In this document: positions 1-64,000 of the stretch, piece after piece
How positions within the stretch are numbered: the stretch's first letter is position 1
Layout: each line of letters begins with the position of its first letter
NCBI RefSeq assembly: GCF_010119545.1
Contig: NZ_JAAEAA010000020.1
Span: forward strand, 1 to 64,000
Direction: 5' to 3'
Source: Pontibacter fetidus
GTDB lineage: Bacteria; Bacteroidota; Bacteroidia; Cytophagales; Hymenobacteraceae
DNA: 64,000 nucleotides
The notes under the pieces: generated by a model
What the model was told of the DNA's origin: nothing
The model's input: the letters and a program-made list of their open reading frames with translations, nothing else
The model's database searches: none
Program-made: the position numbers and the translations under genes

Positions 1-9
1 TAAAAATAA

Positions 10-116
10 TGGTGGCTATGGCTCCGGTGAGCACCTCTTCCCATCCCGAACAGAGAAGTTAAGCCCGGACGCGCCGATGGTACTGGTGTCACAACTGGGA
101 GAGTAGGTGGCCGCCA
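10..116 (+). rRNA. rrf: 5S ribosomal RNA
   Basis: The sequence matches the conserved 5S core, including the CCGAACAGAGAAGTTAAGC stretch and the GATGGTACTG loop region. The terminal stem is visible: GGTGGC near position 11 pairs with GCCGCC near 110-115. 16S and 23S must lie upstream of the window. The ends are set from the terminal stem and may be off by a few bases. Confidence 0.95.
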
Positions 117-129
117 ACCCTATACCTCG

Positions 130-160
130 AATCCCCTGTCTCACAAAAGGCAGGGGATTC
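130..160 (+). terminator. Hairpin after 5S rRNA, likely rRNA operon terminator
   Basis: AATCCCCTG pairs perfectly with CAGGGGATT around a 12-base loop, 13 bases after the 5S gene. The T-run behind it is weak (CTTGCGTTT). It is the natural end of the rRNA transcript. Confidence 0.7.
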
Positions 161-301
161 TTGCGTTTAAGCATAGGGGGAAGGGGGGTAACTGCAAACC
201 CAATAAATAGGAAACTGCGGACTGGAAGGCGTTACCTTGCTGGATGTAGAATATTGCTTAATTAAAGCAAATAAGCATCTAATAGAATAATTAGTGATAT
301 T
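161..301. other. Gene-free spacer between rRNA operon and peptidase gene
   Basis: I see no ORF, tRNA or repeat I can name here. The whole gene-free interval runs from 117 to 534. It contains only the hairpins listed separately at 130, 302 and 473, plus a weak inverted pair GCATAAG/CTTATGC at about 371-419. Confidence 0.6.
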
Positions 302-336
302 AAAAAAGGCCACGATATGGATCGTGGCCTTTTTTG
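302..336. terminator. Second strong hairpin with A/T runs on both sides
   Basis: AAAAAAGGCCACGAT, a four-base loop and ATCGTGGCCTTTTTT make a near-perfect intrinsic terminator that can work on either strand. It may back up rRNA termination from the left and stop M16 readthrough from the right. Confidence 0.8.
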
Positions 337-472
337 CTTTTGAAAACGTTCTAGTAAAAACAAAACTCAGGCATAAGCAATCGTTAAGAGTATAGTGATT
401 AAATAAGCAACTCTTATGCTTAACTAAATAGGATGCCTTATATTAATAGAATAGATTTTGATTTTACTCATT

Positions 473-520
473 TATATTCAATAAAAAAGAGCAGATAAGC
501 TCCTTTGTTTATTGAATATA
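473..520 (-). terminator. Nested inverted repeat behind the M16-family gene
   Basis: The outer arms TATATTCAATAAA and TTTATTGAATATA are a perfect 13-bp inverted repeat. Inside them, read on the minus strand, a short GAGC/GCTC hairpin is followed by TTTTTT. The inner hairpin plus T-run is a classic terminator for the gene ending at 535. The outer stem would compete with it. Confidence 0.65.
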
Positions 521-534
521 GATATTACTATTAC

Positions 535-1815
535 TTATGCTTTACGGCCAGCTACTGCTGTTTTAAGGTCATCTATATTGAGATACTTAATAGCTAATTG
601 CTGTATTTCTTCTGCATCTATAGTTTTAATGGTATTTATATAGTTGGAATAATAATCTTTGGGTAAGCCATAGAGAATAATACGTTTATACTTATCAGCT
701 TGCTCAAATATGGTGGCTATGTTATTCAGGAATTTACCGATCATGTAGCTTTGCACCGTTTTCAATTCATCATTTGGCACCAACTCTCTTTGTAGTAACT
801 GTATCTCTTTTTTTATTTCTGATAACGTATTTTCGGTTACTTCATAATTTACGTCGGTTCCGATATAAAACATGCTGTCCTTTTCTTTCGGAGAAATAGT
901 AGAGTAAATGCCGTATGTATAGCCTTTATCTTCTCGTATGTTTCGCATCAATCTTGATCCGAAATACCCACCCAAGATCTCATTCAGCACTGTTAACTTA
1001 TGAAAGTCAGGGTGCAGAATATGAGGGAAGGTCATACCAGTGCGTATGGATGACTGTAAGCTTTCTTCTACTTTATCAAAGGCTTCTTTATTCGTATTAC
1101 TTGCCTCAACATAGTGTGAAGTTGTTGGTTTTTCTGCAGGAGTCTTGATTTTAGAAAATTCTTCTATCAGTATATTTTCCAGGTTATCATCTATAGCTCC
1201 GCAGGCAAATATTTCAAGACCACTTAAGCTATAGTTTTGAAAGTAGAAATTCTTTACATCTTCTAACGTCAATCCATCCAAAGCGCCTTCTTCGTAACCA
1301 TAAACATATGGGTGATCTTCGCCATAAATTAATTTGGTGAATGAATGCGTTGCCAGGTAGTTGTTTTTTTGCCGTTGGATTTTCAGGTTCTGCTGATTCC
1401 GTTTTTTTAAGATCTTAAACTCTTCGGCCGGAAATACAGGATTCTGCAATACATCCAGCACTACAGGAAGCAAATCGGTTGTGTACTTTGATAAGCAGTA
1501 TAAGGTAAACTCTGATCTGTCGTAGCCGTGGGTATTATCGAACGATGCGCCATAGAAAGCTACTTTCTCCGCTATTTCTTTAGCCGTATAGTTTTTTGTC
1601 CCTTCAAAGAGCATCTTAGCTGATAGATCAGATGCTCCTTTTATGTTCTCGTAGACTTTGCCGGCTTTAAAAACAAAATCCAGCCTGATGACAGGCTGGG
1701 TTTCGCTTTTTATGATGTGTAATTTAACTCCGTTTGAAAGGTGTGTTACCTCTGCAACCTGAATTGAAACCGCATCTATTTCTTGTATGTCTGGTGCTTT
1801 TGTTCTGTCAAGCAT
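535..1815 (-). CDS. M16 (pitrilysin/processing-peptidase) family protein lacking the zinc motif
   Basis: A 426-residue protein with the two-lobed M16 layout. The conserved NIREDKGYTYG segment is the R/Y substrate-binding motif of the C-terminal half. Where active members carry HxxEH before the MLFEGT segment, this protein reads D63-L-S-A66-K67, so the zinc ligands and general base are missing. In M16B heterodimers the non-catalytic subunit keeps the R/Y motif and an active partner supplies the HxxEH. I see no active partner gene in the window. The gene starts 17 bases after porV stops, so it may be co-transcribed with porU-porV. No signal peptide is seen, which suggests a cytoplasmic protein. 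Function is inferred from the family; the substrate is unknown. Confidence 0.85.
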   Translation of the reverse strand: MLDRTKAPDIQEIDAVSIQVAEVTHLSNGVKLHIIKSETQPVIRLDFVFKAGKVYENIKGASDLSAKMLFEGTKNYTAKEIAEKVAFYGASFDNTHGYDRSEFTLYCLSKYTTDLLPVVLDVLQNPVFPAEEFKILKKRNQQNLKIQRQKNNYLATHSFTKLIYGEDHPYVYGYEEGALDGLTLEDVKNFYFQNYSLSGLEIFACGAIDDNLENILIEEFSKIKTPAEKPTTSHYVEASNTNKEAFDKVEESLQSSIRTGMTFPHILHPDFHKLTVLNEILGGYFGSRLMRNIREDKGYTYGIYSTISPKEKDSMFYIGTDVNYEVTENTLSEIKKEIQLLQRELVPNDELKTVQSYMIGKFLNNIATIFEQADKYKRIILYGLPKDYYSNYINTIKTIDAEEIQQLAIKYLNIDDLKTAVAGRKA

Positions 1816-1832
1816 TTTAAATTGTTTATTCC

Positions 1833-2948
1833 TTAATCCAAATTCAAACCAATACTAAAACGTATAGTTTCGGCTAAAGGATTGTTTTTGTCGTTTGGTA
1901 TGAGGTAAGCTGCATCTACACCAAATTTCTGATAGCGTAAACCAAGGCCCATTGAGAAGAACTGGCGACCGCCTTTTTCTTCATTCTCATAAAAATAACC
2001 GGCACGCGCTGCAAACAGGTTATTGTACCAGTATTCGAGGCCTGTGTTAAAGTTTACTTCTTTAAATTCTTCGCTTGCACCACCTTCAGCATCACCAAAA
2101 GAAGTGAAGATACCGGCAATTACCGATTGGTCTGGGTCAGCCGCCGGCGAAGGTACCAGCAACTTATTGGCATCTAACAGAAACGTAAGTGAGTTAAAAG
2201 CATCGAGGTTATACTTTATAGCTGTACCTAACTTAAGGTTTGTTGGCAAAAAGCTCTTTGCCGTAGACTCTGAGTAAGCTATTTTCCCACCTATGTTTGA
2301 GATATTAGCGCCCAACGCCATGTTTATTTGCTGGTTAAGGTCGCGGTTATAGTATACGCCCACATCTACAGAGGCTGTGTTGCCTGGTTGTGCTTCGGTA
2401 TTAGAGCCGCTCACGTTTACATCGCCTGCCAGATTAGAGTGGATAAAGCGTGCTCCTATACCTAAGCTTAGGTACTCGCTCAGTGCCTGGCCATATGCTA
2501 CCGATACGGCATATTCTTTCGGATTAAAATCCTGGATCGGGTTACGGTCTTCATCTATAAACTGGATATCACCTAGGTCGAAGTACATTAAAGACACCGA
2601 AATGGCCGATGTTTCATTTATCTTTTTGTAGCCGGAAAGGTAGTTCAGCGACATATCGTCGGTGATGTTACGCAACCATGGAGAATAAGAGAAACTCACA
2701 CTCAGATCGTTTGGCACGAAGCCTAATTTGGCCGGGTTCCAGAAAGGGGAGTTAGCATCAGGCGATAAGGCCACACCAGCCTCGCCAAGGGCAGCTGAGC
2801 GCGAATCGGGGGCAACCAGTAACACCGGAACGGCAGTAGTAAGTACCTGGCCCTCCTGGCCTATAGTTGTTTGGGCGTAGGCAGCTGGCGCCGCAATAAA
2901 AGTTAATGCAAAAGCTGCGACCTTTAATAGAATGCTTTTTCTGTACAT
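1833..2948 (-). CDS. porV: Type IX secretion outer-membrane protein PorV (LptO)
   Basis: A 371-residue protein with an N-terminal signal peptide ending near AYAQ, followed by the PorV signature (LLVAPDSRSAALGEAG, then NSPFWNPAKLGF) and alternating beta-barrel strands to the C-terminus. It belongs to the FadL-like PorV/PorQ barrel family. In known T9SS systems PorV collects folded cargo from the SprA (Sov) translocon and delivers it to the PorU sortase at the cell surface. It lies directly downstream of porU on the same strand, 49 bases away, which is the usual pairing. A TATATTTG box in that gap could give it an extra promoter. Confidence 0.93.
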   Translation of the reverse strand: MYRKSILLKVAAFALTFIAAPAAYAQTTIGQEGQVLTTAVPVLLVAPDSRSAALGEAGVALSPDANSPFWNPAKLGFVPNDLSVSFSYSPWLRNITDDMSLNYLSGYKKINETSAISVSLMYFDLGDIQFIDEDRNPIQDFNPKEYAVSVAYGQALSEYLSLGIGARFIHSNLAGDVNVSGSNTEAQPGNTASVDVGVYYNRDLNQQINMALGANISNIGGKIAYSESTAKSFLPTNLKLGTAIKYNLDAFNSLTFLLDANKLLVPSPAADPDQSVIAGIFTSFGDAEGGASEEFKEVNFNTGLEYWYNNLFAARAGYFYENEEKGGRQFFSMGLGLRYQKFGVDAAYLIPNDKNNPLAETIRFSIGLNLD

Positions 2949-2971
2949 AGATAGGGTATTGATAACTATAT

Positions 2972-2979
2972 CAAATATA
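2972..2979 (-). promoter_or_regulatory. Possible -7 box for porV
   Basis: On the minus strand the sequence reads TATATTTG, an exact match to the Bacteroidota -7 consensus TAnnTTTG, 24 bases before the porV start. I see no TTG at the proper -33 distance, so this is weak. Confidence 0.3.
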
Positions 2980-2997
2980 GGGATATTACAGTATTGT

Positions 2998-5900
2998 TTA
3001 GTTTAATATTACAAGTTTTTCAAATTTCGAGACTCCGGCACCATCCTTACGCGTTCGTACGCTGATCTTATATACATAAACGCCCCGTGCAAGCAAATCA
3101 TTATATTCATCGCGGCCATTCCAGGTTAGTGCTGCAACATGCGCAGGCGATGCCATACTTATAGTTTGTAATGTTTTAACAAGCTTTCCGGAGATTGTGT
3201 AAATCTGCACTTGTATATCCAGGTCTTCTCCGGCTCGGTTATGGTCAAAATGAAACGTGGTTTTAGTTGAAAAAGGGTTCGGGTAGTTAAGCACATGGTC
3301 TAACGAAAAATCCTCCGTATTAGATACAAAAAATTCTATATATTCTTCGGAAGCATTGTTATGGGTGTCCCAGGCCTTAAAACGGATGGAGTGCGGGCCG
3401 GGAGATAAGTCTTTTAGCGAATAACTGACACGCCCGCGCTGGTAACTGTCTTTCTCGGAAGTATAGTAATCGTTAAGTATGACAGGGTTTTCTTCGTTGT
3501 TGTCAACTATAGCAATCAGTTCGTGGCCTATGCCTAAACCTGCCGTGTTTATTCCGTTCTCATCAAAGAGTTTAACTAATAGCGACGGGTGCTGTCCGGT
3601 ACTGCCACCAAACACAAACGACTCATCTTCTAAGTACAGGTTTATAGTTGGAGGGGTGTTATCGGTGGCTATGTTTCTGGCAGTACCGCCTACTGTTATA
3701 GTTGTGTTTGCGCCCAGGGCATCCTGTGTGTTGTTGCTGGCATAAAGCGTAATCTTTCCGGGGCCATATTGGTACGCAATATCCTTGGGCACCACAAAAG
3801 CTACCGAAAACAAACCATTTGCTATAGTTGCGGAACCTTCATACAACACATTCTGGCGCTGTGTTACAGGCACAACCGGGGCGTTCTCGTCGCCAAAAGT
3901 TTGCTGGGTGGTCTGTTTCTCGTAAATCGTGATCCGAAGTGTGCCGCTATAGTTGGCTATTTTACCATTATCAGCTGTAATTTGGCCCTGCATAGTTACT
4001 TTTCCTAATGCACTTAAGGTATCGGTGCTGACAGCTTTACCATTTATATAGGTTATCTCTGCTTTCAGGTCTGGGGATGCCAGGCGCACAGCAGGGTCGC
4101 AAAGCAGCGTGAAATTACGGTTGTACACGCCCCGCGAACCGCTTATATTATCGGTAATGCTGTTGTTTTTAGTTTGGAGCACCAGGTCGCCGAGGCGGGG
4201 AGTAGTGCCTGGGGTTGGTGTAAAAGCGCTTTTAAAGAAGTTACGGTTAAGCACCCGGTTGCTGCTTGAGTATACTGGCCTTGTAGTGGTAACCAACCCA
4301 ACTGCTGCGCCATTGGCATGCAGCATCGCCACCTCAGCCCCGGATACGCGCGCTGGGTCATCGTAGCGGCCAAACTCACAGGTAGCAGTCAGCATAAAGG
4401 TAAGGTTGTCGGGGTTTTGCCAGTCGGTAACTTGTGGAAGCGTAAGTATCTGCTCCGATGCCCAACTCACCTCATTGCCATGCCCGGTATAGTTTACCAG
4501 CAGCGTGCCTTTCTCAACAGCTTCGGTCAGGTCTTGGTTAAGTTTGGGCGCACGCTGTCCGTTGGCAACAGCTTCCTGGCGGTAAAGGTCCAGGTATAGT
4601 TTGTTGGTGGTATAATCCGGTGCGTTGTTCTCCAGAAAATCAGCCAGAAATTCAGCATCTTCCTGGTGCTCGTTAAAGTCGCCATCGTCTGAAACCAGCG
4701 TTACCTCACTGCGCCACTTACCAAAATGGCTGTTACTTTCATACGCAATGATCTTATCAACCAAAACAGCAACTTCCTGCGGGTTTTTAGCCGGCAAACG
4801 GCCAATGCCAATGTCCAGTAAATGATCTCCTAAATTGTTCTCGGCCCATTCGCCTTCTTCCTCATCCAGGAAACCATAATAATCTTCGGAAGAGTAACTG
4901 GCAATAGGGTGCAGCGACTGGCGCGATTCGTAAACCGGAACCAGGTTGGTATTTACCGGGATGCGGTTCTTATAGTCGTAGGAAGCATCACCTAGCAACA
5001 ATAAATACATCGGCTCACCAGCAGGTTTGGTGCTGCGCTTATACAGCATCCGCATAAAATTACGGATAGCGGTTACGTCCTGTGCGCCCGACGAAAACTC
5101 GTTATATACCTGCGTAGTAGTTACAACTATGCTTTTCAGGTTACCTTTAGCATTGCGATGTGTTGCTAGCCTCTTAGCTTCCTGCAGTAGCGATGGGTGC
5201 GTGAGGATTACATGGTCTATCGTTCCATCCAGGTTAAGGCTGTGCAGGTTCTGGTTGGTTACTTTGCCTTTAATTATAGGTTTTAAGCTGATGTTGTTGT
5301 CTGTGAAAACGATAAACTCCCGTAGCACTGTAGCTGGGGCTGTAAATTGCAGCGTGCCGCTATAGTTGGTTTGTTGTTGTAGTGGCCGCAGCGGGTCAGT
5401 TATATCCCAAACTATAGCAGTGGCTGGGGCGTCCGCGATTCTATAGGTGCTTGCGCTGTTACCTATAGTTGCCGTTGCCCGGAAAGCAGTCTGGTCGTTG
5501 TATAGTTTAAGCTGGCGGTTGTAGTTCAGTTCCAGGTAGTTCAGGTAGCCGGTAGCTGTTGCATCGGAAGGCATGTTAAAGGTTATACCTGCTTTAGCCT
5601 CAGTTGCGCTGCCTAGTTGCTGTTGGTTAAATGTGAAAGTCTTGCTGCCGTTTACACCTTCGGGGTGGTAATTGTAAGTGCCGCGCCCGGCAATGGGTAT
5701 AGTTCCCAACAGGTTACTACCCATTTTTAAACTGAATGAGCAATCAGTAGCGGAATTGCCCATCACGGCTGCTGTTAACTTTATTTCCGAATTGGGAACA
5801 ATGCCTGTAACCGGAAAACTGACCTCGCGGCTGGGGTTAAACGTACTGAAATCCTCGCCATACCACTCACGCCCCGAATGGATGATGCTGGCCATGTCGC

Positions 5901-6870
5901 GTTCATGAAAAGCCCGTTCGTTAAAGGTAGTTATAGTTTGTGTGGGGCCTGTTGCCTGCGGCCGGTTCTGCACACGCGCCCCGGAAGTATAGCCTACCCG
6001 CAAAAAGTAAAAAGTGGTGTCAGAGTATAGATTGTAGGTATGCTCAAACTTGTTTTGCTGCGGATTATAGTTCCAGGTATGCGGCCCCTGCCCGTAAAAA
6101 AGTATAAAGTCGTTGTCGTTAAACTGCCCGTCCTGCTCACCACTTACAACTATAGCATTCTCCTGCAGATCATCTAAAACCGGCGAACTGTTTGGTTGGG
6201 GCAACATACCGCCGCCATTTCCAAAGATCTGTATGGTTTTAGGATCTAAACCTTGCGTGTTTATGCCAAGTGCCTGTAAGGTTGCCCTATCTATTTTATG
6301 GATGCCCGATTGCGTAACAGCCAATTTATACCACTCGCCTGCGCTGAGAACGGAGTTGTTACTATAGTTACTGTTTGCAGTACGGTTTATAGTATGGGTG
6401 GCTATAGTTGCAGAACCATAACTATAGCTGAAGCGGGTAAGTTTTTCGAGTTGGTTGGTTTGCGGGTTACGGCGGATGGGCAAGATGGAAACTATAGTTA
6501 CCGGTTGCTTACTTTGCCTTGCATTTTTAAACTCAACTATAGGCTCTGTGCCAAAAGTGATGCCCTTAAACTGCTGCTGTTCTTTAACTGAGAAAGGTGC
6601 AAATACAGCTTCTGTTACCTTAAAACTACCGATGTGTGTGTGCGGGATAGCTAACCGGTAATAAGGCAGTCGCTGTAACAGATCTATATTTGCACCCTTA
6701 AAAGCGGGGATTTTTGCCTCATGGCCTTGTGCCGGGAAAACGGCTTCCTGCGCATCCCAGGTAAGTTTAATGGGGTCCGGAGCCTTATGTTGGGCTACAG
6801 CTGTGCCGGCCATAACGCTTAAAAAAAGCAGGATGCATACCAGGAAATGTAAACGTGACTGCATAGGCAT
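2998..6870 (-). CDS. porU: Type IX secretion sortase PorU (C25 gingipain-like cysteine peptidase)
   Basis: A 1290-residue protein with a signal peptide ending near TAVAQ. The C25 peptidase core has its catalytic His in NYTGHG at about residue 793 and its Cys in TATCEFGR at about residue 830. The last 90 or so residues form a sorting-domain-like beta sandwich beginning LNYPNPFS and ending KFEKLVILN. PorU is the surface sortase that removes the C-terminal signal of T9SS cargo and joins the cargo to lipopolysaccharide. The length fits the family. It is followed by porV. The coding sequence carries many CTATAG sites, including one full AACTATAGTT at 6490. Confidence 0.93.
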   Translation of the reverse strand: MPMQSRLHFLVCILLFLSVMAGTAVAQHKAPDPIKLTWDAQEAVFPAQGHEAKIPAFKGANIDLLQRLPYYRLAIPHTHIGSFKVTEAVFAPFSVKEQQQFKGITFGTEPIVEFKNARQSKQPVTIVSILPIRRNPQTNQLEKLTRFSYSYGSATIATHTINRTANSNYSNNSVLSAGEWYKLAVTQSGIHKIDRATLQALGINTQGLDPKTIQIFGNGGGMLPQPNSSPVLDDLQENAIVVSGEQDGQFNDNDFILFYGQGPHTWNYNPQQNKFEHTYNLYSDTTFYFLRVGYTSGARVQNRPQATGPTQTITTFNERAFHERDMASIIHSGREWYGEDFSTFNPSREVSFPVTGIVPNSEIKLTAAVMGNSATDCSFSLKMGSNLLGTIPIAGRGTYNYHPEGVNGSKTFTFNQQQLGSATEAKAGITFNMPSDATATGYLNYLELNYNRQLKLYNDQTAFRATATIGNSASTYRIADAPATAIVWDITDPLRPLQQQTNYSGTLQFTAPATVLREFIVFTDNNISLKPIIKGKVTNQNLHSLNLDGTIDHVILTHPSLLQEAKRLATHRNAKGNLKSIVVTTTQVYNEFSSGAQDVTAIRNFMRMLYKRSTKPAGEPMYLLLLGDASYDYKNRIPVNTNLVPVYESRQSLHPIASYSSEDYYGFLDEEEGEWAENNLGDHLLDIGIGRLPAKNPQEVAVLVDKIIAYESNSHFGKWRSEVTLVSDDGDFNEHQEDAEFLADFLENNAPDYTTNKLYLDLYRQEAVANGQRAPKLNQDLTEAVEKGTLLVNYTGHGNEVSWASEQILTLPQVTDWQNPDNLTFMLTATCEFGRYDDPARVSGAEVAMLHANGAAVGLVTTTRPVYSSSNRVLNRNFFKSAFTPTPGTTPRLGDLVLQTKNNSITDNISGSRGVYNRNFTLLCDPAVRLASPDLKAEITYINGKAVSTDTLSALGKVTMQGQITADNGKIANYSGTLRITIYEKQTTQQTFGDENAPVVPVTQRQNVLYEGSATIANGLFSVAFVVPKDIAYQYGPGKITLYASNNTQDALGANTTITVGGTARNIATDNTPPTINLYLEDESFVFGGSTGQHPSLLVKLFDENGINTAGLGIGHELIAIVDNNEENPVILNDYYTSEKDSYQRGRVSYSLKDLSPGPHSIRFKAWDTHNNASEEYIEFFVSNTEDFSLDHVLNYPNPFSTKTTFHFDHNRAGEDLDIQVQIYTISGKLVKTLQTISMASPAHVAALTWNGRDEYNDLLARGVYVYKISVRTRKDGAGVSKFEKLVILN

Positions 6871-6968
6871 CGCACAGAACTTAATAAGCAGATAATGCCC
6901 ACCTGAACCAGGAAGGCATCATCTGTGAAAATAACAATAAAACCGGCAGCTTATTGTGCCCCAGTAAT

Positions 6969-7220
6969 TTATACTTGTTTCAGATCGTACGCATACGATT
7001 CCATGATCAGGTTAGCCAGCAGTTTGCTGCAAGCCTTCTCCACTTTTTCGCGGGCTATCGTTTCATTTTCAGCTTCCAGGTTCAGGGTAATGCGCTTTCC
7101 AACACGCACATCTTCTACCTGATCCAGGCCAAGGTGCTCCAGGCCAAGCAGCACGGCTTTACCTTGCGGGTCTAACAATTCTGGGCGTGGCATTACATTT
7201 ATTTCGGCAACGAATTTCAT
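6969..7220 (-). CDS. purS: Phosphoribosylformylglycinamidine synthase subunit PurS
   Basis: An 83-residue protein beginning MKFVAEINVMPRPELLDPQG, the typical PurS start, with the RVGKRI segment. PurS is the small structural subunit that holds PurL and the glutaminase PurQ together in the fourth step of purine synthesis (FGAR to FGAM). It lies 2 bases after pssA and is probably translated from the same mRNA. purQ is about 10 kb away in this window and no purL is seen, so the complex is encoded at separate loci here. Confidence 0.9.
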   Translation of the reverse strand: MKFVAEINVMPRPELLDPQGKAVLLGLEHLGLDQVEDVRVGKRITLNLEAENETIAREKVEKACSKLLANLIMESYAYDLKQV

Positions 7221-7222
7221 GG

Positions 7223-7918
7223 TTACGCGGTTTGTTTTTTGAAAATGGATAACACTATGTATAGCACTATGATAAGTGGTATAGCTGCGAAGTTAAGAAG
7301 AGCCAGTAAAATAACCGAAAGCCCTACGAAAATAAACCTTACAGAATTATCGGCCCAGGTCAGATTTTTAAACTTGAGCGCAAACAAAGGCAGCTCGGCC
7401 ACCAGCAAAAACGATAGGATAAGCGTTGTCGCCAACAGCACCAGTTCGTTCAGGATAACGGCAAAAGCCATCAGCTCGCCACTGGCCAGTATAAGCGGCA
7501 ACGAAGCCACAAAAATAGCGCAGGCCGGTGTAGGCAATCCTATAAACGAGGTAGTCTGGCGGGTATCTATGTTAAATTTAGCCAGGCGCAGCGCCGAGAA
7601 AACCGTGATAATAAAACCAGCAAACGGCAGCAGCTCAGAAAAAATGATATCTCCTTCAGCACGCTTCAAAAGCATAAACATCATCGCGCCCGGTACCACA
7701 CCAAACGAAATCACATCGGCCAGAGAGTCCAGTTGCTTGCCTATTTCAGAATAAGCACCCAGCACGCGGGCTACCATGCCATCTAAAAAATCGAAAACAG
7801 CAGCCAGGCCAACCAGGTAAGAGGCATACACCAGCTTGTTCTGGAAAATAAAGTATAGCGCCACACAACCCGAAAACAGGTTAAGGCAAGTTATAAAGTT
7901 AGGGATGTGTTTCTTCAT
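7223..7918 (-). CDS. pssA: CDP-diacylglycerol-serine O-phosphatidyltransferase
   Basis: A 231-residue membrane protein with the full CDP-alcohol phosphatidyltransferase motif, D-x2-DG-x2-AR-x8-G-x3-D-x3-D, from D43 to D68. It has about six to seven hydrophobic segments. It should make phosphatidylserine from CDP-diacylglycerol and serine, the first committed step to phosphatidylethanolamine, in the inner membrane. It sits between the MBL hydrolase and purS on one strand, with gaps of 25 and 2 bases. Confidence 0.9.
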   Translation of the reverse strand: MKKHIPNFITCLNLFSGCVALYFIFQNKLVYASYLVGLAAVFDFLDGMVARVLGAYSEIGKQLDSLADVISFGVVPGAMMFMLLKRAEGDIIFSELLPFAGFIITVFSALRLAKFNIDTRQTTSFIGLPTPACAIFVASLPLILASGELMAFAVILNELVLLATTLILSFLLVAELPLFALKFKNLTWADNSVRFIFVGLSVILLALLNFAAIPLIIVLYIVLSIFKKQTA

Positions 7919-7943
7919 GCAGAGGGTGAAAGCGAAGTAGATA

Positions 7944-8579
7944 TTACTTCAAAAACGGGTTGTATTTTTTTTCGTGGCCTATAGTTGTTTCCGGCCCGTG
8001 GCCCGGGTAAACAGTAACCTCATCAGGCAATACAAAAAGTTTGGTTCTGATACTGTTTAAAAGTGTTTCGTGGTCGCCGCCGGGTAAATCGGTGCGGCCA
8101 ATGCTTTCCTGGAACAGCACGTCGCCGGCAATCAGCGTTTTATCTGTTTTGTTATAGAAAACCACGTGGCCCGGCGCATGGCCTGGCGCAAAAATGATCT
8201 CTAACGTCGTATTACCAAATTTAACCTGCTCGCCTTCTTTTAAATAGCTTGCCGGTAGCTGTTCCTGGTAATTGCTAATGCCATAAACCGGCGCATAAAC
8301 AGGTATGGCACGCAGGGTTTCCAGGTCTTTTTCGTGTATTTCCAGGCCTACGTTATAGGTATTGGCTACAAATTTATTGCCCAGCACGTGGTCTATGTGG
8401 CAGTGCGTGTTAAGCAGGCGCACTACTTTCAGGTTATTATCAGCGATATACTTTTTTAACTGCTCATTTTCGTGCTTATCAGAACAGCCCGGGTCAACAA
8501 CTACGCACTCGTTGGTGTCGTCGTGCAGCAGGTAGGTATTCTCAGCGAAGGGATTAAAAGTAAAGCGTGTTATTTCCAT
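7944..8579 (-). CDS. MBL-fold metallo-hydrolase, glyoxalase II-like
   Basis: A 211-residue single-domain metallo-beta-lactamase-fold enzyme. The di-metal motif THCHIDH is at about residues 57-63. Further ligand regions are PGHAPGH and, near the C-terminus, YPGHGPETT with HEKKYNPF. The layout is that of the short YcbL/GloB-like group, which hydrolyses thioesters such as S-lactoylglutathione or bacillithiol conjugates. The true substrate cannot be read from sequence. It is the first gene of a run with pssA and purS and is divergent from the FAD oxidoreductase. Confidence 0.87.
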   Translation of the reverse strand: MEITRFTFNPFAENTYLLHDDTNECVVVDPGCSDKHENEQLKKYIADNNLKVVRLLNTHCHIDHVLGNKFVANTYNVGLEIHEKDLETLRAIPVYAPVYGISNYQEQLPASYLKEGEQVKFGNTTLEIIFAPGHAPGHVVFYNKTDKTLIAGDVLFQESIGRTDLPGGDHETLLNSIRTKLFVLPDEVTVYPGHGPETTIGHEKKYNPFLK

Positions 8580-8622
8580 AGTTTCCGGGTGGCCTGGGCC
8601 TATAAAATCGGGTTCTAAGTTA

Positions 8623-8630
8623 CAAATTTA
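8623..8630 (-). promoter_or_regulatory. Possible -7 box for the MBL-pssA-purS run
   Basis: The minus strand reads TAAATTTG, an exact TAnnTTTG match, 43 bases before the MBL hydrolase start. No clear -33 TTG is present. Confidence 0.35.
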
Positions 8631-8656
8631 ACGGGTACATCTCGTAACTTGCCCCC

Positions 8657-9742
8657 ATGATTTATGATTTTATAGTTGTGGGCCACGGCCTGGCCGGTGC
8701 CATTTTAGCAGAAACCTTACGCAGCCGCGGAAACAGTGTATTAGTAATTGATGAACCAAAAGAAAACTCTGCCTCGCGGGTAGCGGCTGGTTTACTGAAC
8801 CCGGTGGCTGGTAAGCGCTTTGCAAAATCGTGGCTGGCCGATACGTTTATACCTGCTGCCGATGCTTTTTACGATGCCCTGGAAGCACGCTATAGTCAGG
8901 AATTGTTTTTCCATAAGCCGATCTATAAGATCTTTTCATCCATAGAAGAACAAAACACCTGGATGGCTAAAAGCGCCGGTGGCAACTGGGATGACTATAT
9001 TTCAGCAACCTATACACAAAGTATAAATCAGCCAGGTATAGACGATCCGTTCGGCGGGATCATGATTGAGAAGGGTGGTTTTTTGCATGTATACGCAATG
9101 CTGGACCTGCTGACCGAAGACCTGTTGCAGCAGGGTTTATACTTGCCGGAGCGGTTTGAAATGAGCCAACTGCAACTGACCGAAGCGGGCGTAACCTATA
9201 AAAGTATAGCGGCGAAGCATCTTGTTTTTTGTGAGGGCTACCAGGTCGTAAACAACCCATACTTTGCGTGGCTGCCTTTGCAACCAACCAAAGGCGAAGT
9301 GCTGGAAGTACAGACCGAACAGAATTTCAGCCCGGAATGCATCTATAACAAAGCCGTTTACGTTGTTCCGGAAGGAGGTGGTCGCTTTATAATAGGCGCT
9401 ACCTACGACTGGCGAAACCCGGATGAGAAAATAACGGAGCAGGGGAAAGAGGAGTTGGCAGAACGGTTCCGGCAAATTACTACGCAGGCGTTTTCGGTTA
9501 CCGGGCACTGGGCAGGCATACGCCCCGCCGTCCGCGACCGCAGGCCGTTGGCAGGCACGCACCCAACCCATAAGCAACTGAGTGTGTTTAACGGGATGGG
9601 CTCGAAAGGTGTATTAATGGCGCCTTACCTGTCGCAGCACGTTGCTGATGCACTGGCCGGACAAACAGAATTAATGCCTGAGATACATATTTCAAGATAT
9701 TATTCGTTATATTACGACTATATAAAACACCAAAACCTATAA
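8657..9742 (+). CDS. FAD-dependent oxidoreductase (DAO/glycine-oxidase-like)
   Basis: A 361-residue protein with an N-terminal dinucleotide-binding fold: GHGLAG at residues 9-14, then VLVIDE ending the second strand. It also has the RVAAGLLNPVAGKR segment and a C-terminal GIRPAVRDRRPLAG followed by FNGMGSKGVLMAP, as in D-amino-acid/glycine oxidases and the oxidase half of MnmC. It would oxidise a C-N bond of a small amine or amino acid. The MnmC methyltransferase half is absent, and I cannot assign a substrate. It opens a plus-strand run; the next gene starts 10 bases later. Confidence 0.82.
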   Translation: MIYDFIVVGHGLAGAILAETLRSRGNSVLVIDEPKENSASRVAAGLLNPVAGKRFAKSWLADTFIPAADAFYDALEARYSQELFFHKPIYKIFSSIEEQNTWMAKSAGGNWDDYISATYTQSINQPGIDDPFGGIMIEKGGFLHVYAMLDLLTEDLLQQGLYLPERFEMSQLQLTEAGVTYKSIAAKHLVFCEGYQVVNNPYFAWLPLQPTKGEVLEVQTEQNFSPECIYNKAVYVVPEGGGRFIIGATYDWRNPDEKITEQGKEELAERFRQITTQAFSVTGHWAGIRPAVRDRRPLAGTHPTHKQLSVFNGMGSKGVLMAPYLSQHVADALAGQTELMPEIHISRYYSLYYDYIKHQNL

Positions 9743-9752
9743 CCCTAAGCGC

Positions 9753-12700
9753 ATGCGTTTTTATACCAGGTTACTTTTGCTGTTTGTGTGCTTACTGGCG
9801 GGTACTGCCCTCCAGGCGCAACCCGGCCGCGACCCATTTGGCAAGAGCCGCATCCAGTATAAAAACTTCGACTGGAAGCTCTACAACACACAGAACTTTA
9901 ACCTGTATTTTTACAAAGGGGGCGAACAAACTGCAAAGGATGCCGCCGATTACGCCGAGCGCGAACTAAAACGCATTACCAGCCTGATCGGATATTACCC
10001 ATACTCCAAAATAACGCTTATCCTTTACAACTCGCCTACAGACCTGCGCCAGAGCAACATTGGTTTGTACTCTGATCAGTTCCAGACCGGTGGCGAAACC
10101 CTGTTCATGAAAAATAAACTGCAGCTGGCTTACGATGGCACCAAAACCGACTTTAAAACCCAGCTAAGCTACCAACTGACCGAACTGCTGCTGAACGACA
10201 TGATGTATGGTGGAAGTTTAAAAGAAGCCCTGCAAAGCAGTTACCTGTTGCGTTTACCTGAGTGGTTTGTAACCGGTGTGGCCGCCTATACTGCCGAAGG
10301 CTGGAGCCTGGATATGGACAGCCACATACGCGACCTGTTGCTGGATGGAAATAAACTGCGCCCCGAGCAAACCCTGATGCGGTACCCCGAACTTACCGGC
10401 CAGTCTGTCTGGAATTACATTGCGGAGCGCTACGGCTATACTTCGATACAAAATATACTTAACCTTACCCGCATAACCCGCGACGTAGAAATAGGCATCA
10501 CCAGCAGCCTGAACGTACCTTACAAGCGCTTTCTGCAAGACTGGCTAAACTATTACCAGCAGATAAATGCCCGCTCTGATAACCCGTTTGTGTCGTTGCC
10601 GGATGATAAAAAGCTATTTGATAAAAACAAGCGTGCCCTGCGCTATACCGAGCCTGTACTTAACCCTGACGGCACCCTGCTGGCGTATGCCGAAAACGAC
10701 CATGGCAGTTATAAGATCATTGTAAAAGATGTAAAGGGCAGAGGCAGCCGTGTGGTATGGCGCGGAGGATATAAAACTTTAGACCAACCGACAGACTATA
10801 GTTTACCGGTGCTGGCCTGGCGTACCAATTCGCAGCTGGGCTTTGTTGAGAGCCGAAGAGGTAAAATGTTGCTGCGCCAGGTTAATGCTAAAAACAAGAG
10901 TTCGTTCCTGCCTTTTTATGATGACCTGACCAAGCCGGCTACTACTCTGGAGCGCTTTACCCAGGTGCGCGACATGAGCTATTCAGAAGATGGCAGCCAA
11001 GTGGTGATAAGCGCTGTAGATGGCGGGCAAACGGATTTATACTTACTGCAAAGTAACGGGAAACTGGTAGGGCAACTTACTAATGATATTTACGACGACG
11101 TAAGCCCGGTATTCCTGAAAGGTGGCAAAGGCATTGTGTTCAGCTCTAACCGTTGGGTAGATTCTACGGGCCGTGTGCAGCAGGCTTCGTTCCGGGATGT
11201 GGTGGATAACTATGACATTTTTCTGTTGCAGCAAACAGCGCCGGTAACGGTAACCCAACTCACCTCTGGTATAGCCAGCGAACTACGGCCACGTGCTACC
11301 GCCGATGGTAACTTTATTTTCCTGAGCGAAGAGAGCGGTATCCGTAGCTTGTATACCTATAATCTGGCAACCAATACGGCTACTCCGGTATCTAACTTTA
11401 TCCAGAACATCAGTGCTTACGACTTTAACGCGGTCAGCAGCACATTGGCACTTACGGCCAAAGACTACGGCCGCGATTTTATATACCTAATCCCGAACTA
11501 TAGTTTCGTAAGCCCGGCCAGCACCGACAACCAGCTTAAAACTGCCCGCCAGATAATACTGGAAACGCGCGCCCGTGTACCGCAAACATCCGCTACTACG
11601 CGCAAACTGCTGGATAACGATAAAGCTAAAACCGAAGACGAACGCACCGAAGGCGAAATAAATATAGAGAACTACGAGTTTGGAACAGAGGCCGCAAAAG
11701 CAGATACGATAGCCAAAACCGATACAACTGCCAAGGCTGCCGAAAAAGTGGTTGCTACCCCAAAAACAGGCACAGCTCCCGAGTTTAAGCTGTCGGGGCC
11801 TTTAAATTACGATACCCGTTTTAGCGTGCACGAGATCATCACGTCAGTTTATGCCGATCCGCAACTGGGTTTTGGTTTGGTGGCCGGTGTAAACATGAGC
11901 GACCTTTTTGAGAACCACCACATACGGGGCACCGCTTTTATCCGCACCGACCTGCAGACAAGCCGTACCTTTGCTGAGTACGTGAACCTGAAGAATCGTG
12001 TAGATATCGGGGTGCAGTTTAAGCGAGATGTGTTGGTTAGTTCGCTGCCAAACGCGCCATCAAACTTAGTACGCAATACTAAAAATGAGCTGGCACCGCT
12101 GCTGGTTTACCCGCTCAGCTATAGTACCAGCCTACGCGTGCAGCCACGCCTGGCAACCACACGCTTTACTTATGTAACCGAATTTGTAACACCAGATAGT
12201 GTAAATAACCTGTATGGCGGTAACGTAGAGCTGGTGTTTGATAACTCGGTTGTGACAGGCGTAAACATGATGGAAGGAACCCGCATGAAAGTGGGCTTAC
12301 TTAAGATGCAGGATTTTGAGAACAAACGAGCTAATTTCAACAAGTTTTACGTGGACCTGCGCCATTACCAGAAACTGCACCGCGAAATTATACTGGCTAC
12401 CCGCTTAAGCTATGGCGCTTTCTTCGGTAACTCACCTAAGAGCTACCTGATCGGTGGCATGGATAACTGGCTGTTTGCCGGAGAAGATAACGAGATAGAG
12501 CCCGGCGATGTAAACATACCATCTGCTCCCGAATTGTTTTACCAGGAATATGCAATGCCGCTGCGTGGTTTTAACTATAACGCCCGCACCGGTAACAAAC
12601 ACCTGTTGGCAAATGCTGAGCTTCGCATTCCTATACTTCAGTACCTATACAACGGGGCCATCGGGTCGGGCTTTTTCCGTAATCTGCAGCTTACCGCTTT

Positions 12701-12974
12701 TGCCGACGCCGGTTCAGCTTACAATGGCTCTAACCCATTCACGGGCAATAACTCCATTAACACGCGTATAGTGGGTGGCCGTACCGATGCTACTAACCGT
12801 AACCCATTTGAGATAACTGTGATCAACTACCGCAACCCGTTCCTGGTTGGGTATGGCTTTGGGGCACGGTCTACGTTGTTTGGGGTATATGGCAAGCTGG
12901 ATGTAGCCTGGAGCGAAGACGACCTGGGCAGCCAGGGCCCAAAACTATACGTAACGCTCGGCTACGACTTCTAA
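9753..12974 (+). CDS. Large outer-membrane protein: peptidase-like domain, TolB-type propeller, beta barrel
   Basis: A 1073-residue protein with a signal peptide ending at LQAQ. Residues about 30-250 resemble gluzincin/peptidase-MA proteins: LPEWFVTGVAAYTAEG matches the conserved PxWFxEGxAxY segment. The place of the HExxH zinc motif reads YQLTE, so the site appears dead. Residues about 290-560 carry WD40/PD40-like repeats as in TolB. A TEDERTEGE-containing linker follows. The C-terminal 370 or so residues end in a barrel of the surface-antigen/Omp85 type, with the final strand KLYVTLGYDF. Homologues are often annotated as TolB translocation protein, but true TolB lacks the barrel. It would sit in the outer membrane with a periplasmic propeller. 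Role unknown. Confidence 0.8.
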   Translation: MRFYTRLLLLFVCLLAGTALQAQPGRDPFGKSRIQYKNFDWKLYNTQNFNLYFYKGGEQTAKDAADYAERELKRITSLIGYYPYSKITLILYNSPTDLRQSNIGLYSDQFQTGGETLFMKNKLQLAYDGTKTDFKTQLSYQLTELLLNDMMYGGSLKEALQSSYLLRLPEWFVTGVAAYTAEGWSLDMDSHIRDLLLDGNKLRPEQTLMRYPELTGQSVWNYIAERYGYTSIQNILNLTRITRDVEIGITSSLNVPYKRFLQDWLNYYQQINARSDNPFVSLPDDKKLFDKNKRALRYTEPVLNPDGTLLAYAENDHGSYKIIVKDVKGRGSRVVWRGGYKTLDQPTDYSLPVLAWRTNSQLGFVESRRGKMLLRQVNAKNKSSFLPFYDDLTKPATTLERFTQVRDMSYSEDGSQVVISAVDGGQTDLYLLQSNGKLVGQLTNDIYDDVSPVFLKGGKGIVFSSNRWVDSTGRVQQASFRDVVDNYDIFLLQQTAPVTVTQLTSGIASELRPRATADGNFIFLSEESGIRSLYTYNLATNTATPVSNFIQNISAYDFNAVSSTLALTAKDYGRDFIYLIPNYSFVSPASTDNQLKTARQIILETRARVPQTSATTRKLLDNDKAKTEDERTEGEINIENYEFGTEAAKADTIAKTDTTAKAAEKVVATPKTGTAPEFKLSGPLNYDTRFSVHEIITSVYADPQLGFGLVAGVNMSDLFENHHIRGTAFIRTDLQTSRTFAEYVNLKNRVDIGVQFKRDVLVSSLPNAPSNLVRNTKNELAPLLVYPLSYSTSLRVQPRLATTRFTYVTEFVTPDSVNNLYGGNVELVFDNSVVTGVNMMEGTRMKVGLLKMQDFENKRANFNKFYVDLRHYQKLHREIILATRLSYGAFFGNSPKSYLIGGMDNWLFAGEDNEIEPGDVNIPSAPELFYQEYAMPLRGFNYNARTGNKHLLANAELRIPILQYLYNGAIGSGFFRNLQLTAFADAGSAYNGSNPFTGNNSINTRIVGGRTDATNRNPFEITVINYRNPFLVGYGFGARSTLFGVYGKLDVAWSEDDLGSQGPKLYVTLGYDF

Positions 12975-12983
12975 GAACCACAC

Positions 12984-14129
12984 ATGAACCGGAAAGCAAA
13001 ACGCTTTACCTTAGGCGGTGTATTATTGCTGGGCTTGCTGGCGGCCTGGGTGCACATGGCTGATAAGAACTATGTGTACAAAGCGTTGGTCTATAACTTT
13101 GCTGATATAGACGATAACCTGATTTTTGACCAGCGAACTATAGATGCTCCTGCTAAAGCTCAACATTGGCCACTGGCTGCCAACTATAACAAAGTAACAT
13201 TTCCGGAGCGTTTACAAAGCCTGCACCAGCAACTTGAATCGGTGGCATTTCTGGTCATACACAAAGATTCTATACTTTACGAACAGTACTGGGACGGCTA
13301 CTCTGATAAGTCGAAGAGCAATTCTTTCTCAATGGCGAAAAGCATCGTCAGCATGTTGGTTGGCGCTGCCCTGCGCGACGGAGTTATTAAAAGTATAGAC
13401 CAGCCTGTGGCCGATTTTCTGCCCTCGTTTAAAGAAGGTGCTAAGCAGAAGATAACTATAAAGCACCTGCTAACAATGAGTTCCGGCCTGAACTGGGATG
13501 AGTCGTATGCTAATCCGCTGTCGGTAACTACGGAAGCCTACTATGGCACCAACTTGAAAAAAGTAATTAAGCGCCTGGAAGCAGTAGAAGAACCTGGGCA
13601 AACCTTCAGTTATAAAAGTGGCGATACGCAGATATTAGGTATGGTTGTAGAAGCTGCCACTAGAAAATCATTAAGCCAGTATGCCGAAGAGAAACTATGG
13701 AAACCGTTGGGAGCCGAGCACGATGCCGAATGGAGCGTAGATAACCCGACAGGTACAGAGAAAGCCTACTGCTGTTTCTTTAGCAATGCCCGCGACTTTG
13801 CCCGCATCGGGAAACTATACTTACAAAACGGCATCTGGAACAGCGATACTATAGTTGACCCAGCTTATGTGCGTGTATCTATAACTCCCAATGGCTTGCC
13901 AACCGAAACCGGTGAGCCTGCCGACTATGGTTACCAGTGGTGGTTGCTTCCCAACTATAAAGGCCAGAACATCTTTTACGCCCGCGGTATACTTGGCCAG
14001 TACATCATCGTTATCCCCGAAAAAGAGTTAGTAATTGTGCGATTAGGCAAGCAACGCGACGAGAAAATTAACAATCACCCAAGCGAAGTGCTGGCTATGA
14101 TAGATGCAGTAAATAAGGTGGTGAAATAA
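12984..14129 (+). CDS. Serine hydrolase of the beta-lactamase/DD-peptidase (S12) family
   Basis: A 381-residue protein with one N-terminal hydrophobic segment (signal or membrane anchor). The catalytic SxxK motif is S116-M-A-K119. The second motif is YKS at about residue 210 (family YxN or YxS), followed by the usual GDTQILGMVVE. The later LLTMSSGLNWDES segment is typical of class C-like esterases and 6-aminohexanoate hydrolase-like proteins. Substrate is unknown; it could be an ester, peptide or beta-lactam. It starts 9 bases after the barrel protein. Confidence 0.85.
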   Translation: MNRKAKRFTLGGVLLLGLLAAWVHMADKNYVYKALVYNFADIDDNLIFDQRTIDAPAKAQHWPLAANYNKVTFPERLQSLHQQLESVAFLVIHKDSILYEQYWDGYSDKSKSNSFSMAKSIVSMLVGAALRDGVIKSIDQPVADFLPSFKEGAKQKITIKHLLTMSSGLNWDESYANPLSVTTEAYYGTNLKKVIKRLEAVEEPGQTFSYKSGDTQILGMVVEAATRKSLSQYAEEKLWKPLGAEHDAEWSVDNPTGTEKAYCCFFSNARDFARIGKLYLQNGIWNSDTIVDPAYVRVSITPNGLPTETGEPADYGYQWWLLPNYKGQNIFYARGILGQYIIVIPEKELVIVRLGKQRDEKINNHPSEVLAMIDAVNKVVK

Positions 14130-14132
14130 GCT

Positions 14133-14651
14133 ATGTATATAAAGCCTCTGTTTATAGTTGTGAGTATAGTTGTAGCTATAGTTGGCTGTAGAAAACAAAC
14201 TGATATTCCTGACAGCAGTAGTGATTCTCAAAACTATCAGTTTACAATTATGGATACTGTTAAAGGGGAACAACTATTAAACCAATGTTCAAGAAGTACA
14301 CCTGAGAATATTAATAGTATTTGGGAATTAGATAAAGTACATGTTGAAATTTTAGATAAGAACTTCGATAAAGTTAAAGAAGTTACATCTTCTGGGTGCT
14401 GTGATAGCGGCGAAAGAATTACCAATTTAGATGAATATGTTTATCAATTAGTAGGGGTTAAAATAGGTAACAAATCGTATATTTATATAAACTCATTTAG
14501 AAGAGAGTATGCAGAAAGTCTTAGAAGAGACCAAGCTAAATCGAAAGATAGCCCTGTTATAGTTTGTGATGGTGGAAAATCTTTTTGGGGAATTTTATTT
14601 GATATCGAGGAATTAAAGTTTTCAATGCTATCAATAAATGGTTCTGCATAA
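14133..14651 (+). CDS. Hypothetical lipoprotein, AT-rich
   Basis: A 172-residue protein with a short signal peptide and lipobox (VAIVGC, modified Cys at about 18). I recognise no family. After the signal the protein is soluble, with a Cys pair in SSGCCDSGE and a further Cys near each end. Its codons are much richer in A and T than those of its neighbours, which suggests later acquisition. It begins 3 bases after the serine hydrolase and ends before a terminator, so it is the last gene of the plus-strand run. Confidence 0.7.
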   Translation: MYIKPLFIVVSIVVAIVGCRKQTDIPDSSSDSQNYQFTIMDTVKGEQLLNQCSRSTPENINSIWELDKVHVEILDKNFDKVKEVTSSGCCDSGERITNLDEYVYQLVGVKIGNKSYIYINSFRREYAESLRRDQAKSKDSPVIVCDGGKSFWGILFDIEELKFSMLSINGSA

Positions 14652-14668
14652 CCTCAGACTATAAAACA

Positions 14669-14699
14669 AAAGCCCGGGAGCTATACTTCCGGGCCTTTG
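14669..14699. terminator. Bidirectional terminator between the lipoprotein and sulP
   Basis: AAAGCCCGGGA/TTCCGGGCCTTTG stem with a 7-base loop, flanked by T-rich sequence on both strands. The two neighbouring genes converge on it. Confidence 0.8.
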
Positions 14700-14701
14700 T
14701 T

Positions 14702-16165
14702 TTATAGTTTAACCGCTGCTACTGTATAACCCGGGTCTTCCAGAATATTCACATCAATCACATCCTGGGCATTGATGAGCAGCATTCGACAATCGAGGCT
14801 GAGGTGGCGCAGGTGTAGCGTTTTCCCGGCTTTGCGGTAACGATCCGTTAATTTGTGCAGCGCATCAATCCCCGACATATCGGCCACACGGCTTTCCTTA
14901 AAATCGATGATCACTTCCTGCGGATCGTTTTGCACATCAAACTTTTCGGAGAAGGCAGTTACAGAGCCAAAGAACAGCGGGCCATAGATTTCATAATGCT
15001 TGATACCTTTTTCATCAATATGCTTGCGGGCGCGGATGCGTTTGGCGCTCTCCCAGGCAAATACCAACGCAGAGATAATAACACCTATAAGTACAGCCAA
15101 AGCCAGGTTGTGCAGCCAGATAGTAATAAGCGCCACCAGTATCCCTACAAAAATATCGTGTTTGGGCATTTTGTTAATGATCCGGAAACTGATCCACTCA
15201 AATGTACCTACCGACACCATTACCATTACGCCAACCAATGCAGCCATTGGCACAAGTTCTATTACTGGCGCACCATATAGCACAATCAGAAGTATAGTTA
15301 GGGCAGCCACAATTCCCGACAAACGCGCTCTTGCTCCGGCAGACAGATTAACCAACGTCTGCGCGATCATGGCACAACCACCCATCCCGAAGAAAAAGCC
15401 ATTTAACATATTCGCGCTGCCTTGTGCTATACTTTCGCGGTTGCTATTGCCACGGTTGCCCACAATTTCATCTACCAGGTTTAGGGTAAGCAAACTTTCG
15501 GTTAAACCAACACCTGCCATAATCAGGGCATAGGGGAAAATGATCTGCAGGGTATCTAAAGTAAAAGGCACATGTGGGATATGGAAAGGAGGGAAGCCAC
15601 CGCTTACAGAAGCGATATCTGCCACGGTTTTAGTATCGATGTTAAAGCCCAGTACAACTATAAACACCACTATAATAGCAACCAGTGAGGCAGGTATAGC
15701 TTTTGTGATTTTCGGGAATAAAAGGATGATGGCTACTGTCAGCGCTACTAAACCAAGCATGGTCCAAAGCGGTTCGCCAGTGAGCCACGCAGTCTGGCCG
15801 TTAATTATAGTTTTAAACTGCTCAAACTGCGATGTGAAAATGATAACAGCCAGGCCATTCACAAAGCCATACATTACCGGTTGCGGCACCAGTCTTATAA
15901 ACTTGCCCAGTTTAAACAGTCCAACCAAAATCTGAAGTATACCTGCCAAGGTCACGGCTGCGAAAACGTAATCAATGCCATGCGACTGCATCAGGGCAAT
16001 CAGAACTACTACGGTAGCACCTGCACCACCCGAAATAAGACCCGGCCGGCCACCGAAAATAGCCGTAACCAAACCCATAATAAAAGCGGCATATAAACCT
16101 ACGAGCGGCGGAAAACCACCAAGTATAGCAAACGAAAGCGATTCAGGCATCATGGTCATGGCCAC
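14702..16165 (-). CDS. SulP family inorganic anion transporter, 5' end cut off by an IS element
   Basis: A 487-residue remaining frame. It has the SulP signature MPESLSFAILGGFPPLVGLYAAF, many membrane helices, and a C-terminal STAS domain (about residue 380 onward, with DFKESRVADMSGIDAL). SulP proteins move sulfate, bicarbonate or other anions by proton or sodium symport. Upstream of the chosen ATG the frame reads on through VEILAGLTVA but hits TGA inside the IS end. Removing the element and one copy of its 6-bp duplication rejoins the frame to an ATG at 17180. The lost part is the N-terminal tail and the start of helix 1, so the product is probably impaired unless translation restarts at 16165. 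Confidence 0.85.
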   Translation of the reverse strand: MAMTMMPESLSFAILGGFPPLVGLYAAFIMGLVTAIFGGRPGLISGGAGATVVVLIALMQSHGIDYVFAAVTLAGILQILVGLFKLGKFIRLVPQPVMYGFVNGLAVIIFTSQFEQFKTIINGQTAWLTGEPLWTMLGLVALTVAIILLFPKITKAIPASLVAIIVVFIVVLGFNIDTKTVADIASVSGGFPPFHIPHVPFTLDTLQIIFPYALIMAGVGLTESLLTLNLVDEIVGNRGNSNRESIAQGSANMLNGFFFGMGGCAMIAQTLVNLSAGARARLSGIVAALTILLIVLYGAPVIELVPMAALVGVMVMVSVGTFEWISFRIINKMPKHDIFVGILVALITIWLHNLALAVLIGVIISALVFAWESAKRIRARKHIDEKGIKHYEIYGPLFFGSVTAFSEKFDVQNDPQEVIIDFKESRVADMSGIDALHKLTDRYRKAGKTLHLRHLSLDCRMLLINAQDVIDVNILEDPGYTVAAVKL

Positions 16166-16193
16166 GGTAAGCCCGGCCAGAATTTCTACTTTA

Positions 16194-16199
16194 TAATTA
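16194..16199. repeat. Target-site duplication, left copy (TAATTA)
   Basis: TAATTA directly abuts the left end of the IS982-family element and is matched by an identical copy at 17134-17139. The site is itself palindromic, so its exact borders are uncertain by 1-2 bases. Confidence 0.75.
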
Positions 16200-17133
16200 A
16201 CTCAAGTTGCGAGTTATTGAATGATTCGGTTTAAGGTGTAAGCAAAAATAAACAGGATCAGTTTTAGGATAAAGCCTTCGGGTGTAACGGCATGGATTTT
16301 TTTAGGAAAGAAGCTGGTAATACCTGAGAAAGAGGTTTCAATGCGTTTTCGGTACTGCTCTTTTAGAAAAGTCATGTGCGGCTCGTCCTTTCTTTTGCTG
16401 TTGGATTTGCGGCAACAATGCAGTTGGACCTGGTCACATTCTTTGAGCAGGTCTTCCACCTCATAACAGGTGTAACCGGCATCAGCATACAGGCAGCTTC
16501 CCTGGGGCAGGTCCAGTTGCATGGCTTTCAGGGCAGTAATGTCTACAAATGAGCCGGCATGGATGAAAAACTGGACTGGCAGGCCATCGTAGGTGGTGAT
16601 GACCTGTACGCGAAAGCCATAAAAATAACATCGTTTGCTTACACACAGCCCCCGGTACTGAGCAGATTGGAGCAGATGAGCACGCTGGATGCGGATGTTC
16701 TGGCACACAGCCACCGGGAAAGAATCATCAGGTAGGAACAAGAGGTGTTGAGCTGCTTGATACTCTGGGCCAGAGCTGAGAAAAGGGCCAGCAACTGCTC
16801 TTTTAGGGCGTGCAGGCGGCGGATAAAACCAGACTTATCAATGCGGCGAACCCCGTGATGGGCTTGCATGTAGCCATAGGCCGAGTGCAGGTTGCCGTAA
16901 AAGTAGCGGGCAGAAAGCAAGGCGGTGGTGAGCACTTCGGCGTCATTTATTTTACAATGGGCATCTTCTTTTCTGCCAATGGCATGAAAGAAATCGTCTA
17001 TAAAGCAGTATATTGTAATAGTCTGTTCTGTCATAGCTGTTACGAATTAATAGGTTTGCAAACTTTAAAACGTAAGCAAGCTACTGGCAGAACAGATTTT
17101 TTTATAACGCGTCAACTATCTCGCAACTTGAGT
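16200..17133 (-). mobile_element. IS982-family insertion sequence (about 934 bp)
   Basis: The ends are inverted copies of ACTCAAGTTGCGAG (16200-16213 and 17120-17133). They begin with AC, as IS982-family ends do. The element carries a single IS982-type transposase, split by a frameshift, and is flanked by 6-bp direct repeats TAATTA. It sits inside the first codons of the SulP gene. Size and layout match the family (about 1 kb, one transposase gene). Confidence 0.88.
16214..17034 (-). pseudogene. IS982-family transposase, frameshifted
   Basis: Two overlapping frames together make one transposase of about 274 residues. The upstream frame (17034 to 16639) starts MTEQTITIYCFIDDFFHAIG and matches the IS982 N-terminus. 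The downstream frame (open to 16214) carries the catalytic D in DSFPV, the second D in YADAGY and the E in RIETSF. The join falls where the family reads Y-L/I-I-D-S-F-P. Here TAC-CTG-AT-GAT-TCT lacks one base at about 16726-16729, so the break is just before the first catalytic Asp. I see no good slippery heptamer in the overlap, so an inactivating deletion is more likely than programmed frameshifting. Confidence 0.85.
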
Positions 17134-17139
17134 TAATTA
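17134..17139. repeat. Target-site duplication, right copy (TAATTA)
   Basis: This is the match to 16194-16199, directly after the right inverted end of the IS element. Confidence 0.75.
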
Positions 17140-17180
17140 ATTTTCTGGCTGAAGTCGAAGAGTCTTAAAACTTGTTTCAT
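17134..17180 (-). pseudogene. Severed 5' end of the SulP transporter gene
   Basis: On the minus strand, ATG at 17178-17180 begins MKQVLRLFDFSQKIN. This runs straight into the IS end in the frame that continues YKVEILAGLTVA on the far side. The join is in frame when the IS and one TAATTA copy are removed. This strongly supports 17180 as the original start of the gene now truncated at 16165. Confidence 0.85.
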
Positions 17181-17215
17181 TAATTAAAATATGCGTGCAG
17201 GAACCAAGAGGTATA

Positions 17216-17248
17216 AAAAGCCCCGCTTGTGGTAGCAAGCGGGGCTTC
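17216..17248 (-). terminator. Terminator of purQ
   Basis: On the minus strand AGCCCCGCTTG, a short loop and CAAGCGGGGCT are followed by TTTTT, 28 bases after the purQ stop. Confidence 0.85.
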
Positions 17249-17275
17249 TGATCTAAAATATAAATAGCGTTTTAT

Positions 17276-17968
17276 TTACGCGTTCACCATATCCAGGATA
17301 GATTCGAAGATGGCGCGGCCGTCTGTATTGCCCAGTTCCGGGTCTACGGCGCGCTCCGGGTGTGGCATCATGCCAAACACATTTTTCTTTTCGTTGGCTA
17401 CACCGGCTATGTTCAGTAAGCTGCCGTTTATGTTATACATCTCGTGGGTGTCGGCAATGTTGCTGCTATACTTAAACATGATCTGGTCGTTATCTTCCAG
17501 TTTGCGCAGGGTGTCTTTGTCAGCGTGGTAGCGGCCGTCGCCGTGGGCTACCGGTATTTTATAGGCCTTGCTCAGGTCTAAATTGCGGGTTGGCAACAGG
17601 TTGGTAGTTACCGGCCTGATGTATACATTGTCGCAGATAAATTTCTGGCCTACGTTAGGCAGTAAGGCGCCAGGCAGCAAACCTGCTTCTGTTAAAATCT
17701 GGAAACCGTTACAGATACCCATTACATACCCACCACGGTTGGCATGCTGCACCACTTCCTGCATAATAGGTGAGAAGCGGGCAATGGCACCTGATCGCAG
17801 GTAATCACCATACGAGAAACCACCTGGCAACAGTATAAAGTCACAACCCTGCAGGTCGTGGTCTTTGTGCCATAGTTTAACAACTTCCTGCTGCATACCC
17901 ACGCTTAGGGCATCTACCAGGTCTTGGTCGCAGTTGGACCCCGGGAAAACGACTACACCAAATTTCAT
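17276..17968 (-). CDS. purQ: Phosphoribosylformylglycinamidine synthase glutaminase subunit PurQ
   Basis: A 230-residue class I glutamine amidotransferase. The nucleophile Cys86 lies in GICNGFQ, and the His-Glu pair lies in MPHPERAVDPE near the C-terminus. The N-terminus KFGVVVFPGSNCDQD is the PurQ signature. It releases ammonia from glutamine for PurL. The length fits the stand-alone subunit used with PurS, which is encoded at 6969-7220. It is a single-gene unit ended by a strong hairpin. The gene and the yicC gene diverge. Confidence 0.94.
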   Translation of the reverse strand: MKFGVVVFPGSNCDQDLVDALSVGMQQEVVKLWHKDHDLQGCDFILLPGGFSYGDYLRSGAIARFSPIMQEVVQHANRGGYVMGICNGFQILTEAGLLPGALLPNVGQKFICDNVYIRPVTTNLLPTRNLDLSKAYKIPVAHGDGRYHADKDTLRKLEDNDQIMFKYSSNIADTHEMYNINGSLLNIAGVANEKKNVFGMMPHPERAVDPELGNTDGRAIFESILDMVNA

Positions 17969-18096
17969 AGTTCAAAGGTAAATAAAAATAGACAGAACTT
18001 ACACCAGGTCAGTGAGCTTTAAGTAGCTTTTAAAGTGCAGGTAACGTAAAAACGAAGATTTATAGTTAATTTGCCAGTATAACATTCAATTAGCTT

Positions 18097-18978
18097 ATGT
18101 TGCAATCCATGACCGGTTTCGGCAGTGCCCGACTCGATACAGACCAATATTCCATTTCAGTAGAGATCAGATCGTTAAATTCTAAAAGCATGGACCTGAG
18201 CGTGCGCCTGCCACGTTTCCTGTCAGATAAAGAGTACGAAATACGGAATTTGGTGCAGAAGGCATTGGTGCGGGGCAAGGTAAGTGTGTGTGTAGATTAC
18301 GCAAAAAACAAAGCCCAGAAAGCCAAAAGCACTATAAACAAAGAGCTGCTGCAAACCTACTACCGCGAACTTGACGAAGCTGCCGACGCTGTAGGCGGGT
18401 CTAAGAACGATCTGTTCAGGCTGGCACTGCACATGCCCGATGTACTGTTGCAGGACCAGGCCGAAGAAGTTACCGGCGACGCGGAATGGGAACAAGTATT
18501 TCCCCTGGTGCAGGAGGCGCTGGTAAGTATAAACAACTTCCGCAACGACGAAGGCAAAGCGCTTACTGCCGAGATCATGTCTTATATTGATAAGATCCGT
18601 ATTTTGCTGGCCGAAGTTGATAAGCACGACCCGGTGCGTATGGAGCAGATCCGGAACCGTATTAAAGGGCACATAGCAGAACTATCAAACGCAGAACATT
18701 TTGACCAGAACCGCTTTGAGCAGGAGATGGTGTATTATATAGAGAAGCTGGATATTGCCGAAGAAAAAGTACGCCTCGTAAACCACCTGCATTACTTCAC
18801 CGAAACTGTTTACCTGCCCGAGCCAACCGGAAAAAAACTGGGCTTTATATCGCAGGAGATAGGCCGCGAGATAAACACTATCGGTTCTAAAGCCAACGAC
18901 GCTACCATACAACACCACGTGGTAGAAATGAAGGAAGAACTGGAGAAGATAAAAGAACAAATCAACAACATACTATAA
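18097..18978 (+). CDS. YicC family endoribonuclease
   Basis: A 293-residue protein with the N-terminal signature LQSMTGFGSA and the C-terminal DUF1732 block EIGREINTIGSKAND followed by HHVVEMKEELEKIKEQINN. E. coli YicC is a metal-dependent endoribonuclease that acts on small RNA RyhB. In many genomes the gene sits next to gmk, which is not the case here. Cytoplasmic. It stands alone with its own terminator. Confidence 0.92.
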   Translation: MLQSMTGFGSARLDTDQYSISVEIRSLNSKSMDLSVRLPRFLSDKEYEIRNLVQKALVRGKVSVCVDYAKNKAQKAKSTINKELLQTYYRELDEAADAVGGSKNDLFRLALHMPDVLLQDQAEEVTGDAEWEQVFPLVQEALVSINNFRNDEGKALTAEIMSYIDKIRILLAEVDKHDPVRMEQIRNRIKGHIAELSNAEHFDQNRFEQEMVYYIEKLDIAEEKVRLVNHLHYFTETVYLPEPTGKKLGFISQEIGREINTIGSKANDATIQHHVVEMKEELEKIKEQINNIL

Positions 18979-19000
18979 AGTATAGTCAACTATAAAAAAT

Positions 19001-19036
19001 AACCCTGCTACTATAAACGGTGGCAGGGTTCTTTTT
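19001..19036 (+). terminator. Terminator of yicC
   Basis: AACCCTGC(TA) and the TGGCAGGGTT arm flank a short loop and are followed by CTTTTTT, 23 bases past the yicC stop. The remaining spacer to 19283 holds the upstream region of the first HEIGH peptidase. Confidence 0.82.
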
Positions 19037-19283
19037 TATAAGTATAAGTTAACTGGCTTTTCTAGTTAATGCAGCATTACCGTTAATGCTGCAGGATAAT
19101 TTTGCACTACATATTTCGGTATTTGGTTGCTGTCAGAATTATGCAATCTGATATAGTTAAATTAATTTTCTGATTTTTGGCCGTTTTATAAATTGGTGCG
19201 TAAGGTATTGATCTAAAGGTTTGTAGCTCTATTCTATAGTTGCCGGCCTTGGTTCTATTTCTCACCTTAACACCTTAAATTTT

Positions 19284-20084
19284 ATGAAAGTAACACGTTT
19301 ACTAGCACTAGGCGCTATGGTTGCAGCCTTTGGTTTTACATCTTGCCAGCAGGATGAAGACATTACTACACAGAACGAAGTTTCTGAAAGCGCCCTCACC
19401 CAGATTGCCCAGCTTGGGTTCTATAACAAAAATGTGCAGAAAGTGTCTGGCGGCTACGTAGTAGAAGGCGACATCTTTTTATCAGAATCGGACCTGACTG
19501 CTGCGCACAACACAACTGCGCTGCGTGTTGGCGAGTCCGAGCAGTACCGCACCACAAATCTGGTAAACGCATCTGGTGGCCGTACGATTACATTATCATT
19601 AGATCCAAAATTGCCGGCCTCTTATGGTACATCACTTGATGGAGCCATTGCCCGCTATAATGCAGAAAATCTTACTATTAAAATGGCACGTGTAGCTTCG
19701 GGTGGTAACATTGTTATTACAGCTGCTCCTAAAAATGCGCAATACCTGGCATCTGCTGGTTTCCCTTCAGGTGGCAATCCTTATGGTAAAGTTATGGTAG
19801 CTACCCGTTACATTGGCACTAACCCTAACGTAGGTTGGTTCACCACAATCCTTGCACATGAAGTTGGTCACTGCATCGGTTTCCGCCACACTGACTACAT
19901 GGACAGAAGTTACTCTTGCGGTGGTGGCTATGCTAATGAAGGTGCATCTAACGTAGGTGCTATCCAGATACCAGGTACGCCAGCAGGCCCAGACCCGAAC
20001 TCCTGGATGTTGGCTTGTATCGGATCTGGCCAAAATCGTCCGTTTAACAACAACGACAAAACAGCGCTGGCTTACCTATACTAA
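19284..20084 (+). CDS. HEIGH-type zinc metallopeptidase lipoprotein, copy 1
   Basis: A 266-residue protein with a lipoprotein signal (AAFGFTSC, modified Cys at about 21). The zinc motif HEVGHCIGFRH fits the metzincin-like HExxHxxGxxH pattern, as in the dual-action HEIGH peptidase family (M57-like). It is followed by DYMDRSYSCGG and a Cys near the C-terminus (MLACIGSGQ), a possible disulfide pair. It is probably attached to the outer membrane, possibly outside the cell. It is a tandem paralogue of the gene at 20517; both share the leader TTAACACCTTAAA before the ATG and a matching terminator after the stop. Confidence 0.86.
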   Translation: MKVTRLLALGAMVAAFGFTSCQQDEDITTQNEVSESALTQIAQLGFYNKNVQKVSGGYVVEGDIFLSESDLTAAHNTTALRVGESEQYRTTNLVNASGGRTITLSLDPKLPASYGTSLDGAIARYNAENLTIKMARVASGGNIVITAAPKNAQYLASAGFPSGGNPYGKVMVATRYIGTNPNVGWFTTILAHEVGHCIGFRHTDYMDRSYSCGGGYANEGASNVGAIQIPGTPAGPDPNSWMLACIGSGQNRPFNNNDKTALAYLY

Positions 20085-20120
20085 CTCTGTAGGTATACCC
20101 GAAAAACTTAAAACAGACAA

Positions 20121-20157
20121 AAGCAGCTTCTGCCAAAAGGCGGGAGCTGCTTTTTTG
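20121..20157 (+). terminator. Terminator of HEIGH peptidase copy 1
   Basis: AGCAGCTTCTGCC, loop AAAA, GGCGGGAGCTGCT and then TTTTTT. The hairpin is nearly identical to the one behind copy 2, so it was duplicated with the gene. Confidence 0.85.
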
Positions 20158-20452
20158 TTTGCGGTGGTAATACTATAGTTGAACACACAAACTATAGCAT
20201 GGTACTACAAGGATACTAGCTAGTATAGTTTAATAGTATTAACAGCTACAGAAGGCATATAGCTGGTAGTTAAATAAAATGTTTTTTAGAAAGTATTGTT
20301 GTTTAAACAGTAAACATGGCGGTACATAGCTTGTTTTTAATGTTTAAACGGGGATTATGTTGTTAAAATTATACTATTTATTTATATAGGATATAACTAT
20401 TATTTAAAGCCATGATCGATGTTGAAACACGTTAAAATATTGATTTAAAGTG
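20158..20452. other. AT-rich spacer between the two HEIGH peptidase genes
   Basis: About 300 bases rich in A and T, with two CTATAG sites near 20173 and 20192. I see no ORF. The promoter of copy 2 lies at its right edge. Confidence 0.5.
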
Positions 20453-20483
20453 TTGGAGTGTATTACTTGATTTTCTACATTTC
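20453..20483 (+). promoter_or_regulatory. Predicted promoter of HEIGH peptidase copy 2
   Basis: TTG at 20453-20455, a 20-base spacer and TACATTTC at 20476-20483. This fits the Bacteroidota pattern TTG-N20-TAnnTTTG with one mismatch in the last base. The implied start of transcription is about 25 bases before the ATG. Confidence 0.5.
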
Positions 20484-20516
20484 AATTATGTTTAACTTTA
20501 ACACCTTAAAATCTTT

Positions 20517-21323
20517 ATGAAAGTAACACGTTTACTAATGCTGGGAGCGCTGGTAGCTTCTCTTGGCTTCACATCTTGCCAGCAGGATGAAGAAGTAACA
20601 ACTCAGAACGAAGTTTCTGAAAACACCCTTTCTCAAATTGCACAACTGGGCTTCTATAACAAGAACGTTCAGAAAGCTGACGGCGGTTACATCGTTGAAG
20701 GCGACATTTTCTTATCAGAGTCTGACCTTACTGGCGCGCACAACACAAAAGCGCTACGTGTTGGTACTTCTGAGCAGTACCGTACTACTAACCTTGTAAA
20801 TACTGGTGGTGGTGTTCGTAACATTACGCTTTCAATCGATCCTAAATTGCCATCTACTTATGTAACTGCTCTTGATGCCGCCATCGCTCGTTACAACGCG
20901 CAAGGTCTGAACATTACAATGAGCCGTGTATCTACAGGTGGTGACATCTATCTTGAAGCTGCTCCTAAGTCAGCGCAGTACCTGGCTTCTGCTGGTTTCC
21001 CAACTGCTGCCGGCGATCCGCATAACAACATCAAGATAGCTACTCGTTACATCGGTACTAACCCTAACCAGGCTTGGTTCACTTCTATCCTGGCGCACGA
21101 AATGGGTCACTGCATTGGTTTCCGTCACACTGACTATATGGACCGTTCTTACTCTTGCGGTGGTTCTTACACTAACGAAGGTGCATCTACTGTAGGTGCT
21201 ATCCAAATCCCAGGTACTCCAGCAAATCAGGATCCAAACTCTTGGATGCTTGCTTGTATCGGATCTGGCCAGAACCGTCCGTTCAACGCAAACGACGTAA
21301 CTGCTCTTAACTACCTATACTAG
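20517..21323 (+). CDS. HEIGH-type zinc metallopeptidase lipoprotein, copy 2
   Basis: A 268-residue close paralogue of the preceding gene. It has the same lipobox (LGFTSC), zinc motif HEMGHCIGFRH, DYMDRSYSCGG block and C-terminal MLACIGSGQNRPF. The differences are concentrated in the middle (residues about 95-170). Codon choice differs from copy 1, with more T-ending Ala and Thr codons. The two genes diverged at silent sites more than at protein level, which suggests an older duplication kept under selection. Likely secreted and lipid-anchored; substrate unknown. Confidence 0.86.
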   Translation: MKVTRLLMLGALVASLGFTSCQQDEEVTTQNEVSENTLSQIAQLGFYNKNVQKADGGYIVEGDIFLSESDLTGAHNTKALRVGTSEQYRTTNLVNTGGGVRNITLSIDPKLPSTYVTALDAAIARYNAQGLNITMSRVSTGGDIYLEAAPKSAQYLASAGFPTAAGDPHNNIKIATRYIGTNPNQAWFTSILAHEMGHCIGFRHTDYMDRSYSCGGSYTNEGASTVGAIQIPGTPANQDPNSWMLACIGSGQNRPFNANDVTALNYLY

Positions 21324-21360
21324 GTCTCAGAGCAACCTTAACTACACCTTAAAACAACAA

Positions 21361-21395
21361 AAACAGCTTCTGCCGAAAGGCGGGAGCTGTTTTTG
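21361..21395 (+). terminator. Terminator of HEIGH peptidase copy 2
   Basis: AACAGCTTCTGCC, loop GAAA, GGCGGGAGCTGTT and then TTTT. It is homologous to the hairpin at 20121. Confidence 0.83.
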
Positions 21396-21798
21396 CTTTA
21401 AAGCGTTTGTGTCAGAGTGCGGGTGGTTATGAGTAGGCTCGGAGATATTTGGTGGTGAGACGGTTATAGTTCTATAGTTTACGTTCTACCTCACCCCAGC
21501 CTGCTTCTTTTAAAGAGGGCCTCTACCCCAAAAGAGGAGAGGAAATTTTTTACCTACTACTTCATTTGTCATCTTGAAAGGATCTTGTGGGAAGGGAGGT
21601 TAAGCCTTTACTATTACACACCCCTGTTTCTCTAAAGAAGGCAATTTTTCGCTATTGCTATAATTTGCTTTAAAGTTTCATAGTTACCGTTAGTCATCCC
21701 CCTGCCCCCTTCCAAGGGGGACTTCCTGCTACTGCTTGTCCGACTGTCATTTCGGCGCAAGGAAAAATCTATATCAACTATGGCTGTAAGCCACGAGT

Positions 21799-21818
21799 GG
21801 ACAGGTCGCGACCTGTCC
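21799..21818. repeat. Perfect 20-bp palindrome
   Basis: GGACAGGTCG joined directly to CGACCTGTCC, with no loop base. It is followed by CTACAGAACTATAG. It could be a REP-like unit or a protein-binding site; it has no T-run, so it is not a terminator. Confidence 0.75.
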
Positions 21819-21897
21819 CTACAGAACTATAGCCACGATAAATGTCGAAGCGAGCAGGTTAAAACTATAGATACAGGTGAATAGTAGAAAGATCACA

Positions 21898-21989
21898 GTC
21901 TTTGGGTTGAGCGCCTCGAGAGGTTCCGGTGCCGCAAGGCATTGCGAGGAACGAGCAAAGGAAGCGAAAGCAGCGATCAAACCAAAGAC
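21898..21989. repeat. Imperfect inverted repeat, about 92 bp
   Basis: GTCTTTGGGTTGA at 21898-21910 pairs with TCAAACCAAAGAC at 21977-21989, 12 of 13 positions. The interior holds GCATTGCGAGGAACGAGC, similar to a small repeat common in Bacteroidota spacers. It may be the remains of a small non-autonomous element, but I cannot see target duplications. Confidence 0.45.
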
Positions 21990-22304
21990 GAGGCCTCCCG
22001 GCCGTGAGGGAGCCAAGCCAACTATAAAACTATAGGCAAATAGAGCTCTCAGGATTAGAGGAAGTTTGAAAGGATAGCTTGGTTAAAGTTTAAGGAACAG
22101 TAACTATAAGCTGCGATAGATTTCTCCCTGCACTCGAAATGACAAATGTGAAACTAAAGAACACATAAGATCCCTCAACTTCGCGGGGTATGACAAAAGA
22201 GGAACTACAGAACTATAGCCCAGACACTAGCAGGAGTTGCGCACGCTGCTAGGTCTCCAACTATAGGGCACAAAGGATCTCTCGATAAACTCAAAATGAC
22301 AGGA

Positions 22305-25001
22305 TTATAACACTAACACCTTACCAGCAATATAGTTACCGGTATCTGTTTTAATCCGAAGAATGTATAAGCCATTGTGCAAACCAGCAGTTGGTACCTG
22401 TTTGATCATACCAACTTCTTCAGACTCATACACCAACTTGCCTAACGGATCATATAACTGTACTATAACCGATTCGCTGGCCACTGCTACAGACAATGTT
22501 TCGCCTGCCGGTAGTGGGTTAGGGTAGGCCTGTACAAAATTTGCATCGGCGTAAAGCATTTCTTCGGGCTGGCTATAGTATACTTTGCCATCAGTAGCTG
22601 TGACTTTTGCGCGGTACACATTTTTGCCTAAACTTGGGTTTGCATCATGTAACTGATACGTAAATTGCGTAACCGGCGAAATGGTCTGCACCGGAGTATA
22701 GACACCGTTGGTTAAGCGCTCCAGGGCAATAGCAGAAACCTGGTACAGCGTGCCAAGCTCCAGGCGGAGAGCGATGCTATCGGATACAAACCTGTCCGGT
22801 AGAAAATTCTTGATGTAGCAGCCTATGCCTGACTGTGCAAACCCTACCGATTCGCTTATTTCAGCTTGTGTGCCTTCTATAACTGGTGCTATAGTTACCA
22901 GTTCGGGAAAAGCCGGTAGCTTGTCTTTCTGCAAAAAAGCCAGTGTATCGGAAGTGGATAGTAATGGCTCTAAGTGCGTTGTGCCAAGCTGGTATAGTTG
23001 GTATCGTTGCGTGTTTGGCAACTCCGGCCAATGCAGCATTACCTTGTCATCGCAGTTATAGCCTATAGCTAGTTTGAGTTGCTTTGTAAGTATAAATTCG
23101 CCCGATGTAACTGTAGCATTGGGAGTAGTAAGTCGTAGTTGTGCTTTCGCTACCACATCAGGAGTTTGCCAGTCGAAGTATAAATTACTTAGGTCTACGT
23201 TGTCTGCAATAAGTTGCCACGTTGTACTGCCTGTTAGCTTATATTCCAGTTTTGCTCGCTCTCCGGGTTTTGCGCCCTGCCACCGGATGCGGTTTACTTT
23301 ACCAGCCTTTAAACTCAGGTTTGTACTTGGGTAGGTCCATTCCGGGGCTGTTTCAAATTCATAAACCAGACTATAGTTTTGCGGGCCTTGGGATACGTTA
23401 AAGCCTTGCACTTTTAATTGGTAGGTACCTGCAGCAGGTGCAGTTAGTGTTATCTGTTCAACATTGTTCAGGTGGTCGGGGCCGCGCCGGGCTGGTAGTC
23501 TCAGAGAATCGGGGTGCGGGAAAGTGCTGAGTACCCATGGGTTCCATTTTTCGCCGGTTGCGGTGTTTACAAGCTGCAGGTCCAGGTCATTGTTAAGGGC
23601 TTTGGTTGCCTCCGGCGATCCTTCTGTGTCGTGCCACACCAGCGTCGCTTTTAGTTTAAGCGTGCCAGCCGGTACCGTTATGTTGTGCAGTTGCTGGGCA
23701 CCGGAAGTTATAGTTGCCCCTATAAACCGGCTCTCATCTACCGTTCTGATAGCGCCGAGCGCATCTGCATTCCCAAAACCAGCTTCAAAATCAACTTCGG
23801 GCCTTCCGGCATCATCGGCACTATTTATAAGTATAGCTTTTACCAGCGATGCAGGCGGTAAACTTCCGTGTTTTTCTTTGTAAGCTTGTTGCGTTAGTAA
23901 GGCTATACCAGAAACGACAGCCGCCGCCTCAGAGGTACCTCCTTTGCCATAGGCGGCCAGCTCTGGTTTTACGCGGCCATCATAAGCAGGGCCTTTAGAA
24001 CTCAGCAAACCAACACTGCCATTCGGGTCGAGCGCGCCTATACTTATCGTATTTTTAGATGTTTTAAATTGGCCCGTTAGGTTGGCAAAGCCTGTAATGC
24101 CGGCATAGTTGCCTGTTTCGTTTGCCTTGTCGCCGCTGTTACCCGACGAGAAAACGTGTAGCAACGTAGGGTTTTGATATGTTTCACGGTCGTAGGCGGC
24201 AGATTCTAGGCCATAGTAATTCTCGACGCCTACGCCATAAGAGTGGTTCTGCAAACTAATGCCTTTGCTAAGCAATGCCTGACTGTTATCCGGGAAAAAC
24301 TCCTTAAAATCGGAATAAGCTAACTTTGCATGGTCGGCTATGCCTCTGCCATTTGGGCCGGTGTTGCCGGCACCGGCAATAATAGTAGCCATCGTAGTGG
24401 CATGAAAAGTATACTCGCTGCCAAACGTTTCGGGAGCAATGGCCCGGCCTTTCAGGTCGGCATCATTCGGGTTAAAAGCACCTTCTTTTACTGATACCGC
24501 CATAGTCGCACCGTTCAGCAGCGGATATAAGCTGTGGATGGTATATACATTATTGACTGTGAAATCAGCATCTTTCAACTCGATCTCTTCCTTGGCCTGC
24601 CGGTTTGCTTTATCTATAAAGGTAACCAGATCGCAACCATATAGTTGTTGAAGGGTTTTTTCGGTGATATTAGAAAGCGTAAGCACCTGCCCTGAAGCAG
24701 TTGAATGCGTTACATTGCCCTGGTAATTATGCTCGGTCAGCCAACTCAGGAACTTTGCCTTATTCTTAACCTGAACCCTTACGGTGTGTATTCTGGAGAG
24801 GCGTATACTTTGTTCGAGACCCGGGGCGATGCGCTGGTGCCTGGCAATGCCTTGTATTGGTGTGTTTTGCTGCTGCGCCATTACCTGCGTGCTAACTATA
24901 AGTAAGCTCATCCCTAAAACACACTGCTGCACCAATGGCAGGTACTTCCAACGCTTATTCACAGGCACTTCGTAAACGGTTATAACCAGACACTGGTCCA
25001 A
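22305..25001 (-). CDS. S8 (subtilisin-like) family protein with T9SS sorting domain
   Basis: An 898-residue protein. Its peptidase-like domain has a His in FHATTMATIIAGAG (about residue 200) and a Ser in GGTSEAAAVVSG (about 354). The segment that normally carries the catalytic Asp reads AVSVKEGAF (about 168), with Glu where Asp is expected. A beta-sandwich and Fn3-like middle follows. The last 75 or so residues, from YPNPLPAGE to GKVLVL, are a type A sorting domain, so the protein should leave through the T9SS encoded in this window and be anchored by PorU. The N-terminus looks overlong: a GTG at 24962 (NKRWKYLPL onward, signal ending VMAQ) gives a normal signal peptide and may be the true start. 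Confidence 0.85.
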   Translation of the reverse strand: MDQCLVITVYEVPVNKRWKYLPLVQQCVLGMSLLIVSTQVMAQQQNTPIQGIARHQRIAPGLEQSIRLSRIHTVRVQVKNKAKFLSWLTEHNYQGNVTHSTASGQVLTLSNITEKTLQQLYGCDLVTFIDKANRQAKEEIELKDADFTVNNVYTIHSLYPLLNGATMAVSVKEGAFNPNDADLKGRAIAPETFGSEYTFHATTMATIIAGAGNTGPNGRGIADHAKLAYSDFKEFFPDNSQALLSKGISLQNHSYGVGVENYYGLESAAYDRETYQNPTLLHVFSSGNSGDKANETGNYAGITGFANLTGQFKTSKNTISIGALDPNGSVGLLSSKGPAYDGRVKPELAAYGKGGTSEAAAVVSGIALLTQQAYKEKHGSLPPASLVKAILINSADDAGRPEVDFEAGFGNADALGAIRTVDESRFIGATITSGAQQLHNITVPAGTLKLKATLVWHDTEGSPEATKALNNDLDLQLVNTATGEKWNPWVLSTFPHPDSLRLPARRGPDHLNNVEQITLTAPAAGTYQLKVQGFNVSQGPQNYSLVYEFETAPEWTYPSTNLSLKAGKVNRIRWQGAKPGERAKLEYKLTGSTTWQLIADNVDLSNLYFDWQTPDVVAKAQLRLTTPNATVTSGEFILTKQLKLAIGYNCDDKVMLHWPELPNTQRYQLYQLGTTHLEPLLSTSDTLAFLQKDKLPAFPELVTIAPVIEGTQAEISESVGFAQSGIGCYIKNFLPDRFVSDSIALRLELGTLYQVSAIALERLTNGVYTPVQTISPVTQFTYQLHDANPSLGKNVYRAKVTATDGKVYYSQPEEMLYADANFVQAYPNPLPAGETLSVAVASESVIVQLYDPLGKLVYESEEVGMIKQVPTAGLHNGLYILRIKTDTGNYIAGKVLVL

Positions 25002-25116
25002 ATTTTTAGCTATACAATGTAGGCAATGGTGCGCAATTTTACAATCAGAAAGTGGCTTAGCAGTACATAAACTTAATGTTGCAACAGCAAACTTATACTT
25101 TCAGGCTTTACTATAG

Positions 25117-26388
25117 TTACTGCAAGGCTGCTGCAAAATCGGTTATCAACCTGAAAACTTCTTTAAACTTTGTAAGGGGTAACTGGCGGCCCTGGTCTTT
25201 TGTGTTGTGGTAGGCTGTAGTTCCGCCCAGGGTGTAAAAGAAAAATGCTGGCACGCCCCGCTCCGAAAAAGGATAGTGGTCGGAGTTGGCAGCTTTGCCA
25301 CGCATTTTTATTTGAGAAAGGTACTTGTTCGACGTATTTATAGTTTGCAACAGCGCAAATTCTTTCGGGTGTACACTTCCGTTCACGACCATCATACCTT
25401 CATCGCCGGTACCCAGCAGGTCGAGGTTAACTAAAAAGCGGATCTGTGGCAGCGGGAAAAGCGGGTTGTTGGTGTAATACAATGAGCCCAGCAAACCGGC
25501 TTCTTCAGCAGCAAAGGCCATAAATGCGATACTATACGTTGGCCTGTTTTCCGGTTGGCTATAGTATTCGGCCAGCTCCAGTAACATGGTGGTTCCGCTG
25601 GCATTGTCGTTGGCTCCCGGGAAGTATACGCCTTTGCCCTGCCCGCCCAGGTGGTCGTAATGTGCCGTAAAAACTATAAATGAATCGGGCTGCGTGCTGC
25701 CGGGGATAAATGCAAGTACATTCTGAGTGCTATAGTTTGGCTTTTGCTCTACAACTATGGTATACTTCACTTTTTTAGCGTCAGCTGGCCATACGTCTTT
25801 TCGCACCTCCAGCATTGGTACCTGCGCCGGTTCAGCAGCCACGGTTGTCAGCAGTTCTTTAGGCTGAAGTATGATATGCAGTTTAGCTTCTGAAATTTTT
25901 TGTAAGTACGGCGCCGGCAAGGCCCATAATTGCTTCCGGAATTGCTGCGGGTATACCAGTGCTTTTTTACGGAAGCTCTGCGAGAAGAATTTTTGGGCAA
26001 CAGCGTTATCTGTAAACACCAGCGTGTCGAGGTAAACTATAGTTGCTTTGCCTTTACCACTGGCTGTCTGGGAGCTGGCTACAAACTCATTTCCGGGCTT
26101 TAGTTTATGCCCATCTATCGTTAGCTCCGGGGTTTGGGTTACCCGGTTTACGGGCATGGTAAAGTGCTGGAAATACGAAGTTCCAAATGCTTTTAACCCG
26201 GCTGCCTTATACCTGTCCTGGATGTAGTTGGCGGCTTTGGCATCACCTTCCAAAATATAGCCACGGCCATGCATGTAGGGGCTGGTAAGTGTATCTATAG
26301 TCTGATGTACGCGCTGCATATGCTGCGCGTGCAGTTGCAGGGTACAAAAGCAAAGTATAGCTATAAGTAAACGGAGGAGTGGCTTCAT
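25117..26388 (-). CDS. M28 family zinc aminopeptidase-like protein
   Basis: A 423-residue protein with a signal peptide ending near LHAQ. The M28 metal ligands are visible in order: FTAHYDHLGG, GANDNASGT, AAEEAGLLGS, NLDLLGTGDEG and a late His in SDHYPF. It should be a periplasmic or secreted di-zinc aminopeptidase. An insert after residue 100 replaces a PA domain. It is the last gene of the maeB-ruvA-sprA-gcvH-vanZ block, 41 bases after vanZ. The window has a second, different M28-like gene at 58519. Confidence 0.88.
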   Translation of the reverse strand: MKPLLRLLIAILCFCTLQLHAQHMQRVHQTIDTLTSPYMHGRGYILEGDAKAANYIQDRYKAAGLKAFGTSYFQHFTMPVNRVTQTPELTIDGHKLKPGNEFVASSQTASGKGKATIVYLDTLVFTDNAVAQKFFSQSFRKKALVYPQQFRKQLWALPAPYLQKISEAKLHIILQPKELLTTVAAEPAQVPMLEVRKDVWPADAKKVKYTIVVEQKPNYSTQNVLAFIPGSTQPDSFIVFTAHYDHLGGQGKGVYFPGANDNASGTTMLLELAEYYSQPENRPTYSIAFMAFAAEEAGLLGSLYYTNNPLFPLPQIRFLVNLDLLGTGDEGMMVVNGSVHPKEFALLQTINTSNKYLSQIKMRGKAANSDHYPFSERGVPAFFFYTLGGTTAYHNTKDQGRQLPLTKFKEVFRLITDFAAALQ

Positions 26389-26429
26389 GCCCTAAATATA
26401 AAAAGGCCGCGCCAAACTATATCGGTAAT

Positions 26430-26804
26430 TTACCAGGTATAGATCCACTTAAAAAGTACGATGCCTAGCAAGCAACCAATGGTATTACTCACGATGTCCA
26501 TGATTTCGGCAGTACGGCCTGGCACAACCGAGAATTGCAGGATTTCAATGCAGATTCCAAAAAGGGTAGAAATAGCCAGAGAGGTACGGATAGCGTAATG
26601 CTTCAGCTTCGGAAAAGTGTATTGTTTCGATATCCCCACGATCATCAAAAAGCAAAGCACCATAAACATGGTGGTGTGGGCAAACGAGTCGAAAGAGAAT
26701 AGGTCGGAGAGCGAGACCGAGGGCATAGAAGCTGAGGGCAGCAGCGTAGTAAGTAATATTACTGCTGCCCACAGTATTGTAAATAGGTTATAGCGTAGTA
26801 TCAA
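26430..26804 (-). CDS. VanZ family membrane protein
   Basis: A 124-residue protein with about four membrane segments and the VanZ-like features SFAHTTMFMVLCFL and ISTLFGICIEILQ...GRTAEIMDIVSNTIG. The family is named after a teicoplanin-resistance accessory protein, but most members, including those next to gcvH in Bacteroidota, have no known role. It follows gcvH by 15 bases. Confidence 0.85.
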   Translation of the reverse strand: MILRYNLFTILWAAVILLTTLLPSASMPSVSLSDLFSFDSFAHTTMFMVLCFLMIVGISKQYTFPKLKHYAIRTSLAISTLFGICIEILQFSVVPGRTAEIMDIVSNTIGCLLGIVLFKWIYTW

Positions 26805-26819
26805 ACCTTGTCAGGTAAA

Positions 26820-27200
26820 TTACTGGCCAATCAGTTCACGGTAAGCCGCAGCCGTCAGCAGTTCATCTACTTCAGACACGTTGTCAACAGACATTTTAAT
26901 GATCCAGCCTTCGCCATACGGGTCAGAGTTTACAAGTTCAGGGCTTGCTTCCAGCTTATCGTTAAACTCCTGCACCGTGCCGCTCAGTGGGCTGAACAGG
27001 TCAGATACTGTTTTAACGGCCTCTACTGTACCAAATACATCTTCTCTGCTGATCTGCTTATCAACTGTATCAATGTCTACATAAACGATATCGCCAAGTT
27101 CGCTTTGTGCAAAATCAGTGATGCCAACTATAGCTACATCCCCTTCGATGCGTACCCACTCGTGGTCTTTCGTATACTTCAGGTTTTCAGGTAAATTCAT
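26820..27200 (-). CDS. gcvH: Glycine cleavage system protein H
   Basis: A 126-residue lipoyl-carrier protein. The lipoylated lysine is K63 in [11 protein letters not shown]. The N-terminus [15 protein letters not shown] and the later [11 protein letters not shown] are typical. It carries the aminomethyl group between the P, T and L proteins, none of which are in the window. It sits 61 bases after sprA on the same strand. Confidence 0.95.
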
Positions 27201-27228
27201 TTTTATATCTGTTTGTGATTGACTGACT

Positions 27229-27236
27229 CAAAAATA
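27229..27236 (-). promoter_or_regulatory. Possible -7 box for gcvH
   Basis: The minus strand reads TATTTTTG, fitting TAnnTTTG, 29 bases before the gcvH start, in the sprA-gcvH gap. No -33 TTG is seen at 17-24 bases. Confidence 0.3.
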
Positions 27237-27261
27237 CAGTGTTTTTTGTAATGCTAAAATT

Positions 27262-30200
27262 TTATTGCAAACTAACTCGCAACTGTATGCCCCCTTCGGT
27301 TACACTGTTCCTAAACGAGGTCGATATTTTAGGGTCTGACACCGTGCGCAGCACATAGAACTGGATGTTTACGCGCTCGCTTATCAGGTAATCTATAGTT
27401 GGGCGAAGCTGCAACTGGCGCGTTCCGTTCGTGATCTGATTCTGGCTGCTCTCTACACCCTGGTCGTCGCGGGCAATAGCACGCTGCACGGTCTGGTTAT
27501 CTCTAACCGAAAAGTCCAGTCGCATGTTCAGCTCATTTTCCAAAACTTTTTTCTCACCGCCAATTCGTATCGGAATACGGAAGTTTGAAGCTACGTAGCC
27601 TAAGCCAATTACATAGTCCTTTACGCTGGTTTCTGTTATCTGTGCATTGGTCAGGTTCAGCGACAGGTTGCGTTCTACTTTATATTCCAGGCGGCCGGTC
27701 AGGTTTGTTTTTGTGCGGAAGTTAACACCCAGTAACGGTGCCAGTCTTTCGGCTACGGTAAGCTGCGTTACAATGTAGTAAGGTACGATCTGACCAAACT
27801 CATTTACCTGTGTCGGGAAGCCGTTCGGTTCTGTTTCGTAGGCCAGCGAGGTAGTAAAGTTGGTGATGTTGTAAGTAGAACTATAGCCATGCGTTAAGTT
27901 TACCTGGCTGAACCACTGCTGGAAGAACGGTAACTGCGACAAGCCGTTATAATCTACGCGCCAGTTAGGTATAGGCAGCCTGCTGAACGGACTCTTCGAT
28001 TCTGCTTTATACCCATTCACGTCGCGGCCCTGGTAAGCATACAGGAAAGCATTAAGCAATACATCCTGCGAGTTCAAAGTATAGCCATCGTTACCTGCAG
28101 CCGAGTTAGCAGCTAACAGCTTTTCACGGATATCATAACGGTAGCGAATGTAGTTCTCAAATGCTTCGGAAACGCCCGCCTCGCCAGACTCAAATAAAGT
28201 ACCCAGCGCCATAAACGATGTGCTGAACGCACCTGTTGTGATCGGGTTCTGACGCTGTGCCTCGTCACTGATGTTCCCAAAGTCATCATACTCTCTGCGG
28301 TAGAAAACCTCTTCTATTTCTGATTTATTACGGGTCACATCTAACTGAATATTGAAAGCTTTGAAAGGCTCCAGGTTGGCGCGCGCCGTAAACGACTCGG
28401 TAAGTATAGCGCTGAGCGGTGTGTTCAGGTACTGGCTGCTGTCAGTGTACCAGCCGTTGCGGTTGGCACGGTTGTATAGTTCGTCCAGGTCATATTGCTT
28501 ACCAAGTATAAACGGAAGGCCCGGCGCATCAAATCCTTCTTCAAAACCCAGGAACCTGGTGCTTGGCAGATAACCCGGTAACATGGTGCCTTTGTTTTGC
28601 AGGTATGTAAAGTTTACAGAGCGCGCCATCATCATAAAGCGGGCAATAGAGCTGGCAACTTTACCCGGAGCACTTGTTTTAGTAGTATCGTTGGCCGCAC
28701 GTACAGGGGCAGCAGGCGTGTTTACATTTTTCAGGAACTTCACTTTGTTGTAAAGTTTTACCAGGTCCAGGCGGCCGTTAACTGTAAACTCCTTGTTGTT
28801 TTCAGCGGTGTTACCTAACCTGAAATCTGCATCGTTATTCAACGCTGTAGAACCGGCCGTCCAGATATAAGTGGTAGCATAGCGCGTTTCCGCACCAATC
28901 CAGTCTACCAGCGGGAATTTATCTAAAGGCAGTTTATAGTTCAGTGCTATCAGCTGGTTAAAGTTGGTGGTGCGGCCACCGCGGCGCAGGTTTTCCCAGA
29001 TAATCGCATTCTTATACTGCAGCGAGTCTATGTCATTGTTGATGCGGTCATCTGGTTCGTCTACCACGGCACGGTTAGTCGCCGTATAGTCCAGCGACAA
29101 GCTCTTGGTAATGTCCCACTTCATATCGTAAATACGGTTGAAGTAGAAATACTTCTGGAAAGTTGGTTCGATACCGCGGGTAGTGGTAAGGCCGGTAACA
29201 GGGTCGCGGCGCTGCAGGAATGTCTCGTTGTAGCGACGGTCCAGATCGGCACGGAAAGCGAAACTGCTTGGCAGCGGCGTAAAGTTCAGGTCCTTTATCA
29301 GGCGCAGGTACGGCGACTTCAGCGATTCACTTTTCTCAAAAGGAGCGTAGTTCTTCGCGGTAGTATTGTTGTAAGTATAAGCAATGCCACCTGTGTAAGT
29401 CTTTGTAAAATCGCGGTCCGTTTCAATATCTGTAAATAAACGCTCGGCATAAGCATAGCTAAGCGAGATGTTCTCAATGTCGTAAGGTTTTACTTTATCG
29501 TTCGGGTTGGTGCGCTCTTTCCGTACGTTCAGTAAGCTAAAGCTTTTGCGGGTCTCGCGGGTTGTTACTTCTTTTTTGTAAGCATCGCGGGCTTCCTTCG
29601 TTTCAAATCTTGAAAGCGATTGTTCCAGTGGCACATCCTTATCCAGTGGGTCAAACTGTGGCTCGCTGTTCAGGGTACCATATTGCACCGATAACGGCAC
29701 TTTTACACCCAACTTTTCTGGTAGGAATTTATCAGCTACCACATTGGCGCTAACATCAAACAAGGCGGTGTTTTCGCGGGCACGTTGTGCAATTTTCTGC
29801 TGCAAGCCACCAAAACCAACTGTAGTATAAGCACCAGTGGCTGTAACGTTGGCAAAGTCAGCAAGCTTGGTGTTAAGGCGTGCATTGGTAGCCCAGCCCG
29901 AGCTGTTCTTAAAGTCTGTAACGCGCAGTTCATCCACCCACATGCATAACGAGTGCGGGCGGGCATCTGAACCAATTTGAGTCGGGTTGCGCATTCCTAT
30001 CATCACGCCCTGCACCTCGCTAAAATCCGGGTTACCCACTACACGGATGATCTTGCCGTTACCCAGCTGTACTTCGTAAGGAATCGTTTTATCGTAGCCA
30101 GCTATTCTGTTACGGGCTACTTTGGCGTTTACTAATTCTTCCAGGGCAATGTCTACCAGGTTTTCCTGGGGCCATATTTCGTTAGGCGACAGGCTGCCTT

Positions 30201-33200
30201 TCGGTGTTATAGTTAGCGGCACGACATACTCGTAATAGTTCTGTGTAAAGTCAGTACCGATGCGCACAAAAGCCTGCACATCGCCGCTACGTGTATTCGG
30301 GTTATCCGTCTGCGCATGCAAATACATTTTCAGGCGCTTATAGATCAGCATGTCAATCGACAGGTTCTTGTACACTGCCTTCGAGAAAGAATCTTTCAGG
30401 TCTTCCACGCACAACTGCAGCGACTGCTCGTTCTGGCGTCGGTTGTTAGTGGAGGCGTAATCGCGTAAGCGCTCGATGCCTGGAGGCACTACATACGGTA
30501 TATTTCCTTCGGTTGCCTGGCCGTTTTCTTCAATGTTTACTGTAGAGATGGTAAAGGTGCGGGCATCGTCGGTACAGGTAAGGCAAGGGCGGCCCTCTGT
30601 GATTGGTTGCTGGAACGCCCGCCACTGGTTAGCTACAAACTGGAACTGCACCAAACGTAACACCACCGGGTCCTGGAACTGGGTCATGTACATACGCATA
30701 AACCTGATAGACTTAAACCCGCTGATGTTACCCACATTGCCTGTAGGCTGGCGCACCGGTATCCGGAACTGGTACCACGAAACTTCATTGCCTGTTCTTG
30801 GGTCGGTGTTGGTTACCTGGTCTACGATATAGTTTTGCCCAACATTCAGCTGGCCTGGCTGCAGGTTAACTTTATACTCATAATACTGTTCCACATCGCT
30901 TATCACGTTGTCGCGGTTCAGGTCTTCTTTGTCCGGGAAGGCATAGTTAGAAAACTGGCTGTTCTCTGGTGAGTTACCATCCATGCCGTTATAGTTCTTG
31001 TAACGTGCCAGCACACCTGCGTTCTGTTGGTCATAGATCGGGTCGAGGTGGTGGAGGAAGTTATCGCCGGACGGGTCATCAACTACAATCTGGGGTGGCG
31101 TGCCCGGTATCTGGTTCAGGAAACTTGCTCTGAAAAAATCAGCTTCGGCAGCGTCATTTAAACCATCCAGACCAATATCCTGAAACTGGCGGCCGCCCGG
31201 TATACCTGTAAAGGCATCGGTCAGGAACTGCTGTGTAGTAATGCGTCCCCAGATAGTGGCATCTATATTCTGAAGGCTGTTGGCTGTAGTTGGCAAACCA
31301 TTCTCAAAAGCATATTGGTTATCGCGCAGTAAGTCTTCAGATATACTTCCCAGGTTCAGGACCAGCTCACCACCGGTGTTGTTGGTTACCGGGTTGCCCT
31401 GCGCATCTTTACGGCCATATTGTCCTGAAATAAACGGGTCCATCATCCAGAACTCAATGTACTCGATGTTGGCATTATCAAAGTCAGTATCAAAAGTAAC
31501 CTCACGGCTGATACCTCCCCAGTTTTCTCTAGGGTCTCCGGCCAGTAAGCCCTGCGATGTCAGGTTAGGGTTATAGTTGTATTGGCCGCGTTCACGAGGG
31601 TAATAAGCCAGGTCAAAGGTATATTCAAATGCGTTGGATACTTCCGGATCGCGGCCTCTGAAAATTTCGGTGCGTGGTACGCCCCGCACGTAATGGTTCT
31701 TTAGCTCTTCGTCGGTAATGTTATCCGGTTTCAGGTTATCTGCGTCGCGGTAAAAGATCTGATCAATGGTATACCAGGCCAGTTTTGCGCGGTTGTAACT
31801 ATAGGCAAGTCCTTCGCCGGGAATAAGTGGGGCAGGAGTGGAGGCAAGTCGCCAGCCATTATTGCTGAAACCACCTAAACTATAAGGCGTTTCCGAGCCT
31901 TCAAAATCATCGATATAAGAGGTTCCGTCTTCGTTTGCCGGTGATTTGGTTTTAGCTGGTACCAACTGTGCAAACTCGCCACTGAACGTGATGCTGGATG
32001 GCGCTTTGGTTTGCAGCAATGGCAACGCATCCGTCATTTTGGTCAGGAACCTCGATTCTTTCTGCAGGTTAATGTCTACGCCGTAAATGGTATTGTTGCT
32101 TGGCTCGTCGCCTATACTTACCCGGTTAATGTAAGGTTGTTCGCTCAGGTGCAGTACAGTTGCCCCAAGGTTAATATCATCGGTCAGGCGGTAGTCGAAG
32201 CGGGCACCCACCAAAGCACGTGGCTGAATGTTGAGCAGTTCTGCTTTCTCGTAGGTTACCCGTAAATCGCTGGCTGAGCTGATATAGCTTGGGTTAAGTA
32301 TTTTGATGCGGCCCAGGTCGTAGAACACCTGGTAATCGGTGCCCTCGGTGAGGCGTGTGCCACCAGAGTAAACGGCCACAGAGCCCTCTGCAATTCTGAA
32401 ACCCGGAAGCGTAATTTCATCGGCAGAAGTAGCCTGTAATCGGCCCGTCAGGAAAAACTTGGCTTTGGCGTTATTTTGCTGGGCATCGGTCTGTGTCTGG
32501 TTGTATAATTCTTCAAACACATACTTCTCGGCCAGTTCCGGGTCGCCTTGTAGTTTCTGGCGTAGGTAATCGCCAAAAGGCTCCACTTCCGGGAAGTAAA
32601 TGCGGCCGGTTTCCGGATCAATCGTTATACCTGGTAAAAAGTCGAAGTTACCGTCGTTTGGCTTGTCGTTGTTGGTGTTAACATTATCCAGGTTAAAAAC
32701 TTCTACAAGCGGTATACCTTGTATCGGGCTTTGCTCTGTAAGTGCAGATATATCAACACCGGTCTGGTCATCTTTGTACACAACACGCAACTGGAAGTTT
32801 TCGCGGTTTACCTGTGTAGCATCCAAGCTATAAACGTTTTTCATCATCAGGTCCCAGGTCGGGTATTCTAAAGATGGGTTTGTAGCCTTCAGCAATTTCA
32901 TGTGTATCACCTGTTCATCCTGCAGGTTCTGGTAATCTTCCAGCAGCTCACCTACCTTATAGGTTTTGCCATTGTAGGTATACTCAAACGCTACGCCTAG
33001 TACCTGGTCCGGTAAAAGCGCTGTATTCAGGGAAATATAACCCAGTTGAGGGTTAAAATTATACTCGCGCGGGTCCATTTTGCGGGCACGCACATGTTCA
33101 AAATCTACCCCTTTCTGTAATCCCTGACCACGCAGGTACTCATCTACACGGCCATTGTCGCGGGCGGCTGCGTTGGTTGCTACCAGACTATAAAGGGTGT

Positions 33201-34440
33201 TGGCAGCATTGCTGGCTGGTGCAGTTGTTATTCTTTCAAACTGGTTACGGTAGGGGTCTGGCTCTCCAAGGTCCATGTAAGCTACCATGTTGCGTAGGTT
33301 CTCGGTAGCGCGGTTGTTGTTAGTTACATATAGTTCCAGCCTGCGAATAACGATGCCCGAATTAACCAAGGGCAGGTTAGCCAGCGACTTATCGTAGCGG
33401 CCCCGGAAGAACTGCGATAAAAAGTAATGGCGGTCTTTGTCGTATTGGTCGATGCGGATCTCGAAAGGCTGGTTCTGGGCACCATTCTGGATGATCACTT
33501 CATCGTTGCGGCCCCTAACATTTGATGCGATGGCTGTTACGCCCAAGCGCCCGAACTGTAGCTGTGTTTTTACCCCAAACAGGTTCTGTGCACCAGTTAT
33601 CAACGAGTTGTTTAGTGGCAGGCTTACGTTACCGGCTTCCACTTTCCGGATGATCTCTTCTTCGTAGCCGGTATAGTCCAGCTTCATGTTGTTTTCGAAG
33701 TCGAAGTTGGCGTTGTTGTCCCAGTTAAAATTGATGGCTAGTTTTTCGCCTACTTTACCCACTAAGTTCAGGGAGATATTCTGATCGAACTCAAAATCGC
33801 CGGTGCGTTGCTGGCGGAGCGGTATAGTTGGGTTTTGGTTGCGGTTAAATCGGGCGCCAAACTTAAGCGAGATGTTACCATTCGGCTGAATATCAACAAA
33901 GTTACCCCCGAAAATACGGTCGAAAACAGGGCTGATATAAATTTTAGGAACTAGCCTGCGGCTGCTGGTCAGGTCTTCACCATCTAAACCACCGGATTTT
34001 GTTCGCCAGTAGTCCCGGATCGCCTGCCTCTGCTGTAACTCCGAAAACTGCTTTAAGGTCATCGAAGAAGGCGCGCGGTAGGGAATGCTGTCGCCTATCG
34101 TTTCGTTAATATTGTATAGTTGCAGACTGTCGTCGTACTCTACATTAAGCTTTATATTGCCGGGCTGGCCAAGAAGCAGGGGAGAAGTATAGGTACGGTC
34201 GCTGAAGGGGTTGCCACGCCTGTCGGATGGTACAAACGTAGGCCGGCGGCTTGGAAGGTAAGCGGTATCTTTCTTAGGAGTGTCCTGGGTAATTGTATCC
34301 TGGGCAAGTAAATTTGTAATACGGCTATAGTTATACCAGCCTGGGGTACGCAGTGCCTCCGCCTGCGACCAAAGTGCCAGCATAGTTATAGTAACAACCG
34401 ATACTAGGAACAGGCTGCTCTGTTTACTTTTCCAGATCAA
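27262..34440 (-). CDS. sprA: Type IX secretion translocon SprA (Sov)
   Basis: A 2392-residue protein, the size expected for SprA, with an N-terminal signal sequence and the family pattern throughout. This includes LKFGARFNRNQNPTIPLRQQ in the N-terminal domain, the repeated IDDFEGSETPYSLGG region and a long tail of beta strands. SprA forms the very large single-chain 36-strand outer-membrane pore through which T9SS cargo exits; PorV plugs or unloads it. Gene order maeB-ruvA-sprA-gcvH recurs in related genomes from general knowledge. It starts 12 bases after ruvA stops. With porU and porV the window encodes outer-membrane parts of the T9SS; porKLMN and porT are not here. Confidence 0.95.
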   Translation of the reverse strand: MIWKSKQSSLFLVSVVTITMLALWSQAEALRTPGWYNYSRITNLLAQDTITQDTPKKDTAYLPSRRPTFVPSDRRGNPFSDRTYTSPLLLGQPGNIKLNVEYDDSLQLYNINETIGDSIPYRAPSSMTLKQFSELQQRQAIRDYWRTKSGGLDGEDLTSSRRLVPKIYISPVFDRIFGGNFVDIQPNGNISLKFGARFNRNQNPTIPLRQQRTGDFEFDQNISLNLVGKVGEKLAINFNWDNNANFDFENNMKLDYTGYEEEIIRKVEAGNVSLPLNNSLITGAQNLFGVKTQLQFGRLGVTAIASNVRGRNDEVIIQNGAQNQPFEIRIDQYDKDRHYFLSQFFRGRYDKSLANLPLVNSGIVIRRLELYVTNNNRATENLRNMVAYMDLGEPDPYRNQFERITTAPASNAANTLYSLVATNAAARDNGRVDEYLRGQGLQKGVDFEHVRARKMDPREYNFNPQLGYISLNTALLPDQVLGVAFEYTYNGKTYKVGELLEDYQNLQDEQVIHMKLLKATNPSLEYPTWDLMMKNVYSLDATQVNRENFQLRVVYKDDQTGVDISALTEQSPIQGIPLVEVFNLDNVNTNNDKPNDGNFDFLPGITIDPETGRIYFPEVEPFGDYLRQKLQGDPELAEKYVFEELYNQTQTDAQQNNAKAKFFLTGRLQATSADEITLPGFRIAEGSVAVYSGGTRLTEGTDYQVFYDLGRIKILNPSYISSASDLRVTYEKAELLNIQPRALVGARFDYRLTDDINLGATVLHLSEQPYINRVSIGDEPSNNTIYGVDINLQKESRFLTKMTDALPLLQTKAPSSITFSGEFAQLVPAKTKSPANEDGTSYIDDFEGSETPYSLGGFSNNGWRLASTPAPLIPGEGLAYSYNRAKLAWYTIDQIFYRDADNLKPDNITDEELKNHYVRGVPRTEIFRGRDPEVSNAFEYTFDLAYYPRERGQYNYNPNLTSQGLLAGDPRENWGGISREVTFDTDFDNANIEYIEFWMMDPFISGQYGRKDAQGNPVTNNTGGELVLNLGSISEDLLRDNQYAFENGLPTTANSLQNIDATIWGRITTQQFLTDAFTGIPGGRQFQDIGLDGLNDAAEADFFRASFLNQIPGTPPQIVVDDPSGDNFLHHLDPIYDQQNAGVLARYKNYNGMDGNSPENSQFSNYAFPDKEDLNRDNVISDVEQYYEYKVNLQPGQLNVGQNYIVDQVTNTDPRTGNEVSWYQFRIPVRQPTGNVGNISGFKSIRFMRMYMTQFQDPVVLRLVQFQFVANQWRAFQQPITEGRPCLTCTDDARTFTISTVNIEENGQATEGNIPYVVPPGIERLRDYASTNNRRQNEQSLQLCVEDLKDSFSKAVYKNLSIDMLIYKRLKMYLHAQTDNPNTRSGDVQAFVRIGTDFTQNYYEYVVPLTITPKGSLSPNEIWPQENLVDIALEELVNAKVARNRIAGYDKTIPYEVQLGNGKIIRVVGNPDFSEVQGVMIGMRNPTQIGSDARPHSLCMWVDELRVTDFKNSSGWATNARLNTKLADFANVTATGAYTTVGFGGLQQKIAQRARENTALFDVSANVVADKFLPEKLGVKVPLSVQYGTLNSEPQFDPLDKDVPLEQSLSRFETKEARDAYKKEVTTRETRKSFSLLNVRKERTNPNDKVKPYDIENISLSYAYAERLFTDIETDRDFTKTYTGGIAYTYNNTTAKNYAPFEKSESLKSPYLRLIKDLNFTPLPSSFAFRADLDRRYNETFLQRRDPVTGLTTTRGIEPTFQKYFYFNRIYDMKWDITKSLSLDYTATNRAVVDEPDDRINNDIDSLQYKNAIIWENLRRGGRTTNFNQLIALNYKLPLDKFPLVDWIGAETRYATTYIWTAGSTALNNDADFRLGNTAENNKEFTVNGRLDLVKLYNKVKFLKNVNTPAAPVRAANDTTKTSAPGKVASSIARFMMMARSVNFTYLQNKGTMLPGYLPSTRFLGFEEGFDAPGLPFILGKQYDLDELYNRANRNGWYTDSSQYLNTPLSAILTESFTARANLEPFKAFNIQLDVTRNKSEIEEVFYRREYDDFGNISDEAQRQNPITTGAFSTSFMALGTLFESGEAGVSEAFENYIRYRYDIREKLLAANSAAGNDGYTLNSQDVLLNAFLYAYQGRDVNGYKAESKSPFSRLPIPNWRVDYNGLSQLPFFQQWFSQVNLTHGYSSTYNITNFTTSLAYETEPNGFPTQVNEFGQIVPYYIVTQLTVAERLAPLLGVNFRTKTNLTGRLEYKVERNLSLNLTNAQITETSVKDYVIGLGYVASNFRIPIRIGGEKKVLENELNMRLDFSVRDNQTVQRAIARDDQGVESSQNQITNGTRQLQLRPTIDYLISERVNIQFYVLRTVSDPKISTSFRNSVTEGGIQLRVSLQ

Positions 34441-34452
34441 ATGGGTATAATT

Positions 34453-35049
34453 CTAAGACGATTTTAACGCAAATTTTATAAGTTCTTCTACACTCAGGTT
34501 TCCGCCTTCGCGCTTAATAATAGAATCGAGTGTTTTTTCGGCCACGTTCTTGGCAAAACCTAAGGTAACTAATGCTGATAACGCTTCGGCGCGGTTGGTA
34601 TTGTGTGCTGCACCTGCCGGTAAAACGCCCGCATCCGTCAGCATCACTTCTTTCTTTATTTTATCGCGCAGCTCCAGTATAATGCGTTGCGCTGTTTTGG
34701 CACCAATGCCTTTTACATGCTGTATGGTGCGCACATCTTCCCGAACTATAGCCTGCTGTACTTCCTCTACCGACAACGACGACAGGATCATCAGACCTGT
34801 GTTGGGGCCAACGCCCGAAATAGATATCAGGTGCAGGAACGTCTCTTTCTCGGCAGCCGTCATAAAGCCATATAAGGTATGGGCATCTTCTTTAATATGC
34901 AGGAAGGTATGCAAGCGGCAACGCTCGCCATCCGGCAAAGCAGAATACGTACCCAGCGATATCTTGATCTGATACCCTATCCCACCTACGTCGATAATAA
35001 CATAGGTGGGGTCTTTATAGGTTAATTTGCCGTCGATATAGGCTATCAT
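34453..35049 (-). CDS. ruvA: Holliday junction branch migration protein RuvA
   Basis: A 198-residue protein with the N-terminal OB domain (MIAYIDGKLTYKDPTYVIID), tandem helix-hairpin-helix motifs (ISGVGPNTGLMIL and VKGIGAKTAQRIILEL) and the C-terminal RuvB-contacting domain. The RuvA tetramer binds Holliday junctions and directs the RuvB motor. It abuts maeB with no gap (maeB stop at 35050), so the two are probably translationally coupled. Confidence 0.95.
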   Translation of the reverse strand: MIAYIDGKLTYKDPTYVIIDVGGIGYQIKISLGTYSALPDGERCRLHTFLHIKEDAHTLYGFMTAAEKETFLHLISISGVGPNTGLMILSSLSVEEVQQAIVREDVRTIQHVKGIGAKTAQRIILELRDKIKKEVMLTDAGVLPAGAAHNTNRAEALSALVTLGFAKNVAEKTLDSIIKREGGNLSVEELIKFALKSS

Positions 35050-37323
35050 CTATATATGTTTGTTGTTATAGTTTTGTGCATCTACGACAGCAATGGCAAC
35101 CATGTTTATAATTTCTCTGATTGAGCTGCCAAGTTGCAGAATATGAACAGGTTTACGCATACCCATTAGTACCGGGCCAATGGCTTCGGCACCGCCAATT
35201 TCCTGTAGCAGCTTGTAGGCAATGTTACCGGCAGTAAGCGTCGGGAACACCAGCGTATTCGCTCCTTTTTCGGCCAGTTCGCTGAACGGATAGTGCTCGC
35301 GCAACAGGTTACGGTTAAGGGCAGTGTTCGCCTGCATTTCGCCGTCAATTAACAGGTCCGGGTACTTTTGCTTGGCTTTACGTACAGCTTCCGATCCTTT
35401 GTTTGGAATATCGCCCTGCACCGACCCGAAGTTAGAGTAAGACAACATGGCAATACGCGGTTCCTGGTCAAAGAAACGCACGGTACGGGCAGTAAGGGCA
35501 ATGATATCTACCAGTTCGTCTGCGCTAGGGTTAATGTTTACGGTTGTATCAGCAAAGAAGTATGGCTCTTTTTTGTTCAGGATAATGTACATACCTGCCA
35601 CTTTGTTTACACCTTCTTCTACACCAATTACCTGTATAGCCGGAAGTATAGTTCTGGAATAATCGCGGGTAAGACCTGAAATAAGCGCATCAACTTCACC
35701 TGTTTCAAGCATCAAGCTACCAAAGTATATTCTGTCGCGAACCAGGCGGCGGCAATCGAACAGGGTTAGGCCTTTGCGTTGGCGCTTTTTGTATAGTATC
35801 TGCGCAAATTCTTCGCGCTTGGCATCTTCTTCAAACGGGTCGATGATCTCCGCATCTCCCAAGTCAAGGTTATATTCCCTGATCATTTCTTTAATGCGTT
35901 GGCGGTTACCTAAAAGTATAGGCGTTGCAATAAGCTGCTCTTTTACCGTCTGGGCTGCTTTCAGAATTTTGTAGTGGTCTGCTTCGGCAAATACCACACG
36001 TTTCGGATCTTTCTTGGCCTGGTTGGTAATACGGGTCATCAGTTTCTGGTCGATGCCAATACGTTCCTGTAGTTCCTGCTCATACCCTTCCCAGTTCGTG
36101 ATCGGGTATTTGGCTACACCACTCTCCATAGCTGCTTTGGCAACTGCCGGCGATACAGTCGTGATCAGGCGTGGGTCCAGTGGTTTTGGTATCAGGTAAA
36201 ATCTGCCGAAAGAGATCGTGTTATCGCCGTACGCTTTATGCACCATGTCCGGAACCGGCTCTTTTGCGAGTTTGGCCAGAGCACGAACTGCAGCCAGTTT
36301 CATGGCTTCGTTAATTTCAGTAGCACGCACATCCAGAGCTCCTCTGAAGATGTAAGGGAAACCAAGCACGTTATTTACCTGGTTCGGATGGTCTGAACGG
36401 CCGGTTGCCATGATCAGGTCCGGGCGTGTAGCCATAGCCACATCATAAGGTATTTCAGGGTCCGGGTTAGCCAGTGCGAAGATGATCGGGTTGGCAGCCA
36501 TCAGTTTCACATACTCGGCAGGCAGTACATTGCCCGCAGAAAGACCCACGAAAACATCGGCACCGGTCATGGCTTCTTCCAAGGTCTTCAGCTTACGCAT
36601 GGTTACGAACTGCGCCTTGTAAATATCCAGGTCGTTGCGCTCCGGAACAATGATGCCTTCCTTATCAAACATTACGATGTTATCCATTTTGGCACCCAAC
36701 GCTACGTATAGTTTAGCACAGGCAATGGCAGCAGCACCGGCACCGTTCATCACGATATGTACTTTCTCTATACTTTTGCCGGCAAGTTCCAGGGCATTAA
36801 GTAAAGCAGCTGCAGAGATAATGGCTGTACCGTGCTGGTCGTCGTGCATCAGCGGAATATTCATCTGCTCTTTCAGGGCATTTTCTATCTTAAAGCTTTC
36901 CGGTGCTTTAATATCTTCCAGGTTAATGCCGCCAAACGTAGGTTCCAGTGATTTTACAATGCGAACGAATTCGGCAGGGTCGGTGCAGTCAATCTCGATA
37001 TCAAACACATCTATACCTGCGAATTTTTTAAACAAAACGCCTTTCCCTTCCATTACCGGCTTCGAAGCATCGGGGCCAATGTTGCCCAGGCCAAGCACTG
37101 CTGTACCGTTCGAGATAACACCTACCAGGTTTCCTTTGGCTGTGTACTTATATACATTCTCCTTGTCGGCTGCTATTTCTTTGCAGGGTTCCGCTACACC
37201 AGGCGAGTAAGCCAGCGCCAGGTCGTGCTGGGTGCTTACCATTTTGGTCGGGATCACTTCAATCTTGCCTGGCTTACCTTCCATGTGGTAGTTCAGGGCG
37301 TCTTCTTTGTTTACTTTAATCAT
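35050..37323 (-). CDS. maeB: NADP-dependent malic enzyme with C-terminal phosphotransacetylase-like domain
   Basis: A 757-residue MaeB-type fusion. Residues about 1-420 are malic enzyme ([52 protein letters not shown] nucleotide fold). Residues about 430-757 form a phosphotransacetylase-like domain that in E. coli MaeB responds to acetyl-CoA but does not have Pta activity. It decarboxylates malate to pyruvate and makes NADPH. It is the first gene of the maeB-ruvA-sprA block. The 190-base upstream gap carries no clear promoter match. Confidence 0.95.
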
Positions 37324-37466
37324 AGGTAATATAAATTTATAGGCAGGGGTTTATACCCTCTTGCGTCTCGTTTGCTTGTAAAAAGCCAATTTGAAAAGAA
37401 ATTGTTGCTTATCAAAAAAACAAGCGCTAAAGATACGGCTATGTTCCTGCATGTAGGATAAAAAAA

Positions 37467-37496
37467 CAGCACCTCCCGGTTAAGAAGGTGCCGCTG
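37467..37496 (-). terminator. Terminator of the LysM transglycosylase gene
   Basis: On the minus strand CAGCGGCACCTTC, a short loop and GGGAGGTGCTG are followed by TTTTTT, about 25 bases after the stop at 37518. Confidence 0.8.
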
Positions 37497-37517
37497 TATT
37501 GGGTAAGCCGGTGTAAA

Positions 37518-39050
37518 CTAGCCAAGTATAAGCGTCTGGCCTGGCTTTATTTCGTTTGTCTTTAATTTATTCAGCTTCTTTATTTTCTCTACGCTGATGC
37601 CGTTATACTTCTGCGAGATGTTCCAAAGCGTATCGCCTGGCTGCACATGGTGTATAATTTCCTGATGCTTTTCAGATGGCTTGATAGCCGGTTTAGAAGT
37701 TTTTTTAGCAACTACAGGTTTTGCTTCTGCCACTTCAGCTGGTGTGGCCATGGCCAGTGCTTCAGTAGCTTTTGGCTGGTACACGGTCAGCTTCTGGTTG
37801 GTAACTATAGTTGATTTACGCAAGTTGTTCCAGTCTTTTAGTTGTTCTACAGTTACGTTATGCTTTGTAGCTATACTTGACAGGTTATCGCCACGCTTTA
37901 CTTTATAAAATACCTTTTCGGTGCTATCTGGTAGGGTGGTGGTAGTTGCCGTATTGCTGGCAAGCAGTACAGGAGCTTTAGCAGGCTCTCTCTCGATAAC
38001 TGGCTCTGGCACCGGAACTATAGTTGGTGTAGCTGCCGCAATCATACAGCTCACATTATCTGCGGAAGCTAAAAGCTCAGCACGTTCAGCAGGTACACGC
38101 AGTTTATAGTTGCGCGTATTGGCCGGCAATACTTTTTTCTTGATTTCCGGGTTCAGGGCAAGCAGTGTTTTAGAATCAATATGTAATTCGGCTGCCAGTT
38201 TTTCCAGGTCAACGCCCTGGTTTATAGTTATCGTTTCTACGTCCTGTACATAAAGTATAGAATCGGAGAAGATGTTGTGCTGCGGCGCATAGTTCATGGC
38301 ATAAATTACAGCCGTCATGGACGGAACGTAGCTGCGTGTTTCTTTTGGCAGGTAAGGGAAAATTTCCCAGAACGTTTTTTTACCACCACCGGCCCTGCGG
38401 ATCGCTTTGTTTACGTTGCCCGGACCACAGTTGTAAGCAGCCATAGCCAGTTCCCAGTCGCCGTAGGTTTTATGCAAACGCTTCAGGAAACGGCAAGCTG
38501 CATCTGTTGCTTTCTCCGGATCCATGCGCTCATCGATATGCGCACTCTGGTCCAGACCGTACTCGCGGCCGGTATCAGGTATAAACTGCCATAAACCAAC
38601 TGCTTTTGCCCACGATGCCGCCTTTGGGTTAAGCCCCGACTCAACTATAGCCAGGTACTTCATCTCATCCGGCATGTTGTGCTTTTTAAGGTACTTCTCA
38701 AAAAGCGGGAAGTATACATTTTCGCGCGAGATCATGGTGCGCGTATACTTGCGGTTGCGGATGGTGAAGTAATCGATAAAGTTTCTTACAAACGGGTTGA
38801 ATGTAAGTGGTATTTCAGACTCGATACAGCTCAGCCTGTCCTGGATCACGTCATTGGGCTCGTTGGGGATATACTCTACCAGTAACGCCAGTTCTTCCGG
38901 CGTCAGCAGGGTGGTATCTCCCAGCGGGAGCAATGAATCACCGAAGACAGGAGATTCATATTTGTGGCTTGTTGGAGCAGCCTGCGCATAGTTTGCCCAG
39001 ATGCTGCCAACTATAGCCGCAACTACGGTAAAGAGTTTAGAATACGTCAT
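37518..39050 (-). CDS. Membrane-bound lytic transglycosylase with LysM repeats (MltD-like)
   Basis: A 510-residue protein with an N-terminal signal (ending YAQA) and an SLT transglycosylase domain. Its catalytic Glu lies in AIVESGLNPKAASWAKAVGLWQF, followed by the AAYNCGPGNVNKAIRRA motif. Two or more LysM peptidoglycan-binding repeats follow (VKRGDNLSSIATKH and VQPGDTLWNISQKY). It cuts the glycan backbone of murein without water, leaving anhydro-MurNAc. It is the last gene of tatA-tatA-gatA-mltD and carries two full AACTATAGTT palindromes. Confidence 0.9.
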   Translation of the reverse strand: MTYSKLFTVVAAIVGSIWANYAQAAPTSHKYESPVFGDSLLPLGDTTLLTPEELALLVEYIPNEPNDVIQDRLSCIESEIPLTFNPFVRNFIDYFTIRNRKYTRTMISRENVYFPLFEKYLKKHNMPDEMKYLAIVESGLNPKAASWAKAVGLWQFIPDTGREYGLDQSAHIDERMDPEKATDAACRFLKRLHKTYGDWELAMAAYNCGPGNVNKAIRRAGGGKKTFWEIFPYLPKETRSYVPSMTAVIYAMNYAPQHNIFSDSILYVQDVETITINQGVDLEKLAAELHIDSKTLLALNPEIKKKVLPANTRNYKLRVPAERAELLASADNVSCMIAAATPTIVPVPEPVIEREPAKAPVLLASNTATTTTLPDSTEKVFYKVKRGDNLSSIATKHNVTVEQLKDWNNLRKSTIVTNQKLTVYQPKATEALAMATPAEVAEAKPVVAKKTSKPAIKPSEKHQEIIHHVQPGDTLWNISQKYNGISVEKIKKLNKLKTNEIKPGQTLILG

Positions 39051-39057
39051 TTTTTAT

Positions 39058-40494
39058 TTATGCTTCAACGGGAATCTTATCCAGTATGTAATTCGAGAAA
39101 GCCAGCAAAGCTGCCTCATCGAATGAGCGGGTCATTAACTGTAACCCGATGGAAAGGCCGTTGGTGTCGCGGCTAACCGGAATAGAAATTGCCGGAACAC
39201 CAGCCAAAGAAGCTTGCACTGTAAAAATATCAGCCAGGTACATTGCTAACGGATTAGCTGTATTCTCTCCGATTTTAAAGGCTGTAGTCGGAGCTGTAGG
39301 CAATATAAGGAAATCAAACTTCTGAAGCAATTCATCGGTCTTCTCCTTTATAAGTCTTCTAACTTTCTGAGCCTTTGTGTAATACGCATCGTAATAGTCA
39401 GCGCTCAGCACAAAGGTGCCCAGCATAATGCGGCGCTGTACTTCTTTGCCAAACCCCTCGGATCTGGTTTGTTTGTACAACGATGTAAGGTCAGAGATAT
39501 TGGGGCTGCGGTAACCATATTTTACACCATCGTAGCGGCCCAGGTTTGAGCTGGCTTCGGCTGTAGTTAAGATATAGTAAGTTGGCACCATGTAGTCTAA
39601 GTATGGGAATTCCACAGCTTCTACCTGGTGGCCATCGGCCTGCAGCATATCTTTCACGCCAAGTATACTGTCTTTTACTTCTGTGTCTAAGCCTTCGCTC
39701 TCGAAACAATCACGGATGTAGCCGATCTTGTACTTCTTGTCTGTTTTTAAAAGGGAACTATAGCTTGGTACCGGCTGGTGGCTGGCAGTACTGTCATACT
39801 CATCCGGTCCGGCCATAATTTCCAGCAGCAACGCAGCATCTTCCACGCTTTTGGTAAACAGACCGATCTGGTCGAAAGAAGAAGCGTAGGCGATAAGGCC
39901 GTAGCGCGAAATACGCGAATACGTAGGCTTTAACCCAACCACTCCGCAAAACGAAGCCGGCTGGCGTACAGAACCACCTGTATCAGAGCCAAGTGCGGCA
40001 AGGCACATATCAGCCTGAACCGAAACGGCAGAACCACCCGAAGAACCACCCGGCACGCGGGTTGGGTCATCGGCATTTTTTACCGGTCCGAAAGATGAAT
40101 TCTCATTTGATGCTCCCATGGCAAACTCATCGCAGTTCTGGCGACCTATAATAATGGCATCCTCGGCTATGAGGCGCTCTAAGGCAGTAGCAGTATACAA
40201 TGATTTAAACCCGTTCAGAATCTGGCTCGAAGCCTGCAGTGCATGACCTTTGTAGGCAATAACGTCTTTTACGCCAATTACCATACCGGCCAGTTTGCCG
40301 GCTGTGCCGTTGGCCAGTTTCTGGTCAACTATAGTTGCCTGGGCAAGGGCTTCTTCTTCAAAAACTTCTAAAAAGGCATTCAGTTCAGCTTTCTCCTTTA
40401 TGTTATGGAGATAATGCTCAACCAGTTGTTTGCACGTAACCTGCCCATTGGCAATATCAGTGCGGATGTCGCGTAGGGAGCTGTATGGTCTCAA
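39058..40494 (-). CDS. gatA: Aspartyl/glutamyl-tRNA amidotransferase subunit A
   Basis: A 478-residue amidase-signature enzyme. The catalytic triad Lys-cisSer-Ser is at K76 (GVKDV), S151 (GGSSGGSA) and S175 (DTGGSVRQPASF). GatA frees ammonia from glutamine to amidate mischarged Glu-tRNAGln or Asp-tRNAAsn together with GatB and GatC, which are not in the window. Its start overlaps the end of the upstream tatA gene by 4 bases (ATGA), a sign of translational coupling. Confidence 0.94.
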   Translation of the reverse strand: MRPYSSLRDIRTDIANGQVTCKQLVEHYLHNIKEKAELNAFLEVFEEEALAQATIVDQKLANGTAGKLAGMVIGVKDVIAYKGHALQASSQILNGFKSLYTATALERLIAEDAIIIGRQNCDEFAMGASNENSSFGPVKNADDPTRVPGGSSGGSAVSVQADMCLAALGSDTGGSVRQPASFCGVVGLKPTYSRISRYGLIAYASSFDQIGLFTKSVEDAALLLEIMAGPDEYDSTASHQPVPSYSSLLKTDKKYKIGYIRDCFESEGLDTEVKDSILGVKDMLQADGHQVEAVEFPYLDYMVPTYYILTTAEASSNLGRYDGVKYGYRSPNISDLTSLYKQTRSEGFGKEVQRRIMLGTFVLSADYYDAYYTKAQKVRRLIKEKTDELLQKFDFLILPTAPTTAFKIGENTANPLAMYLADIFTVQASLAGVPAISIPVSRDTNGLSIGLQLMTRSFDEAALLAFSNYILDKIPVEA

Positions 40495-40709
40495 ACTTTC
40501 TTAGGTTTGTTGTCGTCCTCAATTGAACGTTCCAGTTCGTGTTTGATTTCGTTGGTCGCATCTTTAAACTCACGGATGCCACGGCCAAGACCGCGCGCCA
40601 TTCCCGGAATTTTATCAGCGCCAAAAAGCAGTAGAATGGCCATCATAATGACCATCATCTCTCCTCCGCCCAGGTCTCCCAGGAAAAGGAAAATTGTAGC
40701 TAAGTACAT
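40491..40709 (-). CDS. tatA: Twin-arginine translocase subunit TatA/E, copy 1
   Basis: A 72-residue protein with one membrane helix (EMMVIMMAILLLF), the hinge FGADKIPGMARGLG and an amphipathic helix GIREFKDATNEIKHEL. TatA subunits assemble into the pore for folded proteins with RR signals. This copy is immediately downstream of a second tatA and overlaps gatA. TatC is not in the window. Confidence 0.9.
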   Translation of the reverse strand: MYLATIFLFLGDLGGGEMMVIMMAILLLFGADKIPGMARGLGRGIREFKDATNEIKHELERSIEDDNKPKKV

Positions 40710-40731
40710 AGCTTAAGGTTTTAAAATAAAA

Positions 40732-40944
40732 TTACTTCTGCGTTGGTTCGTCTTTCATAGAACCTTCCACATCATTTTTGATCTCTTTGGTAGCATCCTT
40801 AAACTCACGGATACCTTTACCAAGACCACGTGCTAATTCAGGAATACGCTTTGCGCCGAAGAACAGAAGAATAGCAAGCATGATCAGGACGATCTCGGTG
40901 CCGCCCAGGCTTCCTAAAAAGCAGAAAACAGTTGTAATACTCAT
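40732..40944 (-). CDS. tatA: Twin-arginine translocase subunit TatA/E, copy 2
   Basis: A 70-residue paralogue of the next gene: helix EIVLIMLAILLFF, hinge FGAKRIPELARGLGKG, then REFKDATKEIKND. The identical spacing of motifs shows a tandem duplication. The two copies could specialise as TatA- and TatB/E-like subunits, as in genomes without a true TatB, but the sequence does not decide this. It opens the run tatA-tatA-gatA-mltD. Confidence 0.9.
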   Translation of the reverse strand: MSITTVFCFLGSLGGTEIVLIMLAILLFFGAKRIPELARGLGKGIREFKDATKEIKNDVEGSMKDEPTQK

Positions 40945-40971
40945 AGTATTAGATTTAAAGGTAAATTCTCA

Positions 40972-41006
40972 CAAAATTATAGTTTATATTTTAAATAAAC
41001 TCACAA
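40972..41006 (-). promoter_or_regulatory. Predicted promoter of the tatA-tatA-gatA-mltD run
   Basis: On the minus strand TTG (41006-41004) is followed after 24 bases by TAATTTTG (40979-40972), which fits TAnnTTTG exactly. The spacer is longer than the usual 19-21, so confidence is moderate. Confidence 0.4.
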
Positions 41007-41255
41007 CAAAGCAGATTAGTTTATTATGTGTTGCCTTTGTGCCCTGAAATGGGAAAGATCGGTGGGGAAATAAAATTTATAAAAAAATATTTAGCCTATT
41101 TGATTAGAGGTTGTGCTAAATTTTTGAATATGTTTTTTCCCATACAGGTAAAAATATTTCCATATTTGGGAAACTCAATATTTAGGTTTTCGTATATTTT
41201 TATTGCTAATCAGTTAGTTAAGCTGTTTTTAGGTTTTTGGCATCTGAATTGAAGG
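41007..41255. other. AT-rich spacer, no convincing gene
   Basis: A 74-codon plus-strand frame exists (41028-41252), but it is made of AT-rich codons without a recognisable domain. A loose inverted repeat TTTCCCATA/TATTTGGGAAA lies near 41138-41172. I see nothing firm. Confidence 0.5.
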
Positions 41256-41510
41256 GTAGGAAATCAGCGTAACACAACTTGCACGTAAAACCGGTAGAGA
41301 TGCTCCGGGCCAATGCCATTTGCTTGTTAATCAGCTATAAAAGCTGTAAATAGAGCTTAGGTAATGTTGCAGAAGTATCGTGTTTGTATTACCTTCGTAA
41401 GGTATTTCTGGCAGTAGTAAGATTTATCTTATTTCGGCTTAGATATATAAAATTAAGTTTGTTTTCATAGCTTGGAAAGGCACCCTGCATTGTAGGGTGT
41501 TTTTTTGTTT
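41256..41510 (+). ncRNA. Candidate small RNA ending in an orphan terminator
   Basis: A strong plus-strand terminator (41482-41509) has no plus-strand gene in front of it. The preceding 220 bases contain further small hairpins: CAGCT/AGCTG at about 41332 and TACCTT/AAGGTA at about 41391. I cannot fix the 5' end or name a family. It could also be a leftover terminator of a lost gene. Confidence 0.35.
41482..41509 (+). terminator. Orphan plus-strand terminator
   Basis: CACCCTGCATTGTAGGGTG followed by TTTTTTTG. It is oriented plus, while all protein genes from 25.1 to 49.4 kb are on the minus strand. Confidence 0.75.
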
Positions 41511-41542
41511 TATGCCAGTCTGGTTTTCGGAGTTTCAACTAT

Positions 41543-41592
41543 AAAATGCAAAAGCCACAACTATAAACTATAGCTGCGGCTTTTGCATTTAT
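41543..41592 (-). terminator. Terminator of the envelope operon (after the EnvC-like gene)
   Basis: AAATGCAAAAGCC and GGCTTTTGCATTT form a perfect 13-bp stem around a loop that contains CTATAG. It lies just past the stop at 41601. T-rich sequence follows on both strands, so it may also back up the plus-strand terminator at 41482. Confidence 0.75.
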
Positions 41593-41600
41593 GGGGTAAG

Positions 41601-42836
41601 TTACTTAGGGCTTATCCAGGTCTGCGGGTTCATGGTGGTGCTGTTCTTCCATACCTGGAACTGCAGTTCCGTTGTTCCATCCGCATTGGTGTAAACGGTG
41701 CCTATACTTTGTTTTAGTTTTACGGTCTGGCCGGTTTCTACGCTTACTGTTTTTAGCTTGGCATATACCGTAAAGTATTCGCCGTGCTGCACCATTACAA
41801 TGTTGTTCATGCCGGGTACGCTGGCTACCGTAACTACTTTGCCTTCGAAAATAGCTCTAGCCGAAGCTCCCTGCGATGTCTGTATATCAATACCACGGTT
41901 TTCTACTACCACGCCTTTAAGTACTGGGTGATTATGGCGGCCAAAGCGCTGCGATATAAAACCACGCTCTACCGGCCATGCCAAACGACCTTTGTTGCCC
42001 GCAAACGAGGAGGAGATAAGCGCCGTCTCAGGAGTTAAGGTTACTTTGTTGGTGCTGCCACTTGGCTTGGTGCCTGCTGCCCTGGCGGCACGTGCGGCAC
42101 GGGCAATTTCTTCCCGTACGATATCGGCAATCAGGTTATCCAGTTTACGAACGGATTGCTGGCGTTGCGCTACTTCTTTCTGCAGGTTCTGTTCCTGCTT
42201 GCTGAGGCGTTGCACTACGCTGTCCTGTTGGGTTTTCAGGGTTTGCAGGTTCTTTGTTTCGGTAAGCTGTATAGTTAGCAGGTTCTTTTTTTCGCGCTTC
42301 TTTTGCTCCAGTACTGTTAATTGGCCCGTTAAGGCTGCCTGTACTTTGTTTATCATTTCAACCTGTTTCTGGCGGGCTTCGGAGTATTGCTGCAGGTAGC
42401 GCATGCGCATCACCAACTGGTTAAAGTTATCGGAAGCGAACAGGAACATGAGCTTGTTATAGTTGCTGGATGTTTTAGAAGCAGCATAGATCATATCGGC
42501 ATACTCTGCCTTAAGCTGCTCCAGGTCGGCTTGCAGCGAACCAACTATACCTTCGGTTTCCTCTACATCCGATTCTATGTAATTGATCTCGCGGGATATA
42601 TTGCTGATAACGCCTTTCTGTACCGTTATCTTTTCTTTGATGGCGTTTAGCTGACCAAGTGTGGCTTCCTTCTGCGCTTTGGTTTGCTTCAGGATGCGAC
42701 TTGCTTCTTTAATACGGGTAAGGTTTTCCTTCTTTTCCCGCTCCAGTTGTGCTTTCGATTTCTTTTTCTGCGCATCGGCAGCAAACGGCACCACAACTAT
42801 AAGCAAGAGAAGGACTAATTTGTAAAGGGCCTTCAT
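41601..42836 (-). CDS. EnvC-like murein hydrolase activator (coiled coil plus degenerate M23/LytM domain)
   Basis: A 411-residue protein with a signal peptide (ending ADAQ), a long coiled coil (about residues 25-260, rich in K, E and Q) and a C-terminal LytM domain. In active M23 peptidases the last motif is HxH before a Leu; here it reads YAKL, and the first ligand position near NRGIDI also lacks His. The domain should therefore not cut murein itself but act as an activator of an amidase, as E. coli EnvC does through FtsEX. It is the last gene of a seven-gene minus-strand run. Confidence 0.87.
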   Translation of the reverse strand: MKALYKLVLLLLIVVVPFAADAQKKKSKAQLEREKKENLTRIKEASRILKQTKAQKEATLGQLNAIKEKITVQKGVISNISREINYIESDVEETEGIVGSLQADLEQLKAEYADMIYAASKTSSNYNKLMFLFASDNFNQLVMRMRYLQQYSEARQKQVEMINKVQAALTGQLTVLEQKKREKKNLLTIQLTETKNLQTLKTQQDSVVQRLSKQEQNLQKEVAQRQQSVRKLDNLIADIVREEIARAARAARAAGTKPSGSTNKVTLTPETALISSSFAGNKGRLAWPVERGFISQRFGRHNHPVLKGVVVENRGIDIQTSQGASARAIFEGKVVTVASVPGMNNIVMVQHGEYFTVYAKLKTVSVETGQTVKLKQSIGTVYTNADGTTELQFQVWKNSTTMNPQTWISPK

Positions 42837-42918
42837 GAACTATGGGATTCTCTGCTCTGAATTTACAAATATGGCAAAACTATAGGGCAAGTACCAACTG
42901 CCCCAGCAATTTATTAAT

Positions 42919-43662
42919 CTATAGCCTTTTGTAATCGGTAGGAACAGAGAAGGGGAAGTCCAGGATCTCGTTGGTTGTGGTTACTTTGCTGTGGTTTAGC
43001 GTAAAGGTGGCAGGCTGACCGGACTTAAGCGCTTCGGCAATAAGTTCGTGCGCAAATGCTACCTGGCCCACTTCCTGAAAGTTGTTATACTTTACGGTAA
43101 TGGTGTTATTGGTCTGCTGGTCTTTTACGTTCAGTTGCTGTAGTTTCTGGGTTTCGCGGCCAACAAAATAATCGAATAGCAGGTTGGCGCGCAGTTGCTG
43201 TATGTGTTGCAGTTTGTCGGCTTCGGTTACTTTTTCCTGGCCTTGTGCCTGGTAGTTGCCCAAAAGTATGGCTTGCAGCACATCATAGTTCATGTTCACG
43301 TTAAACTTATTGCTCAGGAAACTATAGTCGGTGGCCAGGTACTCTTTATGAATGCGGTTCACCATAAAAACAGAATCCTGGGTTACTTTAAGGCGGGCGG
43401 CTTCAATGCCTAAGCCCGGCTGTACCGATAGCCAGATCACACTGTCTTTTTTAATGCGAAGCGAATAACCTGAGCTTACAGACTCGCCGCTTTCGTCCAG
43501 TTTCAGCTGGCCTTTGGCGGTAAGGTAATTAAATTCAATGTTTTGTACAGATACGCGGCCAACGGTTTCGGTAACGGTTTCAGCGGCAGTGGGCACTACT
43601 TCTTTCTTGCAACCTGCCAGCAGGGTTATACTTAGCAGGCCATACAGAAGGATCTTATTCAT
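42919..43662 (-). CDS. DUF4292 lipoprotein
   Basis: A 247-residue lipoprotein (lipobox LLAGC, Cys at about 18) of the Bacteroidota family DUF4292. The visible family features are YLTAKGQLKLD, SLRIKKDSVIWLSVQPGLGIEAARL and LLGNY. The fold is thought to be LolA/LolB-like, an incomplete barrel that could bind lipid; that is inference. Its start overlaps the end of the TPR gene by 8 bases. Confidence 0.88.
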   Translation of the reverse strand: MNKILLYGLLSITLLAGCKKEVVPTAAETVTETVGRVSVQNIEFNYLTAKGQLKLDESGESVSSGYSLRIKKDSVIWLSVQPGLGIEAARLKVTQDSVFMVNRIHKEYLATDYSFLSNKFNVNMNYDVLQAILLGNYQAQGQEKVTEADKLQHIQQLRANLLFDYFVGRETQKLQQLNVKDQQTNNTITVKYNNFQEVGQVAFAHELIAEALKSGQPATFTLNHSKVTTTNEILDFPFSVPTDYKRL

Positions 43663-45415
43663 AAAGTTTTTTGTCTTTTATCTTTTTATCGATGAACGCG
43701 GATGCTTCGCCTTTAAGTTTGGCGCGTTGCCACTGGGCAATGGCTTCTTCTTTTTTGCCCAGCTTGTATAGTACATCGCCGTAATGCTCTACTATAGTTG
43801 CGTCATCTGATAAAGCTATGGCTTGCTCCAGGTATTTAAGAGCATCTTTATAGTTGCCGGATTTGTACAATACCCAGGCATAAGTATCCAGGTAGGTCGG
43901 GTTATTCGGGAATTTTTCTACCAGACGCGAGGCCATTTCTTTTGCTTTGGCTAGGTTCTCATTTCTGACAGACAAAAAGTAACTATAGTTATTCAGCACA
44001 TGCTCGTTGTTAGCATCCTGAGCCAGCACAGCATCATACGACTCGTTTGATTTTTTATAGTCTTTCAAGGAGTTATACCCATCGCCCAACTGCATGTTAA
44101 ATTGCGCAACCAGTTCCGGCTCCGCTACCGACAGGCGTTTACCATGCTCAAGGGCTTTTACAGCCTTGTCAAAGTTCTTCTCTATCAGGTGGCCGGTACC
44201 GTTATAAAACCAGAAAATTGCCTGGTTCGGGAAAAGCTCCAGTGCCTGGTCAGAGTGTTTTACAAGTGCCGCCGATTCGTTCAGTTCTGCATCAAGCAAC
44301 ACAATTTGCTGCCATATCTTAAAGTGCGAATCATCCAGTTTTACAGCTTTCAGGTAATTGTTGCGGGCATCGGATTTTTTGCCAACTATAGTTTGCAGGT
44401 CGCCGGCTACGGCATACGCTTTTGCTTCTTCCGGGTGGCTTTGTATGGTCAGGTCTACCAGTTCCAGCGATACATCTTCAATATCACGGTTTGGCAGCTG
44501 ACGGATCAGGTCAACTAAAATGCGGACTTTAGTGTCGATATCCAGTTCAGGGCTGGCAAAGGCAAGTTTAATTTCTTTTTCAGACTGTTCGCGTTCTCCT
44601 TTCTGGCGGTGCAGATCCGATAGCATCAGGTGCGCAAAAGGATTGTTAGGCTCCATACGCAGTGCCTTCTGCAGGGTAACTATAGCTTTCTCGGTTTGCT
44701 GGTTGGCATTGTATAGTTCGGCCTGGGCCAGGAAATAGCGCACATCGCTTGGGTTACCAGCTAGTAGCTTTTCACCTTCTTCAATAGCTTTGGGCACATT
44801 TTTCTGACGAAGGTAAATTTGCTGTCTGTTTACGCTAAGCTGTTCCATCGGCCCGAATTTCTTTTCGATCCGGTCATAGGTCTTCAGGGCATCGCTATAC
44901 TTTGCCTGCGACAGGTATAAATCGGCTAACTGGAAAAGGTATTGATCAGAGTCCGGAACATTGTGCATCAGGTCGTTGTAGGCCTGGGCAGCTTCGGTAA
45001 ACTGTTTCTGCTCGGTGTATAGTTGGGCAAGCAGTACGTAATAATAGGCGTTTTTGGGCTCCTTAGCGATAGCGGCCTGCGCGAAAGGCGTGGCTGCTTT
45101 AGGGTTTTTGAGCACCATGTAGGTTTCAGCAAGCTTATAGTTTATGGCCGCATTGTTGGGCGTTAAGGTATATGCTTTCTGAAAAAGCTGGAGGGCTTTG
45201 TTATAGTCCTCCAGCATATAAAATTTCACACCATCCAGAAATAACATCTCGCTTATCTGCTGCTCCTGCTCCGAAGGGGCCACCGGGGCCGGGACTTCTG
45301 CGGCAGTTGCCTTCTGTGCTTTGCCTCTTTTTTTACCCGACTGGGCATTGGCAGCACCGGTCGCTACCAGAGCGAAGCAGCACGTAGCCAGAACGATGTT
45401 TCTGAACTGTATCAT
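43655..45415 (-). CDS. Tetratricopeptide-repeat protein
   Basis: A 586-residue protein with a signal peptide and about a dozen TPR units spanning almost the whole length, for example AAINYKLAETYMVLKNPKAA and PTYLDTYAWVLYKSGNYKDA. It should be a periplasmic scaffold for protein-protein contact. It overlaps the DUF4292 gene and follows the nucleotidyltransferase by 7 bases. The fixed neighbourhood suggests work with the DUF4292 lipoprotein and the EnvC-like factor. Confidence 0.88.
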   Translation of the reverse strand: MIQFRNIVLATCCFALVATGAANAQSGKKRGKAQKATAAEVPAPVAPSEQEQQISEMLFLDGVKFYMLEDYNKALQLFQKAYTLTPNNAAINYKLAETYMVLKNPKAATPFAQAAIAKEPKNAYYYVLLAQLYTEQKQFTEAAQAYNDLMHNVPDSDQYLFQLADLYLSQAKYSDALKTYDRIEKKFGPMEQLSVNRQQIYLRQKNVPKAIEEGEKLLAGNPSDVRYFLAQAELYNANQQTEKAIVTLQKALRMEPNNPFAHLMLSDLHRQKGEREQSEKEIKLAFASPELDIDTKVRILVDLIRQLPNRDIEDVSLELVDLTIQSHPEEAKAYAVAGDLQTIVGKKSDARNNYLKAVKLDDSHFKIWQQIVLLDAELNESAALVKHSDQALELFPNQAIFWFYNGTGHLIEKNFDKAVKALEHGKRLSVAEPELVAQFNMQLGDGYNSLKDYKKSNESYDAVLAQDANNEHVLNNYSYFLSVRNENLAKAKEMASRLVEKFPNNPTYLDTYAWVLYKSGNYKDALKYLEQAIALSDDATIVEHYGDVLYKLGKKEEAIAQWQRAKLKGEASAFIDKKIKDKKLYE

Positions 45416-45422
45416 GATAATT

Positions 45423-46430
45423 CTATTCTAAAAGCGTATTGAAGTCGCCAAGGCTCAGGTCCGACGGGCTTCTTTCGTAGGAAACAAAATTGCCTAGCAT
45501 AGAGTTTGTTATGTTCCCGTTTTTGATAGAAGTATTTTCCTGTACGATGGAGTTGCTCACGATAGAGTTAGTTAAACTGCTGTTGTTGCCGATAGATGCA
45601 TGCGGTCCCACTACAGAATTTTCTATCACCACGTTTTCTCCGATATATACCGGCTGAATAACCACCGAGTTTACCAGTTTAGCCGACGAAGCTACCAGGC
45701 CTTGCTCATCCTTTATATACTCTAAATAGCGCTGATTAGTATAAACGGTTGCGTTTTTATTTCCGCAATCCAGCCATTCTGATATAACGGCAGGTATAAA
45801 CCGCGTACCTTTGTTCTTCATGTTCTCCAGCGCGTTGGTTAACTGGTACTCGCCTTTGTCCATAATGTTGTTGTCCAGCAGGTACTGCAGTTCGCTGCGC
45901 AGGTAAGCACCATCTCTGAAGTAATAGATACCGATAATGGCCATGTCTGAAACAAACTCCTGTGGTTTCTCTACAAAATCCGTGATCTCGCCACTTTCGT
46001 TTAGCTTCACAACCCCGAACGCACGCGGGTCTTCTACACGCTGCACCCAGATCGTACCATCCGAGTTAGTATCCAGTTTAAAGTCCGCTTTAAACAGTGT
46101 ATCCGCAAAGGCAACTACCACTTTACCATCCAGCGACTCTTTGGCGCACATAATGGCGTGGGCAGTGCCCAGAGCTTCTTCCTGGTAAACTATAGTTCCT
46201 TTAGCGCCAATTTTGGTGGCTATCTCACGCAGGTCGTTCTCTACTTCTTCGCCAAAATGCCCGATAATGAAAGCAACTTCTTCGATTGGCTCGTGGCAAA
46301 CTTTGGCAATATCCTCCACAAGACGCTGAACGATTGGTTTGCCTGCAATTGGTATAAGTGGTTTAGGTACAGTTAATGTGTGCGGGCGCATACGCTTGCC
46401 CATGCCTGCCATTGGTATAATTATCCTCAT
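45423..46430 (-). CDS. Sugar-phosphate nucleotidyltransferase with C-terminal left-handed beta helix
   Basis: A 335-residue enzyme. The N-terminal nucleotidyltransferase domain begins with the signature IIPMAGMGKRMRPHTLTVPKPLIPIAGKP, and FADTLFKADF carries the metal-binding Asp. The C-terminus (about residues 250-335) has hexapeptide repeats such as VIENSVVGPHASIGNNSSL. It should activate a sugar 1-phosphate to an NDP-sugar for surface glycan synthesis. The exact sugar (glucose, mannose or other) cannot be told. Confidence 0.88.
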   Translation of the reverse strand: MRIIIPMAGMGKRMRPHTLTVPKPLIPIAGKPIVQRLVEDIAKVCHEPIEEVAFIIGHFGEEVENDLREIATKIGAKGTIVYQEEALGTAHAIMCAKESLDGKVVVAFADTLFKADFKLDTNSDGTIWVQRVEDPRAFGVVKLNESGEITDFVEKPQEFVSDMAIIGIYYFRDGAYLRSELQYLLDNNIMDKGEYQLTNALENMKNKGTRFIPAVISEWLDCGNKNATVYTNQRYLEYIKDEQGLVASSAKLVNSVVIQPVYIGENVVIENSVVGPHASIGNNSSLTNSIVSNSIVQENTSIKNGNITNSMLGNFVSYERSPSDLSLGDFNTLLE

Positions 46431-46587
46431 AGCTGATATTTTGATTTAGTATAAGTTATAGTTAATGCCACAGTTTTATGCCGTAGCTTTTGATTCGTTT
46501 ATGGTGTATCGTGTTTTGTTTTACGAGTTGGGAGTTATAGTTGCTTACTTCTCCCGAAACACTAAAAATGAAACACAAAACACGTTT

Positions 46588-47037
46588 CTACTTGGTGCCT
46601 GTACTGCCATAGCCGCCTGCGCCGCGTTCTGTATCTGTCAGCGATTCTGCTTCCTGCCATGCTACGCGTTCGTATTTTGCTACTACCATCTGGGCTACGC
46701 GTTCGCCATCTTCTACCACAAAATCCTGGTCCGAGAGGTTTACGAGCAATACTTTTATTTCGCCACGGTAGTCGGCATCTATAGTTCCCGGTGTGTTAAC
46801 GATAGAAATACCATGTTTGTATGCCAGACCGCTGCGAGGTCGGATTTGTGCTTCGTGTCCTTCAGGTAATTCTATAAATAAGCCCGTAGGTATAAGGGCG
46901 CGCTGAAGCGGCTTTAACGTAACAGGTGCGTCCAGGTTGGCGCGCAGGTCCATGCCAGCCGAGTGTTCGGTCTGGTAATGCGGCAATGCGTGCTTCGATT
47001 GATTAATGACGTTAACCGATAAGTTCTTGTTGTTCAT
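46588..47037 (-). CDS. dut: dUTP diphosphatase
   Basis: A 149-residue trimeric dUTPase with its five motifs visible, including AGMDLRA (I), [11 protein letters not shown] (II), [13 protein letters not shown] (III) and the flexible C-terminal motif [11 protein letters not shown] (V). It hydrolyses dUTP to dUMP and keeps uracil out of DNA. It lies 18 bases after the flippase gene. The 157-base gap to the next gene has no clear promoter. Confidence 0.95.
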
Positions 47038-47055
47038 CTTCTTAAAATAAAAGAT

Positions 47056-48555
47056 TTATAGTTTAAGCAGGCGGCGACGCTCGAATAACCAGACGATAGC
47101 TGCAAAAGCAACGCATACAGCCAGGCTAAAAGCGTGTCGTACCCACCAGTTCTCGATATCAATAACTATAGTTACCCAAACTAGTCCGATAGCCAGTAAT
47201 ATGTAGCCGGCCATCGTTTTTACCGGATAAGGAATAGGGTAGTGTTTGTTTCCGAGCAAGTAACTGGCCAGCGCCATCGTAAAATAGCAAACCAGTGTAG
47301 CAATTGCAGAGCCCATGTAACCTAACACAGGTATCAGCAGCAGGTTGCCAACTATAGTTACAGCCGCGCCACCAAAGCTGATGTAGGTGCCATACTTTGT
47401 TTTATCTGTCAGTTTAAACCACACTGCCAGGTTATAGTACACGCCCAGAAAAAGGTTAGCCAATAACAATACCGGAACTACCATCAGGCCTTCGCGGTAC
47501 TCTGGGCGGCGCAGGAAAATGTAGCCAAAATCGTCGCGGAAAACGGATATGAACAGGAATATAAACGCACAGGCAATTACAAACCACTTCATGATGAGGG
47601 CAAAGGTCTGTGGGGAATTTTTGTTTTCAGCCTGCGAGAAGAAGAACGGCTCGGCTGCATACCGAAAGGCTTGTATCACCAGTGTCATAAAAATAGAAAG
47701 CTTATAGCACGCACTGTAAATACCAACTATAGCTTTGTTGCTGTGCTCCGGGTAAAGGCCTTCGGGTAACCAGTCCTCCAGCAAAATACGGTCTATCATT
47801 TCGTTCACCATACCTGCCATACCCATCAGCATTAACGGGTAAGCATACACCAGCATCGGCCGCAATATTTCTGAACTGAGTTCAAACCTGAAGATGCGCA
47901 GCTCTTTCCAGAGCATTGGTAGCAGCAGCGCGTTGGCAACAAGGTTTATGATAAAGATGTAGCCAATCCCAAAATAGGGATCATAAACTATAGTTACAAA
48001 AGGGCGCAAACCCTGCAGAAAGGTACCGTTATAAATTTCGCGGCAAAACCATAGAAAGAACAGGTTGGCAACTATAGTTATGATAATGTTTGCCATTTTG
48101 ATAGAGGCAAACTTAACAGCCTTGTTTTGGAGCCGGAGCCAGGCGAAGGGTATGGCAACTATAGCATCTATAGCCAGTATAGCTGCCAGCCAGATAATAT
48201 AGTTCTGTTCCTGTGCCGTATAATTTTTATAGTCGGCAATGGTGCCGGAGAGCAGCATGATAATACCTGTAAGTACCACACTGCTGCTCAGGATAATGCT
48301 CAGAACCTGGTTGTATAGTTTGTGCTGGTCGGCGCCGGGCTTGTTGGCAAACCGGAAAAAAGCGGTCTCCATACCATAGGTATACAGTACGTTAAAAAAG
48401 CCAACAAACGCATACAGGTACGACATTACACCAAATTCCGGAGGCAGAAAAGCGTCGGTGTAAATAGGCACAAGCAGATAATTAAGCATACGCCCAACTA
48501 TACTACTTAACCCATAGGCAGCAGTCTGCCCGACCAGTTTTTTGGCTATACTCAT
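47056..48555 (-). CDS. Polysaccharide/lipid-linked oligosaccharide flippase (MOP superfamily)
   Basis: A 499-residue integral membrane protein with about 14 helices and the Wzx-type start LVGQTAAYGLSSIVGRMLNYLLVPIY. It should move lipid-linked sugars across the inner membrane for O-antigen, capsule or another glycan. The nucleotidyltransferase two genes on supports a surface-glycan role. Four AACTATAGTT palindromes lie in this one gene (47164, 47350, 47986, 48070), each encoding Thr-Ile-Val. Confidence 0.9.
   Translation of the reverse strand: MSIAKKLVGQTAAYGLSSIVGRMLNYLLVPIYTDAFLPPEFGVMSYLYAFVGFFNVLYTYGMETAFFRFANKPGADQHKLYNQVLSIILSSSVVLTGIIMLLSGTIADYKNYTAQEQNYIIWLAAILAIDAIVAIPFAWLRLQNKAVKFASIKMANIIITIVANLFFLWFCREIYNGTFLQGLRPFVTIVYDPYFGIGYIFIINLVANALLLPMLWKELRIFRFELSSEILRPMLVYAYPLMLMGMAGMVNEMIDRILLEDWLPEGLYPEHSNKAIVGIYSACYKLSIFMTLVIQAFRYAAEPFFFSQAENKNSPQTFALIMKWFVIACAFIFLFISVFRDDFGYIFLRRPEYREGLMVVPVLLLANLFLGVYYNLAVWFKLTDKTKYGTYISFGGAAVTIVGNLLLIPVLGYMGSAIATLVCYFTMALASYLLGNKHYPIPYPVKTMAGYILLAIGLVWVTIVIDIENWWVRHAFSLAVCVAFAAIVWLFERRRLLKL
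47164..48079. repeat. Cluster of four AACTATAGTT palindromes inside the flippase gene
   Basis: Perfect copies at 47164, 47350, 47986 and 48070. All four fall in the frame that reads ACT-ATA-GTT (Thr-Ile-Val). Eleven further perfect copies lie elsewhere, at 6490, 11496, 26035, 37803, 38016, 40327, 43981, 44384, 46188, 50497 and 63697. The last two are intergenic. Confidence 0.85.
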
Positions 48556-48585
48556 TATGCTATCTTAGGTCGGGAAGAAGTAGAA

Positions 48586-49368
48586 CTATAGGCCTTTAAA
48601 AGCTGGTTTGCGTTTTTCAAGAAATGCGTTGGTTCCTTCTACAAAGTCTTCGGAAGCGCAGCAGCGGGCAAAAGAGTTGGCCTCGGTCTGGTAGCCGTTC
48701 TCCTCTTTATCGAACACGGCATTTACGCACTCTATTACCAGCCCGATAGCCAGTGGCGCTTTGCCCATTATTTTCTGAAGTATAGCCTCGCAGGTAGTGA
48801 AAAGTTCTTCTGGTGCTACTACGTGGTTTACCAGGCCAAGTGCTTTAGCTTCATCAGCCGAGATCATATCGCCGGTCATCATCAGCTCCATGGCTTTGCC
48901 TCTGCCAATTAAAAGTGGTAGGCGCTGTGTGCCACCATAACCCGGTATCAAACCTAAGTTAACCTCAGGCTGTCCAAATTTAGCGTTGGTAGATGCTACG
49001 CGCATGTGGCAAGCCATTGCCAGTTCGCAGCCGCCGCCCAGGGCAAAACCGTTCACGGCGGCAATTACAGGCTTGTTGCACTGCTCAATCATTCCAAAAA
49101 TTTCCTGGCCACGCTCTGCAAAATTCCTGGCGTTCACTTCACTCAGTTCTGCAATTTCGGCTATGTCGGCACCGGCTACAAAGGCTTTCGCACCTGCGCC
49201 TGTTATAATCACGCCTTTTATAGTAGCGTCATCATACACTTGCTGCATGGCTGCTTTAATTTCGCGCACAGTATCAATGTTCAGCGCATTCATTTTATCA
49301 GCCCTGTTTATAGTTATGGTCAGGATGCCGTCCTGAATGTTTAGCAGCAGGTTTTCGTAAGTGCCCAT
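48586..49368 (-). CDS. Enoyl-CoA hydratase/isomerase family protein
   Basis: The start chosen is ATG at 49368 (MGTYENLLLNIQDG), giving 260 residues, the normal crotonase length. The frame can be extended to 49488, but those 40 residues do not resemble the family, and a promoter-like box lies inside them. Features are the oxyanion-hole segments GAGAKAFVAGADIAEI and AAVNGFALGGGCELA and the catalytic Glu region QPEVNLGLIPGYGGTQRL. It should hydrate trans-2-enoyl-CoA in fatty-acid or amino-acid breakdown. It precedes the envelope run by 30 bases. Confidence 0.9.
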   Translation of the reverse strand: MGTYENLLLNIQDGILTITINRADKMNALNIDTVREIKAAMQQVYDDATIKGVIITGAGAKAFVAGADIAEIAELSEVNARNFAERGQEIFGMIEQCNKPVIAAVNGFALGGGCELAMACHMRVASTNAKFGQPEVNLGLIPGYGGTQRLPLLIGRGKAMELMMTGDMISADEAKALGLVNHVVAPEELFTTCEAILQKIMGKAPLAIGLVIECVNAVFDKEENGYQTEANSFARCCASEDFVEGTNAFLEKRKPAFKGL

Positions 49369-49408
49369 AGGTAATTCCAGCTCTTTTTGGATGTTGTTGT
49401 TTAAACCA

Positions 49409-49416
49409 CAAATATA
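49409..49416 (-). promoter_or_regulatory. Possible -7 box for the enoyl-CoA hydratase gene
   Basis: The minus strand reads TATATTTG, an exact TAnnTTTG match, 41 bases before the ATG at 49368. It argues against translation from 49488. No -33 TTG at the usual distance. Confidence 0.35.
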
Positions 49417-49522
49417 GTGATTTGATTTAATTGTAGATGTATCCGGATTTTGGCAACTATAGCCTACCCCTTTAGCCATAAGCTGCAATATAGCGCAAAA
49501 AGGCTCTTTTATGATTTTGTGG

Positions 49523-49530
49523 TATATTTG
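49523..49530 (+). promoter_or_regulatory. Possible -7 box for mscL
   Basis: TATATTTG, an exact TAnnTTTG match, 26 bases before the mscL start. The -33 element is not clear. Confidence 0.4.
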
Positions 49531-49556
49531 GGCTATAGTTAAAGCAAGTAAAACGA

Positions 49557-49976
49557 ATGGGATTTTTAGTTGAGTTTAAGAAGTTTGCTGTTAAAGGCAA
49601 CGTTATCGACCTGGCCGTAGGTGTTGTAATTGGTGCTGCTTTTGGTGGTATCACTAAATCGTTGGTTGATGATGTTATTATGCCGCCACTTGGGTTGCTC
49701 ATCAGCCACGTAGATTTCAGCGCACTTAAAATAGTGTTAAAAGATGCCGTGATAGAGAACGGAAAAGAGCTAGCGCCGGCAGTTTCTATTAACTATGGAT
49801 TGTTTCTGCAGTCAGTGGTCAATTTCTTCATCATCGCGTTTGCTATCTTTTTACTGGTACGTACTATAAACCGCCTCCGCGAGAAAGAAGCTGCCGCACC
49901 GGCCCCACCCGCGAACAAAGAAGAAGTGCTGCTTACCGAGATCCGGGACATTCTTAAAAACCAGAACAGCCGCTAA
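49557..49976 (+). CDS. mscL: Large-conductance mechanosensitive channel
   Basis: A 139-residue protein with the MscL N-terminus ([29 protein letters not shown]), two membrane helices and a charged C-terminal bundle ([15 protein letters not shown]). The homopentamer opens under extreme membrane tension and releases solutes after osmotic downshock. It stands alone and is divergent from the enoyl-CoA hydratase gene. Confidence 0.95.
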
Positions 49977-50150
49977 GTAACTATAGCTATAGTGGTGTAA
50001 CTTGGTAAAGTATAGTTTTTAAGCATTTAAAGTTTGTATTTATACCTGTTACACAGAACTTTTATAGTTTTTTATAGTGTTACCCTCAAAATAATGTATA
50101 ACTTATTGGTCTTGCTCCGTTATACGTGCAACACTATCCTTATTCCTGGT

Positions 50151-50489
50151 ATGAAAAAACTACTGCTATCCTTTTTTTGCTTCGGTGTGATGCTGGCTTT
50201 TAATGCTGCCTATGCGCAAAATGCTCCAAACTCTATGGGGTCTGGCAAGGATGAATTCTGGGGAACTTCTAAAACAAACAAAGGTGCAGCTACCGACGAA
50301 GTTGGTGCCCGCGCCGCCGGCCTGGATACGCGCTATAACGAATATGAAACGAGGACCGGAAGAAAATCTGCGTTTGATAAAAACCGCATCAAGAACAGCA
50401 AGAAGATGAAGGAAATAGAAAGAAAAGAAAAGTTAATGCATAAAAAGCACCGCAAAGATAAGCGTATGCTTGCCCGTAACAGGCGTTAA
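50151..50489 (+). CDS. Small, very basic secreted protein of unknown function
   Basis: A 112-residue protein starting at ATG 50151 (MKKLLLSFFCFGVMLAF), which gives a clean signal peptide ending AYAQ. An upstream in-frame ATG at 50034 would add residues without family support. The mature part is about 90 residues. It starts NAPNSMGSGKDEFWGTSK, has a GRKSAFDKNRIKNSKK stretch, and ends in a strongly basic tail (KKHRKDKRMLARNRR). No known domain is recognised. It would be periplasmic or outside the cell; the charge suggests binding to nucleic acid, lipopolysaccharide or murein, but that is only a guess. Confidence 0.72.
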   Translation: MKKLLLSFFCFGVMLAFNAAYAQNAPNSMGSGKDEFWGTSKTNKGAATDEVGARAAGLDTRYNEYETRTGRKSAFDKNRIKNSKKMKEIERKEKLMHKKHRKDKRMLARNRR

Positions 50490-50510
50490 TTTTTTCAACT
50501 ATAGTTTATA

Positions 50511-50552
50511 AAAGCGAAAGCCCCCGGATGTTTCCGGGGGCTTTCGCTTTTA
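50511..50552. terminator. Bidirectional terminator between the small basic protein and infB
   Basis: AAAGCGAAAGCCCCCGG and CCGGGGGCTTTCGCTTTT make a 17-bp stem with T-runs on both sides. It ends both the plus gene at 50489 and the infB operon. Confidence 0.9.
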
Positions 50553-50567
50553 TAGTTAAAGCTGTAC

Positions 50568-53500
50568 TTATAGTGTACGCTTCACTTCTTTTTCAGTGTA
50601 TGCTTCAATGATATCACCTTCCTGTATGTCGTTATAGTTTTTTAGGCTGATACCGCACTCAAAACCTTGTCTCACTTCAGACACATCGTCTTTAAAGCGT
50701 TTCAGAGCCAGAATTTCGCCATCCAGTACCACGATACCATCACGCACTAAACGTACCTTGTTGTTACGCTGTATTGTGCCGTCAGTAACCATACAACCTG
50801 CAATAGTACCCACCTTCGTAATCTTGAACACATCGCGCACTTCTGCGTTACCAGTGATCTCTTCTTTCAGGGTAGGAGCAAGCATACCTTCCATGGCATC
50901 CTTCACCTCGTTTATCGCATCGTAAATGATCGAGTACAGACGCACATCAATCTGCTCCTGCTCTGCCAGTTTACGCGCGTTCTGTGACGGACGAACCTGG
51001 AAACCGATAATGATCGCATCAGAAGCTGATGCCAGCAACACATCAGACTCGGAGATGGCACCCACCCCTTTGTTAATGATGCTTACCTGTACTTCCGGAG
51101 TCGACAGTTTCAGTAAAGAGTCAGAAAGTGCTTCTACCGAACCATCCACGTCACCTTTCACGATCACGTTCAGTTCCTTAAATGTACCGATTGCCAGACG
51201 ACGACCGATCTCATCAAGCGTAATATGCTTACGGGTACGTAGGTTCTGCTCACGCTGTACCTGCGAACGGTTAGATGCAATTTCACGTGCCTCACGCTCA
51301 GACTCCATTACCAGGAACTTATCACCGGCCTGCGGAGCGCCATCCAGACCCAGTAACTGTACTGGCGTAGATGGACCTGCTTCTTTCATTTTGCGGCCAC
51401 GGTGGTCGGTCATTGCTTTAACTCTACCGTAATGTGAACCAGCCAGTACCACATCTCCAATTTTCAGGGTACCTGTCTGTACCATCATGGTAGCTACGTA
51501 GCCACGTCCTTTATCCAGAGACGCTTCAATTACGCTACCAACTGCATTTCTGTCTGGGTTAGCTTTCAGTTCCAGTAATTCGGCTTCCAGCAATACTTTT
51601 TCCAGCAGGTCGTTAACACCCTGTCCTGTTTTAGCTGAAACCTCCTGGCACTGGTACTTACCACCCCATTCTTCAACCAGAATGTTTAACTGAGCAAGTT
51701 CTTCACGAACTTTATCAGGGTTAGCGGCAGGTTTATCTATTTTGTTAAGGGCAATAATAATTGGTACACCGGCTGCCTGTGCGTGGTTGATCGCTTCTTT
51801 TGTCTGAGGCATCACCGAGTCGTCGGCGGCTACCACGATAATAACAACGTCTGTGATCTTGGCACCACGGGCACGCATCGCTGTAAAGGCTTCGTGACCA
51901 GGTGTATCCAGGAAAGTAACGGTACGGCCACTTTCTGTTTTTACTTTATAAGCACCAATGTGCTGTGTAATACCACCCGCTTCACCGGCAGTTACGTTCG
52001 CGTCACGGATGTAGTCAAGCAGGGAAGTTTTACCGTGGTCAACGTGACCCATGATCGTTACGATCGGAGCACGTTCTTCCAGGTCCTCTTCTGCATCTTC
52101 TTCAATATGCTCCAGGGCCTGCTCGTCTTCGCTTGTAATAAATTCTATACTATAGCCAAACTCATCTGCAATGATTGTGATCGCTTCCGCATCCAGACGC
52201 TGGTTAATCGAAACGAACATACCAAGCTGCATACATACCTTAATAACATCGTTCACGCTCACGTTCATCAGCGAGGCAAGGTCGTTAGCCGATACGAATT
52301 CGGTTACGCGCAGTGTCTTCGACTCTGCGGCTTCCATCATTCTGCGTTCTTCCGTAGCATCAGCTATAGCTGAACGTTTCTCGCGACGGTATTTTGCTCT
52401 GTTGCCGCTGGCTCCTTTGCCACCGCTCAGTTTTGCAAGTGTCGCTTTAATCTGCTCCTGGATTTCCTTATCGGTTACCTCGGCTTTCTCAGGACGTGGA
52501 GTAAATGTTCCGCGCTGCTGGTTTCTGCCGCCACCGCCTTGCGGACGTGGGCCGCCCTGGTGCGGTGCGCTTCCGCCATGCGGTCGGTTGCCACCTGCCG
52601 GCGTAATAGGACGCTGTCCTTGTCCCTGTCCACCTTGCTGCTGGTTTGGCTGCTGGCCACCACCTTCAGTAGGAACTATAATGCGCTTGCGCTTTTTCTT
52701 TTTGCCGCCCTTCCTATCATCTGAGGAAGCTACAGGTTTCGTGCCTTTTCTGCGTGAGCTGTCTGGTAATTCGATCTTGCCCAGTACAGTAAGGCCTTTT
52801 AACTGATCGGCTTTTGCTGTAATTGTTTCTATTGGTCCTTGTTCTTGTTCCGAAGGTTTTCCGGTTGCAGCTGGCGTAGGCTCAGGTGCTTTGGTTTCTG
52901 CTGCCGGCTTCACAGGGGCAGCAGGGGCTGGTGTTGCAGGTGCCGCAGGTTTTTCAGCAACTGGAGCTGCCGGTTGCGCTGGCGCAGGCGTTGCTGGTTT
53001 ATCAGCTGCGGGAGCTGGCGTTTCAACTGGTTTTACAGGGGCAGCAGGTTTTTCTTCTGGTGCCGGAGCCGCTGGCTTCTCAGCTACTGGCGCTGTGGCC
53101 GGAGCTGGCTTTTCAGTAGCCGGAGTTGCTGGTTTTTCAGCTAAAGGAGCCGGAGCAGGCGCTTCAGGTGCCGGTGCTGGCTTAGGAGCCTGCTTTGGTA
53201 TTGGGTTGCCTTTTGCATCCAACTCTATCTTACCCAGTACCTTTATACCTGGTAGTTTAGATTCCGGAGCTGCTTCTGCTGGTTTTGCAGGTGCTTCAGG
53301 TACTTTTGGTTCAGGGGTTTCGCCTTTTGGCTGGTGTACCGTTTTAATAAAGATTTCCTGCTCAGGTTCTGCAGTTTTCTTTACTTCATGGTGGTGTGCC
53401 TCTGACTCAACTACCTGGTTGCCTTGTGGCTTTTTGCCAATATTAAGTTCATGCGCCTCTATCTTATCTTGCATAGAGGACGCAAATTCTTTAGCCAGCA

Positions 53501-53645
53501 TACTGAACTGCTCTGCTGTGATCTTGGTAGTGGGTTTATTTTCCACGTCAAAACCTTTAGCAGAGAGGTAGTCCACAATGGTAGATGTACCAATGTTCAA
53601 AGTAGTTGCAACCTGTTTAAGCCTCCTTGTTTGTTCGTCTGCCAT
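50568..53645 (-). CDS. infB: Translation initiation factor IF-2
   Basis: A 1025-residue GTPase. It has the N-terminal IF2 helical domain (about residues 1-60), a long Pro/Ala/Glu-rich linker (about 90-400), a second IF2-N domain, the GTP-binding site GHVDHGKTS at about 530, NKIDKP further on, and the C-terminal fMet-tRNA-binding domains. IF-2 brings initiator tRNA to the 30S subunit. It is the third gene of rimP-nusA-infB. The repetitive linker also opens long false frames on the other strand. CTATAG sites are scarce in this gene compared with its neighbours. Confidence 0.97.
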
Positions 53646-53713
53646 TTTGTTCTAATATGCTGTCTTTAATCTTAATGTTATTTACTAGTAGTTGCCTTTA
53701 AGCAGGTAATGCG

Positions 53714-53760
53714 CAGTGCCCCTTCGGTAATTTCTTTCAAAATTAAGCGAATGGGGCACA
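53714..53760 (-). promoter_or_regulatory. Hairpin between nusA and infB
   Basis: GTGCCCCTTCG and CGAATGGGGCAC form an 11-bp stem with one bulge around about 21 bases. There is no T-run after it on the minus strand, so it is more likely an mRNA processing or stability element than a terminator. The rest of the 123-base gap is AT-rich. Confidence 0.5.
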
Positions 53761-53768
53761 ACGTACAA

Positions 53769-55022
53769 CTATTGGTTATCTTCTTCTTCCAACTCTTCGC
53801 GCAGGATAGCCAGCACGTCGTCGATGGTTTCTTCTTCCAGTTCGGTGCGGCGCAGCAGGTCTTCCTTGCTTACTGCCAGCACACTCTTGGCTGTATCCAG
53901 ACCAATGCGGCGTAATTCTGCAATTACCCAGTCTTCGATCTCATCGGTAAATTCTTCCAGGCTGATGTCTTCCTCGTATACTTCAGACTCTCTGAATACG
54001 TCGATTTCCATATCAACCAGACGGCTTGCCAGTTTAATGTTCTGGCCACCTTTACCGATTGCTAACGATACCTGGTCTGGTTTCAGGAACACAGATACAC
54101 GCTTGTTCTCGTTATCTATTTTCATGCTGGTGATCTTAGCCGGGCTAAGCGCACGCTGAATATATAGTTCCAGGTTATCGGTATAGTTAATTACATCGAT
54201 GTTCTCGTTCTCCAGCTCACGTACAATGCTGTGTATACGCGAACCCTTCATACCAACGCAGGCACCAACCGGGTCAATACGGTCGTCAAAAGATTCTACG
54301 GCTACTTTGGCACGCTCGCCCGGCTCACGAACGATCTTTTTGATAGCGATAAGGCCATCATAAATTTCCGGTACTTCGTTCTCAAATAAACGCTCCAGGA
54401 ATGCAGGAGAAGTACGTGAAAGGATGATCTTTGGATTACCATTTACGATCTCAACGCGCTGAACAACAGCACGCACCACATCACCTTTGCGGTAACGGTC
54501 TTTCGGTATCTGCTCGCCTTTTGGTATCAGCAGCTCGTTTTCGTCCTGATCCAATAACAACACTTCGCGGTTCCATACCTGGTATACTTCTCCAGAGATG
54601 ATCTCACCTACCAGGTCTTTATACTTCTGGAACAGCAACTCCTTTTCCATGTCTTTGATGCGCTGGATAAGTGTCTGGCGGGCTGTAAGTACAGCGCGAC
54701 GGCCAAAGTCTTCCAGTTGTATCTCTTCCGATACTTCTTCACCCACTTCAAAGTCAGGCTCTATCTTCTGTGCATCCGATAAAGCGATCTTGTCATGGTC
54801 CCAGATATCCTCCGAGTTGTCGTCCACGATTTCGCGGTTGCGCCAGATCTCCAGGTCACCTTTTTCCACGTTCAGGATGATGTCAAAGTTCTCGTCGGTG
54901 CCCCACTTTTTACGGATCATGGTGCGGAACACGTCTTCTAGGATACGCATCATGGTCGGGCGGTCTATGTTCTTGAATTTCGCAAACTCAGCGAACGACT
55001 CGATCAGGACTGAACTGTTCAT
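53769..55022 (-). CDS. nusA: Transcription termination/antitermination protein NusA
   Basis: A 417-residue protein with the NusA N-domain (AFAKFKNIDRPTMMRILEDVF in spirit, at residues about 10-35), an S1 domain (about 135-200) and two KH domains (VGACVGMKGSRI and LAIGKGGQNIKLASRL). It has a short acidic C-terminal helix-hairpin-helix tail ending EEEDNQ. It lacks the long acidic repeats of E. coli NusA. It modulates pausing, termination and rRNA antitermination. It follows rimP by 7 bases. Confidence 0.96.
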   Translation of the reverse strand: MNSSVLIESFAEFAKFKNIDRPTMMRILEDVFRTMIRKKWGTDENFDIILNVEKGDLEIWRNREIVDDNSEDIWDHDKIALSDAQKIEPDFEVGEEVSEEIQLEDFGRRAVLTARQTLIQRIKDMEKELLFQKYKDLVGEIISGEVYQVWNREVLLLDQDENELLIPKGEQIPKDRYRKGDVVRAVVQRVEIVNGNPKIILSRTSPAFLERLFENEVPEIYDGLIAIKKIVREPGERAKVAVESFDDRIDPVGACVGMKGSRIHSIVRELENENIDVINYTDNLELYIQRALSPAKITSMKIDNENKRVSVFLKPDQVSLAIGKGGQNIKLASRLVDMEIDVFRESEVYEEDISLEEFTDEIEDWVIAELRRIGLDTAKSVLAVSKEDLLRRTELEEETIDDVLAILREELEEEDNQ

Positions 55023-55029
55023 TATCTTT

Positions 55030-55503
55030 TTATTTAAATGATATTACAACATTTGCTTTTACAATCTCCCCGAAAGGTATTTGCACAGGCTCATACGTTG
55101 CCTTTTTGCCTTTTTGTTTTATTTCTTCTGTCAGGTTTATGCCTGTTTCTGTTACTTCTTCCAGCTTGCCGGTTTTCTCGGTACCATCCTGCAGTTTCAG
55201 CTTCAGGTTACGACCAATATTGCGCGTAAACTGCTTTGGCTGCGTCAGCGGATAATCAACGCCCGGAGAGCTTACTTCTATCGTATAACTCAGCTCCTCG
55301 CCGTACTTCTCCTCAATCTTCTTGCTGATGCGGCGACTTATAGTTGCGCACTGGTCTATAGTTATACCCTGCTCGCCATCGGCCAGCACCGTTACCTTTG
55401 GGCGAACCGGTGAGTCGGATACTGTTACATCCACCAGAAACAGATCGCTGTCCGGAAGACTTGCCTCCGCCATCTCTCGTATGGTATTCGCGGTTAGTGC
55501 CAT
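55030..55503 (-). CDS. rimP: Ribosome maturation factor RimP
   Basis: A 157-residue protein with the RimP N-terminal half (SDLFLVDVTVSDSPVRPKVTV), the QCATISRRISKKIEE segment and YTIEVSSPGVDYPL, followed by the SH3-like C-terminal domain. It assists 30S subunit assembly. It is the first gene of rimP-nusA-infB and has a recognisable promoter and leader hairpin just upstream. Confidence 0.94.
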   Translation of the reverse strand: MALTANTIREMAEASLPDSDLFLVDVTVSDSPVRPKVTVLADGEQGITIDQCATISRRISKKIEEKYGEELSYTIEVSSPGVDYPLTQPKQFTRNIGRNLKLKLQDGTEKTGKLEEVTETGINLTEEIKQKGKKATYEPVQIPFGEIVKANVVISFK

Positions 55504-55529
55504 CGTTTACAAGTATAAGAAATAAAGAA

Positions 55530-55546
55530 GGGGACTTCGTGTCCCC
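55530..55546 (-). promoter_or_regulatory. Leader hairpin before rimP, attenuator-like
   Basis: On the minus strand GGGGAC, a five-base loop and GTCCCC are followed by the T-rich run TTCTTTATTTCTT. The rimP ATG comes 27 bases after the hairpin. It lies between the predicted promoter and rimP, so RNA polymerase could stop there before the nusA gene is copied. Confidence 0.5.
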
Positions 55547-55569
55547 TCATCTCCTTGGAAATAATGTCA

Positions 55570-55600
55570 CAAATTTACAACAAAAACATTATATATACAA
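55570..55600 (-). promoter_or_regulatory. Predicted promoter of rimP-nusA-infB
   Basis: Minus-strand TTG (55600-55598), exactly 20 bases, then TAAATTTG (55577-55570). This is a full match to the Bacteroidota consensus TTG-N19-21-TAnnTTTG and the best promoter in the window. The implied leader is about 60 bases. Confidence 0.65.
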
Positions 55601-55816
55601 TACGGTCCGTAAACGGGCTATATTAATTTATAGTTTCTGCTGACATGAGGGCGCTACTAGCCGGAGAGGGAAGTGCCGGGAGGGTGTTGAAAAGGTAACA
55701 GCGCATAGGTCGTTATAGTTCGGGTTAGGTATATGTGTTTGCAAACTATAGATTTTGTACGCGCATTTCTGTAGGCAGCCTATTATACATAAAGGGTTTA
55801 TTTGTATGTTTGTTTC

Positions 55817-56935
55817 ATGCCAGGTACATTCAGAGAAATACGGCGCAAAGTTTGGCTCATCCTTAACATACTTGTGGTGTTTTGGGTGTTGCTGGGTGTG
55901 CTGTGCCTGCGCGTTCCGCCGCACGAATTCTGGCCCGCCGGCTTTGTGGCGCTCTCGTTGCCGGGTGCGCTTTTAATTAATGTGCTGTTCCTTTTTTACT
56001 GGCTGATAAAACGTTCGTGGTATGTAGTGTTGCCGTTACTGGTAATTATACTTGGCTGGGGATACTATAACCGGTTGGTGGCCTTTAACTTTAGTGACGG
56101 GAAAGCGCCGGAAGGAGACAAAACTTTGCAGGTACTAAGCTACAATGTACATGTGTTTAATGCTTACGCCGACACGGATGGCAGTGCCCGCGACGCATCC
56201 AGCGAAATGATAAACTGGGTAGCCGAACACCCGGCCGATGTATACTGCCTGCAGGAGTTTTACAGCAACCGGGGCTCCAGTACCTATAATACTATCAGCC
56301 GTATCGGAAACCGGTACGACAAATTCCGGTATTTCTCGGTGTCTTATGTAGACCGTAACAAAGCTGATATCGGGATTATTATTTTCTCTAAATATCCTGT
56401 AGTTGATAAAGGCGTGATCCGGTTTGGCGAGTCGAACCATAACCGCGCTATCTGGGCTGATATTAATGTGAAAGGAGATACAATTCGCATCTATACTGCT
56501 CACCTGCAGTCAATGAGTATAAAATCGCAGGATATTGAGAATACATACTCGGCTATTGGAGATGAAGTGAGTTTTAAGAAAGAGGGTCGTAACCTCGCGC
56601 GCCGCTTGAAAAAAGGATTTATAGCCCGTGGCCACCAGGTAGAAAAATTGCTGGAACATATTAACGAATCGCCTCATCCGGTTATCGTTTGCGGCGACCT
56701 GAACGACATACCATCGAGTTATACCTATAACCAGCTTGCCCGCAAATTACAGAACGCATTTGTAGAAGCGGGTACCGGTGTGGGAGCCACGTATAACGGA
56801 CCTTTACCTTTCCTGCGCATCGATAACCAGTTTTATAGTGAGGGTTTACGAGCTTACGATTTTACAACACATTACGAAATGGGCCTTTCCGATCACTTCC
56901 CGATATCGGCTAAATATGTGCTCGAAAAAGAGTGA
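55817..56935 (+). CDS. Membrane-anchored endonuclease/exonuclease/phosphatase (EEP) family protein
   Basis: The start chosen is ATG 55817 (MPGTFREIRRKVWLILN); an in-frame ATG at 55802 is also possible. About 372 residues. Two or three N-terminal membrane helices (about 10-100) precede an EEP domain with the motifs LSYNVHVF, YCLQEFYS, HLQSM, VCGDLNDIPSSYTY and GLSDHFPI, which carry the metal and catalytic residues. Members hydrolyse phosphodiesters in nucleic acids, lipids or sugar phosphates. The membrane anchor suggests a lipid or cell-surface substrate rather than DNA; this is inference. Confidence 0.87.
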   Translation: MPGTFREIRRKVWLILNILVVFWVLLGVLCLRVPPHEFWPAGFVALSLPGALLINVLFLFYWLIKRSWYVVLPLLVIILGWGYYNRLVAFNFSDGKAPEGDKTLQVLSYNVHVFNAYADTDGSARDASSEMINWVAEHPADVYCLQEFYSNRGSSTYNTISRIGNRYDKFRYFSVSYVDRNKADIGIIIFSKYPVVDKGVIRFGESNHNRAIWADINVKGDTIRIYTAHLQSMSIKSQDIENTYSAIGDEVSFKKEGRNLARRLKKGFIARGHQVEKLLEHINESPHPVIVCGDLNDIPSSYTYNQLARKLQNAFVEAGTGVGATYNGPLPFLRIDNQFYSEGLRAYDFTTHYEMGLSDHFPISAKYVLEKE

Positions 56936-57038
56936 GGTTAGGAGTTGGAAGGCAATCTTTTTAATTTTGAAATATAAACCGGCCATAGCAGGCTGATAAA
57001 CTATAAAGTGCGGCGGCGCTGCTGCCTATACTTATACC

Positions 57039-58529
57039 ATGCAACAGAAACTGAATCTATACAATACGCTTACGCGCAAGAAGGAAGTATTTGAACCCCT
57101 ACATGCCCCTTTTGTAGGTATGTACCTGTGCGGACCAACCGTTTATGGCGAGCCACACCTGGGCCATGCTCGTAGCGCGGTTACCTTCGATGTGCTGTAC
57201 CGTTACCTGAAATACCTGAAGTATAAAGTGCGTTTTGTGCGCAACATTACCGACGTTGGGCATTTGCAGAACGATGCTGACGAAGGTGAAGATAAGATCG
57301 AAAAGATTGCCAAGGCACAGAAACTGGAGCCCATGGAAGTGGTGCAGCACTATACCAACGTGTATCATCGCGACCTCGAAAAACTGAATACCCTTTCTCC
57401 CGATATCGAACCACGTGCTTCCGGCCATATCATCGAACAGATAGAGATGATAAAGGAGATACTGGAGAATGGCTTTGCTTATGAAGTGAATGGCTCGGTA
57501 TACTTTGATGTGCCTGCTTATAACAAAGACCATAACTATGGCAAGCTGTCGGGCCGCATTATAGAAGACCTGCTGAGTAATACCCGTGATACCGAAGGAC
57601 AAGGGGAAAAACGCTCGCCACTGGACTTTGCACTCTGGAAAAAAGCTTCCCCGTCGCATATCATGCGCTGGCCTTCGCCGTGGAGCGATGGGTTCCCGGG
57701 GTGGCATTTGGAGTGCTCGGCTATGAGTAGAAAATACCTGGGCGATAACTTCGATATACACGGCGGCGGACTGGACCTGATGTTCCCGCATCACGAATGC
57801 GAAATAGCGCAGAGCCAGGCAAGCCACAGCCACTCAGATGCTGCCAAATACTGGGTTCATAACAACATGATCACGGTAAATGGTCAGAAGATGGGTAAAT
57901 CGTTAGGTAATTTTATAAACCTGAGCGAGCTGTTCAGCGGCAACCACCAGATGCTGGAGCAGGCCTATAGCCCAATGACGATCCGCTTCTTTATTTTGCA
58001 GGCACACTATAGAAGTACCCTGGACTTTAGTAACGAAGCATTGCAGGCAGCACGTAAAGGTTATACCAAACTGATGAACGGACTACGCGTGCTGGATAAA
58101 ATACAGTACCCGGAAGAAGGCGCGACTCCGGACGAAAAGCTGAACGAAGAGCTGCTGAAACTGACCGAAGATTGCTTCCGTGGCCTGAATGACGACATGA
58201 ACACAGCCCGAACGATAGCGTCGCTGTTCAATCTGCTTAAAAAGATTAATAGTTTATACTTAGGCCAGCTGCAGATCGGAAATCTCACACGTGGAACATT
58301 TGACACGATGAGAGAAACTTACCGCACGCTGGTGCTGGATATACTTGGCCTGAAAGAAGAACCGCTCGGCGACCAGGAAGAAATGCTGGGACTTATACTT
58401 GATTTCTATAAAGAAGCCAAAGAAGCGAAAGCGTATGATAAAGTAGATGTTATTCGTGCGGAGCTGAAAAAGCAGGGCATTGTGATAAAAGATTTAAAAA
58501 CCGGTACAGACTGGGCTTATGAAGAATAA
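57039..58529 (+). CDS. cysS: Cysteinyl-tRNA synthetase
   Basis: A 496-residue class I aminoacyl-tRNA synthetase. The zinc ligand Cys31 is in YLCGPTVY, the HIGH motif is HLGH at 40-43, and the KMSKS equivalent is KMGKS at about 284-288. [10 protein letters not shown] and [18 protein letters not shown] supply the other zinc ligands. The length is normal. Its 3' end overlaps the next gene by 11 bases. Confidence 0.96.
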
Positions 58530-59538
58530 ATTGAACCTGATAGCTATACTTTGCTGCGGTGCACTGGCACTTTATAGTTGCGACTCTGCGGAGAAAAGCG
58601 CGCAGCAGGAAACAACTGTAACTGAAACAGAAACTGAACCGGCAGGTGTGCAGGCACCTGCTTTTAATGCCGATTCGGCTTACAAGTTTGTAGCAAAGCA
58701 AGTGGCTTTTGGGCCACGTGTACCAAACTCACAAGCGCATACCGCTACCGGCGACTGGATCATCAGTAAGTTAAAAGAATATGGCGCCGATGTAAAAGTG
58801 CAGGAACTTCAGATGCGTGCCTTTGATGGTAAAATGCTGAACCTGCGCAACATCATCGCCTCTTATAACCCTGAGGCCAGTGCCCGTGTAATGCTTGCTG
58901 CCCACTGGGATACCCGCCCATTTGCTGATAAAGACAGCAGCAACCCTGACAAGCCTATTGATGGAGCTAACGACGGGGCTAGTGGTGTAGCAGTACTTTT
59001 AGAAATTGCCAGAACTATAAATGCGGCACAGCAAAAACCGGGCGTTGGGGTTGATCTAGTCTTTTTTGATGGAGAAGATTATGGGCGACCGGAAGACAGT
59101 AAGTTTCCTTATATGGAGAATGACTGGTGCCTGGGGTCGCAATACTGGAGCAAAAACAAGCATATCCCGAACTATACGGCCAAGTATGGTATTTTGCTGG
59201 ATATGGTAGGTGCTGAAAACGCCCGGTTTGCCCGCGAAGGTACTTCGATGCAGTATGCTAAAAACGTAGTAGATAAAGTATGGAAAGCCGGAAACAAACT
59301 GGGCTACTCTGATTACTTTAAATATGTGAATGCACCCGCCATTACAGACGACCACTCTTATGTGAACGAATGGGCGAACATCCCGATGATCGACATTATA
59401 GAGTATAACATGACAGCCATTGACGGCGATTATTTCGGAGACTATCACCACCGCCACTCCGATAGCATGTCCATCATCAGCCCGAAAACATTAAAAGCAG
59501 TAGGGCAGACAGTGCTGCATGTGGTGTATAACGAGTAA
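58519..59538 (+). CDS. M28 family lipoprotein, glutaminyl-cyclase-like
   Basis: A 339-residue lipoprotein (lipobox ALYSC, Cys at about 21). Metal-site segments are [36 protein letters not shown] and a late DDHSYVNE. The WD after the first His, the extra sequence around it and [13 protein letters not shown] resemble bacterial and animal glutaminyl-peptide cyclotransferases more than plain aminopeptidases. It may form N-terminal pyroglutamate on exported proteins. It overlaps cysS by 11 bases in another frame, so it is probably translated from the same mRNA. Confidence 0.85.
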
Positions 59539-59560
59539 GTATAACACAACTATAAACTAT

Positions 59561-59590
59561 AAAGGGACGCTAAGAACGTCCCTTTTTTTT
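59561..59590. terminator. Bidirectional terminator after the M28 lipoprotein gene
   Basis: AAAGGGACG, 7-base loop, CGTCCCTTT followed by TTTTT on the plus strand; an A/T-rich run is also present on the other side. It serves the convergent genes ending at 59538 and 59589. Confidence 0.85.
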
Positions 59591-60275
59591 ATTGCTCTAC
59601 TATAGTTGTTGCTTTAGGTATCAGGTTATCCTGGGCTAGTTTGTTTATAGTTACCTCAGCAAGTTTTTCCGATGCTTTATGTAAACTTGCCGGACTATAG
59701 GACCGCGACTGCGCAGACCAGAGCAGGTCATCGTTCTCTACCCCATACAGGTTCGTTTCCAGGTAGTAGATCTTGTCTTCGGTGTAATAGCCGGGCTCAT
59801 AAAGTATAGGGTACCAGTAAGTATAATACCCCCTGAAATTGCTATACCAGGAGTAGCGTGTAATTGGGCGATAACCCACGTTGCCTGGTACATACCGGGA
59901 TTGCGTCTTTTCATCCACTAACGCAACTGTAAGTACGGCATCATAGTCTCCGCCACGCATTTTTTCCAAAAGCAGGTTTACGTCTGGTCCTTTTTTACTG
60001 CCCGCCGTTGGATGAAAAATGTCGATGCTCTTGGTTGCTTTTGTACCATGCTGTTGCAGTTGGTTCTGCATATCCTTTTCCACTTCCTGGCGGGCAAGTA
60101 TATTGTCTGTAAGACCTGCAACTACAATATGTTGGTAAGTATGGGTTGCTTCCGGGTTTTTCCAGGAGCCGGTTAATTGCGTGGACGAAACACAGGCAGG
60201 CAGTACTATTGCCAGCACACTTATATATAGCCCTCCGGTAAATTTAAGATACTTAAAGTTGGTCATAGCTTTCAT
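59589..60275 (-). CDS. Hypothetical lipoprotein with Tyr/Trp-rich middle
   Basis: A 228-residue protein with a lipobox (VLPAC, Cys at about 28). After a TGSWKNPEA start it has a HIVVAGLTDNILARQEVEKDM domain that resembles the DUF4136-like or CsgG-like stress lipoproteins. A Tyr/Trp-rich stretch (TRYSWYSNFRGYYTYWYP) follows, then WSAQSRSYSP. Similar proteins occur in Bacteroidota and pseudomonads without known role. An ATG four codons in (MTNFKY) is an equal start candidate. Confidence 0.7.
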   Translation of the reverse strand: MKAMTNFKYLKFTGGLYISVLAIVLPACVSSTQLTGSWKNPEATHTYQHIVVAGLTDNILARQEVEKDMQNQLQQHGTKATKSIDIFHPTAGSKKGPDVNLLLEKMRGGDYDAVLTVALVDEKTQSRYVPGNVGYRPITRYSWYSNFRGYYTYWYPILYEPGYYTEDKIYYLETNLYGVENDDLLWSAQSRSYSPASLHKASEKLAEVTINKLAQDNLIPKATTIVEQ

Positions 60276-60519
60276 GGTTGATAGGTAGATAGTTATAATA
60301 ATTATAACGATTTTATGCTTTTTTAGATTGTGGAGGAATGCTTACAATATGTATAGCCTAAAGCTTATACTTGACCGGTTTTAAGGTAACTTTTTAGCCG
60401 GGTGCAAGTATGAGGTTGGGTGCTGGTAAACTATAGCTCTATAATTACAGCGGATTACACTCAATAAAAGATGGCTAAACAAGTTACAGTCATATTCTTA
60501 TAATAATATATTACCTTAC
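60276..60519. other. Spacer upstream of aldolase and lipoprotein genes
   Basis: Divergent spacer, AT-rich, with one CTATAG site at about 60431. I see no ORF or RNA gene. It must hold the promoters of both flanking genes. Confidence 0.5.
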
Positions 60520-60527
60520 TATATTTG
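60495..60527 (+). promoter_or_regulatory. Predicted promoter of the aldolase gene
   Basis: TATATTTG at 60520-60527 is an exact -7 match. A TTC at 60495-60497 stands 22 bases upstream as an imperfect -33. The leader to the ATG would be about 40 bases. Confidence 0.45.
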
Positions 60528-60573
60528 TATCACCAAATCGAAGTGTCTCTTACCACAAATTATTAAAAGACAA

Positions 60574-61632
60574 ATGAATTACGATAACATCGTTTCTTTA
60601 CTTGGTTCTGAAGGAGAAAATCTGCTTCAGTATGAAAGCAAAACTATTTCTAAAGAGCAACTACACGCGCCGGGCCCGGACTTCGTGGACAGAATTTTTG
60701 CGCAGAGCAACCGTAGCCCACAGGTGCTGCGCAGCTTACAGCAGCTATTCGATCATGGCCGTTTAGGTGGCACGGGTTACCTGTCTATCCTGCCAGTTGA
60801 CCAGGGCATAGAGCACACTGCCGGTGCATCGTTTGCACCAAACCCTATCTATTTCGACCCCGAGAACATCATTAAACTGGCTATTGAAGGTGGCTGTAAT
60901 GCAGTAGCAACCACGTTTGGTAACCTGGCCATGATGTCCAGAAAATATGCGCACCGCATTCCGTTCATCGTAAAAATTAACCACAACGAGCTGCTGACTT
61001 ACCCTAACAAGTTTGACCAGATCATGTTCGGTTCTGTGGATGAAGCCTGGAACTTAGGTGCTGCCGCCGTTGGTGCAACGATCTATTTCGGTTCTGAGGA
61101 ATCTTCGCGCCAGATCATTGAAGTAGCGGAGGCTTTCGAAAGAGCACACCAGTTAGGTATGGCAACTATACTTTGGTGCTATGCACGTAACAACGCCTTC
61201 AAAAAAGACGGTGTAGATTACCACGTAGCTGCCGACATTACTGCACAGGCTAACCACCTGGGCGTAACTATACAGGCCGACATCATCAAGCAAAAACTTC
61301 CTGAAAACAACGGTGGCTTTACAGCTATCAACTTCGCGAAGTCTCATAAGGCGATGTACGATAAACTGACCACCGACAACCCGATTGATTTAGCGCGCTA
61401 CCAGGTGGCAAACTGCTACATGGGCCGTGCCGGTCTTATCAACTCTGGTGGCGAGTCTAAAGGCGAGTCGGATCTGGTAGATGCAGTGCGTACAGCTGTA
61501 ATTAACAAGCGTGCGGGCGGTATGGGGCTGATCTCTGGCCGTAAAGCTTTCCAGAAAGACATGAAAGTTGGTGTGGAGCTACTGAACGCCATACAGGATG
61601 TGTACCTGAGCAACGAGATTACATTAGCATAA
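60574..61632 (+). CDS. fbaB: Class I fructose-bisphosphate aldolase (DhnA/FbaB type)
   Basis: A 352-residue Schiff-base aldolase with the DhnA-type features [31 protein letters not shown] and the [13 protein letters not shown] strand. These are quite unlike the zinc-dependent class II enzyme. It splits fructose 1,6-bisphosphate in glycolysis or joins trioses in gluconeogenesis. Stand-alone gene with its own promoter and terminator. Confidence 0.92.
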
Positions 61633-61668
61633 TATTGTAGCAGAACTGCTGATAATTACATAATTTTG

Positions 61669-61721
61669 TGACCTGCCTTTTTAAAAGCTCTTCGGAGAGG
61701 TAAAAGGCAGGTCATTTTTTT
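61669..61721 (+). terminator. Terminator of the aldolase gene
   Basis: TGACCTGCCTTTT pairs with AAAAGGCAGGTCA around an inner GCTC-TTCG-GAG mini-hairpin, then T7. Confidence 0.88.
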
Positions 61722-61789
61722 GATATACCCTGCCGGTTGGCTGCAAGTATAATTATCACATTTTATGTGCCCAGTGCACGCTTTAAACT

Positions 61790-62689
61790 ATGATGCCTTG
61801 GTTTAAAAGAGTAGAAAAAGGAATTCATACTCCTACTGAAGAGAAGAAAGAGACACCGGACGGGTTATGGTATAAGTGCCCGAGCTGCAAAGCTGTAACC
61901 AGCATGGCAGAGCACCGCAAAAATTTAAGCACCTGTGTTAAGTGCAACCACCACGACCGCGTAGGCTCTAAAGAGTACTTTGCTATACTTTTTGATAACA
62001 ACGAGTTTACCGAACTGGATGCCAACCTTACCTCAGGCGACCCGCTGGATTTTGTAGACTCCAAGCCATACCCGAACCGTATAGTTGCTACCCAGAAATC
62101 TACAGGCCTGAAAGATGCGGTACGCAGTGCTTACGGCAAAATGAACGGCCAGGAGATCACGATCTCATGTATGGACTTCAATTTTATTGGTGGGTCTATG
62201 GGTTCGGTGGTAGGAGAGAAGATAGCCCGCGCCATTGACCATGCCCGCAAAACTCGTACGCCGTTTATGATGATCTCAAAATCGGGTGGTGCGCGTATGA
62301 TGGAAGCCGGTTTCTCGCTGATGCAAATGGCGAAAACGTCTGCTAAACTGGCATTGCTTTCTGAAGAAGGCTTACCTTATATCTCGATGCTGACAGACCC
62401 GACCACAGGTGGTGTAACGGCATCTTACGCCATGCTGGGTGATTTTAACATTGCGGAGCCGGGTGCATTGATCGGTTTTGCCGGCCCGCGTGTAATTAAA
62501 GAAACAATTGGTAAAGATCTGCCAAAGGGTTTCCAGAGTGCAGAGTTTGTACTGGAGCACGGTTTCCTTGATTTTATAGTTGACCGCAAAGAGCTGAAAC
62601 AAAAGCTTACCGACCTGCTAACTATGGTGTATGTGAAAGAAGCTGATGCTACTGCCACTAAAAGCAGCAAAGCAACCAAAGCGTCGTAA
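61790..62689 (+). CDS. accD: Acetyl-CoA carboxylase carboxyltransferase subunit beta
   Basis: A 299-residue protein. The N-terminal zinc ribbon has Cys at about residues 30, 33, 49 and 52 (KCPSCK and TCVKCN). The carboxyltransferase domain has [26 protein letters not shown] and [25 protein letters not shown]. With AccA it moves the carboxyl group from biotin to acetyl-CoA, the first step of fatty-acid synthesis. ATG at 61793 is equally likely as a start, one codon in. Confidence 0.95.
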
Positions 62690-62706
62690 AAAGTATAAAG
62701 TATAAA

Positions 62707-62742
62707 TAAAAAAAGCCTGCCCGAAAAAAGCAGGCTTTTTTT
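62707..62742 (+). terminator. Terminator of accD
   Basis: AAAAAAAGCCTGC and GCAGGCTTTTTTT with a short loop, about 20 bases after the stop. The spacer from here to 62944 carries a TAATTTCG (near 62797), one mismatch from the -7 consensus, for the OmpA gene. Confidence 0.85.
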
Positions 62743-62944
62743 ATTAGCTAATAATCACATTGTTAGGTTAATATATTCTGATAAGCTGATATTTATTTAA
62801 TTTCGCTTGTATAGTTTTAAGGATTACGGTCGTTAGTGCAAAGTTGGCACTCGTATTGCAATCAGTAGGGAAACGAGTACAATTAATTATAATCATAAAC
62901 AGTACAGTTATCGTAAAACCAAAATTTTACCAATTCTAAAAAAC

Positions 62945-63691
62945 ATGAAAGCTTTAAAATTATCACTTACATCGTTCCTGGCTGCAGCTATGTTGTTTAC
63001 ATCGTGCCAAAGCACGCGCCCTACAGCTGACAACTCAGGTTCTACAGCTGAAACTACCACTCAGACGGGTACAACCGAGAAGAAAGGAATGAATAAAACA
63101 ACCAAAGGCGGTATTATTGGTGCCGGTTCTGGTGCTGTTATTGGTGGTATAATCGGTAATAAAATGGGTAACACAGCTGCCGGCGCTATTATTGGTGCTG
63201 CAGTAGGTGGTGCTACTGGTGCCGTTATCGGTCGCCGTATGGACAAGCAGGCTGAAGAGCTTGAGAAGAGCATGGAAAATGCGAACGTAGAGCGTGTAGG
63301 TGAAGCTATCCGTATCAACTTTGATTCTGGTATCCTGTTCGCGACCAACTCTGCTGAACTGAGCGCATCTGCTAAAAAAGATATCGCTAAACTTGCTCAG
63401 ACACTTAAAGAGTACGAAGGTACAAACGTTATTATTGAAGGCCACACTGATAACACTGGTAGCTATGACCTGAACAAGCGTTTATCTGAGCGCCGTGCGG
63501 AGTCTGTGTTAAACTATGCAAAAAGCCTTGGTGTAGATGGCACACGTTTGCAGGCAAAAGGCTATAGCTACGATCAGCCAATTGCTGACAACAGCACAGT
63601 GGCAGGCCGTCAGCAGAACCGCCGTGTAGAAATTATCATCATCGCAAACGAGGAGATGAAGAAAGCTGCTGAAAGCGGAGAGATAAAATAA
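62945..63691 (+). CDS. OmpA family lipoprotein with glycine-zipper segment
   Basis: A 248-residue lipoprotein (lipobox LFTSC, Cys at about 21). A low-complexity Thr/Ser linker follows, then a glycine zipper from about residue 55 to 95 (GGIIGAGSGAVIGGIIG and onward) that could insert in a membrane. The C-terminal OmpA domain (about 115-235) has the murein-binding motif IIEGHTDNTGSYDLNKRLSERRAESV. It should tie the outer membrane to peptidoglycan. Codon use is that of a well-expressed gene. Confidence 0.92.
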   Translation: MKALKLSLTSFLAAAMLFTSCQSTRPTADNSGSTAETTTQTGTTEKKGMNKTTKGGIIGAGSGAVIGGIIGNKMGNTAAGAIIGAAVGGATGAVIGRRMDKQAEELEKSMENANVERVGEAIRINFDSGILFATNSAELSASAKKDIAKLAQTLKEYEGTNVIIEGHTDNTGSYDLNKRLSERRAESVLNYAKSLGVDGTRLQAKGYSYDQPIADNSTVAGRQQNRRVEIIIIANEEMKKAAESGEIK

Positions 63692-63715
63692 GTATCAACT
63701 ATAGTTGTATAGTTC

Positions 63716-63753
63716 AAGGCGCCTGTCAGCTTCGGTTGGCAGGCGCTTTTTAG
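63716..63753 (+). terminator. Terminator of the OmpA lipoprotein gene
   Basis: GCGCCTGTCA pairs with TGGCAGGCGC (one G-T pair), followed by TTTTT. A full AACTATAGTT lies just before it at 63697. Confidence 0.85.
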
Positions 63754-63756
63754 TTT

Positions 63757-64000
63757 ACTGGGCTTTACCCACTAAAACCATAGGTATACTTTATTTAAAA
63801 ACCTGTGAAATATTTTACCCGTTTAAGTATACTATATAAACTATATAACATGGTAATAATCAGAATGGTATACAGCTCGTGTTAAGATTGCTGCCGGAAG
63901 CTCCACTTAAAAGCACACCTAAAACCAGAACATTTTTAAAAATAAGCAGTATGAAGCTTTGAATCTGACGATTCGTTAATTAGAACTTAAGAACAATGCA
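63757..64000. other. Spacer at the right edge, no gene seen
   Basis: AT-rich sequence with overlapping TATA-type repeats near 63825-63850. No ORF, RNA or hairpin that I can support; the next gene must start outside the window. Confidence 0.5.

Follow-up and report, generated by a model that had tools for sequence, protein, structure and literature searches.

A predicted pseudo-peptidase/TolB-type propeller/Omp85-type barrel protein that appears to have lost its HExxH site once, in the lineage leading to Bacteroidia

In the window, a 64,000-nucleotide stretch of Pontibacter fetidus DNA, one plus-strand gene (9753..12974; ATG start, 1073 aa) is predicted to encode a pseudo-peptidase domain, a TolB-type propeller and an Omp85-type barrel in a single chain. 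Sequence comparison indicates that the product is the class-wide pseudoenzyme form of a gluzincin-peptidase/propeller/Omp85 protein, relatives of which retain the residues of the zinc site in other parts of the phylum. The class, judged from Pontibacter relatives in GTDB, is presumably Bacteroidia, in which this widespread outer-membrane fusion protein apparently has gone unstudied. The propeller–Omp85 architecture itself is already known, having been published in 2014 (available text of PMC4104836). No description of a peptidase ancestry or inactivation in Omp85-propeller proteins was found among the open-access papers covered.

Domain architecture

The gene is present in single copy in its own genome. 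Residues 1–23 (MRFYTRLLLLFVCLLAGTALQAQ; 9753..9821, plus strand) resemble a signal peptide as judged by eye, and no lipobox was seen by eye in this leader. The AlphaFold model of the full protein (mean pLDDT 81.1, pTM 0.80) contains a gluzincin-fold domain (residues 27–275; 9831..10577, plus strand), a propeller (residues about 283–590; 10599..11522, plus strand) and a C-terminal barrel ending in an invariant D-F (residues 681–1073; 11793..12971, plus strand). The last two are joined by a linker that is of low confidence in the model and variable among homologues (residues 591–680; 11523..11792, plus strand). The three-part fusion proposed in the first-pass annotation is thus borne out by the model and the structure searches, and on this predicted structure it is real. 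A Pfam scan of the protein alone returned zero matches over any cut-off, although homologues were matched in most sampled genomes of the class and phylum, and phmmer against the PDB gave no credible sequence match. Because these direct scans were blank, the domains were identified through fold searches and through relatives from outside the class.

The barrel had been suggested for checking by structure prediction, and it is present in the model: in the VIA comparison, residues 689–1073 matched Flavobacterium johnsoniae BamA (9n2d_A) with Z 25.6 and rmsd 3.8 over 311 aligned residues, and BamA and TamA structures of the Omp85 family scored Z 22.1–25.6 among the matches listed. In addition, a genome-wide search placed PF01103 at 12318–12770 with 24.7 bits (cut-off 24), a match not listed in the single-protein Pfam scan, and the Omp85 family model NF047779 gave 23.5 bits, under its cut-off of 200. 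R938 and G939, in the loop after strand 879–892, are invariant in 69 aligned sequences and belong to an L6-loop-like RGF motif (LRGF, residues 937–940; 12561..12572, plus strand), which we take to be the Omp85 L6 motif. A C-terminal Omp85-like barrel would also suit a display or secretion device in which the N-terminal domains pass through the barrel to the surface and the dead domain serves there as a binding protein, as was suggested for the patatin-Omp85 protein PlpD (cited in the available text of PMC4104836). However, the propeller is large and folded and is joined to the barrel by the 90-residue variable linker, and we consider such a device very unlikely.

The propeller (residues 308–588) matched Escherichia coli TolB (1crz) with Z 23.0, rmsd 2.9 and 17% identity over 242 aligned residues. 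TolB was also the best NCBIfam model (TIGR02800), with 64.0 bits against a cut-off of 343.15. This confirmed that a TolB label would hide the rest of the protein, namely the barrel and the peptidase fold; the predicted barrel also sets it apart from TolB as a soluble periplasmic protein. A Tol-like tether, whose propeller binds Pal/OmpA-type peptidoglycan-binding proteins, couples the barrel to the wall and replaces a missing soluble TolB, would explain both the TolB-like propeller and the result for the own genome, where all 13 stretches matching the TolB model stayed below the curated cut-off. Nevertheless, these matches are spread across several other genes, so the propeller type is unspecific, and no Tol gene adjoins the fusion gene in the window. 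Moreover, deletion of tolB (chu_1429) in Cytophaga hutchinsonii left filter-paper digestion and growth in PY6 unaffected in the available text of PMC5891637, although chu_1429 may be another gene. Such a tether is accordingly rated as quite unlikely.

Loss of the zinc site

Modelled alone, the N-terminal domain reached a pLDDT of 79.8. All eight Foldseek matches with E < 0.001 were clostridial collagenases (9e-5 to 6.5e-4), and VIA gave Z 14.3 for Grimontia collagenase (7wss_A), 13.8 for lugdulysin (7bb8_A) and 13.2 for E. coli PepN (2dq6). With collagenases, M30 and M1 peptidases as the top matches, the domain is predicted to adopt a thermolysin-like gluzincin fold. A PF13485 profile search of the own genome found no match, and the controls were equally blank.

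Profile alignment by hhalign of in-class (62 rows) and intact out-of-class (26 rows) N-terminal domains gave a probability of 100 and an E value of 4.1e-54 over 243 columns. In this alignment Y-Q-L-T-E (residues 140–144; 10170..10184, plus strand) lies under H-E-L-V-H, gapless at the site, so the earlier reading that HExxH has become YQLTE proved exact, and the window protein does not carry the HExxH of active gluzincins. The same reading held that PEWFVTGVAAY (residues 169–179; 10257..10289, plus strand) is kept. That is true of P169, W171, G175 and Y179, but intact relatives typically show P-W-NEGLAEY here, and both conserved glutamates of NEGLAEY are replaced, by T174 and A178. The downstream glutamate that binds zinc in active gluzincins, whichever of the two it is, would therefore be missing as well.

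The loss extends beyond these motifs. E174, E178, Y213, R122, G111, P126 and K231 are present in 98–100% of 41 intact sequences and, respectively, in 16, 5, 2, 6, 1, 3 and 7% of 214 dead ones, whereas W41, N102, G129, P169, W171, G175, G216 and Y227 are still found in 93–100% in the same comparison. The frequencies of H, E and H follow from how the intact and dead sets were defined; the other positions are independent of that definition.

Relatives outside the class carry HExxH together with NEGLAEY. Five of them were scanned with Pfam, and all five exceeded the cut-offs for PF13485 (Peptidase_MA_2; 45.8–56.9 bits, cut-off 32.4) and PD40, and four also that for Omp85 (35.8–39.6 bits, cut-off 24). 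The window protein aligns with one out-of-class protein, L173, end to end (BLASTP, 25% identity, E 5e-81). An out-of-class protein that has lost HExxH (L188) scored 32.3 bits with PF13485, just short of the cut-off of 32.4, and for an out-of-class protein of a second type, type B (L195), PF13485 was not among the Pfam matches.

The type-B paralogue is marked by the motif HVLGHELVH followed by AFQ or SFQ. Like the window protein, it combines a peptidase-like domain with a propeller, and one member (G114) gave a profile match in the barrel region. Unlike the window protein, it keeps HExxH, and does so in all 12 distinct in-class sequences that have the motif. In Salinibacter ruber, a plasmid-encoded protein with HVLGHELVH measures only 633 aa and showed no Omp85 match.

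Homologues had been named as the place to look for the YQLTE change or an intact HExxH, and the count separates them: HExxH is absent from 214 of 226 distinct in-class N-terminal domains, the remaining 12 all having the type-B motif, and present in 47 of 48 outside the class. These figures refer to distinct N-terminal domain sequences, not genomes, from loci L001–L326, weighted to the best-scoring matches and 80 named loci (80 of 583), with six short alignments skipped and type B used as a motif label. An intact HExxH in homologues had been named as a refutation, and it does occur outside the class; these homologues show, however, that the site of the window protein descends from a true HExxH that has since been lost, which strengthens rather than refutes the reading of a dead peptidase.

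In a tree built without the site columns, the 66 dead in-class rows formed one side of a single branch (SH-aLRT 97). The input was 238 sequences thinned greedily (>52% identity) to 98, of which 92 rows were used after removal of two site-column blocks; L272, L275, L276, L281, L282 and L283, long or partial in-class rows, none with HExxH, were left out. The tree, made by a 'quick' method, has no root; long branches were flagged in it, two long dead rows are joined at one point, and it includes only four type-B rows, three of them in-class. Taken as sequence evidence, this indicates that HExxH was lost once, anciently, in the lineage leading to the class of the window, with one separate loss elsewhere.

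Of 198 sampled class genomes, 176 contain a match to the window protein. At least 22 of the 198 are without a match, so the protein is not required everywhere. For the phylum, a 20-sequence profile gave matches in 272 of the 296 genomes sampled, some of these matches being type B or propeller-only.

Conservation of the N-terminal domain

In the 69 sequences, mostly from Cytophagales, mean identity was highest in the N-terminal domain (0.534), followed by the barrel (0.458) and the propeller (0.386). Over eight Pontibacter-like sequences, pN/pS was lowest in the N-terminal domain (0.176 vs. 0.265 in the barrel and 0.363 in the propeller); these values are rough because synonymous sites were saturated in 5 to 10 of 28 pairs per domain. 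In the wider class, the ratio of N-terminal to barrel identity was 1.00 in 46 dead rows and 1.30 in 17 intact ones, suggesting that constraint on the domain has eased there. As no part of the protein is better conserved than the dead domain in the mostly Cytophagales set, this domain looks like a maintained pseudoenzyme in these comparisons, though under eased constraint in the wider class.

Two alternatives are to be weighed here. The missing catalytic residues and the identity ratio below that of intact relatives would fit a decaying relic in which the peptidase domain is simply dying; since there was one old loss, purifying selection acts on the domain, and its sequences can still be aligned throughout the sampled class, we regard this as highly improbable. 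A plain BamA–BamB-like assembly factor, in which the barrel inserts outer-membrane proteins, the propeller plays the role of BamB and the peptidase fold is a spacer, would account for the Omp85 barrel and the propeller, and was hypothesized for WD40-Omp85 proteins in 2014 (available text of PMC4104836). However, a spacer needs no such conservation as the N-terminal domain shows, level with that of the barrel across the wider class and above it in the mostly Cytophagales set. In addition, Omp85 was matched at six further genes of the own genome, at five of them over cut-off. We therefore consider a plain assembly factor unlikely.

Genomic context

A FAD-dependent oxidoreductase (DAO) gene (8657..9742, plus strand) ends 10 bases upstream of the fusion gene, and a divergent gene for a GloB-like hydrolase of the metallo-beta-lactamase (MBL) fold lies beyond it (7944..8579, minus strand). 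Of the 76 named loci whose upstream sequence was long enough, 73 have the DAO gene as a conserved neighbour. Where about 8 kb upstream was available (66 named loci), DAO was found upstream in 64, and MBL, CDP-alcohol phosphatidyltransferase and PorU genes in 59 each; in 15 in-class loci of other families, MBL was directly beside the fusion gene in nine and DAO in two. Neither the adjoining oxidoreductase nor the hydrolase of the MBL fold suggests a part in outer-membrane assembly. The phosphatidyltransferase and PorU, suggestive of lipids and secretion, are a weak hint only, because several genes separate them from the fusion gene and they are encoded on the opposite strand.

A link to type IX secretion was considered and rejected. 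Of the 198 class genomes, 191 have SprA, and genes for PorU and SprA lie in the window itself; but SprA is likewise present in 16 of 20 listed class genomes that have no match to the fusion protein (22 in all). As SprA is kept in most genomes without a match, its co-occurrence does not discriminate.

Discussion

The active site was lost long ago in the class and is kept in relatives elsewhere, so the dead N-terminal domain probably binds proteins rather than cutting them. The overall best explanation, to which we give an even chance, is a pseudoenzyme that holds clients or partners beside the Omp85 barrel without cutting. The barrel would sit in the outer membrane, and the peptidase-like domain and the propeller would occupy the periplasm in the position of BamA's POTRA domains. 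Clients reaching the barrel may be cleaved by this domain in relatives outside the class, where it would act in quality control or processing as a BepA-like protease built into the chain; the Bacteroidia would have dropped the cutting and retained the binding. The dead domain and propeller would then hold client polypeptides or partner proteins, and the barrel may assist their insertion, passage or retention. The role proposed in the first-pass annotation, a built-in periplasmic sensor or chaperone, stays hypothetical.

A further-reaching proposal, which we put forward tentatively, is that a phylum-wide Omp85-tethered zinc peptidase was converted once, at the base of Bacteroidia, to a selected non-catalytic binding module, a new type of outer-membrane client receptor or chaperone. 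It is conceivable, though somewhat doubtful, that the pseudo-protease and the TolB-type propeller here play the POTRA role of an Omp85 protein. In the available text of two papers describing BAM complexes isolated from Bacteroidota species that may lack the gene, neither WD40 nor TolB occurs.

Sister lineages with intact and dead versions offer a natural experiment, one envelope protein with and without its active site, so it can be asked for which job at an Omp85 barrel cutting is needed and for which binding suffices. The same contrast bears on why lineages differ in assembling or policing the outer membrane.

BamA and TamA share the barrel fold and RGF motif with the window protein. Compared with BamA, the pseudo-peptidase and propeller (residues 27–590) occupy the place of the POTRA domains; Pfam listed no POTRA in the window protein or the out-of-class relatives, although the linker is of low confidence and divergent POTRAs may escape such scans. 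PF00149 is, we assume, the family of calcineurin-like phosphoesterases. It is given as the so-called metalloprotease domain joined to the barrel in the Omp85 'Metallo' subfamily, which differs from the window type in having PF00149 rather than PF13485 and, in the text available, no mention of a propeller (PMC4104836). WD40-Omp85 has been a named subfamily since 2014, with a WD40/TolB-like propeller N-terminal to the barrel and TolB given as the nearest propeller (Heinz and Lithgow, PMC4104836, available text). In the model, the window protein likewise has a WD40-type propeller preceding an Omp85 barrel, but it has a peptidase fold, and no peptidase domain is given for the subfamily in that text. 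There, subfamilies besides BamA, TamA and Lipo are described as horizontally spread and conserved at genus level; unlike this published pattern, the fusion gene matches most sampled genomes of one class.

The propeller fold is common to the window protein and TolB of the Tol–Pal system, but the former scores far under the equivalog cut-off and carries a barrel and a peptidase fold in the same chain. With Peptidase MA and other gluzincins (PF13485, M9, M30, M1) it shares the fold and, through the relatives with HExxH and EGxAEY, homology, but its catalytic residues are gone and it has no Pfam match to PF13485. BepA is a periplasmic HExxH protease of family M48 that acts at the BAM complex, with a TPR domain and no fusion to a barrel. 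BepA-like proteases would be the functional parallel for the putatively active out-of-class relatives.

Architecture of the fusion protein

The fusion gene (9753–12974, + strand) is single copy in its own genome; its product is 1073 residues long and begins with a signal-peptide-like segment. A gluzincin-fold N-terminal domain (N-domain; residues 27–275) is followed by a TolB-type propeller (~283–590), a variable linker (591–680) and an Omp85/BamA-type barrel (681–1073). The closest named relatives of the source genome are Pontibacter, with a best segment of up to 82% identity. The protein is nearly invisible to family libraries: a Pfam scan returned zero domains over cut-off, and the top NCBIfam model, TolB, scored 64.0 bits against a cut-off of 343.15. 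An Omp85 search of the genome placed the fusion gene barely above the curated cut-off (24.7 vs. 24 bits) and gave six further matches, five of them above cut-off.

In an AlphaFold2 model built on 69 aligned sequences (mean pLDDT 81.1, pTM 0.80), the barrel part (residues 689–1073) resembles BamA barrels, with 311 residues aligned to F. johnsoniae 9n2d_A at Z 25.6 and rmsd 3.8, and the propeller part (residues 308–588) resembles TolB, with 242 residues aligned to 1crz at Z 23.0 and rmsd 2.9; Foldseek concurs on both. R-G at 938–939 and the C-terminal D-F of the barrel are invariant across the 69 sequences. Modelled alone (pLDDT 79.8), the N-domain resembles gluzincin metallopeptidases, including collagenases, M30 lugdulysin and M1 aminopeptidases, with VIA Z of 11.7–14.3 among the 50 matches listed. 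Because the domain is largely helical and, as VIA warns, Z below ~13 can reflect a common helix arrangement, its homology was settled by sequence evidence.

A peptidase domain that lost its zinc site

The N-domain is homologous to peptidases. When Pfam was run on five relatives that carry HExxH and fall outside the class Bacteroidia (phylum shared by kinship label), Peptidase_MA_2 and PD40 exceeded their cut-offs in all five and Omp85 in four, the Omp85 hit being absent from L184. The window protein and the intact (HExxH-bearing) homologue L173 share 25% identity in an end-to-end alignment (E = 5e-81). Profile-profile alignment of 62 in-class with 26 intact out-of-class N-domains spanned 243 columns (probability 100, E = 4.1e-54) and set H-E-L-V-H over Y-Q-L-T-E (residues 140–144), gapless at the site, so the first-pass annotation was exact in reading YQLTE in place of HExxH. 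The same alignment set I-P-L-W-F-N-E-G-L-A-E-Y over L-P-E-W-F-V-T-G-V-A-A-Y; the further claim that PEWFVTGVAAY (169–179) is kept thus holds for the scaffold letters and fails for both glutamates, which are gone.

Among distinct N-domains from loci L001–L326, 214 of the 226 in the class lack HExxH (dead), as do the very divergent in-class L265–L284 wherever the site is alignable. All 12 that bear it show the motif (HVLGHELVH, HVLGHEMVH or HVIGHELVH) of a separate paralogue, type B (H-V-L/I-G-H-E-L/M-V-H-A-F-Q-Y; L197, L198, L253, L264, L292–L294, L300–L302, L316, L323), an internal control indicating that the class did not simply lose such sites everywhere. The 48 N-domains from outside the class comprise 41 with HExxH, six type-B with HExxH and one without (L188). 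The out-of-class type-B L195 did not pass PF13485 in the Pfam scan. Genome G337 has both a type-B copy (L264) and a dead-type copy (L157). On Salinibacter ruber plasmid pSR116 (L334:2944–4845), a 633-aa protein annotated as 'basic secretory protein-like protein' carries HVLGHELVH and a PD40 propeller, and its scan gave no Omp85 hit.

In an unrooted tree computed after removing the site columns, a single branch (SH-aLRT 97) separates the 66 in-class dead rows from all other rows, and three in-class type-B rows cluster with one out-of-class type-B row (support 99). The dead/intact pattern amounts to two changes, the second being L188. Since HExxH is the state in both paralogue types and in the peptidase family at large, the change was read as loss. 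L188 (HELVH replaced by RELAL, NEGLAEY retained; PF13485 32.3 bits, under the cut-off of 32.4) is an independent loss outside the class. It resembles in-class L238, L241 and L255 (family f40), in which HExxH is gone and NEGLAEY or SEGLAEY is retained, a half-way, half-degenerate site.

Constraint on the dead domain

The dead domain has been retained. Comparison of 41 intact with 214 dead sequences, split by HExxH so that H140, E141 and H144 differ by construction, showed that E174 falls from 100% to 16%, E178 from 98% to 5%, and G111, R122, P126, Y213 and K231 from 98–100% to 1–7%. W41, N102, G129, P169, W171, G175, G216 and Y227 remain at 93–100%, and the remaining positions are intermediate. 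Across 69 sequences, mostly Cytophagales, mean identity is highest in the N-domain (0.534; barrel 0.458, propeller 0.386, linker 0.249). Its pN/pS is also the lowest among eight Pontibacter-like sequences (0.176 vs. 0.265, 0.363 and 0.541). Of the 28 sequence pairs, 5–10 are saturated at synonymous sites in each domain. By contrast, the class-wide N/barrel identity ratio drops from 1.30 in 17 intact rows to 1.00 in 46 dead ones, indicating that the loss relaxed constraint on the N-domain.

Distribution and gene neighborhood

Of the 198 class genomes sampled, 176 contain a match to the fusion protein; with a profile, 272 of the 296 phylum genomes sampled matched, part of the latter being type B or propeller-only. 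In the class search some families lack a match (for example f29, in all five of its genomes listed). Of 76 named loci, 73 have an FAD-dependent oxidoreductase gene (8657–9742, + in the window) immediately upstream; farther upstream follows a divergent MBL hydrolase gene, which adjoins the fusion gene directly in 9 of 15 in-class loci from other families. CDP-alcohol phosphatidyltransferase and PorU genes each occur farther upstream in 59 of the 66 named loci with ~8 kb upstream. This neighborhood is at most a weak hint of an envelope role. The window also holds both the type IX secretion sortase PorU (2998–6870, −; NF033707, 1401.5 bits) and the translocon Sov/SprA (27262–34440, −; TIGR04189, 2443.6 bits), together with a 174-aa transposase DDE-domain ORF, possibly a fragment (16214–16741, −), and a subtilase bearing a C-terminal sorting domain for type IX secretion (22305–25001, −).

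Discussion

We propose that the N-domains lie in the periplasm, where intact relatives would cleave clients and the Bacteroidia version may bind without cutting. The main rivals to binding without cutting are a cell-wall tether resembling TolB, surface display, and a plain BamA-BamB-like assembly factor, a role of the kind already proposed for WD40-Omp85 proteins, a subfamily defined in 2014 (PMC4104836). The available text of that paper gives no peptidase domain for WD40-Omp85, and we found no other account of one in Omp85-propeller proteins in the open-access literature. New here are the peptidase ancestry, an inactivation that happened once and spans the class, and the persistence of the dead domain, in an otherwise known kind of protein. 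In the text available, the same paper describes a separate Omp85 subfamily with a so-called metalloprotease domain, PF00149, which differs from WD40-Omp85.
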